Below are positions 1 to 64,000 of a stretch of DNA of 64,000 nucleotides, in pieces. Positions within the stretch are counted from its first letter, which is position 1. Every line of letters starts with the position of its first letter. The notes beneath the pieces are model-generated. The model saw only the letters and a list, made by a program, of their open reading frames with translations. It searched no databases and had not been told where the DNA came from. A program made the translations under genes and the position numbers. The stretch lies in the NCBI GenBank assembly GCA_944332505.1, contig CALVKC010000002.1, positions 62,001 through 126,000 on the forward strand. The letters are read 5' to 3'. This DNA is from an uncultured Bacilli bacterium (GTDB taxonomy: Bacteria > Bacillota_I > Bacilli_A > RF39 > UBA660).

Positions 1-26
1 CTATTGTTTTTCTTCCCATTCCTAAA

Positions 27-317
27 TTACACCTCACTATTATCATTTATTAAAATTATGTATTCCCATATTAAACTAAATCCTAATAGAATTAAAAATT
101 TTTTAAAGCCACCAATTTCTTCTTTTTTACCAGTATCTTTTTTAGTAATTGATATTACATATGGTTTAGTCATAAAATTAATTAATATCGCTATTGTACC
201 TAAAATATGTACACCAAATACTAATACAAATCCACCAGCAAGACCAAACAATAATGTACCTAATATAAATAACAATACTAGTAATACTATAATCGTTATA
301 AAATCTTTAATATTCAT
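27..317 (-). CDS. Small membrane protein, unknown function
   Basis: 96 aa. Residues 1-50 form two hydrophobic segments (about 5-25 and 28-50). A short polar lysine-rich stretch follows (TKKDTGKKEE), then a third hydrophobic segment at about 70-88, so two to three membrane helices are expected. The start is ATG at 317 with AAGGAG upstream. It follows the 348-536 gene on the minus strand, probably in one transcript. I do not recognise the family. A holin-like or superinfection-exclusion role is possible, but only because of its size and topology. Confidence 0.7.
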   Translation of the reverse strand: MNIKDFITIIVLLVLLFILGTLLFGLAGGFVLVFGVHILGTIAILINFMTKPYVISITKKDTGKKEEIGGFKKFLILLGFSLIWEYIILINDNSEV

Positions 318-347
318 ATAATCATCTCCTTCTTATTTAATTATATT

Positions 348-536
348 TTATTGAGTATTCTTTATAAATCCCTGTGTATTGGTAAAAACTGTTACACCAT
401 TAACACAAATTTCATTACAAGGAATATATCTATCATTTAATCCATTGATTATATCTAAATATAATTCCTGATTTATAGGTGTTCCCTGTGCAAGTAAAAT
501 TTTAATTGTTATTTCATTTTCTAATTTTTCTTCCAT
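348..536 (-). CDS. Hypothetical protein, 62 aa
   Basis: Short soluble protein with no recognised domain; it contains two cysteines near the middle (PCNEICVNG). The start ATG at 536 is preceded by AAGGGGGT at normal spacing. A minus-strand promoter lies at 558-563 upstream. It is the first gene of a two-gene minus-strand unit divergent from the methyltransferase gene. Confidence 0.65.
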   Translation of the reverse strand: MEEKLENEITIKILLAQGTPINQELYLDIINGLNDRYIPCNEICVNGVTVFTNTQGFIKNTQ

Positions 537-557
537 ATCAATATACCCCCTTACAAC

Positions 558-587
558 ATTATATCACCTTTACATATTTTAATATAA
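558..587 (-). promoter_or_regulatory. Sigma70-type promoter with extended -10, divergent from the methyltransferase promoter
   Basis: On the minus strand, TATAAT at 563-558 is immediately preceded by AGGTGA. The -35 is weak (TTATAT-like, 582-587). The AGGTGATATA block also occurs in the methyltransferase promoter (609-618) and in the agr-like cassette promoter. Confidence 0.55.
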
Positions 588-591
588 ATTC

Positions 592-620
592 TTCACAAAA
601 TCAAATATAGGTGATATACT
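592..620 (+). promoter_or_regulatory. Sigma70-type promoter of the methyltransferase gene
   Basis: TTCACA (592-597), a 17-nt spacer ending in AGGTGA, then TATACT (615-620). Transcription would start about 30 nt before the GGAGAG ribosome binding site of the gene at 659. Confidence 0.7.
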
Positions 621-658
621 AATATAGTACAAAATTTAGTAGAATTGGAGAGATAAAA

Positions 659-3600
659 ATGAGTGAAAGTAATCAAGAAGAATTAAAAGTATTAGAACTT
701 TTTGGTGGCATAGGGGCCATTAGAAAAGCATTTGAAAGACAAAATATACCACATAAAGTTGTTGATTATGTAGAAATTGATGAATTTGCAGTTAAAAGTT
801 ATAATGCAATGTTTGGTACTAATTTTGAACCACAAGATATATCTAAGTGGGACAAAGATATAGAGGTTGATTTCATTATGCACGGTTCACCTTGCCAAGA
901 CTTTTCTATTGCCGGATTACAAAGAGGTGGAGACGAAGGTAGTGGTACACGTTCATCATTAATGTATGAAACTGTTAGATTGGTAAAAAAATTAAATCCA
1001 AAATATGTTGTATGGGAAAATGTTAAAAATCTTGTAAGTGATAAACATTATCACAATTTTAGAAAATATCTAAATACTATGGAAGATTTTGGTTATAATA
1101 ACTATTATCAAGTACTTAATGCAAAAGACTATGGTGTTCCACAAAATAGGGAAAGAGTTTTTACAGTTAGTATCAGAAAAGATATAGACCACAAACAATT
1201 TTATTTTCCTGATAAACAACCATTAACATTAAGATTAAAAGATTTACTAGAAACTAATGTTGATGAAAAATATTATTTAAGTGATGAAAAAATTGCCTCA
1301 ATATCACAATGGAAATCATATCAAAAACCATTTGAAAGTGTGCTTGGAAATAATAGTATTTCCCCTACACTAACTGCAAGGGGTGCAGGAGAAGAACACG
1401 CTGGTATGATTACATATAGTGATGAATTTGATAATACAACTAATGTTCAAGATAAGTTAAATGAAGTCAATAGATTAGGTGGATTATATGATACTGATGA
1501 TAGACAAAGACAGTCTGGTGCCATATATGATAAAGAGGGTCTTGCACCAACATTATCTACTGGTCACGGATTAGATAGACCATTTATTATTGATGATAAA
1601 GAAAAACCAACAAATGTAAATAAAATAGGTAGTTTATATAATGATGATAATGCAAGTAGTCAAGGTGGTTCAATATATGATAAAGAAGGTTTAGCCCCAA
1701 CTATAACTACTGGTCACGGTTATGCTCAACCATTTGTTGTTGATGAAAATACTAATAAAGTAATACAATCTAATTTAGTTCAAACAGTAAAAGTAAGAAT
1801 ATACCCGGTTGATACAGAAAAATTACAAACACTATTAAAAGATAGTAAATCAAACTCAAACCTTACTAATGAGAATATTGCTAGTAAATTAAATATTCCT
1901 ATTACACAAGTAGAACATTATTTTAGAACAGATGATAGTTTTGCTATACCAAGTCCTGAAATTTGGCCTAATTTGAAAAAAATCTTAAATATTACTGATG
2001 ATAGTTTAGATAAAAGTATTATGACATTTGAAGAAAAAGAAAGTAATTATGATATGCACAATAGAGCATATCATACTAATGGTATTGCACCAACAATAGA
2101 TACTAATAATGATAAGAAAATTATTGAATATAAAGGAAAAGAAGTGGAACTACCAGCTGGTTGTGCAAGTAGAGGAAGAAATTTAGATAATCCAAATGAT
2201 AGAACACCAGGTCAAAAATTGCAACAAACAATAGAAATAAATACAGAAGGCACTTCAAATTGTTTAACAACATTTGAAAAAGATAATTATGTATTAGAAC
2301 CAGATAATAGAGATTTAAAATATGTTGGTAGTATAAAAAATAAAGATATTGTTGGAGATGGAAAAGATTTATCACGTAATGCTAGTATGGGAGATAGAGT
2401 ATATGATAGTAATGGTGTATCTGCCACTATTTCAGCACAAGGTGGTGGTGTTGGAGGACATAGTGGATTATATACTGTTAATGATGAAGATAATGACCCA
2501 GATATAGATAATCCATTAAAGGGAATATCAGGTCAAAGTTGGCAGTTTGAACAAAATGTATATTCTGAAAATAGTAAATGTATTAGAACTATTAAAGCAG
2601 GAGAAGGTAGTGGTAATATACCAAAAATAATAGAAAATAAACAAGAACAAATGCAACAATTAGCAAATGAAATAAATAAAAATGCTAAACACCAACAAGA
2701 TTTAGTTCAAACTGAAAATGATGAATATGCTAGAACTATTGTAGCTGGAACTCACGGAAATGCTAGTAGTTATACAAAAACAATAGTTAGTGATAATACA
2801 AATAGAATTATTGAACATAATCCTAATGCTAAACACCAACACGAAATGATACAAGATGAATTAGGAATATCTAGGTGTGTTCTTGCAACTTCTCACGCAA
2901 GTACTGGTGACCATTTAAAGACAGTAGTAAGAGAAGATACAACTAAAAATAAGAAACAACAACTATGTGATTATATGGTTAAAAACAATTTAGTAGAACC
3001 TTATGACGTTATAAATCACGGTTATACAGAACATAGATTTGAAAGTTTACAAAATCAAAATGATATAGTTATGAGTAAAAATATGGCCCCAACTATAACT
3101 ACTAGACCAGATGAATTAGGTGTAGCAGTTGAAACCAAATCAGCATTTACAGAAACTGATAGTAAAATGATAACAGAAGATGGTAATGTAAAAAGATACA
3201 TTAATAGTGATATTGTTGATAAGTTTGAAGAAGGTCAAATTGCAGATATTAGTTTTCCTAATGGTTATAATAAAGGTCCAAGAGTACATAATGAATGTCC
3301 AACAATTAATGGTACAACAGTTCAAAGTTTTATTACTAAGGAAAATAGTGGTGTAATTATCGGTTCTAAACGTGATAATAGTGCTAAATCAGAAGAAGGT
3401 ATTGTACCTACACTTACTGCTGGTATGGGTATGGGTGGTGGAAATATACCTATGCACAATTATGGTCTAAGAATTAGAAAATTAACACCAAAAGAATGTT
3501 GGCGTCTAATGGGATTTGATGATGAAGATTTTGAAAAAGCAGAAAAAGTTAATTCAAATGCACAGTTATATAAACAAGCAGGAAATTCTATTGTTGTAAA

Positions 3601-3682
3601 TGTATTAGAAGCTATACTAAATAGTTTATTTAGACCAGACCCTAATTTACCAATTAGAAAATTTGTTAAAAAACTATTTTAA
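659..3682 (+). CDS. DNA (cytosine-5-)-methyltransferase with giant repetitive target-recognition region
   Basis: 1007 aa; would methylate cytosine C5 in DNA using S-adenosylmethionine. Visible motifs: I (LELFGGIGAI, 12-21), IV with catalytic Cys79 (GSPCQ), VI (ENV, 120-122), VIII (QNRERV, 162-167), and at the far end IX/X (KECWRLMGF, then KQAGNSIVVN at 972-981). Ordinary phage C5 enzymes are about 300-500 aa. Here about 670 residues (roughly 230-940) sit between motifs VIII and IX and hold about a dozen degenerate units, each ending in a T-L/I-T/S-like element such as APTLSTGHG, APTITTGHG, SATISAQGG or VPTLTAGMG. Phage multispecific methyltransferases also carry several target-recognition elements in this position, so multispecificity is the natural inference. 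No cognate endonuclease is visible, so protection of phage DNA from host restriction is the likely role. Start ATG 659 follows GGAGAG; a terminator hairpin follows the stop. Confidence 0.93.
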   Translation: MSESNQEELKVLELFGGIGAIRKAFERQNIPHKVVDYVEIDEFAVKSYNAMFGTNFEPQDISKWDKDIEVDFIMHGSPCQDFSIAGLQRGGDEGSGTRSSLMYETVRLVKKLNPKYVVWENVKNLVSDKHYHNFRKYLNTMEDFGYNNYYQVLNAKDYGVPQNRERVFTVSIRKDIDHKQFYFPDKQPLTLRLKDLLETNVDEKYYLSDEKIASISQWKSYQKPFESVLGNNSISPTLTARGAGEEHAGMITYSDEFDNTTNVQDKLNEVNRLGGLYDTDDRQRQSGAIYDKEGLAPTLSTGHGLDRPFIIDDKEKPTNVNKIGSLYNDDNASSQGGSIYDKEGLAPTITTGHGYAQPFVVDENTNKVIQSNLVQTVKVRIYPVDTEKLQTLLKDSKSNSNLTNENIASKLNIPITQVEHYFRTDDSFAIPSPEIWPNLKKILNITDDSLDKSIMTFEEKESNYDMHNRAYHTNGIAPTIDTNNDKKIIEYKGKEVELPAGCASRGRNLDNPNDRTPGQKLQQTIEINTEGTSNCLTTFEKDNYVLEPDNRDLKYVGSIKNKDIVGDGKDLSRNASMGDRVYDSNGVSATISAQGGGVGGHSGLYTVNDEDNDPDIDNPLKGISGQSWQFEQNVYSENSKCIRTIKAGEGSGNIPKIIENKQEQMQQLANEINKNAKHQQDLVQTENDEYARTIVAGTHGNASSYTKTIVSDNTNRIIEHNPNAKHQHEMIQDELGISRCVLATSHASTGDHLKTVVREDTTKNKKQQLCDYMVKNNLVEPYDVINHGYTEHRFESLQNQNDIVMSKNMAPTITTRPDELGVAVETKSAFTETDSKMITEDGNVKRYINSDIVDKFEEGQIADISFPNGYNKGPRVHNECPTINGTTVQSFITKENSGVIIGSKRDNSAKSEEGIVPTLTAGMGMGGGNIPMHNYGLRIRKLTPKECWRLMGFDDEDFEKAEKVNSNAQLYKQAGNSIVVNVLEAILNSLFRPDPNLPIRKFVKKLF
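1345..3465 (+). repeat. About 12 degenerate repeats inside the methyltransferase target region
   Basis: Repeats are visible in the protein and partly in DNA. The closest pair is IYDKEGLAPTLSTGHG (about base 1530) and IYDKEGLAPTITTGHG (about base 1670), each preceded by a G-(G/S)-LY-x-D block. Diverged units follow at about 2085, 2255, 2420, 2590, 2735, 2875, 3085, 3300 and 3410. Short tracts such as AAAGAGGGTCTTGCACC and AAAGAAGGTTTAGCCCC show unit-level duplication followed by drift. Confidence 0.75.
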
Positions 3683-3689
3683 TAAATTA

Positions 3690-3712
3690 AGAGCATAATT
3701 TAATTATGCTCT
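3690..3712. terminator. Bidirectional hairpin terminator
   Basis: Perfect 11-bp stem AGAGCATAATT / AATTATGCTCT with a one-base centre, followed by TTTTTATT on the plus strand. It ends the methyltransferase transcript and overlaps the 3' end of the convergent gene at 3704-3919. Confidence 0.75.
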
Positions 3713-3919
3713 TTTTATTGTACTATATTTTATAAAATCAATAGCCTCTTTAATTGACCTACAAGGCAAACTATTTCCACCATCTTCAAATATATATTCA
3801 TTTGAAGTATATACTATATAAATACAATTATCAATTAAATCATCTGCTGCTTCTATGTCTCCAAATCTGTCATAATATTTTTTAGGTAGATATTTTAATA
3901 CTTTATCTCTTAATAACAT
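3704..3919 (-). CDS. Hypothetical protein, 71 aa
   Basis: Small, mildly acidic soluble protein without a recognised domain. ATG at 3919 has the ribosome binding site AAAGGAG, and a strong sigma70 promoter lies at 4006-4034. It is transcribed convergently with the methyltransferase, and the stop codon lies inside the shared terminator stem. Confidence 0.65.
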   Translation of the reverse strand: MLLRDKVLKYLPKKYYDRFGDIEAADDLIDNCIYIVYTSNEYIFEDGGNSLPCRSIKEAIDFIKYSTIKRA

Positions 3920-4005
3920 AGCTATCTCCTTTCTTTAAATTTTGTTTATTTCTTTTATATTATATAAACCATTATACTTACCTCTTTTGCAAGACCTCTC
4001 TATAT

Positions 4006-4034
4006 ATTATACCATATTTTTTAACTTTTGTAAA
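4006..4034 (-). promoter_or_regulatory. Strong sigma70/SigA promoter
   Basis: On the minus strand, TTTACA (4034-4029), a 17-nt spacer, then TATAAT (4011-4006). It drives the 3919 gene with a leader of about 80 nt. Confidence 0.75.
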
Positions 4035-4103
4035 GAGTTTTTATTTTTCATTTATTAAACTATTATCAAATTTAAGCAAAAATAAGAGCTATAATTAATA
4101 AAA

Positions 4104-4862
4104 TTATAACTCTTTGTGTAAAACTTGTTTAAATTGATTTTCATTCCAAATTAAGTATGATTTATTCCCATATTCAGAACCATCTCTATATGTGGAATGT
4201 GTATCTATGAAAATAAATGTATGCAAATCATCTTTATCATAGATTATTTCTTTTACTGGTGTATGTCCCATTATCTGATAAGGTATTATAGGTGGTTTCA
4301 CCATATTATTATATAAATGTTCTCTCTTATCGGTCCAAATAAATGAACTATACTCATTACTACCACCACGTAAATAACTACATAGGTTGAGTATTGGTAA
4401 ACTTTGCAATTTATTATTATTCATATCAATTAATGCTTGTCTCCAAGTTTTTTCATTTGCTATTAATTGATTAGTAACAAAATCATTACATATACCCGAA
4501 TGAGTACAAATAAATTCTTTATTATCTATACTAACGCTTGTATATAAATCAAATAATTCAATATTTTCTGTTAATATTCTTTCCATAATATCATCTAATA
4601 CATATTGGTGTCCACTACAAGGAAATCCTAAATAAGAATTTTCGTGATTTCCAACCAAAAATGTATATTTCATAGGATTTGATTTTTTTAATTCTATAAG
4701 TTTATTTAGTGTTTCAAGTGACTGATGATTATCAGTCAACCAATCATCAACATAGTCACCTAGACATATAATTCTATCAAAATTATACTGTTCATCTAAT
4801 TTTTTAATATCATCAAACATATAACTATGATTATGAATATCACCTACAAATAATATATTCAT
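4104..4862 (-). CDS. Calcineurin-like metallophosphoesterase
   Basis: 252 aa, a full-length single-domain enzyme with every canonical metal-binding motif: GDIH (7-10), GDYVDD (35-40), GNHE (71-74), THSG (120-123) and GHTP (199-202). The family includes PP1-like protein phosphatases and bis(5'-nucleosyl)-tetraphosphatases; the order D-x-H / GDxxDx / GNHE / H / GHTP fits both, so the substrate cannot be assigned. AAAGGAG precedes ATG 4862. It is the second gene after 5229 in a minus-strand pair. Confidence 0.88.
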   Translation of the reverse strand: MNILFVGDIHNHSYMFDDIKKLDEQYNFDRIICLGDYVDDWLTDNHQSLETLNKLIELKKSNPMKYTFLVGNHENSYLGFPCSGHQYVLDDIMERILTENIELFDLYTSVSIDNKEFICTHSGICNDFVTNQLIANEKTWRQALIDMNNNKLQSLPILNLCSYLRGGSNEYSSFIWTDKREHLYNNMVKPPIIPYQIMGHTPVKEIIYDKDDLHTFIFIDTHSTYRDGSEYGNKSYLIWNENQFKQVLHKEL

Positions 4863-4887
4863 TTTTAATTATCTCCTTTATATTAAA

Positions 4888-5229
4888 TTATTCAAAACTT
4901 ATTTGCATAGTATTTATAATGTATTCTAATATTCTATCTAAATTCATTTCTATCTGTCTATACATATCTATTTTCTCAAAATCATCTAGGTAATTACAAT
5001 GTAATCCACCAATAGCCATTTCACATTCAGTTTTTGACCAGTAATGATAGTGTGCCCAACTATCAATATCTTGTTTTAATTCTTCATAATTTTTAATTTT
5101 ACCTGTTTTAATTTTTTTATAAATTCTTTCTTTAATTTCATCATTTAATACATTATAATTTTTTACTTGTTTTATATTACTATCATAATATAATACATTC
5201 CATTCTAATTTAACTGTTTTAAATTTCAT
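4888..5229 (-). CDS. Hypothetical protein, 113 aa
   Basis: Soluble protein of mixed charge with a Trp/His/Tyr cluster (SWAHYHYW) and a Cys-x(9)-Cys pair. Start chosen at ATG 5229 (MKFKTVK) because TTGGAGGGT lies just upstream at good spacing; the frame is open a few codons further with no better start. It lies 25 nt upstream of the phosphoesterase and is probably co-transcribed from the TATAAT at 5254-5249. Confidence 0.6.
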   Translation of the reverse strand: MKFKTVKLEWNVLYYDSNIKQVKNYNVLNDEIKERIYKKIKTGKIKNYEELKQDIDSWAHYHYWSKTECEMAIGGLHCNYLDDFEKIDMYRQIEMNLDRILEYIINTMQISFE

Positions 5230-5248
5230 AATCATACCCTCCAATTTG

Positions 5249-5254
5249 ATTATA
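5249..5254 (-). promoter_or_regulatory. Possible -10 element of the 5229-4104 operon
   Basis: TATAAT on the minus strand about 20 nt before the start codon of the 5229 gene. No good -35 at 17 nt is visible, so support is partial. Confidence 0.4.
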
Positions 5255-5304
5255 TCATAATATTTTTTATTTTTCTATAAAAGTAACATAATTTATAAAA
5301 ATAC

Positions 5305-5333
5305 TTTACAATTCTTTAAATTTATGATAAAAT
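5305..5333 (+). promoter_or_regulatory. Sigma70-type promoter of the NDK-like cassette
   Basis: TTTACA (5305-5310), a 17-nt spacer, then TAAAAT (5328-5333). Transcription would start just before the AAGGAGG ribosome binding site at 5375-5381. Confidence 0.7.
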
Positions 5334-5389
5334 ATTTGCAGGTTACCCGTTAATAAGAAACATATAGCAATTACAAGGAGGTATTGGTT

Positions 5390-5635
5390 ATGTTCACTAA
5401 CGAAGATATTACCACTATGCGCAAGTTGCTTGGTGAGGCATTTCCTAATATTGATGAACCGAAACGGGAAGAAATGTTGGAAACCCTTATTCACAAGCAC
5501 GCCAATGCTATACCATTCTGCACAATGAATGGTATGCACATTGCCAGAATTGGTGTCAAGTACCCTTTGGGCGAAAATGCCAAAGGACGTTTCTACTATG
5601 TCACCGAATATGACAATGAACTGTTAGACCTGTAA
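5390..5635 (+). CDS. Hypothetical protein of a foreign-looking cassette, 81 aa
   Basis: Unrecognised soluble protein. Start chosen at ATG 5390, which is 8 nt after a perfect AAGGAGG; an in-frame TTG at 5384 is too close to it. Base and codon use differ from all neighbours: CTG, CGG, GCC and CACGCC-type codons and clearly higher GC, against an otherwise A/T-saturated genome. It is the first gene of a plus-strand pair with the NDK-like protein. Confidence 0.75.
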   Translation: MFTNEDITTMRKLLGEAFPNIDEPKREEMLETLIHKHANAIPFCTMNGMHIARIGVKYPLGENAKGRFYYVTEYDNELLDL

Positions 5636-5661
5636 CCGCATATCAGAAAGGAGTAATCCAT

Positions 5662-6336
5662 ATGAACTCAGCTAGTATTATTGACACTGTTCGGAAACGA
5701 GACACTTTATCTTTTCAGGACTTAAAAGTCAGTTATCTGATTTTTAAACCCAATGCAGTACAGCACTATAAGGAGATGATAAAGCAAATTGAAATGAGCA
5801 ACTTTGAGATTTTGGCGCAATATGCTATCTTTGACTATGATACTGTCAATATGGCACTGCACCAGAACCAGCCTACTGCTATGAGATATATAATTCCTAT
5901 ATCTCGTATGTACAAGGATTTCTATGGTAACTATGCTGTGTTACTCATTGTGGGTAAGCACAACATTACCTATGAAAATTTCTGTATTCAGGTAGTTGGG
6001 CTGAAACAAATGTTGCGGACAAAATATGACCTACCTTATATTGCCTATGCGTTCAACACTTCGCTGATTGGTCAAAAGAATGAACACCAGCAAATTGTAA
6101 TCAAAGACGCAGATGGCAATAATGTGCCTAAGGGCAGATTTAATGAGGACGGCACCTATATGCTGTTTTTCACAAATGAGGTTCATTCACCTGACGCTGA
6201 CATTGAAAGTATGGTGACTGAAATGGAATTACTGTACTCTATGGGTATTATCAATGACACACTGTTACTACCCAAACCAGTAATCCACAATATTTCTCGC
6301 TACCACACTTTTGAGTTCTTCAAAGATTTGCTGTAA
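5662..6336 (+). CDS. Nucleoside-diphosphate-kinase-like protein
   Basis: 224 aa. Two NDK signatures are visible. FKPNAVQ (28-34) matches the family's (I/V)KPDGVQ phosphate-binding lysine. NEVHSPDADIES (172-183) matches N-x-(I/V)-H-G-S-D-S-x-E-S, with His175 in the place of the phosphorylated histidine. Spacing between them is longer than in the roughly 150-aa canonical enzyme, and residues 195-224 are an extra tail. Known NDKs transfer the gamma phosphate between NTPs and NDPs; because other consensus positions differ, activity is uncertain. ATG 5662 follows GAAAGGAG. Like its partner it has higher GC and different codon use from the rest of the window, a sign of recent transfer. A hairpin terminator follows. 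Confidence 0.65.
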   Translation: MNSASIIDTVRKRDTLSFQDLKVSYLIFKPNAVQHYKEMIKQIEMSNFEILAQYAIFDYDTVNMALHQNQPTAMRYIIPISRMYKDFYGNYAVLLIVGKHNITYENFCIQVVGLKQMLRTKYDLPYIAYAFNTSLIGQKNEHQQIVIKDADGNNVPKGRFNEDGTYMLFFTNEVHSPDADIESMVTEMELLYSMGIINDTLLLPKPVIHNISRYHTFEFFKDLL

Positions 6337-6356
6337 ACTGATATGGCTAAGTTTCT

Positions 6357-6384
6357 GGGGGAGTATCTTAAATAAAAACTCCCC
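6357..6384 (+). terminator. Terminator of the NDK-like cassette
   Basis: GGGGAGT (6358-6364) and ACTCCCC (6378-6384) form a GC-rich stem followed by a short T-containing stretch. It separates the cassette from the AT-rich CYTH gene. Confidence 0.6.
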
Positions 6385-6412
6385 TCTAATTTATATAAAG
6401 GAGATAATGTAT

Positions 6413-6919
6413 ATGGAAATAGAAAGAAAATTTTTAGTACCAGATTTATTTAAAATAGAACTAGATTTAGATAAATATAAATGTAAAACAATTAGACAAG
6501 ATTATTTATATGTAGATAAACTAACTGCAATTAGAAAAAGAAAAGTAATGCTAGATGACACAGATACATATTACTATACAATAAAAACTGGTAAAAAGGG
6601 AATATCAGTTAATGAAATAGAAAATGAAATAGATGAATTAACTTACACTACTTTATACACAAATCCTAAATATAATAGTATTGTGAAAAAAAGATATTTT
6701 ATTCCATATATAGATGATTTAACTATTGAATTAGATATATTTGGTGGAATATATGGTGGACTTGTTTTTGCTGAAATAGAATTTAAAGATGAAAATCAAG
6801 CAAATAGTATTGAATTACCAAAGTGGTTTGGAAAAGAAATTAGTAATTTAGTTACTAATTCAGATATGGCAATAAAACCAAGTAAAACAATATTTGATAT
6901 ATTAAAAAAGATAGACTAA
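6413..6919 (+). CDS. CYTH-domain protein (triphosphatase-like)
   Basis: 168 aa, a complete single CYTH domain. It begins with the ExExK signature MEIERKFLV (E2, E4, K6) and has alternating basic and acidic strands (IRKRKVML, YTIKTG, KKRYFI, IELDIF, AEIEF). Known members hydrolyse inorganic triphosphate or thiamine triphosphate, or make cAMP. A short single-domain version with IERKF fits inorganic or nucleoside triphosphatases best. Start taken at ATG 6413, nine bases after AAAGGAG; ATG 6407 is too close to it. No promoter of its own is obvious, so readthrough of the preceding terminator is possible. Confidence 0.85.
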   Translation: MEIERKFLVPDLFKIELDLDKYKCKTIRQDYLYVDKLTAIRKRKVMLDDTDTYYYTIKTGKKGISVNEIENEIDELTYTTLYTNPKYNSIVKKRYFIPYIDDLTIELDIFGGIYGGLVFAEIEFKDENQANSIELPKWFGKEISNLVTNSDMAIKPSKTIFDILKKID

Positions 6920-6936
6920 TAAAAGTCTATCTTTTT
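6904..6936. terminator. Bidirectional terminator
   Basis: AAAAAGATAGACT and AGTCTATCTTTTT form a 13-bp stem with a short A-rich loop. It lies at the convergence of the CYTH gene (plus) and the 6935-7429 gene (minus). Confidence 0.75.
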
Positions 6937-7429
6937 AATTTAATTTATCATATTTTGAATTATGTTCTTCTACACACACCATATCATCTAATAAAATTTG
7001 TTGTCCTTTAATAACAACTCTTCTCCACATTGCAAATGCTCTATGATTTGTATCTCTATCAAATTGTTCAGACTGATACCAAGCCTCTGATATAAAATCT
7101 CTAACTCTCCAACCTGTTGTTTTATACACTAAATTTAATTGATTTGTTTCTTGACACGCCCATACAAAATTATCTCTTATAGTATTACATATTTTATCAA
7201 ATTCTTTTGCAGCTTGTTGTAATTGAGTTTGTTCACTAATTTCTATTTCTTCTACACTATCAGCACCATAATTGTCAGGTGCTAGAAAAGCATATGTGTC
7301 ATTTATATATAAATCTCTATACTGTTCATTACCATTTAATATTTGTTCTTTTACATTTTCTAAAAATATTGGTTTATCTTCTTGCATATTATCATTCCAT
7401 TTAAAATTAGTTCTATTTATATGTTCCAT
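6935..7429 (-). CDS. Hypothetical protein, 164 aa
   Basis: Soluble protein without a recognised domain. It has several conserved-looking Trp positions (FKW, FVWACQ, TTGWRVRDF, EAWY, AMWRRVV). ATG 7429 has an AGAGGGG ribosome binding site. It is the most distal gene with a late-type motif upstream (7502-7516), so it is probably expressed with the virion genes although it lies outside the structural block. Confidence 0.65.
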   Translation of the reverse strand: MEHINRTNFKWNDNMQEDKPIFLENVKEQILNGNEQYRDLYINDTYAFLAPDNYGADSVEEIEISEQTQLQQAAKEFDKICNTIRDNFVWACQETNQLNLVYKTTGWRVRDFISEAWYQSEQFDRDTNHRAFAMWRRVVIKGQQILLDDMVCVEEHNSKYDKLN

Positions 7430-7501
7430 ACTAATCCCCTCTAAAAGTAAATTTATTATATACTATGTTCATCTACACCCTCGTGTTTATCAACTCTCTC
7501 A

Positions 7502-7516
7502 CTAATAATATTTTAC
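7502..7516 (-). promoter_or_regulatory. Late promoter motif (copy 1)
   Basis: Minus-strand GTAAAATATTATTAG, 73 nt upstream of the 7429 start codon and next to the terminator of the preceding AP2 gene. It is an exact copy of the motif before the capsid and protease genes. Confidence 0.7.
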
Positions 7517-7521
7517 TAACC

Positions 7522-7548
7522 AAAGATTAGATATTTAATCTAATCTTT
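7522..7548 (-). terminator. Terminator of the AP2-domain gene
   Basis: AAAGATTAGAT (7522-7532) pairs with ATCTAATCTTT (7538-7548); the stem overlaps the gene's last codons and stop. Confidence 0.65.
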
Positions 7549-8112
7549 TCTATATTTTTCCTTAATTCTTTTTTGTTCAGCTGTAAAATATTTATCTTCT
7601 AAATATAATCTATATTTAATAGCCTCATCTTCTGTCTTAAATGTTTTTCTATATTTCTTACCATTGACATTAAGATATGCTCTCCATTTTCCGGACTTTT
7701 CTTGACATACACCTTTATATCTACTTGTATCATTACTATCAATGGGTTTTGGTAATGCAGCAATCAATGGACTAGACTTTCTAGCCTTTTCACTTCTACT
7801 TATAAATGTAAGACCATTTTGAGTTTGTGCTATATCACTACCATATTTAGCTTTTTTAATACTTTGTTGTACCATAGTTCTTACATAGTATTGATGAACT
7901 CTTTGTCTTGACTTCCCAACATTTTCATAATAAGCCCTACGTTGTTTTTCTTTTATTTTATCTTTATTTTTCCTATAATATTTTTTATTATATTCTCTAT
8001 GTTTTTTATGTGTCAAATCTAAATCTTTATAATATCGTTCTCTATGTTTTGCTTTAAGTATTTCTTTGTTATTTTCCCAATATTGTTTTCTATATGTTTT
8101 TATATCTGGCAT
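7540..8112 (-). CDS. AP2-domain DNA-binding protein
   Basis: 190 aa. Residues 128-175 are an AP2/ERF-type DNA-binding domain: RYKGVCQEKSGKWRAYL, then NGKKYRKTFKTEDEAIKY. Residues 1-90 are extremely basic and aromatic, with repeated KKYY/RYYKD/RAYYEN helical units. In phages AP2 domains usually sit behind an HNH homing-endonuclease domain. No HNH histidine/asparagine triad is visible here, so this looks like a nuclease-less derivative or a free-standing DNA-binding protein. ATG 8112 follows TGGGGGT, and a near-consensus sigma70 promoter lies at 8147-8175. Confidence 0.78.
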   Translation of the reverse strand: MPDIKTYRKQYWENNKEILKAKHRERYYKDLDLTHKKHREYNKKYYRKNKDKIKEKQRRAYYENVGKSRQRVHQYYVRTMVQQSIKKAKYGSDIAQTQNGLTFISRSEKARKSSPLIAALPKPIDSNDTSRYKGVCQEKSGKWRAYLNVNGKKYRKTFKTEDEAIKYRLYLEDKYFTAEQKRIKEKYRKD

Positions 8113-8146
8113 ATAAATACCCCCAATTACAATACTTCATATATTA

Positions 8147-8175
8147 ATTATAGCATATATTCTAAAATATGTAAA
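8147..8175 (-). promoter_or_regulatory. Strong sigma70/SigA promoter
   Basis: Minus strand TTTACA (8175-8170), 17-nt spacer, TATAAT (8152-8147), upstream of the AP2-domain gene. Confidence 0.75.
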
Positions 8176-8194
8176 GAGTTTTTATATATTAAAG

Positions 8195-8220
8195 AAAGAG
8201 ATACATTTCTGTATCTCTTT
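8195..8220 (-). terminator. Terminator of the capsid gene
   Basis: AAAGAGATACA (8195-8205) and TGTATCTCTTT (8210-8220) form an 11-bp stem followed on the minus strand by CTTTAATA. It lies 30 nt after the capsid stop codon. Confidence 0.72.
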
Positions 8221-8249
8221 GTTTATATAAATTTCTTTTAAACACTTGA

Positions 8250-9632
8250 TTAAACTGTAATTCTTCCTCTGATATAAAGTTGTGGATTTACCATCTTTGT
8301 ACCATAGATACTTACATAACCTTGTTGTGTTGTGAAATCAGCAAGTGTAACTGGTGTAGTGTAAGTTATAGGCATATAATCCCCTAAAACGTAACCAGCT
8401 TGCCAGAAGTCATTTCCAATTCCACCTAAGAAGAAATCATTTGTTCCTATTGCTGGTGTTTGGTAAACAGTTAATGTTCCTAATTTACCAGCCATAAATG
8501 AACCACCGTTCTTTGGAGCTTCATTAGCTTCAAAGTTCTTTGTTTTACTTAAATAAGCAACAACATTTGAACCAGCTACGATGAAGTTAGGTGTTAGGTT
8601 ACCACCATTTTTTGTGTAGATTTCAGAAGCTGCTAAGTTGATAGCTATTGGTAAACTTTCAACGTGTTCAGCGTCTGATACACCTGGTCTTGGTGTAGCT
8701 GACCATACAACAGCGTTTCCACCGTCTGCACCTTGGAATAAGTCAGACATTACAACTCTTTCTCTCTCTTTGTTCATTTCATTAGCTACTTGTTTTTCAA
8801 ATTCTAATGGCATATTTACACCATATTCTTTGTTAATTCTATAAGCAGCTGTTAAAGCATAAACTGCTCTTAATTTGTGTTCGTAAGCTTCTACTAACAC
8901 TGGATTAATTCCTAATGTTACGTCACCTACTTGTTGTTTGTTGTGACCATCTAATTCTGGGTATAGATAGTTTGGTACTGTTGCATTGTTATATGTATAA
9001 GAAATTGTTGCTTCTGCACTTGCAGCAGCATTTAATCTAATTTCACCTGTTGCATAGTTAATTGTACCACCATCAGATAGTGTTCCATCACCATTATCTG
9101 TTATAACAGTTGCACCATCAACTACTTTTACAGAACCTGCGTCAACTGGTGTGAAAGGTGTTAAATAAGTTTGAACTGCACCAAATTTTGCATTTTCTAT
9201 AACTCTACTGTCATAGTTCTTATTTGTTTTACCTTTTCCAGTTGCGTCTAATATTAAGTCACCTGCTTCTACTTCACCTTTACCTGTTCCATATCTGAAC
9301 TCTAAGATTGGTAGTAATTGAGCAGCAGTAGTCATTGGTTGTACTGATACTATTTCAGGTAATATAGTATTTTGAATAGCAATACTTACTATATTGAAAG
9401 TATCTCTTTTAAAGTTACCTACATTTGATGGTTGTGTATAACCTTCGTATAGGTTTCCTTTACTTAAATTTTCAAATAATTGTCCAGCATAATATTTATC
9501 AAATGTGCTCATTGGTTTTGCACCAACAGCTTTTCTAGCACTTTCTAAAAGAGAAATTCTTTTAGCATATTTTTGTGCTACTGGATTTGCTGCAATTTGT
9601 TTGTTTAATGCTTCTCTTGTAATTCCAGCCAT
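8250..9632 (-). CDS. Major capsid protein, T4 gp23-like
   Basis: 460 aa; forms the hexameric shell of the head. The N-terminal helix-rich segment with LLESARKAVGA (around residues 27-38), the region around NIVSIAIQNTILPEIVSVQPM, and LLPILEFRYGTGKGEV resemble gp23-type capsid proteins of myoviruses. A compact threonine/glycine-rich insert (about 165-215; VKVVDGATVITDNGDGTL and on) looks like a small beta domain on the capsomer surface. LLE|SAR is a plausible prohead-protease site, since T4 gp23 is also matured N-terminally. AGAAGGAG precedes ATG 9632. Two late motifs lie about 200-270 nt upstream and a terminator follows. Confidence 0.85.
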   Translation of the reverse strand: MAGITREALNKQIAANPVAQKYAKRISLLESARKAVGAKPMSTFDKYYAGQLFENLSKGNLYEGYTQPSNVGNFKRDTFNIVSIAIQNTILPEIVSVQPMTTAAQLLPILEFRYGTGKGEVEAGDLILDATGKGKTNKNYDSRVIENAKFGAVQTYLTPFTPVDAGSVKVVDGATVITDNGDGTLSDGGTINYATGEIRLNAAASAEATISYTYNNATVPNYLYPELDGHNKQQVGDVTLGINPVLVEAYEHKLRAVYALTAAYRINKEYGVNMPLEFEKQVANEMNKERERVVMSDLFQGADGGNAVVWSATPRPGVSDAEHVESLPIAINLAASEIYTKNGGNLTPNFIVAGSNVVAYLSKTKNFEANEAPKNGGSFMAGKLGTLTVYQTPAIGTNDFFLGGIGNDFWQAGYVLGDYMPITYTTPVTLADFTTQQGYVSIYGTKMVNPQLYIRGRITV

Positions 9633-9835
9633 TTTAATTCACTCCTTCTAAAATTATAATTTACTATTGATACTATAATTTGTATCTATTTTAAATTTTT
9701 ATTTTTATACATAAAATTGTTTTGGTTTTATACTAACTCCCTAGTTGTCAATAATATCTTTAAAGACTTAATATATAACTATTTACTACTATGCACTACA
9801 AATATCTTTTAGAAGTGGTGTTCATAAATTATTAT

Positions 9836-9850
9836 CTAATAATATTTTAC
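9836..9850 (-). promoter_or_regulatory. Late promoter motif (copy 2)
   Basis: Minus-strand GTAAAATATTATTAG, 204 nt before the capsid start codon. It is one of a tandem pair. Confidence 0.7.
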
Positions 9851-9884
9851 ACAAGTTATTTTAAAAATTAACTTTTTATGTTCT

Positions 9885-9899
9885 ACAATAATATTTTAC
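9885..9899 (-). promoter_or_regulatory. Late promoter motif (copy 3)
   Basis: Minus-strand GTAAAATATTATTG, one base off the consensus at the end. It is the second of the tandem pair upstream of the capsid gene, right after the protease/scaffold stop codon. Confidence 0.6.
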
Positions 9900-9928
9900 A
9901 CAAACTATTTTTAAAATTAATATTTTTT

Positions 9929-11395
9929 TTATTGATTAGTTAAAGCATTATATAAATCAATATCATCTTGGTCATATTCACCAGAATTTATATTTTCAGC
10001 AACTGCTTTTACAGTTCCAACTGGATTAAATGCTAATTTTGAAAATCTATCTTGTGTTTCTTGTAATTTATTATTTGTATTTTCAAGTTCTTTTATTCTA
10101 TTTTCTAGTGAAAGAACTTTTTTATTTTCTAATATTTTACTTTCTTGTATTTTATTTTTAGTATTTAATTCATTTGCTTCTAAATCTTTTACTCTTTTTA
10201 AAAGTTTTTTATTTTCTACTAATATTTTACTATACTCATTAACTTTTTCATCACTTTGTGTTTTTGCTTCTTGTAATTTTTTAATTTCTAAATCTTTTTG
10301 TATGTTGCTTTCTTCTAGTTTATTAATTTTTTCTTTTAATTGATTTTTTACATTTTCTACTTTTTTGTTTGCTACTTGTCTATTTCTTAACATTATTTCT
10401 TTATTTTTAGCACTTTCATCTAAACGTTGATTAGTTAATTCTTTTATTGTAGTATTACTTTCTTCTAATTTAGAATTTAAAGATTTATTTGTATCTAAAC
10501 TTTCTTTTAATTTAGTTTGTAGCATATCTCTTGAACTTTCTAAAAATGTTTTTGTTTCAATTAATTTTGCATTTTCAGCAGACAAACTCTCATTAGCAGA
10601 TAAACTTTCATCTAGTTGCATTTTTAATGTATCATATTTTTCTTGTAATAAATCTAATGCTAATTGTCTATTTGCTTCTGTTAATTTATTTGATACTGGT
10701 TTTGCAAATGTATCTAATTTACTTTCAATTAAATTTATTAATTCATCTTTATTATTAATATTTATTGTTTCAATAACTGTTTTTAATTGGTTTAATTGAT
10801 TTTCTGTTTCACTTTCAGAAATTTCTTTTTTGAAACTTTCAGTTAATTTATTAAATTGTTTACTTTCTGTTAATGATACTCTTGCCTTTGTATTTGCTGG
10901 TGTAACAACTACGTCAAATGTAATAAAATCATAAGTATCAGGGTCTATAATATTTTGTCCATCTACATAAACTTCTTCACCCATACCTCTTGATGATATT
11001 CCTAATTTAGCACCACTATCAGCCAATGCTTTTACAATACGTCCAGTTGGTGTATCTAAAATTTCAGCTTCACCATAAATAACACCTTCATCTGGTTTTT
11101 TCTCTAATTTTGTGATAGATATAGCTGCATTTTTTGCTAATGTTTCACAACGGTCACCTTCTGGGTGGTCTAATTCACCAAAAAGAGTTTTAGTTTCTAG
11201 TGCTTCCATAACGTCCTCTGAACCAAATACTCTATTGTCCCACAATTCTTCTGTATATAATCTATCACTATTTCTAGTACCATTTTTATAGTCTGCAAAT
11301 ATTCCTTTTAAATGACCTAATATGCCATTATTACTTTTACCTTCTTCATATACTGTTTGTGAATTTTGTGCTTCTAAAATTGTTGCTTTTCCCAT
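9929..11395 (-). CDS. Prohead protease fused to scaffold protein
   Basis: 488 aa. Residues 1-172 match gp21-type prohead proteases (herpes assemblin-like serine fold): GELDHPEGD with His77, and GISSRGMG with Ser134/135, ahead of YDFITFDVVVTPA. Residues from about 190 onward are a long Glu/Lys/Asn/Ser-rich coiled coil typical of gp22-like scaffolds, ending in a short AFNPVGTVKAVAENI-type tail. In T4 these are two separate genes. Right at the border lie LTES (175-178) and LTES (185-188), candidate self-cleavage sites that would free the scaffold. Start chosen at ATG 11395 (MGKATILEAQ), since GAAAGGAAG lies 8-9 nt upstream. Two late promoter motifs precede it. Confidence 0.85.
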   Translation of the reverse strand: MGKATILEAQNSQTVYEEGKSNNGILGHLKGIFADYKNGTRNSDRLYTEELWDNRVFGSEDVMEALETKTLFGELDHPEGDRCETLAKNAAISITKLEKKPDEGVIYGEAEILDTPTGRIVKALADSGAKLGISSRGMGEEVYVDGQNIIDPDTYDFITFDVVVTPANTKARVSLTESKQFNKLTESFKKEISESETENQLNQLKTVIETININNKDELINLIESKLDTFAKPVSNKLTEANRQLALDLLQEKYDTLKMQLDESLSANESLSAENAKLIETKTFLESSRDMLQTKLKESLDTNKSLNSKLEESNTTIKELTNQRLDESAKNKEIMLRNRQVANKKVENVKNQLKEKINKLEESNIQKDLEIKKLQEAKTQSDEKVNEYSKILVENKKLLKRVKDLEANELNTKNKIQESKILENKKVLSLENRIKELENTNNKLQETQDRFSKLAFNPVGTVKAVAENINSGEYDQDDIDLYNALTNQ

Positions 11396-11444
11396 ATGAA
11401 TATACTTCCTTTCTTCTATCATAATAAAAGTGAACTATATCACT

Positions 11445-11459
11445 CTAATAATATTTTAC
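11445..11459 (-). promoter_or_regulatory. Late promoter motif (copy 4)
   Basis: Minus-strand GTAAAATATTATTAG, 50 nt before the protease start codon, with the same A/T-rich flank (TTTTAAAAATA) as the capsid copies. Confidence 0.7.
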
Positions 11460-11495
11460 TATAATTATTTTTAAAACTATGGTATCTCTAATATT

Positions 11496-11510
11496 CTAAT
11501 AATATTTTAC
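11496..11510 (-). promoter_or_regulatory. Late promoter motif (copy 5)
   Basis: Exact minus-strand GTAAAATATTATTAG directly after the terminator at 11520-11547; second of a tandem pair. Confidence 0.7.
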
Positions 11511-11519
11511 ATAAATAAA

Positions 11520-11547
11520 AACAAACCAACAAAATTATTGGTTTGTT
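11520..11547 (-). terminator. Hairpin terminator
   Basis: AACAAACCAA (11520-11529) pairs with TTGGTTTGTT (11538-11547), with T-rich sequence downstream on the minus strand. It ends the 13070-11560 transcript and is followed at once by late motifs. Confidence 0.7.
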
Positions 11548-11559
11548 AAGTATTATATA

Positions 11560-12282
11560 TTATTCTTCTTTCATATTTTGCATTACAATTGTTGCATATA
11601 ATTCAGATAATTCTTTAACGAGTTCATCAGACCTTAAAGATTGTTCAGGTGTTATATCTCCTGATTGTGCCCCATATTTGTCCATAATTTTGCCAACAAT
11701 ACTAAACATTAGTTGTTCATTAATTTCTTCATATAAGTCACTAGTAATTTCGTCTTTTATTATATAATCATTACTTTTATCTATGTAAAGTGTTTCATTT
11801 AATTTTTTATCTATATCTTTTCTTGTTTTACTTTCTTCTACTTTACCTTTGTCACCATTAGCAATCATATTATATAATTTTTGTAGTGATTTATATTCAT
11901 TACTTTCATCTAATAATTTATCTTTTTTATCTTTACTTAAATTTCTTAAACTATATGTTTGACGACCATTGTCATATATAGTATTTTCTATACTTTTCAT
12001 ATAATTACTTAAAGCATTTAACATACAAGTTTGAAATTCCCAAGTTTCCCAAGTTCTATTATAATAACTACATTTAGCTGAACTTACTGTTTGATAATCA
12101 ATTTTGAAATCTACCTCGTGACCCCATAAACTTGCTTGATTTGAACCACTTACTTCATAATATTGACACCTAAAATTATATTCTTGACCATCTACTTCAT
12201 ATGTATGCCATACTGGTGGCCAATATTTTTTTCTTTCTTGTAAAATATTTTTTCTCTCACCTAATACTCGTCTATTATTCAT
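11560..12282 (-). CDS. Hypothetical head-region protein, 240 aa
   Basis: N-terminal half is Trp/Tyr-rich (KKYWPPVWHTYEVDG, RTWETWEFQTC) with four cysteines. The C-terminal half is charged and helical and ends IVMQNMKEE. ATG 12282 has AAAGGAGT. It sits 14 nt after the ArdA-like gene, in one transcript from the late motif at 13096, directly ahead of the protease/scaffold. A virion or head-assembly role is inferred from position only. Confidence 0.65.
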   Translation of the reverse strand: MNNRRVLGERKNILQERKKYWPPVWHTYEVDGQEYNFRCQYYEVSGSNQASLWGHEVDFKIDYQTVSSAKCSYYNRTWETWEFQTCMLNALSNYMKSIENTIYDNGRQTYSLRNLSKDKKDKLLDESNEYKSLQKLYNMIANGDKGKVEESKTRKDIDKKLNETLYIDKSNDYIIKDEITSDLYEEINEQLMFSIVGKIMDKYGAQSGDITPEQSLRSDELVKELSELYATIVMQNMKEE

Positions 12283-12296
12283 AATTTTCCACTCCT

Positions 12297-13070
12297 TTAA
12301 TATACATATATTGCACCATAACTAGTGTAATTAAAATCAAATGATAAATCTCTACCATATGCCTCATAATCAAACCAATCAGATAGAAAATCCATATTAT
12401 TATCTGCAATAGCATTAACTATATTTTCTCTAATAACACTATACGCATATTCTTCAAATTCATCATCATCTATATCATCTATGTCTATGCCATTATCACT
12501 AGCAAATTCATCTCTTAAATCTGCTTCCCAACTTTCAAATATATCATCTTCATTGATATAGTTTTCTATTCTATCTTCCCCAACAGCGTCAATTATACTA
12601 CCACAACTTTCAACTTCTGCATAACCTAAATCATAATCATTATTAACGTCCTCATAAAAAACATAGTCACCACCTTCAAATATGCTATTAGCTTCATCAA
12701 AAGATAAGGAACTATCATTTTCTATTAATGCACCTATAACTTTTCTATCATATTCATCTAGTTCAAGATACTTATTTATTTCTTCAACTACTTCTGGTAC
12801 GTCACTATATTCATTAACTTCAAAAGGCAAACCTACATTATCATCTATATCATTTATAAAAGGTTCCTCACCTTTATCATTCATTTCATTATACCAATTA
12901 AGGGCCTCATCTGGTGTTTTCCAACCACCATTTATATTATCTATATCTGCACCATTAATATTATAATTTCCCCAAGTATTCATAAATAACATTACTTCTT
13001 GATTTGTATTATTTTCATCATCTTCTTGTAGATTAGATAGTTTATTATATATTTCTGTAATATTTTTCAT
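12297..13070 (-). CDS. ardA: ArdA-like antirestriction protein (DNA mimic)
   Basis: 257 aa, highly acidic (runs such as DIDDIDDDEFEEY). ArdA features: an N-terminal strand MLFMNTWGNYNINGADIDN followed by GGWKTPDEALNWYN, a middle segment of inhibitor-like repeats, and the C-terminal signature WFDYEAYGRDLSFDF ending GAIYVY (family usual: DYExxARDL...gyvf). ArdA mimics bent B-DNA and blocks type I restriction enzymes; typical length is about 165 aa, so this one carries about 90 extra residues in the middle. The N-terminus MKNITEIYNKLSNLQED resembles the candidate capsid-targeting segments of other proteins here. It is preceded by a late motif rather than a sigma70 promoter, unusual for an antirestriction gene expected early. 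Confidence 0.72.
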   Translation of the reverse strand: MKNITEIYNKLSNLQEDDENNTNQEVMLFMNTWGNYNINGADIDNINGGWKTPDEALNWYNEMNDKGEEPFINDIDDNVGLPFEVNEYSDVPEVVEEINKYLELDEYDRKVIGALIENDSSLSFDEANSIFEGGDYVFYEDVNNDYDLGYAEVESCGSIIDAVGEDRIENYINEDDIFESWEADLRDEFASDNGIDIDDIDDDEFEEYAYSVIRENIVNAIADNNMDFLSDWFDYEAYGRDLSFDFNYTSYGAIYVY

Positions 13071-13095
13071 ATTTATATACTCCTTTCAATAATAT

Positions 13096-13110
13096 CTATT
13101 AATATTTTAC
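13096..13110 (-). promoter_or_regulatory. Late promoter motif (copy 6)
   Basis: Minus-strand GTAAAATATTAATAG, 26 nt upstream of the ArdA-like start codon and directly after a terminator stem. Confidence 0.68.
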
Positions 13111-13122
13111 TATAAAAATAGA

Positions 13123-13143
13123 GAGAACACATATAGTGTTCTC
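13123..13143 (-). terminator. Hairpin terminator
   Basis: GAGAACAC / GTGTTCTC stem with a 5-base loop, followed on the minus strand by TATTTTTATA. It ends the short transcript of the 13374 gene. Confidence 0.7.
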
Positions 13144-13158
13144 CCATTATATATTAAT

Positions 13159-13374
13159 TTAGTTTTGACTTAAATCTTCTAAATAATCTTCAATAGTTAA
13201 ATTTTGTGGATTATATGTTTCATCTGTTATTTTCTCTAATGCAGCACCAATTTGACTAATTACATATGTAGCTGTTTCTGTTTTGTCATCATAGTTTTTA
13301 AGCATTTCTACCATAAAGTTAAACACTTTTTGTTCAAAGTCTTGACTTAATTCAAAAGTTACACTGTTTTCCAT
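13159..13374 (-). CDS. Hypothetical protein, 71 aa
   Basis: Acidic, helical small protein (MENSVTFELSQDFEQKVFNFM...) of unknown function. AAAGAGGTGAT precedes ATG 13374. It forms its own transcription unit with a sigma70 promoter at 13407-13435 and a terminator behind it. Confidence 0.65.
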   Translation of the reverse strand: MENSVTFELSQDFEQKVFNFMVEMLKNYDDKTETATYVISQIGAALEKITDETYNPQNLTIEDYLEDLSQN

Positions 13375-13406
13375 AATATCACCTCTTTGTTTTACATAGT
13401 GATTTT

Positions 13407-13435
13407 ATTGTACCATAAATTTCCAAATGTGTAAA
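13407..13435 (-). promoter_or_regulatory. Sigma70/SigA promoter
   Basis: Minus strand TTTACA (13435-13430), 17-nt spacer, TACAAT (13412-13407), 33 nt before the start codon of the 71-aa gene. Confidence 0.7.
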
Positions 13436-13446
13436 TATTTTTTACA

Positions 13447-15204
13447 TTATTTTGTTCTTTGTAATCCAAACCAACCATCTTGATTATAGCCAATGTAACC
13501 TGTATAGTCACCATCAATAATTATATCATATGCTTTTGTTACACCTTGATTTTTTAAACTATTTGATATATTAGATTTATATGCTAATATATCATTTTCT
13601 ACAATGAAATTAGTAATATCAACACTGTCTATGCTATCTTCATTACCACCTTTTAATTTATCTACTAATTCCCAAAATATTGTATTTTCATCATTTTCAG
13701 ATTTAGTTTCTAATTTTATATTACATACTGGGTATTTTTTTATTTTAGCATTATGTTGTTTACTAAATGTACTACCACTATTATCAGTTTCTATCAATTT
13801 ACATTCAAATGCAAATGCTGGTTTATAACCATTACCACTTTTAAGTCTTGAACCAAACATATTAGTTATTTGGTCATCAAATGTCATAGAACCTTTATTA
13901 AAAGTTCCTTCTTCATTACCATTAGTGTCTAAAAATCCAAAATAGTTATCATCTTTCCATATAATACTTTCTTGATTTAATTGTTTGGCTATATCTAGTG
14001 CATTTTGTTTTGGTATATTATATATAATTAAACTATCTTCAATACCCTGTTCTCCATTTTCATATGTATATGTACCTTCAAGATAATTAAATCCAATATT
14101 AGATACTTTTTCTCTTAGTTTACTAACTAATGATTTTAGTTCACTAAATCTACTTTTTTTGCTATCTTTATCTTGACTACCAATTACAGCAAATGTATCT
14201 TTATTTTTTGTATGTTGATACAACCTAGATAAACTTGCTTCTTCTTTTTTAGTTGTTTCTTCTTTTTTATTTTTAATCATATCAAAATATTCTTTATCAA
14301 ATTTTTCATAATCTTTTATAATATTATCTAATTTTGTTCCATTATATGAATTATCTTGAATAGCTTGTTGCATATAACCTAATAGCATTACTAAGCTCCA
14401 TTTATCTAAACCATTTCTATTATATCTATCTACTAAATCATCTATTTTACTTGATATTGTAGTACTACTCATATTTTTTAAAATATTATTTTCTATTAAA
14501 TTTTTATTTTCACTTAATTCGGCACTTCTTAATTCATAGTATCTATCTTTTAATTTTGGTATCATCTCTTGATTTCTTAGTTCTTTAAATACCAAATTTC
14601 CAACACTTGCTTCTCCATCTTGTGCTAATCCTAATTTTCTCATCATATAAATTTCATTAACTAAATCTAGTATGTGTTGTGGGTCATCAGACATTATAGC
14701 CTCATTACACATATTTTCATATTTAGTTAATTCTTCTGATATATCAGGAATGTCATATGTTATAGGTTCTGGGAACATTACCCAATTATCATTACTTAAA
14801 CTATATCTACCATTTGTTGCATTACCATCATTTATATCTTCAATATATAATTCTACTGGAATACCCTCAATAGATAAATCATAATTATCATTAAATGAAT
14901 TTTTCTTTGAATTATATAGCATACGTAATATTGTTGGTTCAACAAAAGTTATTTCACTATTAACAATTATATGTAAATCAATATCTGAATTTTCATTATA
15001 ATTATAACTAGCATTTGAACCTACAATTTCTATATCAACAATATTTAATGGTATTTCAATATATTTTAAAAACTCATCAGCAATGTCCTTTAATTTTTGT
15101 GCTACTTCTGGTTTTAATGTTTCATTTTCCCATAACTTTGGATTAAGTTCATTATGTACTTCTATACTTTCAGTTAGATTTTTAGTGTTGCTTGGGACAC
15201 TCCT
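13447..15204 (-). CDS. Nucleotidyltransferase / DUF3293-like protein without canonical start, probably a +1 frameshift product
   Basis: Open frame of 585 codons. The first part contains GSNASYNYNENSDIDLHI, the G-S-x(n)-D-x-D catalytic motif of the DNA polymerase beta-like nucleotidyltransferase fold, preceded by LNPKLWENETLKPEV, which also belongs to this phage family. After a helical linker, a second domain (FAVIGSQDKDSKKSR, LEGTYTYENGEQGIEDSL, LNQESIIWKDD) resembles DUF3293. The first ATG in the frame is at 14922, downstream of the catalytic motif, and no ATG, GTG or TTG exists between the upstream in-frame stop (15205-15207) and 14922. The frame is +1 to the preceding gene, with which it overlaps by 23 nt at a prfB-like shift site. 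I infer a fused product of about 780 aa; an assembly indel is the alternative. Confidence 0.7.
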   Translation of the reverse strand, partial: RSVPSNTKNLTESIEVHNELNPKLWENETLKPEVAQKLKDIADEFLKYIEIPLNIVDIEIVGSNASYNYNENSDIDLHIIVNSEITFVEPTILRMLYNSKKNSFNDNYDLSIEGIPVELYIEDINDGNATNGRYSLSNDNWVMFPEPITYDIPDISEELTKYENMCNEAIMSDDPQHILDLVNEIYMMRKLGLAQDGEASVGNLVFKELRNQEMIPKLKDRYYELRSAELSENKNLIENNILKNMSSTTISSKIDDLVDRYNRNGLDKWSLVMLLGYMQQAIQDNSYNGTKLDNIIKDYEKFDKEYFDMIKNKKEETTKKEEASLSRLYQHTKNKDTFAVIGSQDKDSKKSRFSELKSLVSKLREKVSNIGFNYLEGTYTYENGEQGIEDSLIIYNIPKQNALDIAKQLNQESIIWKDDNYFGFLDTNGNEEGTFNKGSMTFDDQITNMFGSRLKSGNGYKPAFAFECKLIETDNSGSTFSKQHNAKIKKYPVCNIKLETKSENDENTIFWELVDKLKGGNEDSIDSVDITNFIVENDILAYKSNISNSLKNQGVTKAYDIIIDGDYTGYIGYNQDGWFGLQRTK

Positions 15205-15207
15205 TTA
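15182..15207 (-). other. Candidate programmed +1 ribosomal frameshift site
   Basis: In the upstream frame the codons read AAG GAG TGT CCC AAG CAA CAC TAA. An internal Shine-Dalgarno AAGGAG (15205-15200) is followed by one codon (TGT) and then CCC-A. A tRNA-Pro slip from CCC to CCA enters the downstream frame. The geometry (SD hexamer, one codon, slippery codon) matches the bacterial prfB shift site. The window between the two frames' stops is only 23 nt. Confidence 0.55.
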
Positions 15208-15787
15208 CTTTATCTAATTCATCAGATTTATTTTCATTGTATTCTTCAACACCATTTGTTTCAATTAGTTTACTTTCTATTAAAGATACTTTATTTTGAT
15301 ATTCTGCTCTAAATGCACTTTTAACTTTATCTAAAACTTCTTTATTTGCATTTTCTTGACTATCTGATTTTTGGTCAAATTCCATTTCACCAAAAGGTGT
15401 ATTTACTTTAACTTTAAATGTTTTACTATTTTTATTTTCAACTTTTTTATTATGTTTTATAATACGCTTACTTTCTTTTTTAACTAAATCACCACTTGAT
15501 TTTGTTTCTTCATTTGGTACATACAATGATGATTTTAAAAACATTTCTTTTGCAATATCTTCCCATAATTTAGTATCATCACAAGTACCATATGTTGCTA
15601 TACATTTATCATCAATAGCACCTTTATATAATACCTTATAATCTTCAAATGTAGTTTTATCATCTTTATCTACTTTTGCATTATCAGGTATATTTGTTCC
15701 AACTTCAAGTATTTTTTGGTCATCTAATGTTTCTTTATCAATAGTTAGACTACGACCTTCTCTTTTTAATACTCTTTTATCTTCCAT
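15182..15787 (-). CDS. Hypothetical cargo-like protein, 201 aa; N-terminal part of a probable frameshift fusion
   Basis: Charged, Lys/Glu/Asp-rich protein without a recognised domain; a cysteine pair lies in IDDKCIATYGTCDD. Near the C-terminus it has SLIESKLIETNG, two L-I-E-[ST] motifs like the proposed prohead-protease sites. It ends KECPKQH in the normal frame. AGGGAGAA precedes ATG 15787, 2 nt after the stop of the 17091 gene. The following frame (to 13447) needs this gene for translation initiation, so most of its biological product may be the fusion. Confidence 0.68.
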   Translation of the reverse strand: MEDKRVLKREGRSLTIDKETLDDQKILEVGTNIPDNAKVDKDDKTTFEDYKVLYKGAIDDKCIATYGTCDDTKLWEDIAKEMFLKSSLYVPNEETKSSGDLVKKESKRIIKHNKKVENKNSKTFKVKVNTPFGEMEFDQKSDSQENANKEVLDKVKSAFRAEYQNKVSLIESKLIETNGVEEYNENKSDELDKVKECPKQH

Positions 15788-15789
15788 TA

Positions 15790-17091
15790 CTATTCTCCCT
15801 TCAACATATTATATAATTTATTAAAATAATCATCTAAACTTATAATGGGTTCTGTAATACGATTTATTTCAGCTGCAAAATTTCTTAAACCATCTTCTAT
15901 TTCATAGATATTACCTATATGTTCTTGTAACCAATTTATTTGTTCTAAACTTAAATCTTTTTCTAATGTCAAAGCACTTAACTGATTAGCAGTTTTTACT
16001 TCTTGTGTAAATTCATTACTAGGGAAATCATTAATATTGTTATTTTCTTGAATACCATATACCCTATTCTCATATAAACCTTCTAAACTATCTAAATCAT
16101 CAACACTTATTGCTTTTGCAATAAATTGTGGTGTATCATTAGTTACAGTTTCATCTATAAAATTTTGTGCTATACTTTCTGCCATTTCTTGTGTATAGTG
16201 TGCAGCACTTTCTATATCATCTGCAACTACATATACATTACCATTATTTGAATTTTCCAAACCAGATATTAATACGTCTGGTTTATAATCATTACCAATT
16301 TTAGTATAAATAGCAACAACATAATTTTTACTATCTACTTCTTCATATAATGTATCTAGTTTATCTTCCAATTCATCTTTTAAATCTTGAATTTCATCAA
16401 TATCTTTTATATCTTGTTGTAATTCTTGTTTAGTTTGTTCAGGATTATCTAAAACATTTGAGGTATCACTATTATTATTTTGTATTTCTGCTTCTGTTTT
16501 TAATGTTAATGAATACCCATTTGCTATTAAACTTTTACACTCTCTAATAACACCTAATTTAGAAAATGGCATTGTATTATTTAAGGTATTATTAACATAT
16601 TTTTCTACAATACCATCACTAGTTAATACTAATGATTGCACATTATTACCATTAGTAAATGATATAGTACCTTCATTTACTAATCGTTTATCTATATTAT
16701 CTATTATTGCTTTATTTTCTGATAATATTTCCACTTTAATATCACCTTCCTTTATTTTTAACTTTGGTGTCTGTATGATATTTTTATTTAATGACAATAT
16801 AAATTCTTTAATATCATCTATTAGGTCTTTTGACGTTACTTTTTCTGGTGCGTCAACTAATGAAATTCCAAATGTAAAATGCAATTTATCATTTAGATAT
16901 TCATATTTAGAATATACTCTACCCAATGCTATTTGAGTAAAGTATATTCCTAAAAAATCTTCATTAGTTAATAGACTTGATAATTGTGCCTTACTATCAT
17001 CATTAAATTCTTTTAGTTTAACACTAGCTTGTAGTATATAATCATATTCAACACCTTTATTTTTATAACTATCAAAAGGTTGACTACTCAT
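15790..17091 (-). CDS. Hypothetical protein, 433 aa
   Basis: Large acidic protein with no family I can name. Residues 1-200 look alpha/beta (ASVKLKEFNDDSKAQL, KLHFTFGISLVDAPEK). About 205-265 is a Gln/Asp/Glu coiled coil (QDIKDIDEIQDLKDELEDK). The remainder (VVAIYTKIGNDYKPDVLI...) is again alpha/beta. TGGAGGT precedes ATG 17091. It is part of the 18117-to-13447 transcript starting at the sigma70 promoter 18142-18170. Confidence 0.62.
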   Translation of the reverse strand: MSSQPFDSYKNKGVEYDYILQASVKLKEFNDDSKAQLSSLLTNEDFLGIYFTQIALGRVYSKYEYLNDKLHFTFGISLVDAPEKVTSKDLIDDIKEFILSLNKNIIQTPKLKIKEGDIKVEILSENKAIIDNIDKRLVNEGTISFTNGNNVQSLVLTSDGIVEKYVNNTLNNTMPFSKLGVIRECKSLIANGYSLTLKTEAEIQNNNSDTSNVLDNPEQTKQELQQDIKDIDEIQDLKDELEDKLDTLYEEVDSKNYVVAIYTKIGNDYKPDVLISGLENSNNGNVYVVADDIESAAHYTQEMAESIAQNFIDETVTNDTPQFIAKAISVDDLDSLEGLYENRVYGIQENNNINDFPSNEFTQEVKTANQLSALTLEKDLSLEQINWLQEHIGNIYEIEDGLRNFAAEINRITEPIISLDDYFNKLYNMLKGE

Positions 17092-17103
17092 TATATACCT
17101 CCA

Positions 17104-18117
17104 TTATAATTCTTCTATTGCATTGCCAAATTCATAGGCAATTTCTTCGTACACCATCCAGACAATTCTATTTTTAACAGTATCTGTACCCATTAATATT
17201 TCTGTTTCTGTTTCATTATTTTTAATAGCTTCTAATGGTTCAAGACCAGCTTCTGCTAAATAATCAATATAATCATATATTTCATCATAATATTTTTCAA
17301 AAAATTCAACTGTATCTGAATAATATACCAATGATGATACTACTCCAGTAACTAATCCGTGAGATATATCATCTAATCTTAGTTTTATTCTTTCCAATTT
17401 AGTTCCATCATAGTTTTCACTATCATCAACAATTTCACTAATAACTCTTTCATATAATGGATTTTTATCTTCCCATTCCTCAATTAGTTCATCAAGTGCT
17501 TCATTTTCTTCTTCATCTATTTTTTCTAATTCTTTATCTTCATCATCTTCTTGTAATTTAGCTTCTTTTAATGTGAATGATTTTTTTATATCTCTATAAC
17601 CACATTCAGGACATTCAAAATATTGTTTACCAGTATTTTCCTCAATATCTAAATCTTGTTCATCAACTATGATTATATCATTTTCATTAAATATTTCTCC
17701 ACATTGTGGACATTCACATTGTTTATTATCTTTAATTTCTTTAACTTTATTGTCATCATCTATTAATTCACTAATAGGCTTATTTTGTTCTGCTCTTATT
17801 GCGTCAGCTAATTCTTCTATCATTTTTCCAATATCTCTTGCGTCCTCTGCCAATGTCATTAAATCTGGTGTACCATTTGTGCCTGCACTTTCTACCCATA
17901 TAGCCATATGTTCATTTGGGTCATATTCATCTTCATATGAATATATATCAGCAATTATTTTTTGTGGGTCAGTTGCATTATTTACTACAAAACTAAAATC
18001 TTCTCCTGCTGGACTATATTTGAATAATTCAAGGCCTGTATCACCACCACCAAATGAAACTTCTTCAATGGTCCAACCCTCTTCTTCTATAATTTCTTTT
18101 AATCTTTCTAAATCCAT
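17104..18117 (-). CDS. Zinc-ribbon protein, 337 aa
   Basis: Residues 1-110 form a domain with WTIEEVSFGGGDTGLELFKYSPAGEDFSF and DPNEHMAIWVES, a type seen in proteins of gut Firmicutes and their phages but with no function I can name. Residues 134-173 are a zinc ribbon: CECPQCGE (C136, C139) and FECPECGYRD (C169, C172), split by an acidic loop. An acidic helical C-terminus follows. TGGAGGAG precedes ATG 18117, and the gene opens a unit with a sigma70 promoter. Confidence 0.65.
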   Translation of the reverse strand: MDLERLKEIIEEEGWTIEEVSFGGGDTGLELFKYSPAGEDFSFVVNNATDPQKIIADIYSYEDEYDPNEHMAIWVESAGTNGTPDLMTLAEDARDIGKMIEELADAIRAEQNKPISELIDDDNKVKEIKDNKQCECPQCGEIFNENDIIIVDEQDLDIEENTGKQYFECPECGYRDIKKSFTLKEAKLQEDDEDKELEKIDEEENEALDELIEEWEDKNPLYERVISEIVDDSENYDGTKLERIKLRLDDISHGLVTGVVSSLVYYSDTVEFFEKYYDEIYDYIDYLAEAGLEPLEAIKNNETETEILMGTDTVKNRIVWMVYEEIAYEFGNAIEEL

Positions 18118-18141
18118 TTTATATCTCCTCCAAACATAATA

Positions 18142-18170
18142 ATTATATCATATATTTAAACTTTTGTATA
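18142..18170 (-). promoter_or_regulatory. Sigma70/SigA promoter
   Basis: Minus strand TATACA (18170-18165), 17-nt spacer, TATAAT (18147-18142), 25 nt before the zinc-ribbon gene's start. Confidence 0.68.
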
Positions 18171-18172
18171 GG

Positions 18173-18400
18173 TTATTTAGATTTCTTATTAGATTTTTTA
18201 GATACTATTTCAACCTTTGTTGGTTGACTTTGTATTTCAACTGCTAAAACTTTAATTAAACCTAAATTTGACAAAGAATTTATTTTTGCTCTGGTTGAAC
18301 TACTAATAACTCTATCATCAAATATATGAAATTCTAATGGTGCTAATCTAAATCCTCCAACTACTAAATTTCTGTCTGAAATATTTAATACTTTAAACAT
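18173..18400 (-). CDS. Small neck/tail-region protein, 75 aa
   Basis: Short beta-rich protein (MFKVLNISDRNLVVGGFRLAPLEFHIFDD) with a lysine-rich tail (SKKSNKKSK). AAAGGAGT precedes ATG 18400. It closes the compact run of neck/tail genes 21145-18173. A structural role is inferred from context only. Confidence 0.6.
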   Translation of the reverse strand: MFKVLNISDRNLVVGGFRLAPLEFHIFDDRVISSSTRAKINSLSNLGLIKVLAVEIQSQPTKVEIVSKKSNKKSK

Positions 18401-18420
18401 AATAAAACTCCTTTCTATTT

Positions 18421-19152
18421 TTAGTTTAATTTATCTATATTTTTAATATCACTATGTGATACTTGCATACCTGAACCTTCTATTCCATAATTGAATGTCA
18501 AGTCAGGTGTAATAGCAACTTTATTTTGCCAATTAGCTCTCCATAAATATGCGTCATCTGTATATAATGTCATATCTTGTCTAAAATATGTTCCTCTGGT
18601 ACTATGACTTGCTATATCACTATTATCTTCAATTCCACTATTAAAATATATATTAAATTTATGTGCCATATTAATTCCGTGACCTACATATACCATTAAA
18701 GATGGTCTTAAATGATAATAAAATAATATTTCTCTACATAGTGCGTCATTTGTAATCCTATCTTTACTCCAAACACTTAATCGATAATTGATTGTTATTG
18801 GTATTGCCTGTGCCCTAACTTCTACTGGTAGGTTTTGACTATCTAATCTAGTATATACTTCATCACCAACAAAAGTTTGAAAGCCTTGTCTGTCCAAATT
18901 TAATTGCCAGTCTAGTCTTTCCAAACTTATAAATGGCATTATAATATTATCTTGTTCTAATGAACCTATAATATTAAATATCTGGTCAGTTGGACCAATT
19001 TGAACATTTTTATTTACTTGACTTTCTACTGGCGATGAACTAAATCTTGCTCTTAAATCTTCAACTAGTGATTTATCATAAGCATAAACACCAGCGTCAG
19101 CTTCCTTTATGTGTTGTTCTACATATTCACGTTTATTTGCACTGTCTGACAT
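18421..19152 (-). CDS. Putative neck/tail-terminator structural protein, 243 aa
   Basis: Beta-rich. Segments MPFISLERLDWQLNLDRQGF, AQAIPITINYRLSVWSKDR, FYYHLRPSLMVYVGHGINM and RQDMTLYTDDAYLWR resemble tail-completion or sheath-terminator proteins of large myoviruses with gp23-type capsids (resemblance from memory, not a search). GGGGGTAG precedes ATG 19152. It is tightly packed with the 163-aa and 201-aa genes, consistent with a head-tail joining module. Confidence 0.6.
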   Translation of the reverse strand: MSDSANKREYVEQHIKEADAGVYAYDKSLVEDLRARFSSSPVESQVNKNVQIGPTDQIFNIIGSLEQDNIIMPFISLERLDWQLNLDRQGFQTFVGDEVYTRLDSQNLPVEVRAQAIPITINYRLSVWSKDRITNDALCREILFYYHLRPSLMVYVGHGINMAHKFNIYFNSGIEDNSDIASHSTRGTYFRQDMTLYTDDAYLWRANWQNKVAITPDLTFNYGIEGSGMQVSHSDIKNIDKLN

Positions 19153-19162
19153 ATTCTACCCC

Positions 19163-19654
19163 CTACCTTGTTATTATTTTTGCATTAGACATACCACCTA
19201 AATTTCTTAAAATAAACATATTCCATAAAGTATTTAGTTTATTAAAATTATATTCACGCTCTAAATTAGTAAATATTCCAGTAGCTCTTTGAATATTATC
19301 TCCATAATTAAGAAATCTCACTAATCTATCTATTGACGTGTATGAGTGTGGTATTAATATATTTGGATTAATAACTATTTTCCAAATATTATCTTTATAT
19401 TGTTTATATGTAATACTATCTTGAATAGCATACATTATTTCTGACACAGTTAAATTATATTTATCATTTGTCCAATTAATCCATTGTGCTTCATTTATAA
19501 TGTAATTTAATCTTAAATCTATTTTTCGTCTATTTATTTTTGTATCAATATTACTATATAATATTGAACCCAACCAATTACAAAAACTTGGTATTAAATC
19601 TTGTTCATCATCAGTTGTATTTGTAAACTGAAATTGAATTATATTCATAAGCAT
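19163..19654 (-). CDS. Putative neck protein, 163 aa
   Basis: Mixed alpha/beta protein (FQFTNTTDDEQDLIPSF, RRKIDLRLNYIINEAQWINW) with no recognised domain. Start ATG 19654 abuts the stop of the preceding gene (TAAATG) and lacks a strong ribosome binding site, so it is probably translationally coupled to it. Role inferred from position between two neck-like proteins. Confidence 0.58.
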   Translation of the reverse strand: MLMNIIQFQFTNTTDDEQDLIPSFCNWLGSILYSNIDTKINRRKIDLRLNYIINEAQWINWTNDKYNLTVSEIMYAIQDSITYKQYKDNIWKIVINPNILIPHSYTSIDRLVRFLNYGDNIQRATGIFTNLEREYNFNKLNTLWNMFILRNLGGMSNAKIITR

Positions 19655-20260
19655 TTACCCACTATATGGACTTTGTTTATCATTTAAGAAAGTGTATTTA
19701 TTTTCATACTCAATATTTTCTTTTGGTGTATTATCTATATTATGCTCATCAGTTATATATTTATATGGTTGGTCTTTTGAAGTTCTATCACTTTCATCTT
19801 GATTTATTTTTTCGTGATTTACAAGTGTATATTGATTTTTTTGTATATATTGGTCAAATACTGGTACCATTGCACAGGTATATGCGTCTGGAAATTCTAA
19901 ATCACTTACAATTTTTGTTATTCTAAATACTCTTGGTCTTGGTGTACCATCAACACTTTCTACAATAACTCTGGCATTTACAGTTAAATTAGGTGTATTA
20001 TATGGCATATTTATAACTATGGGTTTTTGACCATTTATTTCAGAAACCCAACCTAATCTAGTTAATGTATCAACTTGTGGATTTTCATCAAATAATATAT
20101 CAATTCTTACAGGTGCTGATAGTTTACTATTATCTTCACTATGAATTGATAATTCTTGTTTTAATACATATTGATAACCAACACTTTGACCTATTAACTT
20201 AACCATTTCACTAAAATATCTTCTAAATATTTTTGCGTCTTGCCTATTTAAAAGTCCCAT
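19655..20260 (-). CDS. Putative head-completion/adaptor protein, 201 aa
   Basis: N-terminal helix MGLLNRQDAKIFRRYFSEMV, then a beta-rich body (VRIDILFDENPQ, LTVNARVIVESVDGTPRPRVFRIT) and a polar tail. This organisation fits small neck adaptor proteins but is not diagnostic. GAAAGGAG precedes ATG 20260. Confidence 0.55.
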   Translation of the reverse strand: MGLLNRQDAKIFRRYFSEMVKLIGQSVGYQYVLKQELSIHSEDNSKLSAPVRIDILFDENPQVDTLTRLGWVSEINGQKPIVINMPYNTPNLTVNARVIVESVDGTPRPRVFRITKIVSDLEFPDAYTCAMVPVFDQYIQKNQYTLVNHEKINQDESDRTSKDQPYKYITDEHNIDNTPKENIEYENKYTFLNDKQSPYSG

Positions 20261-20275
20261 ATAATCTCCTTTCTA

Positions 20276-20656
20276 TTATTCAATGTCTAACAATACCTTT
20301 ACAACATTATATGAATTGTATAAACCAATAACTTTTCCAATATGTCTATATCTAAATTTTGTTTCATCTTGGTCGTATTTAATTGCTTTTGCAATACCTT
20401 TTTGGTCACTAACTGTTAATTTATCACCTAAACAAATTAATCCTGTAACATTGACGTCTACTATTCCAGTACTTACTACGGTTATAGTGTTATCATAAAT
20501 ATGAGTACAAATACCCAAAACTTTATTCTTATCTGCATTATGCCAATTATCAATATATGCTCTTGTTACTTTATCTGTTTCAGGCCAATAAGTAATTAAA
20601 TCTCCTATATGTATAGGTTCATCTATATCATACTTTTTATAATTATTTTTCATCAT
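20276..20656 (-). CDS. Small beta-barrel virion protein, 126 aa
   Basis: Contains HIGDLITYWPETDKVTRAYI ... ICLGDKLTVSDQKGIAKAI ... IGKVIGLYNSYNVVKVLLDIE. It is clearly paralogous to the 26190-26717 protein (shared GDKLSISD/TVSD, GKAKAI, IG-K-I, VKVLLDIE) and related in pattern to the C-terminus of the 62648 fibre. The start is ambiguous: ATG at 20656 or 20653, or GTG at 20662; the AGGTGAT upstream favours the ATGs. It overlaps the end of the 20858 gene, so coupling is likely. Confidence 0.6.
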   Translation of the reverse strand: MMKNNYKKYDIDEPIHIGDLITYWPETDKVTRAYIDNWHNADKNKVLGICTHIYDNTITVVSTGIVDVNVTGLICLGDKLTVSDQKGIAKAIKYDQDETKFRYRHIGKVIGLYNSYNVVKVLLDIE

Positions 20657-20858
20657 TATCACCTAAATCTATTTTGTTTATTTGAATAGCTTTTCTACCC
20701 ATATCTAATCTATTATAAAATTCATCTTTTCTAAAATCATATAATTTTGCTAAAAATACATTTATTGTTTCATTTGGAATATACTCATCATCAAAATGAA
20801 TACCATTTTCATCAGGCCATATATAATGTCCTGTTTCTAAAATTCTACCATATGACAT
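20643..20858 (-). CDS. Hypothetical protein, 71 aa
   Basis: Short acidic soluble protein (MSYGRILETGHYIWPDENG). AAGGGG precedes ATG 20858. Its last codons overlap the start of the 126-aa gene. It lies inside the neck/tail gene cluster; function unknown. Confidence 0.58.
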   Translation of the reverse strand: MSYGRILETGHYIWPDENGIHFDDEYIPNETINVFLAKLYDFRKDEFYNRLDMGRKAIQINKIDLGDNDEK

Positions 20859-20869
20859 ATTTTAACCCC

Positions 20870-21145
20870 TTATATTGTAATTTCATACATATGCAATATT
20901 TGACCCACAAATACAGCTTCAATATTACCCATTCTATAAATAGGTGTATCAAATCCCGACTTATTAGACAATGATATAAACTTAAAACCAAAATCTAATA
21001 AAGTAGCTTCATCTATATTACCAAACATATAATCAGTTTTAAATATATCATCTTGTACTGATTTTTGTTTAGATACTTTTTCAAATTCCTTCACAATTAA
21101 GTTTAAATTATATATTGTAGGTAATTCTTTTTGTTCTTTTTCCAT
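20870..21145 (-). CDS. Hypothetical protein, 91 aa
   Basis: Small alpha/beta protein, no domain recognised (LDFGFKFISLSNKSGFDTP; C-term GQILHMYEITI). Strong AGGAGGT precedes ATG 21145. It is the first gene of the neck cluster, behind a variant late motif. Confidence 0.58.
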   Translation of the reverse strand: MEKEQKELPTIYNLNLIVKEFEKVSKQKSVQDDIFKTDYMFGNIDEATLLDFGFKFISLSNKSGFDTPIYRMGNIEAVFVGQILHMYEITI

Positions 21146-21159
21146 AATAAAATACCTCC

Positions 21160-21174
21160 TACTATTATTTTACT
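21160..21174 (-). promoter_or_regulatory. Variant late promoter motif (copy 7)
   Basis: Minus-strand GTAAAATAATAGTAG, three changes from the main consensus, just after a terminator and 15 nt before the 21145 start codon. Confidence 0.45.
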
Positions 21175-21187
21175 TGAAAAATATAAA

Positions 21188-21214
21188 AGTGGCTAGATAT
21201 ATAAACTAGCCACT
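21188..21214 (-). terminator. Hairpin terminator
   Basis: AGTGGCTAG / CTAGCCACT 9-bp stem with a 9-base loop, followed by TTTTATATTTTTC on the minus strand. It ends the fibre transcript 27178-21230. Confidence 0.75.
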
Positions 21215-21229
21215 TACATATAATTATAT

Positions 21230-22021
21230 TTATTCTGTTATTATTTCACCATTTATCTCATCTAATGCCACACTAATGTTTCCAACTTGACCAGTTAATT
21301 CTGTTATTTTTGTATATAGTGCCTTAATGGCCTCATCTACATTTGTAGCAACTAAATCTGTACCAGTACTATCAAATGCTGTTGTTTCTGCACTTGCAGT
21401 ACCAAATGGTTGCCAACCTAAATATTTAAAACTATTGCAAGTCCATACATATGGTGAAGTATCAGCACTTCTCATAGTACAATATAATACATTATTTTTA
21501 TATATTTCTACTTGTACTTCAACTTGCTTTAAATTTTCATCTGGTAAATCTGTTAATTTAACTAAACCCAATAGCATTGAACCAACTGGTAAGTTTAGTG
21601 CTTTTATACTCTCAAAAAACTCTTGTGTGGTACCATCTACTTTTATACTTTCAGGAAAACTACGTAATGGTACATAATTTGCTATTGCATTGTCAGTATA
21701 TGTTTTAGCATTATTTAATGTTGCTGTATCTTGATTATCTACATATGTTTTTTCAACTCCTGATAAGTCTAACCAATCTGTACCATTATATCTATATAAT
21801 CTATTTGTTTCTAATACACAATATATTTTATTTTGTAACTTTATTGATAGTGTATTTCTCTCCTCTAATGTTTCTACAAAGATTATATCTGAGGCTTTTG
21901 TTCTTGTACTACCAATATCAAAGAATAATTCGTGTGTATCTTTAACATAGATTATCTGACCATCAACAACTGGTACAGTATCTAAATTTGATTTATTCAC
22001 TCTACTATGAATTATATTCAT
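21230..22021 (-). CDS. Tail-fibre-associated protein, 263 aa
   Basis: The N-terminal segment VPVVDGQIIYVKDTHELFFDI resembles fibre modules that follow a docking region. Then come a YRYNGTDWLDLSG-type beta module, a short coil (TYVDNQDTATLNNAKTYTDNAI) typical of trimeric fibres, and a C-terminal helical coil. GAAAGGAGT precedes ATG 22021. It lies directly behind the 1.4-kaa fibre gene and probably assembles with it. Confidence 0.65.
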   Translation of the reverse strand: MNIIHSRVNKSNLDTVPVVDGQIIYVKDTHELFFDIGSTRTKASDIIFVETLEERNTLSIKLQNKIYCVLETNRLYRYNGTDWLDLSGVEKTYVDNQDTATLNNAKTYTDNAIANYVPLRSFPESIKVDGTTQEFFESIKALNLPVGSMLLGLVKLTDLPDENLKQVEVQVEIYKNNVLYCTMRSADTSPYVWTCNSFKYLGWQPFGTASAETTAFDSTGTDLVATNVDEAIKALYTKITELTGQVGNISVALDEINGEIITE

Positions 22022-22048
22022 TGTTCAAAACTCCTTTCAATATAATCT

Positions 22049-25000
22049 TTAATTACTTGTTCCTGTAATTTCATCTAATATTGTACTTATTTCTTGTTCT
22101 GTTCCACCAAGTTCTGTATATTCATCTTCTACACCATTTACTTGATTTAATATAGTCATTACTTCTTGTCCATAATCACTTGTAGTTTTTATTTCAAAAT
22201 TACTTGTAATATATGCTTTATTAATTTCAGTGGAAACTAATCCACCATCATTATTTGTTGCTGTTATTGTACTACCAGTATCTACTATATTGTTTGTCAT
22301 TTCCCAAGTATCAGATAATGCTGTCATACTTTCACTTGAATTATTTGTTATATCTATATATTTTATTCCAGTAGTTCCCCCATCAGTTGTATGGCTTACA
22401 GCTGCAACTAAATCATTATCTAATGTTACTACATTATCTAAAACGTCACCAGTATGAGGTGGTGTTGGTGTATCACCACCATCATTTCCTATTTGTTCTG
22501 GTATTCCAATTAATTTCAAATTACCTTGTTCAATATCATACTCAAAACATTCATATGGTGTTTCGTGTGTATTATCTGCTGTAAATGCTTTTAATACTTT
22601 TGCCATTAACATTATACCATCATCTCTTACAAATGTTGCAAATTTAGTTTTTACATATGTTCCTATTGTAAATACAGTATCTGGTGTATATTCTAGGAAT
22701 TGTGTTTGTAATTCATCTAAAATTGTTTCTTGTATTGTACCTAATGTATTAATACTATCACTAATTGTTGCTTCTACAAATTTACTCATAGGAATATCAT
22801 TAGCTGTAATAGCAATATTTTTATCTACTGCTTCAACTCCATTTACACTATCAACATTACCAAATTTTGCTATATCAAATGTTGTTTGAACACCAGTTTC
22901 ATTAGTACCATATAATATGTTTGCTGTATCTACTTTTGTAAGTTTAGTATTATCTAAATTTGTTATTTGACCACTTAATGTAGTATTAACATTATTAATA
23001 TTTTCAGTCAAACTTGTTTCTTTTTGTGTAATAAGTTCAGTTAGACTTGTTTCTTTTTCTGAAATAGTATTATTTAAAGTTTCAACACTACTATCATTTA
23101 ATGTTTTTAATTCTCTTATTGCTGGTGCTAATAATTCACTTGTTAATCCACTTTCTTGTGGGTCAAATGCTGTATTTTCAATATTTAAAAGTAGTTTTAA
23201 ATACATATGTCTGCTATTAAGTGCTTGTGTTGAATAGTCAACAGATAAACCACTAGCAGTATCTCCATAAATATCAATAGCATATGAGGTATTAGGTTCA
23301 TCTTTTAAAAATGTTAAATATTTTCTACCACCACTATAATCAGCAAAAGTAATTGTTTTTATTCTATTATCTGCAACCTCTTTAATATTTGCTGAAATAT
23401 CAGTAAATTTACTCTTTAAATCTTGTTGGTCATCAATATTACCTTTAACTGTTCCCCATACAGCTTGTGCGTGTTTATGGAAAGTTACAGCAACACAAGT
23501 ACCAGCTTCTGTATCTATTGATTTAACTCTTGCCCAAGTACCTTCACTATCAGAGATAATATCTTGAACCTCAACTGTTTGTTTATCAGTTGCTGTTAGA
23601 CTAGATAATGTAACTGTATTATCACTAGGTATTGTAGTTTTTAGTATTTCACTTGTTACAAAATAATTAACGTCAGTATCAAGATTTGTTGCTATATCAA
23701 TACCTACAAGTTCATCTTCTTCCATAATAGGTTTTGCAACTACTGTATTATCACTAGATAGTATTTTAAATCCTGTTACATTATGAGAACCATCTACTGG
23801 TGATACTAATGTTTTATTAACTTTTAATAATTCATTGCCAGTAGGTTCACTATAATCTATATTACCAACTATCATATTATTTGTTACTTCTGCAAATGTT
23901 TTATCTACTTTTGATTGGGTTAAATTTGTAACATTTTGTTGTAATAAATTATTAAGTTCAGTAATATTGTCAGCATTATCTCTTATTGCTTGTGTATTAT
24001 TTTCTATATTTAAAGCATTTCTTGATATGTCAGTTTCTAATTTAGCGTCTGCTACTTTTCTATTTGTAGTTTCATTTTCAATTTTAGTATCTAAATCAGC
24101 AATACTTGTATCAAAACCATCAGCTCTTGTTTCTAAACTAGCCATTCTAGTTTCGTGATTTGCAATTTGTTCTGAATGTGTTGCTAATAATTTATCGTGA
24201 TTTACGTCGTGTTCTTCTAATGCAGCAATATTTGTATCGTGTGCACTTAATCTACCCTCTGCATTATCTAATCTTCTATTATGTTCTGTTAAAACATTAT
24301 CTATTTCAGTACTATCAATTAATATATGGTCATCACTACTATATGAGGTTTTAATATTTCCAACTGCTTTAAAGTGAATATGTGTTACAATAGCCTCTTT
24401 ACTACTTGTATTTTTTCTAACAATTTTTAATGTTGGTTCTTGTGATTGTTGTGACGCTGAAATATCAGTAAGTATATTATCAGCTATATCTTTATCAATT
24501 TTAGTACCAAGACTAGTATTTAATTTTTGTTCAATATCAGTTTTATTATCAGATATTGTCTTATTCAAATTAGCAACTTCTGTATCAACTCTCTCATTTA
24601 AAGTTTCAATTTCTGTGTCAATTCTTTCATTTATTGTAGTTTCTTTTGAACTAATAGTATTATTAAGAGTTGCTACTTCCTCATCTATTCTATTATTAAG
24701 AGTTGCTACCTCATTAGTTACTCTACCATTAATTTCCCCATCATTTATATCTATGTTGTGTTTTAATTCTGCTTTTGCAGTTTCTAATTTTTGTTCAATA
24801 TCTGCTTTATTATCTGCTATTGTTTTATCAGTTTCTTCTTTAATAGTATCTACTTTATTATTTATGTCTTGCTTATTTGTTTCCACTATTTCAGTTAAAT
24901 CAGTTATTTTACCATCTAGTTCAGTTTTTGTAGTATCTATTGTACCATTTAATGTTTCAACTTCTGTATCTATTCTTTCATTTATTTCTGTCTTTGTATT

Positions 25001-26173
25001 ATCTATTGTTGTATTTAATGTTTCAACTTCTGTATCTATTCTATCATTTATAGTTTTAACATTCTTTGCTAATTCTTTTTCTGATACAATATCAATTTCT
25101 CTAACTTCTCTACCACTTTCACCATTTGCAGGATTTACTTTATCTTCAACTAATTCTAATGTTCCAGTATCTTCATTATAATTAATATCTATATCTCTAA
25201 CAATTTTAGCACCTTCACCTGCAAAATTTTTGTCAACCTTACTATCAAGTACTTTTCTAATTGAACCTAATTCAGGATTAGCGTCACTATAATTAATTTC
25301 ACTTGCGTCTAATTGAACATTTTTATTAAGGTCTGCTTGTTTACGATTAACTGTATCAACTTTTCTTAAATCATCTTTTGGTATCATTACTTGCTCACCT
25401 AAATCAGTTGTACCATAAACACTATTAGGTTCAGTTGATTTAGGTAGTTTTCTATCATCACGTCTTTTTAATTCATCTAATGCACTTTTAACATTATCAG
25501 CGTCTAATCCTGATACCAAATTATCATATTTAATATCATTTGCGTGAAGTGAAGCTAATAATACCCATTGACCCTCATTAAATGTTTTATCAGCGTCAAT
25601 ATCTCTATATGCTCTATATAATTTATTGTTATAATAACACAATTGGTCTTTATAATATCTATGGCTTGGTTGATAATCTGTAATAGAACAAACAGCTATA
25701 ACATTTAATATTCTATTACCATTTTTGTCCATAGACCAATAACCTTGTATAGTATTATCTTCTGATTGTATAGTTAAATTACTTGTACTAGTTGTACCAG
25801 TTTGTATATTTTTAGTTGTTTTAACTACTTGTGCAATACCATCAACTTCTGTTGTATTAACTTTTAAATTAGATAATACACTTCCATTTACGTCATCAAA
25901 TACACTAATAGATAGTTTACTATTAAACATATTAGTTAATGCTTCATTGTCAGTGATTTCACCACTTAAATTTGCATATGTAACTATATACTGTAAACCA
26001 AAATCCTCATAAGTCAATTCTGACCATTTACTTTCTCCATTTCCCCTCTTAACTTTATGAGTATCATCTTCAACACCATACTCACCTAATGCTAATATTG
26101 GGTCATTTACTAACCACATAGTGCTAGTATCGTGTCGTAATATAATTGTATAATTTTGTTTTTCTTCTTCCAT
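22049..26173 (-). CDS. Long coiled-coil tail fibre, 1374 aa
   Basis: Start chosen at ATG 26173, as AAAGGAGG lies upstream; the frame is open a few codons more. N-terminal module LRHDTSTMWLVNDPILALGEYGVEDDTHKVKRGNG is the common fibre N-domain (N-x-P-x-L-x-x-G-E-x-G-x-E-x-D-T). Residues about 370-560 are a repetitive coiled coil with NERIDTEVETLN / NGTIDTTKTEL units. A second coil lies at about 660-760 and a beta region with TATDKQTVEVQD after that. The C-terminus is Asn/Thr/Ser-rich with SNFEIKTTSDYGQEVMTILNQVNG. Such proteins form trimeric fibres on the baseplate or tail; host-range function is inferred. Confidence 0.75.
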   Translation of the reverse strand: MEEEKQNYTIILRHDTSTMWLVNDPILALGEYGVEDDTHKVKRGNGESKWSELTYEDFGLQYIVTYANLSGEITDNEALTNMFNSKLSISVFDDVNGSVLSNLKVNTTEVDGIAQVVKTTKNIQTGTTSTSNLTIQSEDNTIQGYWSMDKNGNRILNVIAVCSITDYQPSHRYYKDQLCYYNNKLYRAYRDIDADKTFNEGQWVLLASLHANDIKYDNLVSGLDADNVKSALDELKRRDDRKLPKSTEPNSVYGTTDLGEQVMIPKDDLRKVDTVNRKQADLNKNVQLDASEINYSDANPELGSIRKVLDSKVDKNFAGEGAKIVRDIDINYNEDTGTLELVEDKVNPANGESGREVREIDIVSEKELAKNVKTINDRIDTEVETLNTTIDNTKTEINERIDTEVETLNGTIDTTKTELDGKITDLTEIVETNKQDINNKVDTIKEETDKTIADNKADIEQKLETAKAELKHNIDINDGEINGRVTNEVATLNNRIDEEVATLNNTISSKETTINERIDTEIETLNERVDTEVANLNKTISDNKTDIEQKLNTSLGTKIDKDIADNILTDISASQQSQEPTLKIVRKNTSSKEAIVTHIHFKAVGNIKTSYSSDDHILIDSTEIDNVLTEHNRRLDNAEGRLSAHDTNIAALEEHDVNHDKLLATHSEQIANHETRMASLETRADGFDTSIADLDTKIENETTNRKVADAKLETDISRNALNIENNTQAIRDNADNITELNNLLQQNVTNLTQSKVDKTFAEVTNNMIVGNIDYSEPTGNELLKVNKTLVSPVDGSHNVTGFKILSSDNTVVAKPIMEEDELVGIDIATNLDTDVNYFVTSEILKTTIPSDNTVTLSSLTATDKQTVEVQDIISDSEGTWARVKSIDTEAGTCVAVTFHKHAQAVWGTVKGNIDDQQDLKSKFTDISANIKEVADNRIKTITFADYSGGRKYLTFLKDEPNTSYAIDIYGDTASGLSVDYSTQALNSRHMYLKLLLNIENTAFDPQESGLTSELLAPAIRELKTLNDSSVETLNNTISEKETSLTELITQKETSLTENINNVNTTLSGQITNLDNTKLTKVDTANILYGTNETGVQTTFDIAKFGNVDSVNGVEAVDKNIAITANDIPMSKFVEATISDSINTLGTIQETILDELQTQFLEYTPDTVFTIGTYVKTKFATFVRDDGIMLMAKVLKAFTADNTHETPYECFEYDIEQGNLKLIGIPEQIGNDGGDTPTPPHTGDVLDNVVTLDNDLVAAVSHTTDGGTTGIKYIDITNNSSESMTALSDTWEMTNNIVDTGSTITATNNDGGLVSTEINKAYITSNFEIKTTSDYGQEVMTILNQVNGVEDEYTELGGTEQEISTILDEITGTSN

Positions 26174-26189
26174 TACACAATGTCCTCCT

Positions 26190-26717
26190 TTACTCAATAT
26201 CTAATAGAACTTTTACTTGTTCTTTATTTTTCATATATTTTATTGCTTTACCTATTGACCTTACTAAGAAATAATCCTTATCATAATAGTCTATTGCTTT
26301 TGCTTTACCTGCGTGGTCACTAATACTTAACTTATCTCCAATATCAATAAATCCACAGACATTTACAGGCCACTCTCCTGTATATGCCACTTCAATTATT
26401 TCTCTTGGATTTTGTTCTGAATTACCACCATCTAATAATATTATATCTGTATCACTAGATAATGAACTTACCTCTAATCTTTCCATAGTTTTAGAAGGTC
26501 CACCATCTATTATAATATTTGGATTAGCTAAATTATTAGAGTTTATACATACACCAACTACCATTCTTGAATTTATTGGGAAATCATCTTTGTTACCCTT
26601 TACAGCCCTGGTTATATAACCAGATGAAGTATCTATCATAACAATATCTCCAACTTCTATTATTTCTTCTGGGTCTACTTTTTTATAGGTAATATAGTTT
26701 TCACAATCAAGTACCAT
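26190..26717 (-). CDS. Beta-barrel virion protein, 175 aa, paralogue of 20276 gene
   Basis: Start chosen at ATG 26717 (MVLDCENY), preceded by AAAGGGGG. The C-terminal half (FIDIGDKLSISDHAGKAKAIDY ... SIGKAIKYMKNKEQVKVLLDIE) aligns visibly with the 126-aa protein at 20276. The N-terminal half has the same EVGDIVMIDTSSGYITRAV pattern. Two copies flanking the fibre/neck cluster suggest a structural decoration or fibre-connector role, but no named family is assigned. Confidence 0.6.
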   Translation of the reverse strand: MVLDCENYITYKKVDPEEIIEVGDIVMIDTSSGYITRAVKGNKDDFPINSRMVVGVCINSNNLANPNIIIDGGPSKTMERLEVSSLSSDTDIILLDGGNSEQNPREIIEVAYTGEWPVNVCGFIDIGDKLSISDHAGKAKAIDYYDKDYFLVRSIGKAIKYMKNKEQVKVLLDIE

Positions 26718-26731
26718 AGTATAAACCCCCT

Positions 26732-27178
26732 TTAAAATTCTTGCCAATTTAATGTTGTATCTATTTCTTGAAATTGTTGTTGGTCTGCATTTTGCATAGT
26801 ATCTATATCTTGTTTAGAATAAGAATAATCTTTTGATATACCTTGCATTTCCCATTTACCTTCAACATATCTCCATTCTTGATAACCGTCTTGTGGGTCA
26901 TCACTTACTTTGATTAAATAAGTTCTTTTTTCTGAAATATTTGTTGTAGGTAATTCTTCTACAATTAATGGTCTAGTATCACCAAGAGAAGCCTCGTCCA
27001 TAGCAAAATGAACTTCATCTACTCTTGCTTTTGCCTCATTTTCAGTTGCATATTCTTCAATTACTTTTGAACCATTTACCATATAAAAAATGACTATGTT
27101 CTTTTCGTGTTTGCCTTGAAAACAATCTTGTAACCAAAACAAATTCAACATAGCCCCAGTTTTTAATAGTATAAACAT
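26732..27178 (-). CDS. Hypothetical tail-region protein, 148 aa
   Basis: ATG 27178 has a strong GGGAGGTGA. Residues 30-65 (FYMVNGSKVIEEYATENEAKARVDEV) match the whole of the 62-aa protein at 27246 (VKLNDG..., ...ETFDTEDEANARYEEL), so the two share a small domain. The C-terminal part has KRTYLIKVSDDPQDGYQEWRY followed by a short coil. Function unknown; it is first in the fibre transcript. Confidence 0.58.
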   Translation of the reverse strand: MFILLKTGAMLNLFWLQDCFQGKHEKNIVIFYMVNGSKVIEEYATENEAKARVDEVHFAMDEASLGDTRPLIVEELPTTNISEKRTYLIKVSDDPQDGYQEWRYVEGKWEMQGISKDYSYSKQDIDTMQNADQQQFQEIDTTLNWQEF

Positions 27179-27245
27179 ATACTTATCACCTCCCGTATAA
27201 CATTCCTATAATCTAGGACCCTTGAATTATACAAAAATATTTAGT

Positions 27246-27434
27246 TTAATCAATTAATAGACCTTTTAATTCTTCATATCTTGCATTTGCCTCATCTTCG
27301 GTATCAAATGTTTCTTTATATTCATTTAAACTACCTTTTGCTGATTGATAAACAATATTCTTACCATCAAGATTAATCAAACCAATATGAATTAAATTTT
27401 GGGTTCTACCATCATTTAATTTTACATATATCAT
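27246..27434 (-). CDS. Small paralogous domain protein, 62 aa
   Basis: Single small beta-beta-alpha-like domain (MIYVKLNDGRTQNLIHIG ... FDTEDEANARYEELKGLL), also present in the 148-aa neighbour. AAAGGAGT precedes ATG 27434, with a late motif 28 nt upstream. Function unknown. Confidence 0.6.
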   Translation of the reverse strand: MIYVKLNDGRTQNLIHIGLINLDGKNIVYQSAKGSLNEYKETFDTEDEANARYEELKGLLID

Positions 27435-27461
27435 AATCCCATTACTCCTTTATATGTATAT

Positions 27462-27476
27462 CTATTAATATTTTAC
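27462..27476 (-). promoter_or_regulatory. Late promoter motif (copy 8)
   Basis: Minus-strand GTAAAATATTAATAG, between a terminator and the start of the 27434 gene. Confidence 0.68.
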
Positions 27477-27493
27477 TTTTAATACAAATAAAA

Positions 27494-27518
27494 AAGAACT
27501 AGATTAAATCTAGTTCTT
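27494..27518 (-). terminator. Hairpin terminator
   Basis: 12-bp perfect stem AAGAACTAGATT / AATCTAGTTCTT with a one-base centre, followed by TTTTTATTTG on the minus strand. It ends the 28216-27535 unit. Confidence 0.78.
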
Positions 27519-27534
27519 CTTTCATTAATATTTA

Positions 27535-27918
27535 TTATGCAATTATAGTTACTTCTTTATTTATAAAATAATAAACTACTTCACCATTTTCCCAACTATC
27601 ACTACAAGTATCTATTACTTTAACTTGTATTCTACTTTCTAAATAATCATAATAACCGGCATAATTTAATTTAAGAAATTCTTTTATACTTTCTATAACA
27701 ATATATATAAATCTATCTATTTCTTGTTGTGTCATTTTATTTGGTTCATATATAATTTTATGTAGTAAATCATCACTCTCTATTGACCTGTTTTTAAATT
27801 CTAATAAATCTGAACAATTGCTATAATATAAATTATAATTTTGGAATTTAAAATACTTAAAATATTTTTCCAATATTTGTGTAAAATCATTATCATTAAA
27901 TGTTGCTCTTATAATCAT
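27535..27918 (-). CDS. Hypothetical protein, 127 aa
   Basis: Start chosen at ATG 27918 (MIIRATFNDNDF) behind GAAGGTG. Aromatic-rich (KYFKYFKFQNYNLYYSNCSD), with a C-terminal VVYYFINKEVTIIA. No domain recognised. It overlaps or abuts the preceding 98-aa gene, so they form a pair from the sigma70 promoter at 28252-28280. Confidence 0.6.
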   Translation of the reverse strand: MIIRATFNDNDFTQILEKYFKYFKFQNYNLYYSNCSDLLEFKNRSIESDDLLHKIIYEPNKMTQQEIDRFIYIVIESIKEFLKLNYAGYYDYLESRIQVKVIDTCSDSWENGEVVYYFINKEVTIIA

Positions 27919-27919
27919 A

Positions 27920-28216
27920 TTATTCACCTTCTTTCTTATCATCTTGTAATAATTTAACTAAATCAGTTAATACGTCTTTTAATCCTGACATTGCTTCTGA
28001 ATACTCACTATATATTTCAAATTTGTCTTTTCCTGTTAAAGCATAATATTCTTCTGTTTTCTCATTTTCTGCAATTATAAATTCAAAATTATCTAATATT
28101 CTAATATATACATTATATACTGTGTTTTTATCATCATTAATGTAACCTAAACTAAATCCCTTATCTGTTCCATAAACAAGTATATGTTTTGCTACATTAC
28201 TTTCTAATTTTATCAT
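27920..28216 (-). CDS. Hypothetical protein, 98 aa
   Basis: Small alpha/beta protein with KHILVYGTDKGFSLGYINDDKNT and an acidic lysine-rich C-terminus. AAAGGAGT precedes ATG 28216. It is first gene of a short sigma70-driven, terminator-bounded unit embedded among late genes. Confidence 0.6.
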   Translation of the reverse strand: MIKLESNVAKHILVYGTDKGFSLGYINDDKNTVYNVYIRILDNFEFIIAENEKTEEYYALTGKDKFEIYSEYSEAMSGLKDVLTDLVKLLQDDKKEGE

Positions 28217-28251
28217 AATAATCCTACTCCTTTACACATTTTCCTACTTAT

Positions 28252-28280
28252 ATTATACCATATATTTAAACTTATGTAAA
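28252..28280 (-). promoter_or_regulatory. Strong sigma70/SigA promoter
   Basis: Minus strand TTTACA (28280-28275), 17-nt spacer, TATAAT (28257-28252), before the 98-aa gene. Confidence 0.75.
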
Positions 28281-28296
28281 GATTTTTTATATAAAT

Positions 28297-28329
28297 AAAA
28301 GGTAATACTTATTATGTATTACCTTTTTT
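28297..28329 (-). terminator. Hairpin terminator
   Basis: AAAAGGTAATAC / GTATTACCTTTT stem with a 7-base loop after the SWIM-like gene. Confidence 0.72.
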
Positions 28330-28330
28330 A

Positions 28331-29185
28331 TTAAACATTATTATTTTCATCATTATTAGTATCTATGTCTTGATTATTGATACCATTATAAGAATTAGTA
28401 GAAGGATTATTACCTTGAACATTATTTTTAATATCTTCTTGATTTTCAACATTATTTTCTGGCGTTTCAGTGTTAGAATTATCATCTGTATTATCGTCCT
28501 TTCTTTGCCAACGTAATTTAGCATTTTGTCTAGCTAGTTCATTTGGTAATGTAAGAACCTTATCACCTTTTAATCCTAAATATTTATTTACACCTTCAAT
28601 ATTTTGTTCTAGCCAGTTCATAAAAGTACTAGTTACTTGTTGTAACCACCTTTTATTAGATAATACAGCAGTCAAATGTTTACATACTCCCCCTCTATTT
28701 TCAGGATTAGCTCTTGCGTCCTCATTAGGTCTACCTTCTTTTTCACCATATTTATAACCTAATATTGTTGCTTGATATGCAAATCTATATTGCCAGTCCT
28801 TACAAGTACAATCTAATTTAATGTCCATACCATCAATAGAGTTCATCATTGCTTGTGTTACAACTTTTGTATTAATCTGATTTTTTGTATAAGAATTTGT
28901 ATTTTCTGCACTAATTTGCACCCAATATAAAATATCTTCTAGTTCTACTACGTCGTCATAATCCCCAACTTGTAAATGTACTACAAGTGCATTATTTGTT
29001 AAAATATTAGAAGTATCTATATCACTTATACTAAATCCTTTGTAACCAGCAGACCTTTCTAATCTGTTAGAATAAGGTCCTGCTGGGTTTGCCTCTCTTG
29101 ACTTTTTACTTCTTAAATCTAATTCTTTTCTGGTTATTGCTAATAATTCATTTCTTGAAGCTTCATTTAATATTTTTCTTGACAT
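28331..29185 (-). CDS. SWIM-type zinc-finger protein, 284 aa
   Basis: Residues 121-172 carry LDCTCKDWQYRFAYQATILGY ... GGVCKHL: C126, C128, C168, H170, the CxC...CxH pattern of SWIM zinc fingers with a long insert, as seen in several large-phage proteins. The last ~55 residues are almost pure Asn/Asp/Glu and probably disordered. The N-terminus MSRKILNEASRNELL carries an L-N-E-A motif like the candidate capsid-targeting segments elsewhere. TGGGGGT precedes ATG 29185. DNA or protein binding is the known role of SWIM domains; the function here is unknown. Confidence 0.72.
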   Translation of the reverse strand: MSRKILNEASRNELLAITRKELDLRSKKSREANPAGPYSNRLERSAGYKGFSISDIDTSNILTNNALVVHLQVGDYDDVVELEDILYWVQISAENTNSYTKNQINTKVVTQAMMNSIDGMDIKLDCTCKDWQYRFAYQATILGYKYGEKEGRPNEDARANPENRGGVCKHLTAVLSNKRWLQQVTSTFMNWLEQNIEGVNKYLGLKGDKVLTLPNELARQNAKLRWQRKDDNTDDNSNTETPENNVENQEDIKNNVQGNNPSTNSYNGINNQDIDTNNDENNNV

Positions 29186-29207
29186 TATTGAATAACCCCC
29201 AATTCTA

Positions 29208-30218
29208 TTATATTATAACTGGTAAATTAGAACTATCTATTTGATTTAATTGGTCTAATAATCTACCATAAAATCCTTGTGAATTTTTAAATTTTTCACA
29301 TATAGCTTTTAATCTATTTAATTCATCTTCTGTTGATATTTGTAAATCATCACTTTCTAATGCAATTATCAAATCAATATCATCTTTAAAATCAGATACT
29401 GATTTAGCTTCTGTTAATGTTTGATTATTTTCAAAATCAGATTTTTTCATTATATCAATTTCATCATTATTTTCTAAATTTTCCTCTAAACTTTCAGTTA
29501 CTTCATATGGGTGTTCTTTTCTAAATTTAGTTAATGCTTTTATAGTTTCTTTATATAAAAATTCATTTTGTTCATCTGGTTTTTTGTCCCAACCCCTATC
29601 ATAGTTTACAATTAATTCATTTTTAGCAATATCTTTAATAGATAATTTACTTATTGGACCATTATCTATTCCATATTCACTACCTTCTAAAAATACTTTT
29701 GCGTCTATTTTGTAGTCAACACCATTATACTGTGCATTACCAACAATATATAAATCATCTTTTGCTAACTTTAAATCAAATTGAATTTCACTAGATTTAG
29801 CTTCATTTAGATTAGAACTTTCTATTGTTAAAAGTTTTTTATCAACAATTCTATTTTCATCATCTAATCCTAATACAATAGTATCAGCATTGTCTAACTT
29901 AGATTGTTCTTGCATATCTATAAAGTAAACTACAACTTTATTACCTTTTATATTTTTAATTACTGTTTCAAGTTCTGGTGTTAATATTTTTGGTTCTTCA
30001 TTTAATGTATCTATTACAGTTTCTTTTGTTCCAACTGTACTCGTACAATAATTCATAACCTTTTGGTCTAATCTATTATTTAGTATGTCTCCAATTTCTA
30101 CTAAATCACTAACTTTATTTGTATTTTTACTTTCTAATTTTTTATTAGGTTTCACATTGTTTCTATGTAGACCTTCTGTTAAAAACCTAATAGTTGCGTC
30201 TGTTATATTTTCTTTCAT
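29208..30218 (-). CDS. Cargo-like hypothetical protein, 336 aa
   Basis: Start chosen at ATG 30218 (MKENITDATIRFL), preceded by GGAAGGTG. The N-terminal ITDATIRFLTEGL matches the KLTEATILAL / KLVEATINLL starts of two proteins at 59-62 kb. Further L-x-E-A/S sites occur at LNEAKSS, VTESLEEN and LTEAKSVS. The middle (IKGNKVVVYFIDMQEQS, LYIVGNAQYNGVDYKIDAKV) is beta-rich. No named family. It has both a sigma70 promoter and a late motif upstream, so it could be made early and late. A packaged head protein is my inference. Confidence 0.6.
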   Translation of the reverse strand: MKENITDATIRFLTEGLHRNNVKPNKKLESKNTNKVSDLVEIGDILNNRLDQKVMNYCTSTVGTKETVIDTLNEEPKILTPELETVIKNIKGNKVVVYFIDMQEQSKLDNADTIVLGLDDENRIVDKKLLTIESSNLNEAKSSEIQFDLKLAKDDLYIVGNAQYNGVDYKIDAKVFLEGSEYGIDNGPISKLSIKDIAKNELIVNYDRGWDKKPDEQNEFLYKETIKALTKFRKEHPYEVTESLEENLENNDEIDIMKKSDFENNQTLTEAKSVSDFKDDIDLIIALESDDLQISTEDELNRLKAICEKFKNSQGFYGRLLDQLNQIDSSNLPVII

Positions 30219-30247
30219 ACTTTCCACACCTTCCACAATTTTTTAAC

Positions 30248-30276
30248 ATTATATTATAAATTTTAAAATTTGTAAA
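30248..30276 (-). promoter_or_regulatory. Sigma70/SigA promoter
   Basis: Minus strand TTTACA (30276-30271), 17-nt spacer, TATAAT (30253-30248), 30 nt before the 30218 start. It lies just downstream of a late motif, giving a dual promoter. Confidence 0.65.
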
Positions 30277-30297
30277 TAGTTTTTACATAAAACTCTT

Positions 30298-30312
30298 ATA
30301 ATAATATTTTAC
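30298..30312 (-). promoter_or_regulatory. Late promoter motif (copy 9)
   Basis: Minus-strand GTAAAATATTATTAT, one base from consensus, directly after the endolysin terminator. Confidence 0.6.
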
Positions 30313-30320
30313 AATTAGTA

Positions 30321-30347
30321 TGGGTGTAATGATATACACTACACCCA
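30321..30347 (-). terminator. Terminator of the endolysin transcript
   Basis: TGGGTGTA (30321-30328) pairs with TACACCCA (30340-30347). It is 20 nt after the endolysin stop codon. Confidence 0.7.
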
Positions 30348-30366
30348 CATTTTATATTATCAAATT

Positions 30367-31530
30367 TTAGTTAGGAATTTTTAATGTCTGACCTGTATAA
30401 ATAATATATTTTGGTCCTTTTATACCATTCATATCAGCTATTTTATGCCAGTCTACCCCATATTTAGCACCTATTCCAGATAATGTATCACCACTTTGTA
30501 CTTTATAAGTTTTAGTAGTATTTACAGTTGATGAACTTGTGCTAGAACCACTTGTAGGTATTTTTAATTTTTGACCTGGGTATATAATATATTTTGGTCC
30601 TGAAATTCCATTTAATGTAGCAATATCTTTCCAATTTACACCATATTTAGCACCTATTTTAGATAAGTTATCTCCACTTACAACTGTATATGTTGTACTA
30701 TTATTGCTACTTCCACCATTATAAATTTTATTTACAATACTTTGTACTGCATTGTAATCATAACCAGCAGCTTCTAATCTACTTTTTCTTTCATTACCAT
30801 TACCCCATTTACCATCTATACATTCTTGGGCTAATGTTTCATTTGATTTAGTAGGTGTTGTTGGTTGTGATGGTTGTACTGCACCACCTCTAATTAGACC
30901 TGGGTAGTCTATATAAGCATAGTTTGTATCTAATCTTCCACTATAACCACCAAATGAACCATTTGACGTAAATTGCCATAATGTTAAATTATTTCTTTCA
31001 CTTGCTTGAACATTTAATCCTCTTTGAACACCACCACTTGTAGGCCATTGAGCAACCCATTTATCATATGGTTTTAATTCACTACCATTTAATTGATTAT
31101 TGAACCAACTAGACGAAGCATATACACCAACATAATAACCAGCACTTTCTACCTTTTCACAGAAAGCAGCACACATTTCTCTTAATGTTTGATTACTTGG
31201 CATACCATTTTTTCTTTTATAACCATCAGCGTCTTCCATATCAAACCAACAACCATATGAGTAACTATCTTTATATGGTGCAACAGCATTTAAAAAATGT
31301 TCAGCTTCTCTTTTTGCACCATCAACATTTAAAGCATATGAATACCAATAAAAACCAAATGGTAATCCTATTGACTTACATAAGTCAGCATTTCTTTTAA
31401 ATTTAGTATCAAGTGTACCACTTACACCATAACCAACTCTAATAATAGCAAATTCTACACCATTATTTTTTAGTGCTACCAAATCAATATTACCTTGATG
31501 AGCACTAATATCAATACCTCTTTTAGCCAT
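30367..31530 (-). CDS. Endolysin: GH25 muramidase with CW_7 and two LysM domains
   Basis: 387 aa; cleaves the N-acetylmuramic acid bonds of peptidoglycan at lysis. Residues 1-210 are a GH25 lysozyme with the catalytic acids visible (GIDISAHQG, D7; WFDMED, D97 and E99) and WVAQW / LWQFTS motifs. About 228-270 is a CW_7 (Cpl-7-type) wall-binding repeat (LAQECIDGKWGNGNERKSRL). About 279-325 and 342-387 are two LysM domains (TYTVVSGDNLSKIGAKYGV and TYKVQSGDTLSGIGAKYGV). There is no signal peptide, so release depends on the holin, likely the gene at 58942. GGAGTTG before ATG 31530 lies inside the end of the preceding 37-aa ORF. Confidence 0.96.
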   Translation of the reverse strand: MAKRGIDISAHQGNIDLVALKNNGVEFAIIRVGYGVSGTLDTKFKRNADLCKSIGLPFGFYWYSYALNVDGAKREAEHFLNAVAPYKDSYSYGCWFDMEDADGYKRKNGMPSNQTLREMCAAFCEKVESAGYYVGVYASSSWFNNQLNGSELKPYDKWVAQWPTSGGVQRGLNVQASERNNLTLWQFTSNGSFGGYSGRLDTNYAYIDYPGLIRGGAVQPSQPTTPTKSNETLAQECIDGKWGNGNERKSRLEAAGYDYNAVQSIVNKIYNGGSSNNSTTYTVVSGDNLSKIGAKYGVNWKDIATLNGISGPKYIIYPGQKLKIPTSGSSTSSSTVNTTKTYKVQSGDTLSGIGAKYGVDWHKIADMNGIKGPKYIIYTGQTLKIPN

Positions 31531-31532
31531 TA

Positions 31533-31646
31533 TTATTCAACTCCTTCCATAGACATTTCATCTTCATTATATTCTGGCTCTGTTCTATTTAATTCTGCAT
31601 TACCTTCAACAAAACCATCAGTTGTTACAACATTTTCATCTTCCAT
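31533..31646 (-). CDS. Tiny acidic ORF upstream of the endolysin, 37 aa
   Basis: ATG 31646 follows a strong AGGAGGT. It encodes a very acidic peptide (begins MEDENVVTTDGFVEGN, ends EDEMSMEGVE) and stops 3 nt before the endolysin start, whose ribosome binding site lies within its last codons. The late motif at 31674-31688 is 28 nt upstream. It may be a translational-coupling leader or a small lysis regulator; no homology recognised. Confidence 0.6.
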   Translation of the reverse strand: MEDENVVTTDGFVEGNAELNRTEPEYNEDEMSMEGVE

Positions 31647-31673
31647 CACAATTACCTCCTATATTAATTATCT

Positions 31674-31688
31674 CTACTAATATTTTAC
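31674..31688 (-). promoter_or_regulatory. Late promoter motif (copy 10)
   Basis: Minus-strand GTAAAATATTAGTAG, placing the endolysin under late control. Confidence 0.65.
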
Positions 31689-31712
31689 TTATAGACCTAT
31701 AAAAATAAAGAT

Positions 31713-31738
31713 TGGTAGTAACCTAATTGTTACTACCA
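31713..31738 (-). terminator. Hairpin terminator
   Basis: TGGTAGTAAC / GTTACTACCA stem with a 6-base loop, followed by AATCTTTATTTTTA on the minus strand. It ends the 34048-31760 unit. Confidence 0.75.
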
Positions 31739-31759
31739 CGTTTTCAATAGTATTTTTAA

Positions 31760-32197
31760 TTAATCTTCATCTTCAATGTCATCATCAAGAAACATTTTAA
31801 AGTATTTTGCTACTTTATATTTAGGTGCGTCAATATCATTTATAAATAATTTTGACATTTCTAAACAGAACTCTTGTAAATCTAATCTTTTACTTTCAGC
31901 ATAAGATTTATAATCATTATAAAACATATTCATAGTTAGATAATAATCTATACAAGCACCTTCTGCTATACCAACCTTACGTAATATTTCTTTAACTCTT
32001 TCCATTGAAAATGTTTCCCCATTGGGTTCAAATGAGTGAACTATATCAACAGCTTCCGTCTCATCAATGCCATATAAAATATCTTCTAACATTTCAGAAA
32101 ACTTTTCAAATAAGTGTACTTCACATACTTTTAGTTCATCTAAAATGTCACATACAATATCTTCTAGGTCTTCTTTCTCAATTTTTGATAAGTCCAT
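31760..32197 (-). CDS. Hypothetical protein, 145 aa
   Basis: Acidic helical protein. The stretch FEPNGETFSMERVKEILRKVGI followed by CIDYYLTMNMFYNDY is well organised and looks like a conserved small phage family, but I cannot name it. AAAGGAGT precedes ATG 32197. It is the last gene of the five-gene unit downstream of the agr-like cassette. Confidence 0.6.
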   Translation of the reverse strand: MDLSKIEKEDLEDIVCDILDELKVCEVHLFEKFSEMLEDILYGIDETEAVDIVHSFEPNGETFSMERVKEILRKVGIAEGACIDYYLTMNMFYNDYKSYAESKRLDLQEFCLEMSKLFINDIDAPKYKVAKYFKMFLDDDIEDED

Positions 32198-32212
32198 AGA
32201 TATAACTCCTTT

Positions 32213-32605
32213 CTATGCAATCCTATTAACACCTAATGCTATATTAGATATTGTTATATCTGTTGTAGGCATTACTGTTAATGTTACATTATCAGCAAAA
32301 TCTCCTCGATTTGCTCTAATTATAGTAGTAAAGGAACTATTGTTATAACTATCTGCAACTATTGTATCTGTTATTATTGCGTCTGGTATTGCTACACCAT
32401 CAGCAAATAATTGAATAGATGATAACCCAACAGTACCACTAGTATAAGACACGTCTAATGTTACCATATAGTAACCTTGTCTATTTACATTAATGTTTGT
32501 TGCACTTGGGTGTGTTACACTATTTCCAATATTAATCTTATCAGTGTTAAATGGAATAGCAGTATTAGCTGTTGCAGTTATACTTTTTGAGTAGGTTCTC
32601 AACAT
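32213..32605 (-). CDS. Jelly-roll-like virion surface protein, 130 aa
   Basis: Beta-only protein with repeated short strands (TANTAIPFNTDKINIG, NVNRQGYYMVTLDVSYTSG, FADGVAIPDAIITDT) and ending ISNIALGVNRIA. The pattern resembles C1q/TNF-like jelly-roll heads used as small spike or collar domains in gut phages. AGGAAGGAGG precedes ATG 32605. Confidence 0.6.
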   Translation of the reverse strand: MLRTYSKSITATANTAIPFNTDKINIGNSVTHPSATNINVNRQGYYMVTLDVSYTSGTVGLSSIQLFADGVAIPDAIITDTIVADSYNNSSFTTIIRANRGDFADNVTLTVMPTTDITISNIALGVNRIA

Positions 32606-32621
32606 ACTTAACTCCTCCTTC

Positions 32622-33425
32622 CTATATTACACTTGATACTCCGTAACCATAACCATAGCCACAATTAGAAGCTGATTGGTATGGACTGCAAGTAATATAA
32701 GCCGGTATTGGAGCAGGTTTTAGTTGATTAACTATATTATTTGTTTGAGATACTTGTGAGATTTGGAATTGAGCTGATTGTAATTCTCTATCTCTTTCTT
32801 GTAATCTATCTCTTAATGTATTGATTTCATTTTCACACATTTTATCTAGTATTTTTTGTGTATTAGCAGCATTTTCTGCTTTTATATCACAGCAACATTG
32901 TGCTAATTGTGCCTGTAAATCTCTACCATTTAAGATAATATCTTTTTGTATGTTTGCTTGGCCTAGTGAATTATCATATCTATTTTGCATTAAGTCTTTT
33001 TGAATACCTGCTTGACCTAATGAATTTGTGTATCTATTCTCAATTATTTCTTTTTGAGTTTCACAGCAACACGCTTGATTTTGTGCTTGTAAGTTTTGTA
33101 AACCTAATTGATTTGTATATCTACTTTCTAATACGTCTCTTTGAGTTTGACAAGTTGAACTTAAAAGCTCATTTTGTGTTGCAGCAGCAGTATTTGATAC
33201 ATTTTGATTTGTATTAAATATATCACGTTTAATAAATTCTTCATTTAATAATGTGTCATTAGTAACAGCATTATTACCAAATCCAAATCCATTACCATTA
33301 AACATTCCTGCTACAATTAAGAATACGATTACCCACCAGAAACTAGCACCTCCCATCAAATCATTACCATTATTTTTAGTTAGCGCTAGTATATCACCAG
33401 CTGATAGACCTGAACCGTTTTCCAT
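32622..33425 (-). CDS. Cysteine-triplet repeat membrane protein, 267 aa
   Basis: N-terminal Gly/Asn region, one membrane segment (FWWVIVFLIVAGMF, about 29-42), then a repetitive helical part with units ENRYTNSLGQ / QNRYDNSLGQ / ESRYTNQLGL. Two CCC clusters (ACCCETQ, QCCCDIK) are followed by a coil and a Tyr/Gly tail (CGYGYGYGVSS). Proteins of this look are common beside small virion genes in Firmicutes phages; function is unknown. GAAAGGAGG precedes ATG 33425. Confidence 0.62.
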   Translation of the reverse strand: MENGSGLSAGDILALTKNNGNDLMGGASFWWVIVFLIVAGMFNGNGFGFGNNAVTNDTLLNEEFIKRDIFNTNQNVSNTAAATQNELLSSTCQTQRDVLESRYTNQLGLQNLQAQNQACCCETQKEIIENRYTNSLGQAGIQKDLMQNRYDNSLGQANIQKDIILNGRDLQAQLAQCCCDIKAENAANTQKILDKMCENEINTLRDRLQERDRELQSAQFQISQVSQTNNIVNQLKPAPIPAYITCSPYQSASNCGYGYGYGVSSVI

Positions 33426-33474
33426 AGTTCATTCCTCCTTTCAATTAAAAATATTTATATAATTATTGCAATAA

Positions 33475-33693
33475 TTAACGTTTTTGATTATTAAGTGCAT
33501 TTATTAATTGACGTTTAGTTATTCCATTTTGATTACATAAATCTGCTATTTTTTGTGCTTTTTCTTCATCTGTACCACTATTCATTAGGTTTGAAAAAGT
33601 TGTTTTTAGATTTTGATTTGGTAACATATTCATTACCATTGACATTGGGTTCTTGCTCTTTGATAATTGGCTCATTAGATTTTGAATACTCAT
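33475..33693 (-). CDS. Small helical protein, 72 aa, overlapping the upstream gene
   Basis: Met/Asn/Gln-rich (MSIQNLMSQLSKSKNPMSM ...) with a C-terminal helix-turn-helix-like stretch (DLCNQNGITKRQLINAL). ATG 33693 is preceded by GGAGATG inside the 34048 gene. The two coding frames overlap by 116 nt. This composition is typical of small accessory proteins near phage tail genes. Confidence 0.6.
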   Translation of the reverse strand: MSIQNLMSQLSKSKNPMSMVMNMLPNQNLKTTFSNLMNSGTDEEKAQKIADLCNQNGITKRQLINALNNQKR

Positions 33694-34048
33694 TAAACTT
33701 CATCTCCATTTCCCTTAATTTACTTTCAAGATTTTCTATCTTTAAGTCCTTTTCATCTTTTGGTAAGATTAAGAAATATTCCTTAATTTCACCATCTACC
33801 TCTTTTATAGATAATCTGCCATCTTTTAAATTAATAAATGCTGTTTTATTAGCAACTAAAATATCTGATGGATTTTCTGTTGTAAATTTAGCCTCAAAGA
33901 TAGGTTGTGGTGCAGGTGCTTGTTGTGGTGTTGTTATAATATTATTAATAGGTGGTTGCCCCATTCCCATATTTTGAAAATTGGCTTTCATTCTTTGTAA
34001 GTCCTCAATTTGTCTATCAATTCTTTGAATATCAATAGGATTATACAT
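33578..34048 (-). CDS. Hypothetical virion-associated protein, 156 aa
   Basis: N-terminal coil (IQRIDRQIEDLQRMKANF), Pro/Gln linker, a compact beta domain (FEAKFTTENPSDILVANKTAFINLKDGRLSI) and a second coil. AAGGAGGAA precedes ATG 34048. It is first gene of a unit whose sigma70 promoter -35 lies inside a palindrome (34108-34118). Confidence 0.6.
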   Translation of the reverse strand: MYNPIDIQRIDRQIEDLQRMKANFQNMGMGQPPINNIITTPQQAPAPQPIFEAKFTTENPSDILVANKTAFINLKDGRLSIKEVDGEIKEYFLILPKDEKDLKIENLESKLREMEMKFNEYSKSNEPIIKEQEPNVNGNEYVTKSKSKNNFFKPNE

Positions 34049-34082
34049 AAGATTTTCCTCCTTACACTTAATTTATATATTT

Positions 34083-34118
34083 ATTATATAAATTAACTTT
34101 TATTAATGTCAGTCTGAC
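34083..34118 (-). promoter_or_regulatory. Sigma70 promoter with palindromic operator over the -35
   Basis: Minus strand CTGACA (34112-34107), 18-nt spacer, TATAAT (34088-34083). The -35 lies inside GTCAGACTGAC (34118-34108), a 5-bp perfect dyad; with flanks TAGTATA..TTAATA the match is 9 of 12. Such a position would let a repressor or regulator block RNA polymerase. It is immediately downstream of the agr-like cassette and drives 34048-31760. Confidence 0.55.
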
Positions 34119-34142
34119 TATACTAACATTTTTAAATAAAAA

Positions 34143-34171
34143 AATAGAGAGAATTATATATTCTCTCTATT
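34143..34171 (-). terminator. Terminator of the agr-like cassette
   Basis: AATAGAGAGAAT / ATTCTCTCTATT 12-bp stem, 5-base loop, followed by TTTTTTATTT on the minus strand. It separates the cassette from the 34048 unit. Confidence 0.78.
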
Positions 34172-34191
34172 ACACTAAATCACATATTCAA

Positions 34192-34764
34192 TTAAATTTT
34201 ACAATATAGCCTTAATGCAAAGGCAATTTTATCTAATTTTTCAACTATTCTTGGACTATCTAAATCAAGTAATTTAGTTATTTCACCAAATGATTTATTT
34301 TCTTTAAATCTATACTTATAAATTAAATATTCCAAAGCATTTTTATCACTTAACTTTTTCTCAAATTCTAGTAGTTTATCATCAAATTCATTATACTTAA
34401 TAAATTCAACAATATCTTGATATTTACTTGGTTCATTGTTGTTGTGCCATAAATATATATCTTTCATATCACCCTTACCTGTCATAATTAATGCACTAAA
34501 TATAGCAAATAATATTGATACAGTTAAATCTACTTTTAATAATACAAATAGACTTAACAATATTAGTAAACTCCATATCAAACAACGATACCAAGTTTTA
34601 AAATGTAATGCACTTCCAAAGAAACCTCTACTTATCATAAATGTTAGCATTATAATTATTATTTCATTTGTTGGTAGTACTAATAATTTACCCACTAAAA
34701 ATATTATACAAGTTTCAGCAATATTGAAAATTAGACTACTTATTATATTTTTAATTCTATTCAT
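34192..34764 (-). CDS. AgrB-like membrane peptidase fused to a sigma-region-4-like HTH
   Basis: 190 aa, close to the usual AgrB length, but with a different C-terminus. Residues 8-95 hold about four membrane segments. RGFFGSALHFKTWYRC (46-61) matches the AgrB signature R-x3-GG-x-H-A-K-T-x3-C: His54 and Cys61 keep the exact H+7=C spacing of the catalytic pair, although the GG is GS and there is one extra residue before His. AgrB cuts the AgrD propeptide and forms the (thio)lactone ring. Residues 143-188 (LEYLIYKYRFKENKSFGEITKLL, then DSPRIVEKLDKIAFALRL) look like a sigma70 region-4/HTH domain, absent from textbook AgrB. ATG 34764 follows GAGGAAAAGGA. It is third gene of a minus-strand cassette with a 19-aa peptide and a sensor-like protein. 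Confidence 0.68.
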   Translation of the reverse strand: MNRIKNIISSLIFNIAETCIIFLVGKLLVLPTNEIIIIMLTFMISRGFFGSALHFKTWYRCLIWSLLILLSLFVLLKVDLTVSILFAIFSALIMTGKGDMKDIYLWHNNNEPSKYQDIVEFIKYNEFDDKLLEFEKKLSDKNALEYLIYKYRFKENKSFGEITKLLDLDSPRIVEKLDKIAFALRLYCKI

Positions 34765-34804
34765 ATTCCTTTTCCTCTACTACTTCTAAAAATAATTTTG
34801 CAAA

Positions 34805-34864
34805 CTATTCTCCATCTTCTGCGTCATAAAACCAAAACCAACTATTCCAAGGTCCGTCCCACAT
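34805..34864 (-). CDS. AgrD-like signal peptide precursor, 19 aa
   Basis: MWDGPWNSWFWFYDAEDGE. ATG 34864 is preceded by AGGGGGTG at ideal spacing and lies 17 nt after the stop of the sensor-like gene and 40 nt before the AgrB-like gene. The arrangement fits an AgrD: Ser8-Trp-Phe-Trp-Phe12 would form a five-residue lactone ring of the usual AIP size, and residues 13-19 form an acidic tail (D, E, D, E) like the AgrD C-terminal recognition segment. Unlike AgrD, the leader is only seven residues and has no amphipathic helix. Ring residues and cut site are inference. Confidence 0.6.
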   Translation of the reverse strand: MWDGPWNSWFWFYDAEDGE

Positions 34865-34880
34865 AATTAACACCCCCTAA

Positions 34881-35417
34881 TTACATAACTATGGCACATA
34901 CCATACCTATATTAATTATATAAAACATAAAATTGAATATTACAACATTTAAACTTCTAAATGTTGTTGATTTAATCTTTTTTCTAACATTATCATTTCT
35001 ATTCCATAACTTTTTATAAATATTTTGAATAAGAGATAATTTGTTTCTTAATATAAATAGTATTCCAAATAATACAATTTTATTTATGATATTACTAATT
35101 AACATATTTGGTCCAAATATTGTAAATACAACAAAACTACATATCATTAAAATTAAACTTGCAATACCTAGTGTAAATATATCTGTAATTTGACATTTGT
35201 CATTGTAGAACAATTTTAATATTAAATATAGAGCTATAAAATACAATATATGTGACCAAATATTATATGGAAATGCGTACATTAATAGTACATATTCTAG
35301 TATAGCAGACACTATAAATGTAAATCTTTTTGTTGTTATGTTTTTAGATAATATTATAAATAATGCAAAATACAATGCTTCTGGAACTTGTCCTAATAGA
35401 ATTTCAAATGGGTTCAT
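34881..35417 (-). CDS. Six-TM AgrC-sensor-like protein without kinase, 178 aa
   Basis: Polytopic membrane protein. Hydrophobic segments lie at about 12-25, 31-49, 52-70, 77-100, 104-123 and 154-177, with basic loops (KNITTKR, RNDNVRKKIK). Size and topology match the N-terminal peptide-sensing half of AgrC kinases, but the frame stops where the histidine-kinase part would begin. No H, N or G box is present anywhere nearby. ATG 35417 has AAAAAGGAAAG. It is first gene of the cassette, behind its own promoter. Alternatives are a peptide exporter/immunity protein or an unrelated membrane protein. Confidence 0.55.
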   Translation of the reverse strand: MNPFEILLGQVPEALYFALFIILSKNITTKRFTFIVSAILEYVLLMYAFPYNIWSHILYFIALYLILKLFYNDKCQITDIFTLGIASLILMICSFVVFTIFGPNMLISNIINKIVLFGILFILRNKLSLIQNIYKKLWNRNDNVRKKIKSTTFRSLNVVIFNFMFYIINIGMVCAIVM

Positions 35418-35462
35418 TTTTCTATCTTTCCTTTTTAAATCATAATTTTAACTGCTTATTAT

Positions 35463-35518
35463 AATATATCACCTATATACATTAAATCTCAATTTGCACA
35501 TATGATGAACCATCATAT
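35463..35518 (-). promoter_or_regulatory. Promoter and upstream palindrome of the agr-like cassette
   Basis: Minus strand TTGAGA (35492-35487), 18-nt spacer ending AGGTGA, TATATT (35468-35463). The AGGTGATATA block is shared with the methyltransferase promoter. Directly upstream of the -35 lies a perfect inverted repeat ATATGATG-3-CATCATAT (35500-35518). No T-run follows, so it is more likely an operator than the terminator of the preceding fibre gene. Confidence 0.55.
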
Positions 35519-35525
35519 CTATTAA

Positions 35526-36941
35526 TTAGTTGTTATTACCTAGTATATCTTCTGCTAATTCATTACTATCATTTATTGTAGTATTTAATGTTTGATTTTC
35601 TTGTGTTAATGTTTCTATTTGTTCTTGTGCTTCTACTGTTGCTTCATATGTACCAGTTATACCTAAAATAGTTACACCCTTTTTTATAATATCTGGTGTT
35701 AAACCAATAGCAGTAGCTACTTCTGACATTTGTGATGATATTGTTATTTCATAGGTTGGTGTTTCAAAATAAGCTGGACCATTCTGTGGTTCAATCGAAT
35801 GTATTTCAATAAAAGAACCATCAGAACCTGTATCTGTTACTATGTGGTCTAAACCACAATTTAATCCACCTGCTAAATTACTTGCAGTATATTTTTGAAT
35901 TATATTTAATCTTAAAGTATTTTCAACATTACTAATTACTTTTCCTATAAGTATTCCACATTGTCCACTTTCTGTTCCATAATCTTCTCCAAGTGGTATA
36001 TTATATTTAAGTTTCACATAATCCCCAACATTAGCTTCAATTGTAGCACTTAAACTAATCTCTTGTGGAATAGAGTTTATTGGTTGTGTGTAATTTAAGG
36101 TTGTTTCTATAAAATTTGATACTTGTCCACTACCACTACTTGCTGTCCCCTCAATTCCTAATATTGTGTTTCCTTCAACAAGTTTATCAGCAGTAAGACC
36201 AATAGCAGTAGCTACGTCTGAATAATCTGCATTAAAATTCATACTCACATTACTATCTAAAATCTGTTTAGTAGTATTTATTGTCGTTAAATCTAGTGTA
36301 CTATCTTCTATATTATTAGTTACACCAGCATTACTTACTGTAAATGTACTAGTGTTAGGAAATAATGGTAAAGTACCTGTTATTTTTTGACCATTCACAT
36401 ATGCAGTTTTGTTAATTAATATATCTTCGGCAATAGCATTAGCGTCACTAGTATCTATGCCACCAGTAGTTGCTGTTCCCTCTATTCCTAATATTGTGTT
36501 ACCTTGTACTATTTTTTCAGCTGTAACACCAATGGTATCAGCCAATGTTTGATATGGTATTTCTGTCCAACCAGTAGCACCATTACTCATTATTACACGT
36601 TCACCTGAATAATTATTAGGTCCTTGTGATTTAACTATATTATGCTCATCATCTAATGTAACTGACTCAGCACGGAAAAATACAGAAGCACTTTCCCTTA
36701 ATGTACCAGTAATTTTCTCCCCATTAACATATGCTGTCTTATCTTTTACTATATCTCCCACTTTTGCATTTGCGTCTGCTGTATCTGCTTGTAAAGTTGA
36801 TATATTATTTATTTTATCAACATATTCTCTGAATGGAACAGAACTTGTTATATCTTGACCCTTATTAGTTATAGCAGTCTTAATTTGTTCTTTTGTTTCA
36901 GCCAAATATTCTAATTGGGTATTTAATTCACTCATACTCAT
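35526..36941 (-). CDS. Receptor-binding/tail-fibre protein, type-B docking domain, 471 aa
   Basis: The N-terminus (LEYLAETKEQIKTAITNKGQDI, then PFREYVDKINN) is docking domain type B, shared with the genes at 41770, 46507 and 53089. Three DANA(x)AEDILxNKTAYVNGxKITGTL-type modules follow, then an oligosaccharide-binding-like beta region, and a C-terminal coil ending NELAEDILGN. AAGAAAGGTGG precedes ATG 36941. A late motif and terminator lie upstream. It probably sits on the baseplate or collar for host recognition. Confidence 0.72.
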   Translation of the reverse strand: MSMSELNTQLEYLAETKEQIKTAITNKGQDITSSVPFREYVDKINNISTLQADTADANAKVGDIVKDKTAYVNGEKITGTLRESASVFFRAESVTLDDEHNIVKSQGPNNYSGERVIMSNGATGWTEIPYQTLADTIGVTAEKIVQGNTILGIEGTATTGGIDTSDANAIAEDILINKTAYVNGQKITGTLPLFPNTSTFTVSNAGVTNNIEDSTLDLTTINTTKQILDSNVSMNFNADYSDVATAIGLTADKLVEGNTILGIEGTASSGSGQVSNFIETTLNYTQPINSIPQEISLSATIEANVGDYVKLKYNIPLGEDYGTESGQCGILIGKVISNVENTLRLNIIQKYTASNLAGGLNCGLDHIVTDTGSDGSFIEIHSIEPQNGPAYFETPTYEITISSQMSEVATAIGLTPDIIKKGVTILGITGTYEATVEAQEQIETLTQENQTLNTTINDSNELAEDILGNNN

Positions 36942-36972
36942 TATTTATTTTCCACCTTTCTTATTAATTTAT

Positions 36973-36987
36973 CTAATAATATTTTAC
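36973..36987 (-). promoter_or_regulatory. Late promoter motif (copy 11)
   Basis: Exact minus-strand GTAAAATATTATTAG, 5 nt after a terminator stem and 32 nt before the 36941 start codon. Confidence 0.72.
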
Positions 36988-36991
36988 ACAA

Positions 36992-37019
36992 AAAGACACC
37001 TAAAAATTAAGGTGTCTTT
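36992..37019 (-). terminator. Hairpin terminator
   Basis: AAAGACACCT / AGGTGTCTTT stem (AAAGACACC 36992-37000 with GGTGTCTTT 37011-37019, plus one T-A pair), followed by TTTTGTGT on the minus strand. Confidence 0.75.
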
Positions 37020-37027
37020 AAAATAGT

Positions 37028-39349
37028 TTAATTTGTTGCAAATTGATTTAATTCTTCTTCTGTATAGCCTGTTGTCCAACCACTATCAACTAATGCCTGA
37101 TAATTACTTAATGTTGTGCATTTATAACATTGTTCAGCACTTAATCCACAATATTTTAATGTTTTATTTTTTGTAACTGTATCAGGTGCAGTTGTTAAAG
37201 TTGCCAATATATTATTTAAACTTTCATCTGATAAACTTGAACAATTTGAAAATGCACTACCCCAATTATAACTTGTAAAATTTGATAAATCATATTGTGG
37301 AACTGTTACCAAATTGCTACAATTTGAAAATGCAGAACTAATTGAAGTTAATTCACCTTGTATTGCTGTATTACTTGCGTCTATTAATGCAGTACACCTA
37401 CTAAACATACTTGACATTGATTTATTGTTTGAATAATCATAATCAGGTGCTACTGTCAACAATTCACAACTAGTAAATGCACCAGAAAATGAAGTTACTA
37501 AACTTGTATCTAATACCGGCATTGCGTCATCTGTTAGTGATTTACAATTAGTAAACGCATTTGATAAACTAGTTAAATTATTTTCAAATGTCAAATCTGT
37601 TATATCAATACTATGTAATTTTGTATTTTCATTAAATCTTATTGAATTAGATTTAATAGTACCTGATAACTTTATAGTTTCTAAATTGTTACACTCACTA
37701 AATGTTACATTATATGCAGAAGTCATTATTATATCAGCAGATTTTAGATTTCTATTTCTTTCAAATCTTATTTCTTCTTCTACATTTCCAAATGTTAAAT
37801 TTGCAATTTCTAAATTTCCCATATGTGACATAAATCTTTGTATATCTCCAAATGTTGTTATAGGTAATTTTGTATTCTTATAGTTATACAAATCAATCAT
37901 CATACCATTATATACACTGTTATCTTCTAGCATATCTTTTAATTTACCATATACATTAAATTTATATGTTAAGTCACTACCACCAGTTGGTTTATTATAT
38001 AATGTTCCTGTTACAACACCATTATTACCATATACTGTATAATCATTTGGTATTTCTTGATTATTACAATAAAGTTGATTTGATAATCTAGTTGGTGTAC
38101 TCGTTGCAGTTGTTTTATAATATAGTCCTGTAAACACATTGCCTATTGAATATAAAAACTTACCAATTCTATCATCATAATTACCTTTTATCATACCCAT
38201 TTCATCATTATTAATATTTACTTCTCTATCAAATGTATTCCTACTTTGAGTATATGTAATACCATCAGTACTTTCATATTCTAATATATAATTCTCTATA
38301 TTTGGGTCATTATATGCTATATCTCTATATTGCTCTAACTTAAATTTTGTATGTGTTAAATCAACTGTAATAGAACCTCTCCAATAATCTTCTTCATTAC
38401 CAATTAAATTATCTATATGATATTCCTCATCAGTATCAACGGCAGTAGATAATGTAACAATATCATCAAAAGTGTCTAATTTAGTACTACCAGTTTTATA
38501 TATATTAAGTGGTATTCTACTATTAGTTTGATTAATAATACCTATATAATTTGTTCCATAATGTATTGTATCTTGTTTAAATTCATCTACTGTTTCATAT
38601 ACACTTGCATTAAATACAGTAGACTGTGTTTTATTCCAAGTCTTTGTGGCTTCATCATATTTATAAAAATTTTCAAATATTTGATTTCCTATATCAACTG
38701 TTGCATATGTTTCATCTAATTGTTCAATATCATTATTCATTGCAGTTATACTACTATATATTTTTACATTTTGATAATCATCAATATGAGTTACAACTTT
38801 AAATTGAAAACTATCATTGTATGAATTTCCACTTCCATCTTTTCTAAACTTTATATATATAAAATGTTCACCTTGTGAAATATTATTATATACATACCTT
38901 TGTACATTTGACATACTACTACCTTTAAATGATTTTTCAATTAATGTAGCACTATCAACTGTATTACTTGCACTTAATTCAGTATCTAATTTAGATAATA
39001 TACCAAAATCAAAACTACTTTCAGCATAATTTATACAATCTAATACTAAACTACAACCATCATACAAAGCATTAAATGTAACTTTACATAGTGCATAAGA
39101 ATTACTAACACCTTTATTATTGCTCTCATAATAACCACTACTATTTAGTGCAAACATATATGAACCACTATCTGGTTTATTTACTACTATACTATCTACT
39201 TGTTCTTTTGATGAATATGCTATTCCAGATTGTTCTAATGTTCCTTCCACATTTAGTATTGTAACACCTTTTCTAATATTTGCAGGAATAAGATTTTTAT
39301 TTAATTCATCATATATTGTTTTTATATTTTCCTTTAATTGATTTAACAT
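37028..39349 (-). CDS. Receptor-binding protein with DUF285-like repeats, 773 aa
   Basis: Begins with docking domain type A (LKENIKTIYDELNKNLIPANIRKGVTILNVEGTL). Then come a CINYAE receptor module (about 65-190; FALNSSGYYESNNKGVSNSY ... GEHFIYIKFRKDGSG), several beta modules, and from about 545 an array of MFxxCxxL repeats (NAFTNCKSL, GAFTSCELL, SMFSRCTAL, SAFSNCSNL, SAFSNCSSL) like the DUF285/BspA-type leucine-rich repeats of mycoplasmas and gut Firmicutes. The last ~60 residues (SLSDESLNNILATL ... LVDSGWTTGY) also occur at the end of the 50763 protein. TTGGGGGT precedes ATG 39349. Confidence 0.75.
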   Translation of the reverse strand: MLNQLKENIKTIYDELNKNLIPANIRKGVTILNVEGTLEQSGIAYSSKEQVDSIVVNKPDSGSYMFALNSSGYYESNNKGVSNSYALCKVTFNALYDGCSLVLDCINYAESSFDFGILSKLDTELSASNTVDSATLIEKSFKGSSMSNVQRYVYNNISQGEHFIYIKFRKDGSGNSYNDSFQFKVVTHIDDYQNVKIYSSITAMNNDIEQLDETYATVDIGNQIFENFYKYDEATKTWNKTQSTVFNASVYETVDEFKQDTIHYGTNYIGIINQTNSRIPLNIYKTGSTKLDTFDDIVTLSTAVDTDEEYHIDNLIGNEEDYWRGSITVDLTHTKFKLEQYRDIAYNDPNIENYILEYESTDGITYTQSRNTFDREVNINNDEMGMIKGNYDDRIGKFLYSIGNVFTGLYYKTTATSTPTRLSNQLYCNNQEIPNDYTVYGNNGVVTGTLYNKPTGGSDLTYKFNVYGKLKDMLEDNSVYNGMMIDLYNYKNTKLPITTFGDIQRFMSHMGNLEIANLTFGNVEEEIRFERNRNLKSADIIMTSAYNVTFSECNNLETIKLSGTIKSNSIRFNENTKLHSIDITDLTFENNLTSLSNAFTNCKSLTDDAMPVLDTSLVTSFSGAFTSCELLTVAPDYDYSNNKSMSSMFSRCTALIDASNTAIQGELTSISSAFSNCSNLVTVPQYDLSNFTSYNWGSAFSNCSSLSDESLNNILATLTTAPDTVTKNKTLKYCGLSAEQCYKCTTLSNYQALVDSGWTTGYTEEELNQFATN

Positions 39350-39368
39350 ATTATAACCCCCAAATTAT

Positions 39369-40091
39369 CTATATTTCAGGTCCTGCAATTAATGTACCAG
39401 AACCAACATTTGTAATAAATATATTTGTATGTAATTCATATAATCCTATTACATTATCAGATACTCTTTTTGCAGGTATAAACTCTCTAACTAATTCATC
39501 TATTTCAGATATATTAAAATAATATAATTTTACTTGACCTGCATATGTATTACTTTCTGGTGACCAACCACCTGAACTAGATGACGTATTAACACAAAAT
39601 ATTCCAATAGGACCAACACCGGCATTAACTGTACCAGTTGTTGTTATACTTGAACTATTTGAATTTTCTGTAACCCAAGTACATAACTTTTGGTATGCCT
39701 CTATTTCAATATCTTGATTATAGTATGGTGTTCCACCAGTCTTTTCATTACCTGTTCTACAATAACAAAAATTATTTGCACTATTCCAACGTGTTGCAAA
39801 AGTGAGTGCATTATATCTATATGAATTACGCCTAGACCCAAATATAAATTGATAATTATGAACACTATCTTGTGTTGCATTAATTTTGCAATTTATTTTA
39901 GTACTAGCTGTATGAACATAACTAGTATTTAGATATTGAGTTCCAGTAGACTGTATATATTCTAATTCTATATACTCATCTGGTAATCTTGAATATTTAG
40001 TATGGTCAATAATAGCAGTACTTATATTTTTTGCTTGATTTAATACAGTTGTAATTCTTTTTATTTGTGTTTGTAAATTACTAATTGCCAT
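39369..40091 (-). CDS. LamG/concanavalin-like receptor-binding protein, 240 aa
   Basis: After an N-terminal coil, residues about 40-240 form a LamG-like lectin: EYIELEYIQSTGTQYLNT, FIFGSRRNSYRYNALTF, VKLYYFNISEIDELVREFIP and the closing FITNVGSGTLIAGPE. The same fold occurs at the C-terminus of the 54874 protein. Start chosen at ATG 40091 (MAISNLQTQ), since AGGTG is well spaced from it. Probably binds host surface glycans. Confidence 0.7.
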   Translation of the reverse strand: MAISNLQTQIKRITTVLNQAKNISTAIIDHTKYSRLPDEYIELEYIQSTGTQYLNTSYVHTASTKINCKINATQDSVHNYQFIFGSRRNSYRYNALTFATRWNSANNFCYCRTGNEKTGGTPYYNQDIEIEAYQKLCTWVTENSNSSSITTTGTVNAGVGPIGIFCVNTSSSSGGWSPESNTYAGQVKLYYFNISEIDELVREFIPAKRVSDNVIGLYELHTNIFITNVGSGTLIAGPEI

Positions 40092-40109
40092 ATACTTATA
40101 CACCTACCT

Positions 40110-41750
40110 TTAACTTATCTCTATTTGAAATTGAAAACTATCATTATTTGAATTACCACTACTATCTTTTCTAAACTTAACATATATAAAATGCTCTCCT
40201 GCTGGTACATTTTCATATATAACATTCTGTATAGATGATGAACTAGACCCCCTAAATGACTTTTTAACATTACTACCACTATCAGCAGAATTACTAGATG
40301 ATAATGTTTTATCTATATTTGATAATATACCATAATCATAATTACGTTCTGCATAATTTATACAATGAAATGTTACTGTACCTGTTCTTACTAATACAAA
40401 TGATACCTTACATAAAGCATATGAATTGTGTACACCTTTATTATTACTTTCATAATAGCCCTTACTATTTAATACAAATGTATATGAACCATTATCTGGT
40501 TTTACTACTGATAATAATCCACCAATGGCTTTTACAACTTTAAACTGTAAACTATCATTATATGAATTTCCACTTCCATCTTTTTTAAACTTTATATCTA
40601 TAAAATGATTTCCTTTTGGAATATTCATATAAACTACTGGTTGTATTGTTTCATAACTACTACCTTTAAATGATTTATAAACTAATCCAGTCGTACTTGT
40701 ATCATCACTATTTGACAATGTTAATTCAGTATCTATATTAGAAAATACACCATAATCATAATTACTTTCTGCATAATTTATACAATCTAATTGTAATAAA
40801 CTACCATCTTTTGGTGCTTCAAAATCTAATCTACATATAGCATATGAACTAGTTATTCCTTTATTAGTACTTTCAAAATACTTATTTGAATTTAATCTAA
40901 ATCCATAACTAGCATTTTTAATGTCAAGTACACTATAATCCATATTATCTATACTATATTGAGCACCCTTTAAAAATCCTGTATCATTATGACCTTTATA
41001 TATTTTATTGTTTATCATATCATAATAACAATATATTGTATTTTCACCTTCAACAATACTTGTAGCCATAAGATTTAATTTATATTCTCTTATTCCTTCA
41101 TTATTTAATTCTGATAATTTATAAGAATAAATCCTTTTTGCTGACATTGGATTTATACCATTATCACTTAATAAATCCCCTTCATATGTTGTTGTTTCAT
41201 CATCTATACTATTTAAAGTTGTCATCAAATTAGTTTCATTAACTGTATTATCTGTAAGAGTATCTACCTTATCATCTATACTATTTAATGTGGCAAAAGT
41301 ACTCAATAAATTATTATCATATGCAGCACCTATTAAAATTGTTTTTTCACTACTAATATCTTCCACAGTATCAGCTCTATATGCTACATTATTTAATGTT
41401 AATCCATTTTTAGATAATACTATTGATACTGGTTCTTGAAGTATAGCTTCTTGATTTGTTGTATATAATTTATTACCTACTATAAATACATATGTGCCAT
41501 TTTTTATAAATAGTGCTAATGTGTCACTACCAGTAATAAACGAATTATCTAGTGATAATGGTGCAAATACCATTTCTATTCTTGTCCCATTTTGAGGTGT
41601 AATATTTGTATCTATATATTGTCCACCATTAGTTTTATGATACAAATATTTAGGGTAAGAATTATATGGATTTAGAATATGATTTACATATGGAAATAAC
41701 ATATTTATTTGTTCTTGAATTTCATATAAATTTTTTTCTACTTGTAACAT
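40110..41750 (-). CDS. Receptor-binding protein with lectin-like and two CINYAE modules, 546 aa
   Basis: Residues 45-175 are a LamG-like module (GGQYIDTNITPQNGTRIEMVF ... KTILIGAAYDN), followed by a linker with two SIDD(x)T repeats. Then come two tandem copies of the ~130-aa module with LDCINYAESNYDYGVFSNIDTEL and FHCINYAERNYDYGILSNIDKTL, each ending IKFKKDGSG / VKFRKDSSG. The second copy is nearest to the module in the 37028 protein. TGGAGGTAAG precedes ATG 41750. Confidence 0.7.
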   Translation of the reverse strand: MLQVEKNLYEIQEQINMLFPYVNHILNPYNSYPKYLYHKTNGGQYIDTNITPQNGTRIEMVFAPLSLDNSFITGSDTLALFIKNGTYVFIVGNKLYTTNQEAILQEPVSIVLSKNGLTLNNVAYRADTVEDISSEKTILIGAAYDNNLLSTFATLNSIDDKVDTLTDNTVNETNLMTTLNSIDDETTTYEGDLLSDNGINPMSAKRIYSYKLSELNNEGIREYKLNLMATSIVEGENTIYCYYDMINNKIYKGHNDTGFLKGAQYSIDNMDYSVLDIKNASYGFRLNSNKYFESTNKGITSSYAICRLDFEAPKDGSLLQLDCINYAESNYDYGVFSNIDTELTLSNSDDTSTTGLVYKSFKGSSYETIQPVVYMNIPKGNHFIDIKFKKDGSGNSYNDSLQFKVVKAIGGLLSVVKPDNGSYTFVLNSKGYYESNNKGVHNSYALCKVSFVLVRTGTVTFHCINYAERNYDYGILSNIDKTLSSSNSADSGSNVKKSFRGSSSSSIQNVIYENVPAGEHFIYVKFRKDSSGNSNNDSFQFQIEIS

Positions 41751-41769
41751 ATATAATTCTTACCTCCAT

Positions 41770-44412
41770 CTAATATAAATTTTCCATTAATTTTACTTTC
41801 AAACTTCCTGAATTTTCATCATCATCTTGTATTATTGGACCCATATTGGTTCTTACTAATTTTACTTCTATAAAATGTTCTCCTGCTGGTACATTTTTAT
41901 ATGTAAGGATTTGTTCTTTACCATTCCAACTCTCATCAACTTCTCTATACACACGTTCAGATACAATAGTATTAGACATACTATAATCATCACCTAAACT
42001 ACTATCTAATTTTGAAATACCAAATTCAAATTCTGTTCTTCCCCAAGACATATTACTACTTAACACAAAAGTTGGAATATATTTTAAAGTTATGATAGCA
42101 CTATCTATTGTAGTATTGAATGTAAATCTTGCATAAGCATAATCTTCTCTAAAATCCTCTGTTATTATTCCATTATTACTATTTTCATAATAACCATTTC
42201 CTATATCATTAAATGTACCATCATCACCTTGTTGTGTAACTACTATGTCTGTTGCAACCCCAATTTCATTTGGAATTAATCTTTTAGAATATGTATTATC
42301 ATTATAAATTGGTATATTTGTTATAAATGGTAGTTTCCCTGAAATATATTGTAATTCAAATATATTATTTTCTAATTGTATATCTGTTTCTTCACTATAC
42401 GCATATGTATCTTCATCAAATATAACTTTCTTACACTCTACATTTTCTTGATTTAATTCCATAACTATTTGAGATGATGAGGAATTTGGTAATACTCCAT
42501 TTATATTAAATTTCAATTCAGCATATGTTGTACTATTCATTAGGTATAATATATACCCAATATTTTCATCAAGATATGCAAAATATAAATAATTTGTATA
42601 ATTTATATTTATATAATCTCTAATACCTACTGGAATATCTATAAATTTCATAATATCTCTAAAATACATATCAATAGAATTTTCTTTTATTATACCAACA
42701 ATTTTATTACCATTAACATATGCAATTTTACCAAATGCTATATCTAATTCAGTTGCAGTACCATCACCTGTATCTGCAATATCTGTTGGTACTACTTTCT
42801 CTACACCATCTAATATGTTTTCAGTTAAAGTTAAACAAGATTTATAATCTGTTGAACTATCAACTGTATTTACAGTAACACTACTATAATAACCATTATC
42901 GGCTGTTTGTTTTTCTGCTGATGGTGTAAATGTTCTTGAACCTCTATTTGTCATAGTACCAGAAGCTAAAATTAAATCCTCATTGTAATATTTATAACCA
43001 CTTAATACTTGTGATTGTGTTGCTTTCGAACCAGTAATTGTAGTAGGTGTTAAATATTTAATATCATCTCTAACTAACCACTCTAATTCATCTAATACTG
43101 GAATTTCAGCAATAACTGGTACGGTTTTTCTATTGTGCATTAATAATCTATTTTTACTAAATCTAATATTACCTATTACTTGATTTCCATTATTAGAGCC
43201 AAAGTACTGGTGTTCTATTGGAATACTTATAGAATATTTTAATGTTGCAGAACCAGAGCTCCAACCAATTTGATAAACTTTTACAGAGTTACCACCAGAA
43301 GCAGACTGTCCAGTTATTATTATATCTTTTTCAGCACATATAACTACAAAATCAGGGTCCTCTGGTGTATCAGGAATAGTTCCAGTTGTTGTCCAAGCAT
43401 TATTTTTATAAACTTGAATATTTTTATCTACAATTCTATGTCCATTTGTAATATCAACTGCACATTGTTGTTTCCAACTATTATATTGAGTTCCGATAGT
43501 GTAATCCTCATTTATAGCATAATACCCAGCACCTGTTTGGTCATTATGAACATTATTGTAACAAAATGCTTTATCATCTTGTGCAAAGAATACAGGGTGA
43601 CCAGCTTGCCATCTACTTGTTGTTTTATTCCATAAAGTAGTATATTGATATGCACCACTTAAATCATCTTGTATTAATTTAAAACAAGTTGTAACTGGTC
43701 CATAACCCCAATTTCCTAAATTTGTATGTGTAACTGCTAATATATTTTTATCAAGATTTGCCCAACTAATACAATAAATAGAATTACTTGTATAAGAAGT
43801 TAAATCTGTCTTTAATAGAAATGTTATCTCATTTGTAACACTATCATAATCATATATAGAAGTATATCTTCCACAAGATAATGCAAATCTATATATTCCT
43901 TTATCTATAATAGGTGAAAATTGAATATCTGGATTAGTTGTATTTCCTGGTAAATTATCAGTTGTAGTTGCTATTTGTGTAAGTACAGTTTTATCTTCCT
44001 CATCAAATTGATATAAAACTATTGTTGGTGTACTATCAACATTTCTAAAATCTACTAAATATTTAAAATCATCACTAACACCAAAATTAAATGATAAACT
44101 TTTAGTTAAATCACTTAATTCATATCTATTAACACTAGTTGCTAATCTATTTGATTTTTCAATAGTACCTTCCACTTTACCACTTGCGATATATGCAGTC
44201 ACACCTTCTAAAATATCATTAGCATTTGCAGTGGCGTCAGACGTATCTGCACCACTACCAGTCTGTATATCTCTTATTTTGTTAGCATATTCTCTAAATG
44301 TATCACTTTCACTTACAGCTTGACCTTTTTCAATAATAGCTTCTTTAATAATATTTTTAGTTTCATCAAGATATTCCAATTTTTTAGTTATTAGTTCTTT
44401 TTCATTTGCCAT
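41770..44412 (-). CDS. Receptor-binding protein, type-B docking, propeller-like middle, 880 aa
   Basis: Start chosen at ATG 44412 (MANEKELITKKLEYL), preceded by GGGAGGT; a TTG three codons earlier is too close. Type-B docking domain (LEYLDETKNIIKEAIIEKGQAV, then FREYANKIRD), one TSDATANANDIL module, then about 350 residues of repeated beta blades (FKYLVDFRNVDSTPTIVLYQF, YCISWANLDKNILAV ...) suggesting a propeller. A second ITPS/GYYSS module, and a diverged CINYAE-type C-terminal module (FEFGISKLDSSLG ... VPAGEHFIEVKLVRTN) complete it. Confidence 0.7.
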   Translation of the reverse strand: MANEKELITKKLEYLDETKNIIKEAIIEKGQAVSESDTFREYANKIRDIQTGSGADTSDATANANDILEGVTAYIASGKVEGTIEKSNRLATSVNRYELSDLTKSLSFNFGVSDDFKYLVDFRNVDSTPTIVLYQFDEEDKTVLTQIATTTDNLPGNTTNPDIQFSPIIDKGIYRFALSCGRYTSIYDYDSVTNEITFLLKTDLTSYTSNSIYCISWANLDKNILAVTHTNLGNWGYGPVTTCFKLIQDDLSGAYQYTTLWNKTTSRWQAGHPVFFAQDDKAFCYNNVHNDQTGAGYYAINEDYTIGTQYNSWKQQCAVDITNGHRIVDKNIQVYKNNAWTTTGTIPDTPEDPDFVVICAEKDIIITGQSASGGNSVKVYQIGWSSGSATLKYSISIPIEHQYFGSNNGNQVIGNIRFSKNRLLMHNRKTVPVIAEIPVLDELEWLVRDDIKYLTPTTITGSKATQSQVLSGYKYYNEDLILASGTMTNRGSRTFTPSAEKQTADNGYYSSVTVNTVDSSTDYKSCLTLTENILDGVEKVVPTDIADTGDGTATELDIAFGKIAYVNGNKIVGIIKENSIDMYFRDIMKFIDIPVGIRDYININYTNYLYFAYLDENIGYILYLMNSTTYAELKFNINGVLPNSSSSQIVMELNQENVECKKVIFDEDTYAYSEETDIQLENNIFELQYISGKLPFITNIPIYNDNTYSKRLIPNEIGVATDIVVTQQGDDGTFNDIGNGYYENSNNGIITEDFREDYAYARFTFNTTIDSAIITLKYIPTFVLSSNMSWGRTEFEFGISKLDSSLGDDYSMSNTIVSERVYREVDESWNGKEQILTYKNVPAGEHFIEVKLVRTNMGPIIQDDDENSGSLKVKLMENLY

Positions 44413-44413
44413 T

Positions 44414-46195
44414 TTATACAATTACCTCCCCACTAATTTCATCTATTTGTTTTAGTACATTACTAAAATCTTCTGGTTGTAATGAGCCAGAATAGTCACC
44501 AATAGATTTTTTAACCCAACTCTCACCATTAAATCTATATACTTCTATCATTGAATTTTCAACAAGACTAAATATAAACGCATATGTACCTACTGACTGT
44601 GATAAATCACCATTCATTGCTTCTACACTTGCATATACTTGTGAAACAATTTTCTGTCTTATATTTGTTCCAGTTGGTCTAAATTGGAATACTGCATTAC
44701 CTATACTACTTAATACTTTTATTTCTACATAATGAGAACCTGCTTCTACTTCTGTATATGTAACAGTTCCATTTTCTGTACCATTTGTATTATAAAATAC
44801 ATTTGTTGTAGTATCTAAACCACTACCTAATGGTTTATCTATATTAGAAAACACACCATATATACCAGCAGCTTGATTATATTCAAAAACAATATCTTGT
44901 GCTTGAACCAAATTAAAATAACATTTTATTTTGGTATAACCTGTTCCTGTTATATCTGTGACACTACAATAACCAGTTTCAGTATCTTCCACAACAAAAC
45001 TGCTTGTAATAGTACCCTCTTGCCAAACAGGACTATAATTAATATATCTACTTGATAATACTGTTAATGTACCTGCTTGATAATTTATATCTTGTTCTAA
45101 GGCACCCTCTACACCTAAAATAGTTACACCCTTTTTAATATTTAAAGGTTGTATATTACTATCTATATTTGAAGTTACTCTTTGTACTGTTAATCTACTA
45201 TAATATTTATTAGTTCTGACTATATCACTTGTGCTTACTGGTGTTATTGTTTCTGTTACTTTTTCTATATCTTGACTTATTAATGTACCAGCAACACCTA
45301 AAATAGTTACACCTTGTTTTATATTCTCTGCTAATATATTACTATCAATACTGGCAGTAACTGCATTAACTCTTACACTAGAATAATACCCACCCGAATA
45401 ACTTAATGATGAGGTTCTAGGTGTAATAGTTAAACTACCTCTATCAGACATAGTACCAGTTATTTTTTCATCATCTACATATGCTGTATAACCACTTAAT
45501 ATCTTATCAGCAGTTGCAGTTGCGTCACTTGTGTCTATGCCTGTTGAAGTTAAATTACCCTCTACACCTAAAATAGTTACACCCTTTTTAATATTTCCTG
45601 GTTTTATATTTTCATCTATTGTATGAGTTACAGCCGCAATAGAGCCACCACTAGTGTAACCAGTTGGTATTGCTTGTGCTCTTATTGATGGTTGGTAAGT
45701 TAATCTACCATTATTAGGCATAGTACCAGTAATCTTTTCCCCATCTACATATGCTGTTGAACCCAATAAAATTGTAGACCTATTTGCAGTTGCGTCAGAA
45801 GTATCTAATACGTCTAAATTTCCAGTTACACCTAAAATAGTTACACCTTTTTTAATATTATTAGATTGTATATTACTATCAACACTTGCAGATACTGCTC
45901 TTACTTTACCTTTTCCATTATGATACCCCGCTGGAATTATTTGTTCTGCTGATGAAGGTGTTATACTAATAGCACCATTATTTATCATTGTACCAGTTGC
46001 AATACCATCTCTTAAATATGCAGTTTTTCCTGCAACTATGTCATCTGGTGTGGCAGTTGCGTCTGTCATATCTATGGTAGCGTCACCAACAACACCTAAA
46101 ATAGTTACACCTTTTTTAATATTTTCAGGTATTAACTTTTCATTTTTTTCCTTTAATATTCTATCTAAGGTATTTTGCAATTCATTATTTGCCAT
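44414..46195 (-). CDS. Receptor-binding protein with tandem GVTILGV/TAYV repeats, 593 aa
   Basis: Start chosen at ATG 46195 (MANNELQN), preceded by AAAGGAGT. Type-A docking (LIPENIKKGVTILGVVGD) followed by four tandem ~90-aa repeats of the order TSDATA...IL-G-TAYVDGEKITGTM, beta strands, SNI...NIKKGVTILGV. A diverged CINYAE-type module and an SVEAMNGDLSQSVGTYAF module end the protein. The start codon lies 21 nt inside a frame that begins at the stop of the deoxyribosyltransferase-like gene. Confidence 0.72.
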   Translation of the reverse strand: MANNELQNTLDRILKEKNEKLIPENIKKGVTILGVVGDATIDMTDATATPDDIVAGKTAYLRDGIATGTMINNGAISITPSSAEQIIPAGYHNGKGKVRAVSASVDSNIQSNNIKKGVTILGVTGNLDVLDTSDATANRSTILLGSTAYVDGEKITGTMPNNGRLTYQPSIRAQAIPTGYTSGGSIAAVTHTIDENIKPGNIKKGVTILGVEGNLTSTGIDTSDATATADKILSGYTAYVDDEKITGTMSDRGSLTITPRTSSLSYSGGYYSSVRVNAVTASIDSNILAENIKQGVTILGVAGTLISQDIEKVTETITPVSTSDIVRTNKYYSRLTVQRVTSNIDSNIQPLNIKKGVTILGVEGALEQDINYQAGTLTVLSSRYINYSPVWQEGTITSSFVVEDTETGYCSVTDITGTGYTKIKCYFNLVQAQDIVFEYNQAAGIYGVFSNIDKPLGSGLDTTTNVFYNTNGTENGTVTYTEVEAGSHYVEIKVLSSIGNAVFQFRPTGTNIRQKIVSQVYASVEAMNGDLSQSVGTYAFIFSLVENSMIEVYRFNGESWVKKSIGDYSGSLQPEDFSNVLKQIDEISGEVIV

Positions 46196-46216
46196 TAGTC
46201 TTTCTACTCCTTTCAT

Positions 46217-46510
46217 CTAATTCTCTAAATAAAGAATTTCTTTGTTGTGCTCTTTTGCAAATTCAATTTCAGACATTGTTGACACCCCAATATACCCACC
46301 TTTATTTACAACAAATATTTTGTCTGACAATAATATTTTTTGTTTATGATTATTATCAATAATATTTTTTTCTTCAATAGTCAAATTTAAAGTATTTTGA
46401 TTAAATATTGCGTCTAAAAATACTATATTATTTTGTAATGTTAATTGTTTATAAATATTCAATATATCATTTTTAAATCTACTACTTCCACAAATTGTAA
46501 TTATACTCAT
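46217..46510 (-). CDS. Nucleoside 2-deoxyribosyltransferase-like protein, 97 aa
   Basis: MSIITICGSSRF at the N-terminus and VNKGGYIGVSTMSEIEFAKEHNK at the C-terminus are the nucleotide-binding and active-site-like segments of the NDT/DUF4406 family (Rossmann-like, about 100-150 aa). Known enzymes exchange or remove nucleobases of deoxynucleosides. It starts with an ATGA overlap with the upstream fibre gene's stop codon, so translation is coupled. It is an enzyme-like gene embedded in a pure fibre array. Confidence 0.72.
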   Translation of the reverse strand: MSIITICGSSRFKNDILNIYKQLTLQNNIVFLDAIFNQNTLNLTIEEKNIIDNNHKQKILLSDKIFVVNKGGYIGVSTMSEIEFAKEHNKEILYLEN

Positions 46511-49434
46511 ATTCCTGACTTCCCTTCTATCTTAATTGCTGTTTCTAATGCTTTTTGATAATCAAATGGGTCAATAGTTCCAGTATAATCTACATTTGCT
46601 AATACCACTGATTGTGATAAATATGCTGTACCATTAACAGTATTTGTACCAAATGATGAAGGGTAAACCATACATAAATCATTATGAACTGGAAATGTAT
46701 CAGCAATTTTCCAATGATAAAGTTGTTGTTTATTTTTAATAAAATCTATTTTATCTGAATTATTTGTTGCCTTTGGGTAAACACCTCGAATATTGCCATT
46801 ATCATTTACTATACCATCTACTCTTATATCATTATACATTGTATTTATATTGTAATATACATATTTTTCATCAACTAAATTATCTAGTGAGTAAATTCTA
46901 TTATTATATACAATGTGTGGTACATTATCTACTATTACAAATTGAACAGAATAACTTGTAAATGTATTATATTGAACATATGTCATATCATCTAAATCTA
47001 CTTTTATTAGTGGGTAAGTATTATCTTCTAGTTTTTCATTACTCATATAGTACAAACTACCATTATATATAGTTCTATATTGTTTAGCCAATGAATATGG
47101 TTTTGGTATCTCTAATACTCTATCATCATCTATTCGTTTTAAACAACAATGAGCTGCATTACTATTATCTGTATATTTATAATAATATATTGGTTCAAAA
47201 GTATAAAAACTTTCTTCTCCACCTAAATATTCATAATTTGATAACTGATAATTGTTATTTACCCACATTGTTTTATTACCACTCAAATCCATTTTTAATA
47301 TTCTACTAGTTTCACTATTAGCACCACCTGTATTAAATGATTTAAGGGGTAAAATTAAATATTGTGTAGTTAAATCATATCTTAAATCATCAACTGATAC
47401 ATATGTATTTGGAGCACTATTTCTACCAATTTTCCAACTTTGAGTAGTAGCCTTGCCTGTTGTACCATTTAGTTTCATCATACCTAAATAAGGTGCATTA
47501 TCACCAGACCAACCCCACGTACCAGTGTCTACAAACAAAACAAATTCATCATTATTAAAATCATAATTTAAAAATATTATATTTGCATTTGGGTCTTCGT
47601 GAGCATTGCCATAGCCATTAAATGGTCTCCAAGTTGTTGTATAACTTATTTCTCTATATATAGATAAATCATCTAAACATATTAATACACCATAAATTTG
47701 ATGAAATTCCTCGTGTACAGTACCACCACTTGCACTACTTGATTGTTTATCGCTCATATTATACCCAAAATAACCATAATATAATTTATTATTATTTTTA
47801 GTAAAAAATGTTCTATTATATGTTGCATTATACGCATTTTTATATGTATCACTTGTTATACTACCAACTTCTTCTTTTTCTAGTGTAACTGTTATATTAT
47901 CAATGTTTGGAATTACACTTATATCATCACTACACTTTAATTTTTCTCTTTCAACTAATGTAAAATATTTAACATTAGCACCATTTTGAATTGTATATGA
48001 AGTAGTTGTAGGTCTTGTATCTGGTAAGGTTGGTATAAAATAATCCTTATATTCTTGTGTAGTTATTCTCCTAATATATGAACCATCACCAGTATATATT
48101 CCTTTATTACCTAATGCAGACATATTTGTAATTAATCCTGAATTATCATTTAAAGTTAATTGATTAGGTGCATATACATAGTTATCAGTATAAGCATATG
48201 GCATACTACACCAATATAAGTTGTTATTTTTGCTTAATACAATATCTTGATTAGCATAACCATAATTAGAATTATTATAAGAATAATTAGTTATATTTAT
48301 AGTACTATCAAATGTTTCATTTAGTACAATATAATACATTGTTTCATCATTATTTATATATTCTAATACCTGATAATTTTTTTCATATTCATTATATGTC
48401 CAATTAACAAAGTCAAATTCACCATATTTATATGTATGTGTATTAGCATATTCTTCTGCTACTGTTTTATTATCATAAGATACTCCATTTGAATTTTGTA
48501 TATAGAATATATTATTATATTCTAATATATAATTAGTATCATAATATACAGTTAATTTATGAGGAATATGATTTTCTACTGTGTCAACTATTGTTATACC
48601 TCTAAAATCAGTTTTATTAGATAATGTGTATATATCATTTGCAAATAAACTATAATCTAGCCAGTCAATATAATCTATTATTAAATTTTCTGGTGTATTT
48701 TCATCAATATGTGGATTATTTCCATAATATACTGTATGTTCTTTTAAATTGTTTAATTTATATTGAAATAGTCCTTGAAAATCTAGTTTTTGTACATTAA
48801 ATAAACCAGTAAATACCTCATCATATTCCATTACATTTAGATTAGTTTCAAAATCAAAAAATAATTCATCTGTGTCAAATGTTAAATTAGTCGTTACACC
48901 ACTTTGTCCATCCATTAATCTACCACTATCAAATGTATATGTTAAACCATTATCAGAACCAACATAGATTAAAGATAATCTTTGTCTATTATTTCTGATT
49001 TCTATATTCATATCATTAATAGTAGCTGTTTCAGGGTTATAACCTGGTATTATGATATACATTTCACCATAAATAGAACTACTTGAATTATAGGCAAAAA
49101 AGTTTCTACTAATTTCTGATATAGAACCTAAATGAAATATTTTTGGTATTACTACTGAACCAAATGAAATATTTGCAGTAATAGGTTCTAATGTTCTATT
49201 ATATACTACTGCTAAATCATTTTCTTTTTTTGGTTTTTGGTCACTATTCATTTCATCTATGGTATTAAATAATCTTATATCTCCATTTGATAATTCTTTA
49301 ATTTTATCAACATATTCTCTAAATGGGTCATCATCTTCTATTTGTTGACCTTTTTCTATAATGGCTTCTTTTATTTGTTGTTTTGTATCATCTAGGTAAT
49401 CTATTTTACGCATTACATTATCATAATCTGCCAT
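46507..49434 (-). CDS. Large receptor-binding protein, type-B docking, 975 aa
   Basis: Docking domain type B (IDYLDDTKQQIKEAIIEKGQQI, then PFREYVDKIKE), then the TIDEMNSDQKPKKENDLAVVYN module shared with the 50763 protein. Long Tyr/Asn-rich beta regions follow, with propeller-like repeats (YYGYFGYNMSDKQSS, TKATTQSWKIGRNS, LPLKSFNTGG). The C-terminal helix FDYQKALETAIKIEGKSGI closes it. AAAGGAGGG precedes ATG 49434. It uses a TGA stop, the only one I see in the window. Confidence 0.7.
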   Translation of the reverse strand: MADYDNVMRKIDYLDDTKQQIKEAIIEKGQQIEDDDPFREYVDKIKELSNGDIRLFNTIDEMNSDQKPKKENDLAVVYNRTLEPITANISFGSVVIPKIFHLGSISEISRNFFAYNSSSSIYGEMYIIIPGYNPETATINDMNIEIRNNRQRLSLIYVGSDNGLTYTFDSGRLMDGQSGVTTNLTFDTDELFFDFETNLNVMEYDEVFTGLFNVQKLDFQGLFQYKLNNLKEHTVYYGNNPHIDENTPENLIIDYIDWLDYSLFANDIYTLSNKTDFRGITIVDTVENHIPHKLTVYYDTNYILEYNNIFYIQNSNGVSYDNKTVAEEYANTHTYKYGEFDFVNWTYNEYEKNYQVLEYINNDETMYYIVLNETFDSTINITNYSYNNSNYGYANQDIVLSKNNNLYWCSMPYAYTDNYVYAPNQLTLNDNSGLITNMSALGNKGIYTGDGSYIRRITTQEYKDYFIPTLPDTRPTTTSYTIQNGANVKYFTLVEREKLKCSDDISVIPNIDNITVTLEKEEVGSITSDTYKNAYNATYNRTFFTKNNNKLYYGYFGYNMSDKQSSSASGGTVHEEFHQIYGVLICLDDLSIYREISYTTTWRPFNGYGNAHEDPNANIIFLNYDFNNDEFVLFVDTGTWGWSGDNAPYLGMMKLNGTTGKATTQSWKIGRNSAPNTYVSVDDLRYDLTTQYLILPLKSFNTGGANSETSRILKMDLSGNKTMWVNNNYQLSNYEYLGGEESFYTFEPIYYYKYTDNSNAAHCCLKRIDDDRVLEIPKPYSLAKQYRTIYNGSLYYMSNEKLEDNTYPLIKVDLDDMTYVQYNTFTSYSVQFVIVDNVPHIVYNNRIYSLDNLVDEKYVYYNINTMYNDIRVDGIVNDNGNIRGVYPKATNNSDKIDFIKNKQQLYHWKIADTFPVHNDLCMVYPSSFGTNTVNGTAYLSQSVVLANVDYTGTIDPFDYQKALETAIKIEGKSGI

Positions 49435-49477
49435 TGAATAATAACCCTCCTTTTATTTATTTTTCTATAACAAATCT

Positions 49478-49492
49478 CTAATAATATTTTAC
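49478..49492 (-). promoter_or_regulatory. Late promoter motif (copy 12)
   Basis: Exact minus-strand GTAAAATATTATTAG, 44 nt before the 49434 start and next to a terminator stem. Confidence 0.72.
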
Positions 49493-49500
49493 ACCAAAAA

Positions 49501-49530
49501 GAGAACACTATGTTTAAGCATAATGTTCTC
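49501..49530 (-). terminator. Hairpin terminator
   Basis: GAGAACA / TGTTCTC with an inner TATG/CATA pair; TTTTTGGTGT follows on the minus strand. It ends the 56076-49542 fibre transcript. Confidence 0.7.
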
Positions 49531-49541
49531 AATTTAACAAA

Positions 49542-50744
49542 TTACCATATTCTTTCTTGCATTTCCACAGAACAATATATTTTTACTTCTACACTATCTA
49601 ATTCTGTTTCCAAATCTTTATTTAACTCACAAATATCTGCATTATATACAACTTGACTACCAGCACTTTCATCATCTAAAACTTGATTTCCTGAATTTAA
49701 CCAGTTAAAGGTTATCTGCACACCAGGATTATCAGAAAATGTTACATAACTATAATTTGTTCCTATATATGAAAATGACAAATCAGAAATAGCCGCAGTC
49801 CAAGGTGTTACTACTGCAATTCCATATGTATTATTGTCATTTTTATACCACTTTATTTTTGTTGGGAATAGCTCTTCTGTCACATTTTCTGCATATGTAC
49901 CACCTGGATTTACTACTGTTGCAGGTAATCCACTTGATGGTATCATATCATCTGTAATATCTATGTAATTATCAGAACTATTAACAACTTTATCATAAAC
50001 TGATACTTTTGGTGTAATATAATGAATTGTTTTACCACCCATTTCACTATCTGTATTGTATATATCAGCCCATTTGAAGAAGTCACTACATACCCAATCT
50101 TCTGATATTTCATCTGTTGCTGCACAAAGTATTTGTCTATAATAAGGAGACATACTATCATAGTAACCTGTACTATTTGAAGAACTACTAATAGTCAAAT
50201 CTGGTAATCTATAATAAATATCATATTTTTTCCAACTTGCATTATCTTGACTAACTTCATCTATACCATTACCTATAAATAATGTTATTCCATCATAATT
50301 GTTTTCTCCTAAGGTATCTTTTAATGTATAATCTTTTCCTATAATAAACTTATCATCACCATAATGTGAAGTATTAGACAAATAGAATTTATCTGTTTTA
50401 TTATTCTTCACATATATTGTTAGGTAAAATCCAGAAGACGTTGTAGTTGTTTCCTCTAAATAAAATACTATATCATCTTTATTCTTTTGAATAACAAATT
50501 CTATTTCTTCTGGTATATCTAATTCATACAAATCATTTTCAAATCCTGTTTTTCCAAATACTTTTTTAAATTTTAATTTTCCATCAACAACTTCATAATT
50601 ATTGTTGCTATAATCTACACCACCAGAACTATCAAGTGTTCCAGTTATACCAAATACTTTTACACCTTTTTTTATATTTTCTGGTTTTAAATATGTATCT
50701 TTTTGTCTTTTTATTTCTTGTAAATTTTCTTTTAGTGTTGACAT
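49542..50744 (-). CDS. Receptor-binding protein, type-A docking, 400 aa
   Basis: Docking domain type A (LQEIKRQKDTYLKPENIKKGVKVFGITGTL), then a beta-rich body (KNKDDIVFYLEETTTTSSGFYLTIYVKNNKTD ...) and a C-terminal Ig-like region (LSFSYIGTNYSYVTFSDNPGVQITFNW). AAAGGAGAT precedes ATG 50744. The distal part is unlike the other array members, as expected for diversified receptor-binding tips. Confidence 0.68.
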   Translation of the reverse strand: MSTLKENLQEIKRQKDTYLKPENIKKGVKVFGITGTLDSSGGVDYSNNNYEVVDGKLKFKKVFGKTGFENDLYELDIPEEIEFVIQKNKDDIVFYLEETTTTSSGFYLTIYVKNNKTDKFYLSNTSHYGDDKFIIGKDYTLKDTLGENNYDGITLFIGNGIDEVSQDNASWKKYDIYYRLPDLTISSSSNSTGYYDSMSPYYRQILCAATDEISEDWVCSDFFKWADIYNTDSEMGGKTIHYITPKVSVYDKVVNSSDNYIDITDDMIPSSGLPATVVNPGGTYAENVTEELFPTKIKWYKNDNNTYGIAVVTPWTAAISDLSFSYIGTNYSYVTFSDNPGVQITFNWLNSGNQVLDDESAGSQVVYNADICELNKDLETELDSVEVKIYCSVEMQERIW

Positions 50745-50762
50745 TTAAGTATCATCTCCTTT

Positions 50763-52691
50763 CTAATAGCCAGTAGTCCAACCAGCCTCTGTAAATGCTT
50801 GATAATTTGATAGTGCTTGACACCTAGTGGCCTGTTCTGCTGTTATACCTAATAATTTAAGTGTTTTTGTACCAGTGTAAGCCACAGCACTTATTAAAGA
50901 TGACATTATATTATTCAAACTATCATCTGATAAGCTCTCACACCCAGAAAACATTGATGATAAATCAGTAGCACTTGCTAAATTATATACTGGAACATTT
51001 ACTAATGCTTTACACCTCGAATACATACCCCAAAAATCTGTTACATTTTCAGTATTAATTTTTGGTGCTGTTTTAAGTTTCTCATTGTTATTTGACATAT
51101 AACAAAAAGAATGTAAATTAGTCATCTTACTTGGCAAATTAATATCTGCAATATATTCCAAACTATATGTATTTGAGAGCATATTTCTCATACTTGTTAC
51201 TGTTTCAGGAATATTTAACTTAGGAATACATTTTAATAATGGTTTTTCATTAAAATACATATCTAAATTATCTCTACCTGAAAAGTCTATTAGTGCATTT
51301 CCATTTATATCTGATGGTATAAAACATAAATCCCTACCATTATAATTTAAAGGTGTATTGCAATAAATAGCCTGTAATTTACTATACAATTTAGCATTTG
51401 TATCTGCAAAATATGTTGTATCTATATCTACTCCCAAAGTACCAGTTTCAATACCATTTTTACTATACGCGATTGCACTATATAAATTATTGGAGTTTGC
51501 TGTAAACTGATTAGGTGCTATTGCATACTTTGTTACCATTTCATTTAATTTTAGTTTAGTATCTGTAATATTTATATTAGTACTACTATCTATTGTATCT
51601 AAATAATATATAGTATGATTAAAATGACGCCAACTATCATAATCATTATTATTAATTCCTATTGCGCATATTGGGTAACCATTAATTTTAGTACAATAAA
51701 AACCCTGTAAATTTATATTTGTAAACATTTTTGTAAATGTAATTTTTTGTTCATTTTCAAATGTTTTTGTTTCATTATTGTAAATAGCGTCAAAATGTTC
51801 TACTGGCTCATCTCCTACATTACCTCCCATATATATTATAGGATTATCTTTATTAATAATAAATATTTTTGCCAAAGAATTAAAACCCGATTTAGCATAT
51901 ACAATATGTACTTTATTTTCATAATCAATATATGCGTCAAATTGTAATTCCTCATCATAAAATTGTGATAAATATGTAGCAGCATTTTTTAATATTGCAT
52001 AATCTAAAATTGGTCCAGCTTGAATTAAATTTATACTCTCATCACTAATATCTAATGACATAGGATTAAGTGTTAATTGATTATCTGTATCTACTTTCTT
52101 ATAATTAAATAATCCCTCAAATATATTACTACCAACTAATATAAATTGACCAATTATATCAGACCATTCCTCTGCATTTTCTACTATAACATTTGTACCT
52201 AAATCAACAGGATTTGTTAAATTACCATTATCATTTTCAAATCTAGTTCTATTATATGTAATACCATCATCTGATGAATATTCTACTCTAATCCTACCAC
52301 TATCAGTAAAACTATCAAATCTAAATGAATTTTCATCTAACATAATATTACCATTAAACATTACTGAACTATCTTCTGCTCTTAATCTACAATAAACACT
52401 ATCTGTAAATGCTTCTACTAATACAACTTGCTCTGGAAATGTAATACTTGAAATAGCACTATCACTTGTCATATTAGTAATTTCACTTCTATATACTACT
52501 GCCAAATCATTTTCTTTTGCATTAGTATCACTATTCATTTCATCTATTGTTTCAAATAATTTTACTCCTGAACTATTATCATATGTACCTGTAACACCAA
52601 ATATAGTAATATCTTTTTTAATGTTTTCAGGTAATAAGTTTAATTGTTTTTCATCTAAAATAGTTTGTGATTTTTCTTTTAAACTGGCCAT
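50763..52691 (-). CDS. Receptor-binding protein with DUF285-like C-terminus, 642 aa
   Basis: Type-A docking (KSQTILDEKQLNLLPENIKKDITIFGVTGTY), the TIDEMNSDTNAKENDLAVVYR module, beta body, and from about 500 leucine-rich/DUF285-like repeats (NMLSNTYSLEYI, MYSRCKALVNV, MFSGCESL). It ends with the same SLSDDSLNNIMSSL ... TEAGWTTGY module as the 37028 protein. AAAGGAAAT precedes ATG 52691. Confidence 0.72.
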   Translation of the reverse strand: MASLKEKSQTILDEKQLNLLPENIKKDITIFGVTGTYDNSSGVKLFETIDEMNSDTNAKENDLAVVYRSEITNMTSDSAISSITFPEQVVLVEAFTDSVYCRLRAEDSSVMFNGNIMLDENSFRFDSFTDSGRIRVEYSSDDGITYNRTRFENDNGNLTNPVDLGTNVIVENAEEWSDIIGQFILVGSNIFEGLFNYKKVDTDNQLTLNPMSLDISDESINLIQAGPILDYAILKNAATYLSQFYDEELQFDAYIDYENKVHIVYAKSGFNSLAKIFIINKDNPIIYMGGNVGDEPVEHFDAIYNNETKTFENEQKITFTKMFTNINLQGFYCTKINGYPICAIGINNNDYDSWRHFNHTIYYLDTIDSSTNINITDTKLKLNEMVTKYAIAPNQFTANSNNLYSAIAYSKNGIETGTLGVDIDTTYFADTNAKLYSKLQAIYCNTPLNYNGRDLCFIPSDINGNALIDFSGRDNLDMYFNEKPLLKCIPKLNIPETVTSMRNMLSNTYSLEYIADINLPSKMTNLHSFCYMSNNNEKLKTAPKINTENVTDFWGMYSRCKALVNVPVYNLASATDLSSMFSGCESLSDDSLNNIMSSLISAVAYTGTKTLKLLGITAEQATRCQALSNYQAFTEAGWTTGY

Positions 52692-52709
52692 ATCTAAATT
52701 TCCTTTCTT

Positions 52710-53027
52710 TTATTTATGTAGTTTATTTATTTCTTGTTCTAACTCATTAACTTTATTATTTAATGTATCTACTTCATTTTTAGTATTTTCTATAATTTCA
52801 AATACTTGTTGCCATCTATCATTACCACTTTGTACTTTCTTTTGATAATCAGTATTTTGTGCTATTGTTACATATGTATTTATTCCAAATAATATTATAA
52901 TTAAAATTACTATTATTATTGTTATTACACTTGTACTACCTAATTTTTTAAACTTTTTTATACATATATTCCATATATTTTTTATTTTATTATTTATATT
53001 TTTTAAAAATTCTTTTACTTTTTTCAT
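52710..53027 (-). CDS. Single-span membrane protein with coiled coil, 105 aa
   Basis: Basic N-terminus, one strong membrane segment (about 35-57, VITIIIVILIIILFGINTYV) and a C-terminal coiled coil (NEVDTLNNKVNELEQEINKLHK). AAAGGGG precedes ATG 53027. The layout resembles small membrane-anchored lysis or spanin-like proteins, but it is located inside the fibre array; function unknown. Confidence 0.62.
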   Translation of the reverse strand: MKKVKEFLKNINNKIKNIWNICIKKFKKLGSTSVITIIIVILIIILFGINTYVTIAQNTDYQKKVQSGNDRWQQVFEIIENTKNEVDTLNNKVNELEQEINKLHK

Positions 53028-53088
53028 ATTTTCATTTCCCCTTTCTGTCTAAAAAAGAAAATTCTTATCATACACTTATAATTTTATT

Positions 53089-54660
53089 TTAATTTTCTAT
53101 TATTTGGTCTGGTGGGTAACACATTAAACAAGCACAAGTATCAGTAAAACTACTAGAACTATAATTAGAACTATCATAAAACAACATTGTAGTATGGCCT
53201 GAATACGACTGCAAGGTTCTATAATATTTATCATTACTACCTATTGGTATTGAACCATACATAGGAGTACTCCTGCTTCCATTTTTAGGTTCAAACAAAT
53301 ATGGTATATCAGAAATATAATCAATACGTGTAATATAATAATTTCCACCACCACCAGCATAATTACAATGTTCTGCATAAGCCATTTTAGTAGAAGAAAC
53401 ACTTATATTATCATTAAAATCTGTATTTGATATATAAATATTAGCAGTATCTCTTTCATAACCTTCCAACAGTATTCCATAATTTCCATATGGATTTTCT
53501 CTATATCTATATGTAAATGATAAATTAGCTGTTTTATCACCATTTTGAAAACCTGTACCATTTATATCAAATTTATTCATCTCCACTTGACCAACAGGAT
53601 TTTTTCCACTATATCTACCTTTTGCTAATGTATTTTCCCAATCAAATGTACAATATTCAACTAACATTAAAAGTGTTTCTAAATTATGTGCCAAATATGT
53701 CCATTGACGCCAAATTGAACCACGATTTAGTGCATAATTTCTGGCAGTTGTTCTTGAAATACTTACAGTTGGTGCTGCTTTTGTATTATAACTAGACAAT
53801 TTTTGATTTATTACTGTACCCTCATAAGCATTAAGATATATATTTTTATAAATATCATCATTAACTATAAAAGCTCTATGTACTTGATAATCCTCATCTA
53901 ATTGACCATCTGCAATATAATAATCTGCTTTTAAAATGGTTGTACCATCTGTATCTAATTCTACATTAGCAACTTTAATATATACAATAGGTTGTTCTAC
54001 CATAACTTGTAAATTTTCATTACCATTATTATCATAGTTGCTATCACCATATCTAGCAACCACATTACCCTCATTGTCAATATTACACCTTACTCTCCCA
54101 TAATAACACCTAATATCATCTATATTGTCACTACCCTCAATTCTAGTGAATGTATCAGTAGTATAATCAACAGACACCCCTGCCCAATGAATATCACTTG
54201 GTGTTATATCAATCCAACCTAAATCATTTCCATAATAGATTGGTATATTCCAAAGTATATTATTATCATTATCTGTGATTAATATTTCATTAAACTCCCA
54301 ATATAATCCACCAAATACGTCACTATCTAGTAATATTGTTTTATATCTATTTTTTCTAGTACTTTTTACTATATTTATACTATTAGAAAAAACTTCATCT
54401 CTATTTGATATTATATGAATTTCATTATATGTATAATCATTAGATTTAATCCAAAATCCTTGATATGCTGTATCTTCTGGTTCTAGTTCTTGTATTATAA
54501 CTTTTACTTTTGTTGATGAAGGTATATCACCATTTAAACTATTTATAATGGCTGAATATTCTCTTATATCATTACCTGGTTGTTTTCCTTTACTTTCTAA
54601 ACTAGCTTTTATATTATTTTTCGCTATTTCTATTTCATTTAATTTATCTATAAAAGACAT
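53089..54660 (-). CDS. Receptor-binding protein with C-type-lectin-like tip, 523 aa
   Basis: Docking domain of the type-B family, diverged (KLNEIEIAKNNIKASLESKGKQ, then DIREYSAIINSLNG), a beta linker, then from about 270 a formylglycine-generating-enzyme/C-type-lectin-like fold: SRTTARNYALNRGSIWRQW, LLMLVEYCTFDWENTLAKG and YRENPYGNYGILLEGY. The same fold is used by diversity-generating-retroelement target proteins and many gut-phage adhesins. No reverse transcriptase or template repeat is visible here. TAGGGGAGGT precedes ATG 54660, which nearly abuts the stop of the orphan docking gene. Confidence 0.7.
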   Translation of the reverse strand: MSFIDKLNEIEIAKNNIKASLESKGKQPGNDIREYSAIINSLNGDIPSSTKVKVIIQELEPEDTAYQGFWIKSNDYTYNEIHIISNRDEVFSNSINIVKSTRKNRYKTILLDSDVFGGLYWEFNEILITDNDNNILWNIPIYYGNDLGWIDITPSDIHWAGVSVDYTTDTFTRIEGSDNIDDIRCYYGRVRCNIDNEGNVVARYGDSNYDNNGNENLQVMVEQPIVYIKVANVELDTDGTTILKADYYIADGQLDEDYQVHRAFIVNDDIYKNIYLNAYEGTVINQKLSSYNTKAAPTVSISRTTARNYALNRGSIWRQWTYLAHNLETLLMLVEYCTFDWENTLAKGRYSGKNPVGQVEMNKFDINGTGFQNGDKTANLSFTYRYRENPYGNYGILLEGYERDTANIYISNTDFNDNISVSSTKMAYAEHCNYAGGGGNYYITRIDYISDIPYLFEPKNGSRSTPMYGSIPIGSNDKYYRTLQSYSGHTTMLFYDSSNYSSSSFTDTCACLMCYPPDQIIEN

Positions 54661-54661
54661 A

Positions 54662-54847
54662 CTATACCTCCCCTAATATTCTTCCTACAATAGTTTGTGC
54701 TTCTTCTAATTCATCATCAGATAATGAAGCATTTAATATACCTGCAACACCTAATATTTCTATACCTGATTTTATATTTTCTGGTAAGCAATATTTATTT
54801 TTTAACCTTATTATTTCATCTAAATTTTGTTCTAATAATGTTGACAT
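54662..54847 (-). CDS. Orphan type-A docking domain protein, 61 aa
   Basis: Consists of a type-A docking domain alone (LDEIIRLKNKYCLPENIKSGIEILGVAGIL) plus an acidic C-terminal helix (DDELEEAQTIVGRILGEV) like the C-termini of two full-length fibres (36941 and 56076 genes). There is no receptor-binding body. Either a decayed fibre or a functional cap/adaptor for an unoccupied docking site. The start at ATG 54847 is about 25 nt after the preceding gene's stop. Confidence 0.65.
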   Translation of the reverse strand: MSTLLEQNLDEIIRLKNKYCLPENIKSGIEILGVAGILNASLSDDELEEAQTIVGRILGEV

Positions 54848-54873
54848 ATTTTTTGTTTCACTACCTTTCTACA

Positions 54874-56076
54874 CTAATTCCCTAAAATATCTTGTGCTAA
54901 ATCTATACAATCACTATAATCACTTACTATATCTTCTGAACTCTTTTCTGGACCTGCTATAAATGTATCTATACCTAAATTATTGAAAAATGTTTTAGAT
55001 ACTCTATCAAATAAACATACCTCATTAGTTGTTTTATTTATTACAGGTATAAAATGTCTAGCTAATACATATTCAGTACCTAATTTATCATATATTTTAA
55101 AATAATGTAATTTAACTGCACATTGACCATATGCACTTCCATTATGATTTTCACAAAATAAATATAATGGTAAATCTGTTTCAAATTCGTATCTGTCTAA
55201 TTTTGATTTTAATTCAAAGTCCCCTGTTTCATTATTTTTAACATATAATTTATTAGCAACAATTTTTACTGTATATAATGTATTTGGTGTTGTTAATTCT
55301 AAATTAGTTTGTTCAGTTTTTGCATAACTAAAACAACCAGTTTCATAAAATCCCAAAAGTATATTATTACAATTATTTTCATTTTCTGGTATAGGTGGAA
55401 ATACATTTCTTGTACCAAATAATGCGTCAAATACATTTTCACCTTCCATAACATTGTTTATAAATTCAAATTGTATTTCATATTTAGAATTATATAATGG
55501 TAGGTATTCTGTATTAATCCATTGTGTTCCAGTAGATTGTATATACTCTAACCATAAGTATAAACTATTTTCACCCAATATTGCGTCTGTTTTTTCTAAA
55601 CACCTATCATAATCTAATGTTTCGTCCATAGGACTTATAAAAGTTCCAGTTATACCTAATATATCTTCATCTAATTTTACAATTTCAGGAGATATATTTA
55701 ATGCTTCTCTTAATATATTATGATTAACATATATATTTAATTGGTCTGTTCTTTTAACATATGCTTTTTGGTCTGTAATTAAATTATTCATATTTTCCTG
55801 TATTCTAACTCTACCACTGTTTACTAAATCTGTTACATTATCTAACAAGATATTGTTTACTGGAAAATTAGGCATAGTTCCAACAATTTTTTCATAATTA
55901 GAGTAACCAATACTACCCTCAACCATATTTTGGCTTTGTAAAGTACCATCACTAGTATCTAATCCTTCATATGTACCTTCTATTCCTAATATAGTTTCAT
56001 TCTTTTTGATATATTCTGGTTTTATTTGTTCTATCTTTTTATTTAAAATTTGTATTGCTTTATCTTCAATATTCAT
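54874..56076 (-). CDS. Receptor-binding protein with LamG-like lectin, 400 aa
   Basis: Type-A docking (IQILNKKIEQIKPEYIKKNETILGIEGTY), one TSDGTLQSQNMVEGSIGYS module, a second ILGITGTF module, then a LamG-like lectin from about 180 (LEYIQSTGTQWINTEYLPL ... LHYFKIYDKLGTEYVLARHFIP, closing FFNNLGIDTFIAGPE) and a C-terminal helix (CIDLAQDILGN). GGAGTAAAC-type spacing precedes ATG 56076; a late motif lies 34 nt upstream. Confidence 0.7.
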   Translation of the reverse strand: MNIEDKAIQILNKKIEQIKPEYIKKNETILGIEGTYEGLDTSDGTLQSQNMVEGSIGYSNYEKIVGTMPNFPVNNILLDNVTDLVNSGRVRIQENMNNLITDQKAYVKRTDQLNIYVNHNILREALNISPEIVKLDEDILGITGTFISPMDETLDYDRCLEKTDAILGENSLYLWLEYIQSTGTQWINTEYLPLYNSKYEIQFEFINNVMEGENVFDALFGTRNVFPPIPENENNCNNILLGFYETGCFSYAKTEQTNLELTTPNTLYTVKIVANKLYVKNNETGDFELKSKLDRYEFETDLPLYLFCENHNGSAYGQCAVKLHYFKIYDKLGTEYVLARHFIPVINKTTNEVCLFDRVSKTFFNNLGIDTFIAGPEKSSEDIVSDYSDCIDLAQDILGN

Positions 56077-56109
56077 ATATTAGTTTACTCCTTTACTCAA
56101 TAATTGTTT

Positions 56110-56124
56110 CTAATAATATTTTAC
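56110..56124 (-). promoter_or_regulatory. Late promoter motif (copy 13)
   Basis: Exact minus-strand GTAAAATATTATTAG directly after a terminator stem, before the 56076 fibre gene. Confidence 0.72.
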
Positions 56125-56134
56125 TCATATTAAA

Positions 56135-56158
56135 GAGGTAGTTTTTATATACTACCTC
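56135..56158 (-). terminator. Hairpin terminator
   Basis: GAGGTAGT (56135-56142) / ACTACCTC (56151-56158) with an 8-base loop, followed by CTTTAATATG on the minus strand. It lies 8 nt after the 897-aa gene. Confidence 0.72.
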
Positions 56159-56165
56159 ATTTTTA

Positions 56166-58859
56166 TTAATATAATTTATTCATATCATCTACTAATAGAT
56201 TTTTATAATTTCTACCTATTTTGCTCTGTTGTACTTCATAATTTTTATCAAAATATATATTATTATCAGACATATTATATATATCTTCTGTTGTATAAAT
56301 AGGACTGCTTTGACCAACTGTCCAGTTTGCATTACCAACAAATTCCCATATCTTTGTATTAAGATTAAATCTATAATATTGAAATTGTATTAATTCTGTA
56401 TCTCCTGCGGTAGTTGTATATTTAAAACTATTATCACTTGCACGTCTTACTTGATATTGACTATTTGGACGATAAATATCATCTAAATACATTAAATTTA
56501 ATTCATTCCACTTTGTTGCACCTGTTATAACAAAATGTTGTGCATTATTTGGTAAAGGTGCTACATTATATTCTGTACCATTAAAATTAATTTTTAATTC
56601 ATCTTGAACATTATCAGCTGCTGTTATAATTTCTACCTTTGGTGGATTTAATGTAAAGTCATTTATTGTTTGGTTTAATTTTATAGCAGTATTATCATAA
56701 TCACAATATGTATTTACACCATTTTGTATATCTAAAATTGTTTGATATATTCCTGCATATTCTAGTGCGTCTATTTGGTCACCTATAACTTGTGCAACAT
56801 TTCTACTATCTATATTTTTAAATGGGTATGCTTTATTTAATCTTACTGACGCATTTCTAACATATGAATATTGTGTTGCAGTAATTTCTGTTTGACCTGC
56901 AATAAAATTCTGTCTATTAACAGATACATTACTAATTTTTATTGTTGCAGTTCTACTCCAACTTTGACTTTCTGATAGGTCATAATATTTTTTCTTTACT
57001 CTTATAGATATAGTATATTCAGATACATTAGGTAAACTACTTAAATAACTTGGATTTATTGCTATTTTTCTTCTATGATACATATTAGTTGTACTAAATG
57101 CACCACTAGTATTACTATTTATATGTGAATATGTTAAAGTTTGGCTACCTGCTTTAACTGTTAATTCTACGTCTGCATATTTATAAGCACTATCACTTGA
57201 TAAGTTATAATCAGATTTTATTGCTGATAAATCATCATCTGCTGGTAATTGTAATAATACTCTAAAATATTTATTATGCCATTGTGCACCATTAGTTGGG
57301 TAAGAAATTACAGGTGTATCTATTCTACTTACTGGTTTTACTAATGTTACTCCTAATTTTTGTGTTCCTTCTATTCTACCACTACCATTTGGTTTTGTGT
57401 AATATGGTGTTATAGTTGCATAATTTAATCTACCTCTTTTTAAATCTGTTTTATTATTTAATGTTATATAACCACTACCACCAGCACTAGACACAGATAC
57501 TACTTTATCACTACCCACTTTTGTTGAATAATTACTATCTGAATATACCCTAACAATATAACCATTTACTACACCAGCTGCACCTGCTGTATGTGGGTAA
57601 GACCAACTTACAGTTGTTGTTGGTGTATCTTGTATAATTATAGTTTTTCCAGAATTAGTAACACTACCATTAGTAGGCATTTTTGTTGGTTGATATTGTA
57701 CTTTAAATGACTGACTTTCTGTATCAGTATATTTATTATTACCATCAGCAGCACTTGTATTCTCACTTACTACTTTCAATGTTCCAGACATTTGAGATAC
57801 ACTTCTTTCACTTGTACTAAAACATTGATTTAATATACTATTTGTAACTTTTAATGAATTACCTGACACACTTACCTGTTTATCATTTATTGTTACAGTA
57901 GTTTTAAAATTATCTTCTTGTCCTAATGCTTTATTTCTCACAGTCCAACTAAATGTTGGTTCATCTTGTGGACTAAATAAGTCTTTAATATTTACACTTA
58001 CGTCTGGTTTTGTATAAGTATATACTACTTTATCATCACCTGAAATCCACTCATAATTACTATCAGAAAAATGTATGGCAACTCTATAACTTGAACCATC
58101 TTTAAATGTATTTGTATTTAATTGAAATGAACCACTACCAGAAGCACCTGCACGACCAGTATTATTACTTATTCTTCTTGATAATAACTCTTTACCATTT
58201 AAACTAGCTGGGTATTTACCATAATTCCAAGTGGTACTAGATGAATATACTTTTAACTGTACCCAGTCAATAATACCTGTTCCACCTGAAATTGTATAAT
58301 CATAATTATAGTTAGTATAATCTACCCTACCCATATTAGGTGTTACATTAATAGAATATGTACTAGGTGCAGTATATGGATTATATGGTAGTGCATTAGC
58401 AGGCATTTCAAATACAACTTCACTATCAGTTTTATAGTCTGGTGAGGTACAATCTCCTTCTGAACCACCAGCCCAACAGAAATATCTAATAGTTACATTT
58501 GCATTAGCACCTACATTAATAGTACCACTTATATTAACACTTTTATTATTAGCATTACTTCCACCTGTATTTACATACCACCTATAATCATTTCCAGCAC
58601 TATCTTTTGCTTGTACGCCATTAACATATAATCTTGCTGTTAAATTATATTCATACCAACCACCATCTGTAACAATTTTATTACCAATAGTACCGGAAAA
58701 TGACACAGCTAATGTTTGTTCATTTGCTCTTGTGAATGTAACACTTCCTGTACTACCCATACCTGGCGCCTGTTCGTGCCAACCATATACCTTGGCAAAA
58801 GTACCATTATTGTAATAACACCTATTTGGATTTAGAGCATTTGCTTTATAACTAGCCAT
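56166..58859 (-). CDS. Ig/FN3-rich baseplate or fibre-hub protein, 897 aa
   Basis: Chain of beta-sandwich modules: an N-terminal domain with TGSVTFTRANEQTLAVSFSG and LTARLYVNGVQAKD, several Ig/FN3-like repeats (IDWVQLKVYSSST, VNGYIVRVYSDSNYSTKVG, SRIDTPVISYPTNGAQW), and a C-terminal helical part with NVAQVIGDQIDALEYAGIYQ. GAAAGGAG precedes ATG 58859. It is the last gene before the holin and is the probable attachment hub for the receptor-binding proteins; the hub role is inference. Confidence 0.65.
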   Translation of the reverse strand: MASYKANALNPNRCYYNNGTFAKVYGWHEQAPGMGSTGSVTFTRANEQTLAVSFSGTIGNKIVTDGGWYEYNLTARLYVNGVQAKDSAGNDYRWYVNTGGSNANNKSVNISGTINVGANANVTIRYFCWAGGSEGDCTSPDYKTDSEVVFEMPANALPYNPYTAPSTYSINVTPNMGRVDYTNYNYDYTISGGTGIIDWVQLKVYSSSTTWNYGKYPASLNGKELLSRRISNNTGRAGASGSGSFQLNTNTFKDGSSYRVAIHFSDSNYEWISGDDKVVYTYTKPDVSVNIKDLFSPQDEPTFSWTVRNKALGQEDNFKTTVTINDKQVSVSGNSLKVTNSILNQCFSTSERSVSQMSGTLKVVSENTSAADGNNKYTDTESQSFKVQYQPTKMPTNGSVTNSGKTIIIQDTPTTTVSWSYPHTAGAAGVVNGYIVRVYSDSNYSTKVGSDKVVSVSSAGGSGYITLNNKTDLKRGRLNYATITPYYTKPNGSGRIEGTQKLGVTLVKPVSRIDTPVISYPTNGAQWHNKYFRVLLQLPADDDLSAIKSDYNLSSDSAYKYADVELTVKAGSQTLTYSHINSNTSGAFSTTNMYHRRKIAINPSYLSSLPNVSEYTISIRVKKKYYDLSESQSWSRTATIKISNVSVNRQNFIAGQTEITATQYSYVRNASVRLNKAYPFKNIDSRNVAQVIGDQIDALEYAGIYQTILDIQNGVNTYCDYDNTAIKLNQTINDFTLNPPKVEIITAADNVQDELKINFNGTEYNVAPLPNNAQHFVITGATKWNELNLMYLDDIYRPNSQYQVRRASDNSFKYTTTAGDTELIQFQYYRFNLNTKIWEFVGNANWTVGQSSPIYTTEDIYNMSDNNIYFDKNYEVQQSKIGRNYKNLLVDDMNKLY

Positions 58860-58888
58860 TTATTTCTCCTTTCAATCTATATTAAAAT

Positions 58889-58937
58889 AGACTGATACAA
58901 AATAATATAAAAACTATTCTATACCAGTCTTGTATCA
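58889..58937 (-). terminator. Long-loop inverted repeats after the holin gene
   Basis: TGATACAA (58893-58900) pairs with TTGTATCA (58930-58937). Overlapping it, AGACTG (58890-58895) can instead pair with CAGTCT (58925-58930). Two mutually exclusive stems lie between the holin and the 897-aa gene; a weak terminator is the simplest reading. Confidence 0.4.
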
Positions 58938-58941
58938 TTTA

Positions 58942-59373
58942 TTACTCTGTTATTTCACTTGCTTTAACAATAACTTCTTTTTCATCTGTTGTACCAGCTT
59001 CAACAACTTTTTGTTCTGTATTATCTATAACTATTTTTTCTGGTTGAAACCAACCTTTATTTAAACCATATACAGCACTTTCAATTAACATATTAATTTC
59101 AGCTTCTGACATTGATATGCCTTTACTTTGTAATACTTCTACAACTTGTGCTGTTGCTTTTTCCAATTTTTCAGGACCTTTTAAATCTTTATATACTTGC
59201 GCTACAAATCTTACAGCGTCCTCTACAACATTTTTTGCTGTTTCTGTGTTTACTTTTTCTTCATAAGCTTTCTTTAATCTAGTACCTATATAAGTAAATA
59301 GACCTGTTAAAAATGTTGCTAAAACTGGTAACAAAATATCTAATAATTGATTTCCTAATGTTGCCCAATCCAT
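58942..59373 (-). CDS. Holin, LLH family
   Basis: 143 aa. One N-terminal membrane segment (LLDILLPVLATFLTGLFTYIG, about 11-31) is followed by a basic TRLKKAYEEKV and a helical cytoplasmic domain with DAVRFVAQVYKDLKGPEKLEKA and GISMSEAEINMLIESAVYGLNKG. These are the hallmarks of the LLH holin superfamily of Gram-positive phages. It would permeabilise the membrane and release the GH25 endolysin. AAGGAGGTG precedes ATG 59373. Confidence 0.82.
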   Translation of the reverse strand: MDWATLGNQLLDILLPVLATFLTGLFTYIGTRLKKAYEEKVNTETAKNVVEDAVRFVAQVYKDLKGPEKLEKATAQVVEVLQSKGISMSEAEINMLIESAVYGLNKGWFQPEKIVIDNTEQKVVEAGTTDEKEVIVKASEITE

Positions 59374-59399
59374 AACTCATACACCTCCTTACTATTTAA

Positions 59400-60209
59400 T
59401 TATACTGTTCTTTTTGCATTTATATCTTTATAATCTTGTCTTGCTTTATTTGTATCAAATGAACCATCATCTCTACTATTATTTTTAATCTCTCTTTCTA
59501 CATTATCAAGTCTATTAGATTTAGTTATAATTTCTTCATCATTTTTAAAACTTCTATCATTAGTTTTACTTAATTTATCTATATCTTTTTTAAGTTGACT
59601 ACGTTGTGCTTTTTGAGTATTATATTGTTGTATGTCTGACTTAACTGAATTTATTAAATCTGGACTATTTTTTAAAGTATCATCAGAGTATTTGGCATTA
59701 GTTCTATATTTTGTATTGTTACTCACATATTCATCATCTTCTATATCACCAATTCTATCTGACTTTGTTTCTAAAAAGTTATATATATCAAAATTGCTAT
59801 CTACGTCATTTATTTCATACCCGTCATCTCCTATATATACAACCATTTTTTCAGTAACATTATATACTGGTGTATATTCATCTAATTCACCTAAACCAAC
59901 ATACAATGTTACCTTGTTTCCAAAAGTTTTTATTATTTCATCATATACTTGTTGATTTGGAATAGTTACAATGTCATCATCATACTTACTTATATATTGT
60001 TTTAATTCTTCTGGAATATTTAATCTTTCATCACTACTTATATCAATATAAACACCAATAGATAATCCAGACGCAATTAAATCATCTATATATTTACCTG
60101 CTTGTCTTATTTTAGCGTTTATCACTCTATTTTTTGGATTTTCCTTTTCAATTAATTTACCTTGTAAAGCTAATATTGTAGCCTCTGTTAATTTCTCTAA
60201 ATTATTCAT
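59400..60209 (-). CDS. Cargo-like hypothetical protein, 269 aa
   Basis: The N-terminus NLEKLTEATILALQGKLIE is a clear amphipathic helix with L-T-E-A-T, matching the 61665 and 30218 proteins. A middle alpha/beta domain (GLSIGVYIDISSDERLNIPEEL, KVTLYVGLGELDEYTP, MVVYIGDDGYEIN) is followed by a lysine/asparagine-rich coil. GAAAGGGTG precedes ATG 60209 and a late motif lies 30 nt upstream. Function unknown; capsid packaging is inferred from the N-terminal motif. Confidence 0.6.
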   Translation of the reverse strand: MNNLEKLTEATILALQGKLIEKENPKNRVINAKIRQAGKYIDDLIASGLSIGVYIDISSDERLNIPEELKQYISKYDDDIVTIPNQQVYDEIIKTFGNKVTLYVGLGELDEYTPVYNVTEKMVVYIGDDGYEINDVDSNFDIYNFLETKSDRIGDIEDDEYVSNNTKYRTNAKYSDDTLKNSPDLINSVKSDIQQYNTQKAQRSQLKKDIDKLSKTNDRSFKNDEEIITKSNRLDNVEREIKNNSRDDGSFDTNKARQDYKDINAKRTV

Positions 60210-60238
60210 AATTTTTTATCACCCTTTCTAAAATATAT

Positions 60239-60253
60239 CTAATAATATTTTAC
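60239..60253 (-). promoter_or_regulatory. Late promoter motif (copy 14)
   Basis: Exact minus-strand GTAAAATATTATTAG, 30 nt before the 60209 start codon; no terminator precedes it here. Confidence 0.7.
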
Positions 60254-60261
60254 ATATATCA

Positions 60262-61206
60262 TTATATTAAAATTTCGCAAGGTATAGTTTCATACCCATT
60301 TAGATATGCAGCATATGCTCTATGTCTACCTTCTTGATTTTCAGTTCTCAAATTAATATATGGCATATAAAATTTAGTACCATTTTTCATCATATTAGCA
60401 TACTGTTTAGCATTATCTATATCTAAAACTGTTTTCATCAATTGTTCATTTGATATATCTGGTGGTGTTCTCCTAAATACTAGATTATAACACAAATCAA
60501 AATATTGTTGTGGTGTTACTTCTGCAATATAAGGGTCACTATAATGCCACCATTCATCTTCATCATCAGTACCTGTTGCTATTTCATTTGGGTATCTACC
60601 TTTTTGTAGTGCATATTTTCTATTTGGATTATTAGGTAATAAATAACTTTCATCACTACTTTCATTATTACCTGCTACATTAATATTAAATCCTTCAAAA
60701 TCAGTTTTACTAGTTGGTTTTGGTAATGACATTTTACTTATATCATTTAGAGAATATTCTAATAATAAACTTTCTGTAAGACCTTCAATAGGTTCTGGTT
60801 CTTCATCGTATGCAAACAATATACCATCATAACCTAAATCAGCTAATATAATATCTGAAACATAATATGCGTCAATATTTAATTCATCATCAGCATACAT
60901 ATCTTCAACTACATTTTTATCAGCTAACCATAGTGCAAATTTTAAATTATGTTTAGTTTTTTTATTTATCTTATCTATTATATCAATACATAAATCTTCT
61001 ATATCTTTTTCAGATAATTCTCCACTTTCTATTTCAGGTATTAATCTAATTATAATTTGTTTATCTTCATTTGATAAATAATGTTCACATACATAATCAA
61101 GTATATCTATATTACCTAATTCATATATTTCATATGTCATAATATCAATTATATCTCTTACACCTGAACCATAACTATCTTCACTTCTATACATTATATT
61201 TTGCAT
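60262..61206 (-). CDS. ParB-like-domain protein, 314 aa
   Basis: The C-terminal segment (FYMPYINLRTENQEGRHRAYAAYLNGYETIPCEI, about 279-312) resembles the ParB/Srx-type motif G-R-H-R found in phage ParB-like proteins. The N-terminal part is acidic (YDGILFAYDEEPEPIE). An internal GLTESLLLEYSLNDISKM looks like the capsid-targeting segments of other proteins and may mark the start of a second mature chain. AAAGGGG precedes ATG 61206. Substrate and activity unknown. Confidence 0.6.
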   Translation of the reverse strand: MQNIMYRSEDSYGSGVRDIIDIMTYEIYELGNIDILDYVCEHYLSNEDKQIIIRLIPEIESGELSEKDIEDLCIDIIDKINKKTKHNLKFALWLADKNVVEDMYADDELNIDAYYVSDIILADLGYDGILFAYDEEPEPIEGLTESLLLEYSLNDISKMSLPKPTSKTDFEGFNINVAGNNESSDESYLLPNNPNRKYALQKGRYPNEIATGTDDEDEWWHYSDPYIAEVTPQQYFDLCYNLVFRRTPPDISNEQLMKTVLDIDNAKQYANMMKNGTKFYMPYINLRTENQEGRHRAYAAYLNGYETIPCEILI

Positions 61207-61313
61207 ATATCTAATTCCCCTTTATTTTAGTCATATTTCCATTATTTATATAATTTAGTATAATTTTATTTCATAGAATTTAAACTGTCTTAAAATTGAT
61301 TTTAAGAGCAAAT

Positions 61314-61580
61314 TTATCTGTCTATATACCCCATATCTTCTTTTTCTATTTGTTCCATTTGTTCTGTTGTATGTGCTTTATTCCTATGATATTGTTCCAA
61401 CACTGCAATATTCTCATCATAATTGTCTAAAAAATGTACTAATTGTTCTACAATTTTCATTTCAGCAAGTTTTTCTTCTGGTGTACTTATAGTATCTTCT
61501 CTTATAAACATTGCTTGACCTCTTAACACATTGTGCATTTTCCATAACATATAATCTTTTGGATTTCTTTTATTGTCCAT
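61314..61580 (-). CDS. Hypothetical protein, 88 aa
   Basis: Charged, helical small protein (MDNKRNPKDYMLWKMHN ... EEKLAEMKIVEQLVHFLDNYDEN). GCAAAGGGG precedes ATG 61580. No domain recognised. Confidence 0.6.
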   Translation of the reverse strand: MDNKRNPKDYMLWKMHNVLRGQAMFIREDTISTPEEKLAEMKIVEQLVHFLDNYDENIAVLEQYHRNKAHTTEQMEQIEKEDMGYIDR

Positions 61581-61664
61581 AACATATACCCCTTTGCATT
61601 TTATTATTCATAATCTTTAAATTCATTAGCATTTACTAAATTTAGCCTAGTTTATCTCATATAA

Positions 61665-62051
61665 TTATAAATTTACACTTCCTAATTTTTTTATAACATT
61701 ACCATTTTTATCAATTTTATAAATTTCAGCCACAGTTAGGTAATCATTAAAACCTACTGCCATATAATCACATTTGTCTGCATACTTCTCTACTATATTT
61801 TCTATTGGGGTTATTTGTTCTTCATTCCAAGCATTATCACCGTATTCAGGTCCATACATATAACCCAATAATTCTAATACTATATCAGGACTACCTGCTA
61901 AATAACTAGGACTTTCTACTGAATGATTTTTATTCCACATATCCCAGTCTCCGGTACCTTTAAATAAATTTTTTCTTTCAGTTTTAATTGATTTATTTTC
62001 ATTTAATAAGTTTATAGTTGCTTCAACTAGTTTATCTTTATTTATATTCAT
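61665..62051 (-). CDS. Cargo-like hypothetical protein, 128 aa
   Basis: The N-terminus MNINKDKLVEATINLLNENKS has the L-V-E-A-T / L-N-E motif shared with the 59400 protein. The rest (GDWDMWNKNHSVESPSYLAG, LELLGYMYGPEYGDNAW, FNDYLTVAEIYKIDKNGNV) is a compact alpha/beta domain not recognised. GGAAAGGAAAG precedes ATG 62051. Confidence 0.6.
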   Translation of the reverse strand: MNINKDKLVEATINLLNENKSIKTERKNLFKGTGDWDMWNKNHSVESPSYLAGSPDIVLELLGYMYGPEYGDNAWNEEQITPIENIVEKYADKCDYMAVGFNDYLTVAEIYKIDKNGNVIKKLGSVNL

Positions 62052-62068
62052 TATAATCTTTCCTTTCC

Positions 62069-62632
62069 CTAAAAATCTATTTCAAAATCATCATATAATG
62101 CCTCATCAATTTGTTGTCTTGTTTCCTGTTTAATCTTTGCTCTATTAAATTTTTGTCTTTTTTGCATATCTTCTTTGGTATTATCATATACTGGAATTGT
62201 TATATAATCTTCTCCAAAATCAAAACCTAAATCTACTACAAATGGTTGTTGCACTTCTAATCCACTTTCTGTTGGTAGCATTAATCCACCACGTAATTCA
62301 TACTCATATTTATATTGTCTTAACATATTATTAATTATTTCTTCTTCATCTCTTGATAATGAGTGAATATATTGGTGTGCTAATTCACTTACAACTGCAC
62401 CATTATATACTGTGGCACTACCACCATCTGATTTATGTTTCAGATGATGATAGGTCATAGTTCTCTCTAATATTCTAATCTTTCTCAACTTATAATGTTT
62501 TTCTTCAACAAATTTCTTATAAGTTTTTATACCACCAATTTGTTCTATCTTTTTAGCTATATAGGCTTTTTGAAACATACAACCTTTTCCATATATACGT
62601 TCTAATGCTAATCTTGCAGATTTATTAGTCAT
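62069..62632 (-). CDS. HNH endonuclease-like protein, 187 aa
   Basis: Residues 58-104 carry TMTYHHLKHKSDGGSATVYNGAVVSELAHQYIH (shown here in parts: His62-His63, Asn77, His86, His90), the HNH pattern seen in Firmicutes phage HNH proteins. The last ~70 residues are acidic and polar. AGGAGATTGG precedes ATG 62632. The gene follows a fibre gene, so it may be a homing-type insertion or a packaging-associated nuclease. Confidence 0.72.
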   Translation of the reverse strand: MTNKSARLALERIYGKGCMFQKAYIAKKIEQIGGIKTYKKFVEEKHYKLRKIRILERTMTYHHLKHKSDGGSATVYNGAVVSELAHQYIHSLSRDEEEIINNMLRQYKYEYELRGGLMLPTESGLEVQQPFVVDLGFDFGEDYITIPVYDNTKEDMQKRQKFNRAKIKQETRQQIDEALYDDFEIDF

Positions 62633-62647
62633 ATCTAATCCAATCTC

Positions 62648-64000
62648 CTATCTAACTAATACATATACTTTACCCTCTATATTTTTTGTTGTAGCTTTAC
62701 CGATTGCAAATCTATTCCATTCTGGTAATACCCTAATATTACCTAAATTATCAACACCCAATATATCTCCAACTTGAATATCTATATCTCCAACTTTTAA
62801 ATATACTCTACCTGCCAATGCAACTGGAACTTTCTCATCTTCTTCAAGACCATCTCCACCTAGAACTAAACCATAAGTATCTTCACTTGATACTATACCA
62901 GCAATACTATACATATTTACTGATTTTGTTACTTTTCCTTCATCATTAAAATATACAATATCTCCTGCTTCAATATTTTCAGTTCTATCTACTTTTTCCA
63001 TAAATTCAACTAAATCATTATATACAGCATTATATACTCGTCTTGCTCTAATATCACCTATTGCAGTTATATCTCCACTAGCTTTTACTAATTTAGAATT
63101 TAAGTTCATAATACCTACTGTTTCATTATTAGCATTTTTACCAATAGTTTGTTCAATAGATATATCATAACCACTTGAACCATTTTTTAATAATATTTTT
63201 GGTGTATTATTACTATCTGTATTATATAGTTCTATTTTGCCTGTATTATACATTGTACTATATGCTGTATTGTCTTTTTTAACTGTAATATAACCAGAAT
63301 TATTTGTTGGATTTATTAGCATAGCAGAACCTGCTACTATATCTGTTGATAATGTATTATTTACCAATTTTAATTGTGTAGGTGTTATATAACTTGGTTC
63401 ACTTCCATATGTAGTACTATTACCTAAATATATATGTTCTTTTACTCTAATGTTTGTTTTAAAATCTGTATTTGGTGTTACATTAAAATAGTTTGTATCA
63501 GTTCCCAATAATGATAAATCAGTTCCTGAATATTGTAATATAGATTTTCCAATTTTATGTTGTAGTACATTATCATTAAATATTATTTCATCTACTAATC
63601 CATTTGAATTACTGTTAGATATTGTTGCTTTATTATCTTTTAATAATAATTTAGGTTGTTGTCCATTGATACCTGTTCCCAATGATACACTACTTTGACC
63701 TATAATAGATATACTACTTTGAGAATTTACATTAATATTATTTGGTGTTGTTAAATCTAGTGCAAAATTATTATCTACATTTGATACTAATATAGATTGT
63801 CCTAGTTTTGTTTCTACACCATTATTATTTACTAAAATATTTAATGTTTTATTCGGGTCTAATATCTCTACGTCTGGTCCTTTAAAATGTATATTTGCAC
63901 TTCTTGTACCATCTTCATTTAATATAGCCTCTGCTCTAATACCATATTTACCTGTGCCTATATCTTCGTGACTTTCTGGTGTGCCTGGTATATCTGGATT
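62648..64000 (-). CDS. Tail fibre/spike, C-terminal 450 aa (5' end beyond the window)
   Basis: The frame is open to base 64000, so the gene starts outside the window; an apparent start near 63682 is only an in-frame TTG. Visible parts are Asn/Thr/Ser-rich beta-helix-like repeats (LVNNNGVETKLGQSILVSN, YITPTQLKLVNNTLSTD). A C-terminal domain VYNAVYNDLVEFMEKVD ... GIVSSEDTYGLVLGGDG ... VALAGRVYLKVGDIDIQVGD resembles autoproteolytic/chaperone-type spike C-termini (Peptidase_G2-like); this assignment is tentative. Confidence 0.7.
   Translation of the reverse strand, partial: NPDIPGTPESHEDIGTGKYGIRAEAILNEDGTRSANIHFKGPDVEILDPNKTLNILVNNNGVETKLGQSILVSNVDNNFALDLTTPNNINVNSQSSISIIGQSSVSLGTGINGQQPKLLLKDNKATISNSNSNGLVDEIIFNDNVLQHKIGKSILQYSGTDLSLLGTDTNYFNVTPNTDFKTNIRVKEHIYLGNSTTYGSEPSYITPTQLKLVNNTLSTDIVAGSAMLINPTNNSGYITVKKDNTAYSTMYNTGKIELYNTDSNNTPKILLKNGSSGYDISIEQTIGKNANNETVGIMNLNSKLVKASGDITAIGDIRARRVYNAVYNDLVEFMEKVDRTENIEAGDIVYFNDEGKVTKSVNMYSIAGIVSSEDTYGLVLGGDGLEEDEKVPVALAGRVYLKVGDIDIQVGDILGVDNLGNIRVLPEWNRFAIGKATTKNIEGKVYVLVR

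Follow-up and report, generated by a model that had tools for sequence, protein, structure and literature searches.

A phage-borne agr-like cassette whose AgrB-type protein carries a predicted DNA-binding domain, with a candidate operator before the next operon

The window analysed here, a 64-kb stretch of DNA from an uncultured Bacilli bacterium, has a phage character: it encodes a Gp23-type major capsid protein (8250–9632), an S77 prohead protease (9929–11422), a GH25/LysM lysin (30367–31530) and tail-like genes, which bears out the phage location given in the original prediction. Three genes lie on the minus strand in the order C, D, B, at the coordinates that had been described. C (35417–34881) encodes a 178-aa six-helix membrane protein, a candidate receptor or partner; D (34864–34805) a 19-aa mini-precursor, MWDGPWNSWFWFYDAEDGE, preceded by TTAGGGGGTGTTAATT; and B (34764–34192) a 190-aa protein in which an AgrB half is fused to a sigma4-like HTH. 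An intrinsic terminator-like stem with 12 pairs and a T run stands 3' of B (34171–34143, minus strand), one of three terminator-like sites in the region against 0.4 expected. The cassette had also been credited with a promoter of its own. The terminator holds, but the possible promoter, TTGAGA-18-TATATT with TG (35463–35492, minus strand), is a consensus match only, promoter-like sites numbering 26 against 23.7 expected. A dyad, ATATGATG-GTT-CATCATAT (35500–35518, minus strand), lies upstream of C; no common dyad or operator was seen by eye at this place among the relatives inspected. We also asked whether TAG is recoded, which would make D longer, and found no support for this: TAG ends 13 of the 51 listed window genes, and TAA ends 31 of 47 D ORFs, a tally that included one mis-picked D. 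Elsewhere in the window, a plus-strand gene (659–3682) encodes 1007 aa with a C-5 cytosine methylase domain.

The cassette belongs to a large family. B has 1,122 homologues at E ≤ 0.001, with 120 among the matches listed. Scans of viral contigs gave 26 loci with B, 33 with an alignment of C and 40 with a wider B alignment, and a scan of genome contigs gave 10 loci; contigs recur between scans, and the loci of G001, G002, G003, G005, G006 and G010 already belonged to the set. Our main comparison set comprised 47 loci, window included. A short ORF, D, precedes B in all 47 (those of L011 and L016 were re-picked by hand), and C was found in 45 of 47 in a near-identical set (L089 replacing L009), the remaining two, L026 and L089, being cut by contig ends. 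This constancy of order argues that the cassette is no chance arrangement; it forms a compact unit, with variable genes on its upstream side and a recurring block on its downstream side. Of 390 genomes searched, 14 had a match, 9 of these new, and among 386 genomes around G001 the cassette was found only in G001 itself. In 50,697 phage records there was no near DNA match to window positions 30000–42000 and no tblastn match for window B, window C, C of L065 or B of L086. Four additional scans of viral contigs, run to obtain new loci for testing, brought up no contig that was not in the set before. The source named for one cassette-bearing genome is roe deer omasum. At L030:6001 the B reading frame is broken, the first ORF having 59 codons, and L193 and L197 carry an extra B-like copy of 98–114 aa, without the HTH, ahead of the HTH-bearing B.

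Residues 1–105 of B (34450–34764, minus strand) make up an AgrB-type membrane module. The AgrB profile PF04647 matched residues 8–92 of window B at 20.3 bits, under its cut-off of 23, and the match is partial, covering only profile positions 26–109 of 185, with the HTH as the C-terminal part of the protein. Across the family the profile was found at E ≤ 0.1 in 37 of 40 members, and 6 of the 10 MAG-borne cassettes exceed the cut-off. The catalytic pair, His54 (34605–34603, minus strand) and Cys61 (34584–34582, minus strand), seven positions apart, is invariant in all 40 relatives. Helices at 2–27, 32–49, 58–75 and 80–94 appear hydrophobic by eye; model confidence in the membrane half is low (pLDDT 45–77 by block of ten). 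The three points on which the original prediction had staked itself, a profile match to AgrB, the retained H-x6-C pair and a conserved small ORF, have thus all come out in its favour.

What the first reading overlooked lies in the rest of B. Residues ~116–188 (34201–34419, minus strand) form a predicted sigma-70 region-4-like DNA-binding domain with a recognition helix from ~170 (pLDDT 74–93 by block of ten). Both the Foldseek and the VIA match lists for this domain are headed by sigma4 domains, and the predicted fold is a helical HTH. A single B chain would then carry both transmembrane segments and a DNA-binding domain, the binding of DNA being suggested by the covariation described below. 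Because B has this sigma4-like domain, the cassette, which had been taken to have no output, is kinase-less but has a candidate output protein. B, C and the two flanking genes were scanned for a receiver or LytTR domain of the AgrA kind, and none was found. We also considered standalone HTH relatives: of 49 short matches, 10 were read, and the majority appear to be fragments of B or to arise from internal starts. One short match, P0146, begins with unrelated sequence. Stray Pfam matches occur on B, such as TBPIP_C in 15 of 40.

The short ORF between C and B has the anatomy of an AgrD, as had been proposed. In the window it reads MWDGPWN-SWFWF-YDAEDGE, with a predicted five-residue Ser lactone ring and a seven-residue acidic tail. 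The predicted ring-start residue across the 47 loci is Ser in 45, Cys in one and Thr in one. Counted from the end of D, residue 12 is Ser in 42 and Cys in one; three D have Ser at −11, with the tail one residue shorter, and L026 has Thr there. An exchange of Ser for Cys at the ring start would be compatible with a lactone or thiolactone ring. Over ring and tail, D is under purifying selection (pN 0.263, pS 0.667, ratio 0.39; 42 distinct D sequences with Ser or Cys at −12), compared with ratios of 1.25 and 0.80 in the two alternative frames, which contain stops in 11/42 and 34/42 sequences. A purine-rich, ribosome-binding-like site is visible by eye ahead of D in the 47 loci. Seven residues precede the ring Ser in the window D, few in the relatives too, and there is no N-terminal amphipathic leader; a P-x-x-P motif is absent from the D tails listed. 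Judged on its sequence, D is an AgrD-like mini-precursor that would be cyclised.

The proposal that C corresponds to the sensor half of AgrC fared less well. The alignment of C (A2) held 23 sequences, and in an hhalign profile–profile comparison with the AgrC sensor C scored 18.2, no better than the 18.6 and 20.4 of reversed controls. The AlphaFold2 model has six helices (pLDDT 85.6, pTM 0.81); no significant fold match was found in the PDB or the viral library, and no solved relative by sequence at E ≤ 10. As had been stated, the cassette holds no histidine kinase: no catalytic kinase domain was found in window C or 22 relatives, where only stray matches appeared (e.g. PhoR, E 0.37). Membership in agr is partial for B, given by anatomy for D and unproven for C. 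An indication of what C may do comes from D. The D ring correlates with C at 0.445 and with the B membrane half at 0.274 (n=43); given the B membrane half, the partial correlation of ring and C is 0.38 (p 0.001), and that of ring and B given C is −0.11 (n=43). Since D lies between the genes of C and B, linkage is about equal in either direction, and covariation of the ring with C beyond B suggests C as a receptor. The D tail would be expected to be read by B, yet it too follows C (0.32) rather than B (−0.01); receptor and processing are therefore not cleanly separated by this test. On balance, C is favoured as the peptide partner, a role that this covariation supports indirectly.

Covariation of ring and C would also be expected of an immunity protein. 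D might then be a short cyclic peptide directed against competitors or superinfecting phages, with C as its immunity protein and the HTH, bound to the operator, as its regulator. We think this unlikely. It would suit the very aromatic character of D and the compact build of the cassette between variable genes and a recurring block; the five-residue ring position, however, fits signal anatomy, and AgrB-type chemistry is known for signals. The location of the candidate operator, to which we now turn, also speaks for a signal.

This element, TAGTCAGACTG (34110–34120, minus strand), is an AGTC-A-GACT palindrome 3' of B and its terminator, in the promoter of the next operon, where it overlaps the −35. 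Its core, AGTCNGACT, occurs once in the 64 kb of the window against 0.23 expected. The −10 hexamer of the downstream promoter, TATAAT (34083–34088, minus strand), lies 23 nt from the start of the operator right half, and a −10-like hexamer (from a loose list) stands 23–24 nt past the element in 45/45 loci with an element. Half-sites agree at 3.87 of 5 positions, compared with 1.38 in shuffled elements. The elements fall into five classes: A, around AGTCnGACT (19 loci); B, TAGTCGTACTA (10 loci); C, TAGGAACCCT (8 loci); D, TACACnnTGTA (5 loci); and E, TATCCGTTrTA (3 loci); the type A elements of L015, L018 and L031 also fit the class B pattern. When 40 loci were scanned with the class patterns, the element was found directly downstream of B in 36, and 33 had no other match. 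A stricter class pattern had no match in L006, L008, L022 and L027 (the L022 element was registered by hand). Two sites of its own class were found in L088, and in L013 and L036 there is a single additional class-A match each at another place. No operator was found at the cassette's own promoter in the loci scanned; that the element instead precedes the downstream operon argues against an antagonist peptide with its private regulator. Inspection of L030 by eye shows a class-A-like site.

We compared the type of element with the parts of B in 45 of the 47 loci, leaving out L030, for its broken B frame, and L089, in which no element was found. Distances between elements correlated with distances between HTH domains (r=0.669) and not with those between B membrane halves (0.044); the partial values were 0.668 and −0.002 (n=45). 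Given the HTH, C added nothing significant (partial 0.058, p 0.21, n=43). Operator class C pairs with all eight type II domains, class E with all three type III domains, and class D with all five domains whose recognition helix reads T-N/Q-R-I-T. Ranked by information within type I, the first four of the 190 B positions were 171, 174, 43 (in the membrane half) and 170; the best five-residue window was 167–171, and the information peaks at 167–174, around the start of the recognition helix. Since patterns and classes were written after the sequences had been viewed, independent evidence comes only from L192 and from a palindrome common to L191, L194 and L196. Among the out-of-sample loci, L192, with its type III domain, shows TATCCGTTATAGA, matching the prediction; L191, L194 and L196 have common recognition residues, DNH, and at the same place a further palindrome, TAGTGGnCACTG. 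Another out-of-sample locus, L190, carries TAGTCGTACTG. L193, which borders lysis-like genes, has an unclassified site, no clear palindrome was found downstream of B in L197 and L198, and the L195 contig ends too early for the operator check. The small ORF of L198 lacks a tail.

The palindrome could instead belong to a different regulator, of phage or host, its match to the HTH type of B then reflecting linkage and shared ancestry. The element does adjoin the HTH-coding end of B, classes A and B go with similar recognition helices, and L197 and L198 lack a clear palindrome. Yet the downstream gene c2 adds nothing significant once the HTH is given (partial −0.015, p 0.58, n=36), the information peaks at the recognition helix, and the independent locus L192 matches; we therefore give this explanation a small chance. 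The DNA-binding domain of B and the promoter of the operon that follows seem to be matched. There, the operator is placed near −39, as would suit either a repressor or an activator working beside sigma.

The putative target operon (31760–34048, minus strand) comprises genes at 33578–34048, 33475–33693, 32622–33425, 32213–32605 and 31760–32197, and closes with a terminator-like stem (31713–31738, minus strand), the first such minus-strand site after the cassette's own. The gene at 32213–32605 encodes a BclA C-terminal domain (BclA_C, E 3.1e-10) and also gave a weak match to phrog_13989 (virion structural; E 0.00076). By these matches, the putative target genes in the window would be accessory and virion-surface-like. 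Many relatives carry downstream of the cassette a block of c5 or c10, c6, c2 and c3. A gene that looks small and holin-like by eye, c16, precedes C in 8 of 47 loci; lysis control is not our first guess. L196 adjoins dnaX/tadA-like genes and L194 mraZ/rsmH-like genes (identified by eye); bacterial chromosomes, too, thus seem to carry the system. Small ORFs with a common LNWKE[KR]IIV lie 3' of the operator in L191, L194 and L196, and L194 also has a short ORF that by eye resembles a Spo0E-type phosphatase.

Two side observations follow. In 13 loci (L013, L018, L021, L025, L028, L029, L032, L058, L061, L062, L065, L084 and L086) an RNA leader lies directly upstream of C. It folds as a closing stem around two hairpins, with a hairpin-loop pseudoknot to the sequence adjoining the ribosome-binding site; both sides change in 18 of 24 pairs, and 90.3% of cells are paired versus 36–50% when slid. 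The leader itself was not found in the window, and a scan against Rfam, covering 11 of these 13 loci, gave no match to it. Further copies (L021:4271-4363, L084:4410-4505, L031:4762-4856 and L032:3263-3357) precede homing-endonuclease-like genes (by eye); the leader is therefore not confined to the cassette. A RAGATH-18 RNA match above the gathering score lies at L065:12042-12102. Secondly, L071:1438-2750 and L144:4310-5609 represent another kinase-less phage agr class, with a canonical AgrB, a longer AgrD (38 aa in L071) and a 168–169-aa membrane protein without a kinase. MT835481 is also of this canonical-AgrB, kinase-less class.

The cassette shares with staphylococcal and clostridial agr (AgrB PF04647, AgrD, AgrC, AgrA) an AgrB catalytic half with His and Cys, a small precursor with Ser or Cys, a five-residue ring position and an acidic tail, and an adjacent multi-helix membrane protein. 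It differs in having no kinase or response regulator, an AgrB in which a sigma4-like HTH is fused to the first half and the second half is missing, and a precursor of about 14–19 aa without a leader. A further possibility is that the phage peptide acts as a decoy addressing the agr of the host, which has its own AgrB, 39-aa AgrD and AgrC kinase. Canonical agr with a readable AgrD is present in 4 of the 10 cassette MAG bins (L067–L070), and some rings look alike by eye (CAFWF in the bin and SWFWF in the phage in G010). These are, however, only four pairs of uncertain binning and a likeness by eye, the nucleophile differs in three of the four (Cys), and a decoy leaves the HTH and operator unexplained; we hold it to be very unlikely.

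The absence of a kinase had been regarded as unusual. According to Hargreaves et al. 2014, phages Davies, Emery and Abouo already carry AgrB, a putative AgrD and membrane proteins without a HATPase domain, so that kinase-less phage agr, noted in 2014, is not new in itself (PMC3901668). Davies gp44–47 comprise AgrB, an ORF of 39 aa and two putative membrane proteins whose annotation names no kinase; unlike B, the Davies AgrB has 172 aa and no HTH in its C-terminus by eye. As described in the same source, the AgrC of phiCDHM1 has 453 aa and a HATPase domain, and its AgrD has 45 aa (PMC3901668). Phage agr is reported to lack AgrA and perhaps to borrow that of the host (PMC11945551). The fold of B 116–188 is that of sigma-70 region 4 and YlxM/UPF0122-type HTH proteins, from which B differs in being membrane-tethered and in showing no sigma region 2; its candidate site is a palindrome near −39 and not the single −35 hexamer of region 4. 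Arbitrium (AimP–AimR) is phage signalling by a phage-encoded short peptide, a feature that the cassette shares; unlike arbitrium, no cytosolic peptide receptor was seen in the cassette, and the chemistry is membrane-side. CadC is, like ToxR, a transmembrane transcription regulator. ToxR-type regulators are described as tethering a DNA-binding domain to the membrane in a one-component logic (PMC10269533); in B, unlike these, an AgrB-type peptide-maturation module serves as the membrane part, and the HTH is of the sigma4-like kind. Among the matches listed from the open PMC literature, judged by title and opening of the abstract, we found no report of AgrB fused to a DNA-binding domain.

The main part of the original prediction stands, and is partly confirmed, with the output fused to the peptidase rather than missing. 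The reading that we find best, and consider probable with some reserve, is a one-component, agr-like peptide switch. The membrane half of B, an AgrB-type His/Cys protease, would cut the acidic tail off D and close the five-residue Ser lactone ring. The peptide would build up outside with the number of producing cells and be sensed at the membrane by C, alone or together with B. The result would be passed to B's own cytosolic sigma4-like HTH, a dimer of which would bind the 11-bp palindrome centred near −39 and set the output of the next operon. Computation shows an AgrB half with its catalytic pair, a selected D, a predicted HTH fold and an operator with HTH-specific covariation. That the ring closes, that the peptide is exported and sensed, that B binds as a dimer and that the output, whether by activation or repression, depends on density is inferred.

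There is perhaps an even chance that this is a new design of peptide quorum sensing, in which the signal-maturing enzyme is the DNA-bound regulator, exchanged between phages, with its HTH swapped several times together with the operator, and found also beside housekeeping genes in apparent bacterial chromosomes. The phage agr cassettes that we found in the literature had no visible output; the present one suggests an output, points to an operator and a likely target operon for it, and allows specificity to be predicted from sequence. If this is true, one protein would both make a peptide signal and read it out on DNA, giving a large family a compact communication switch.
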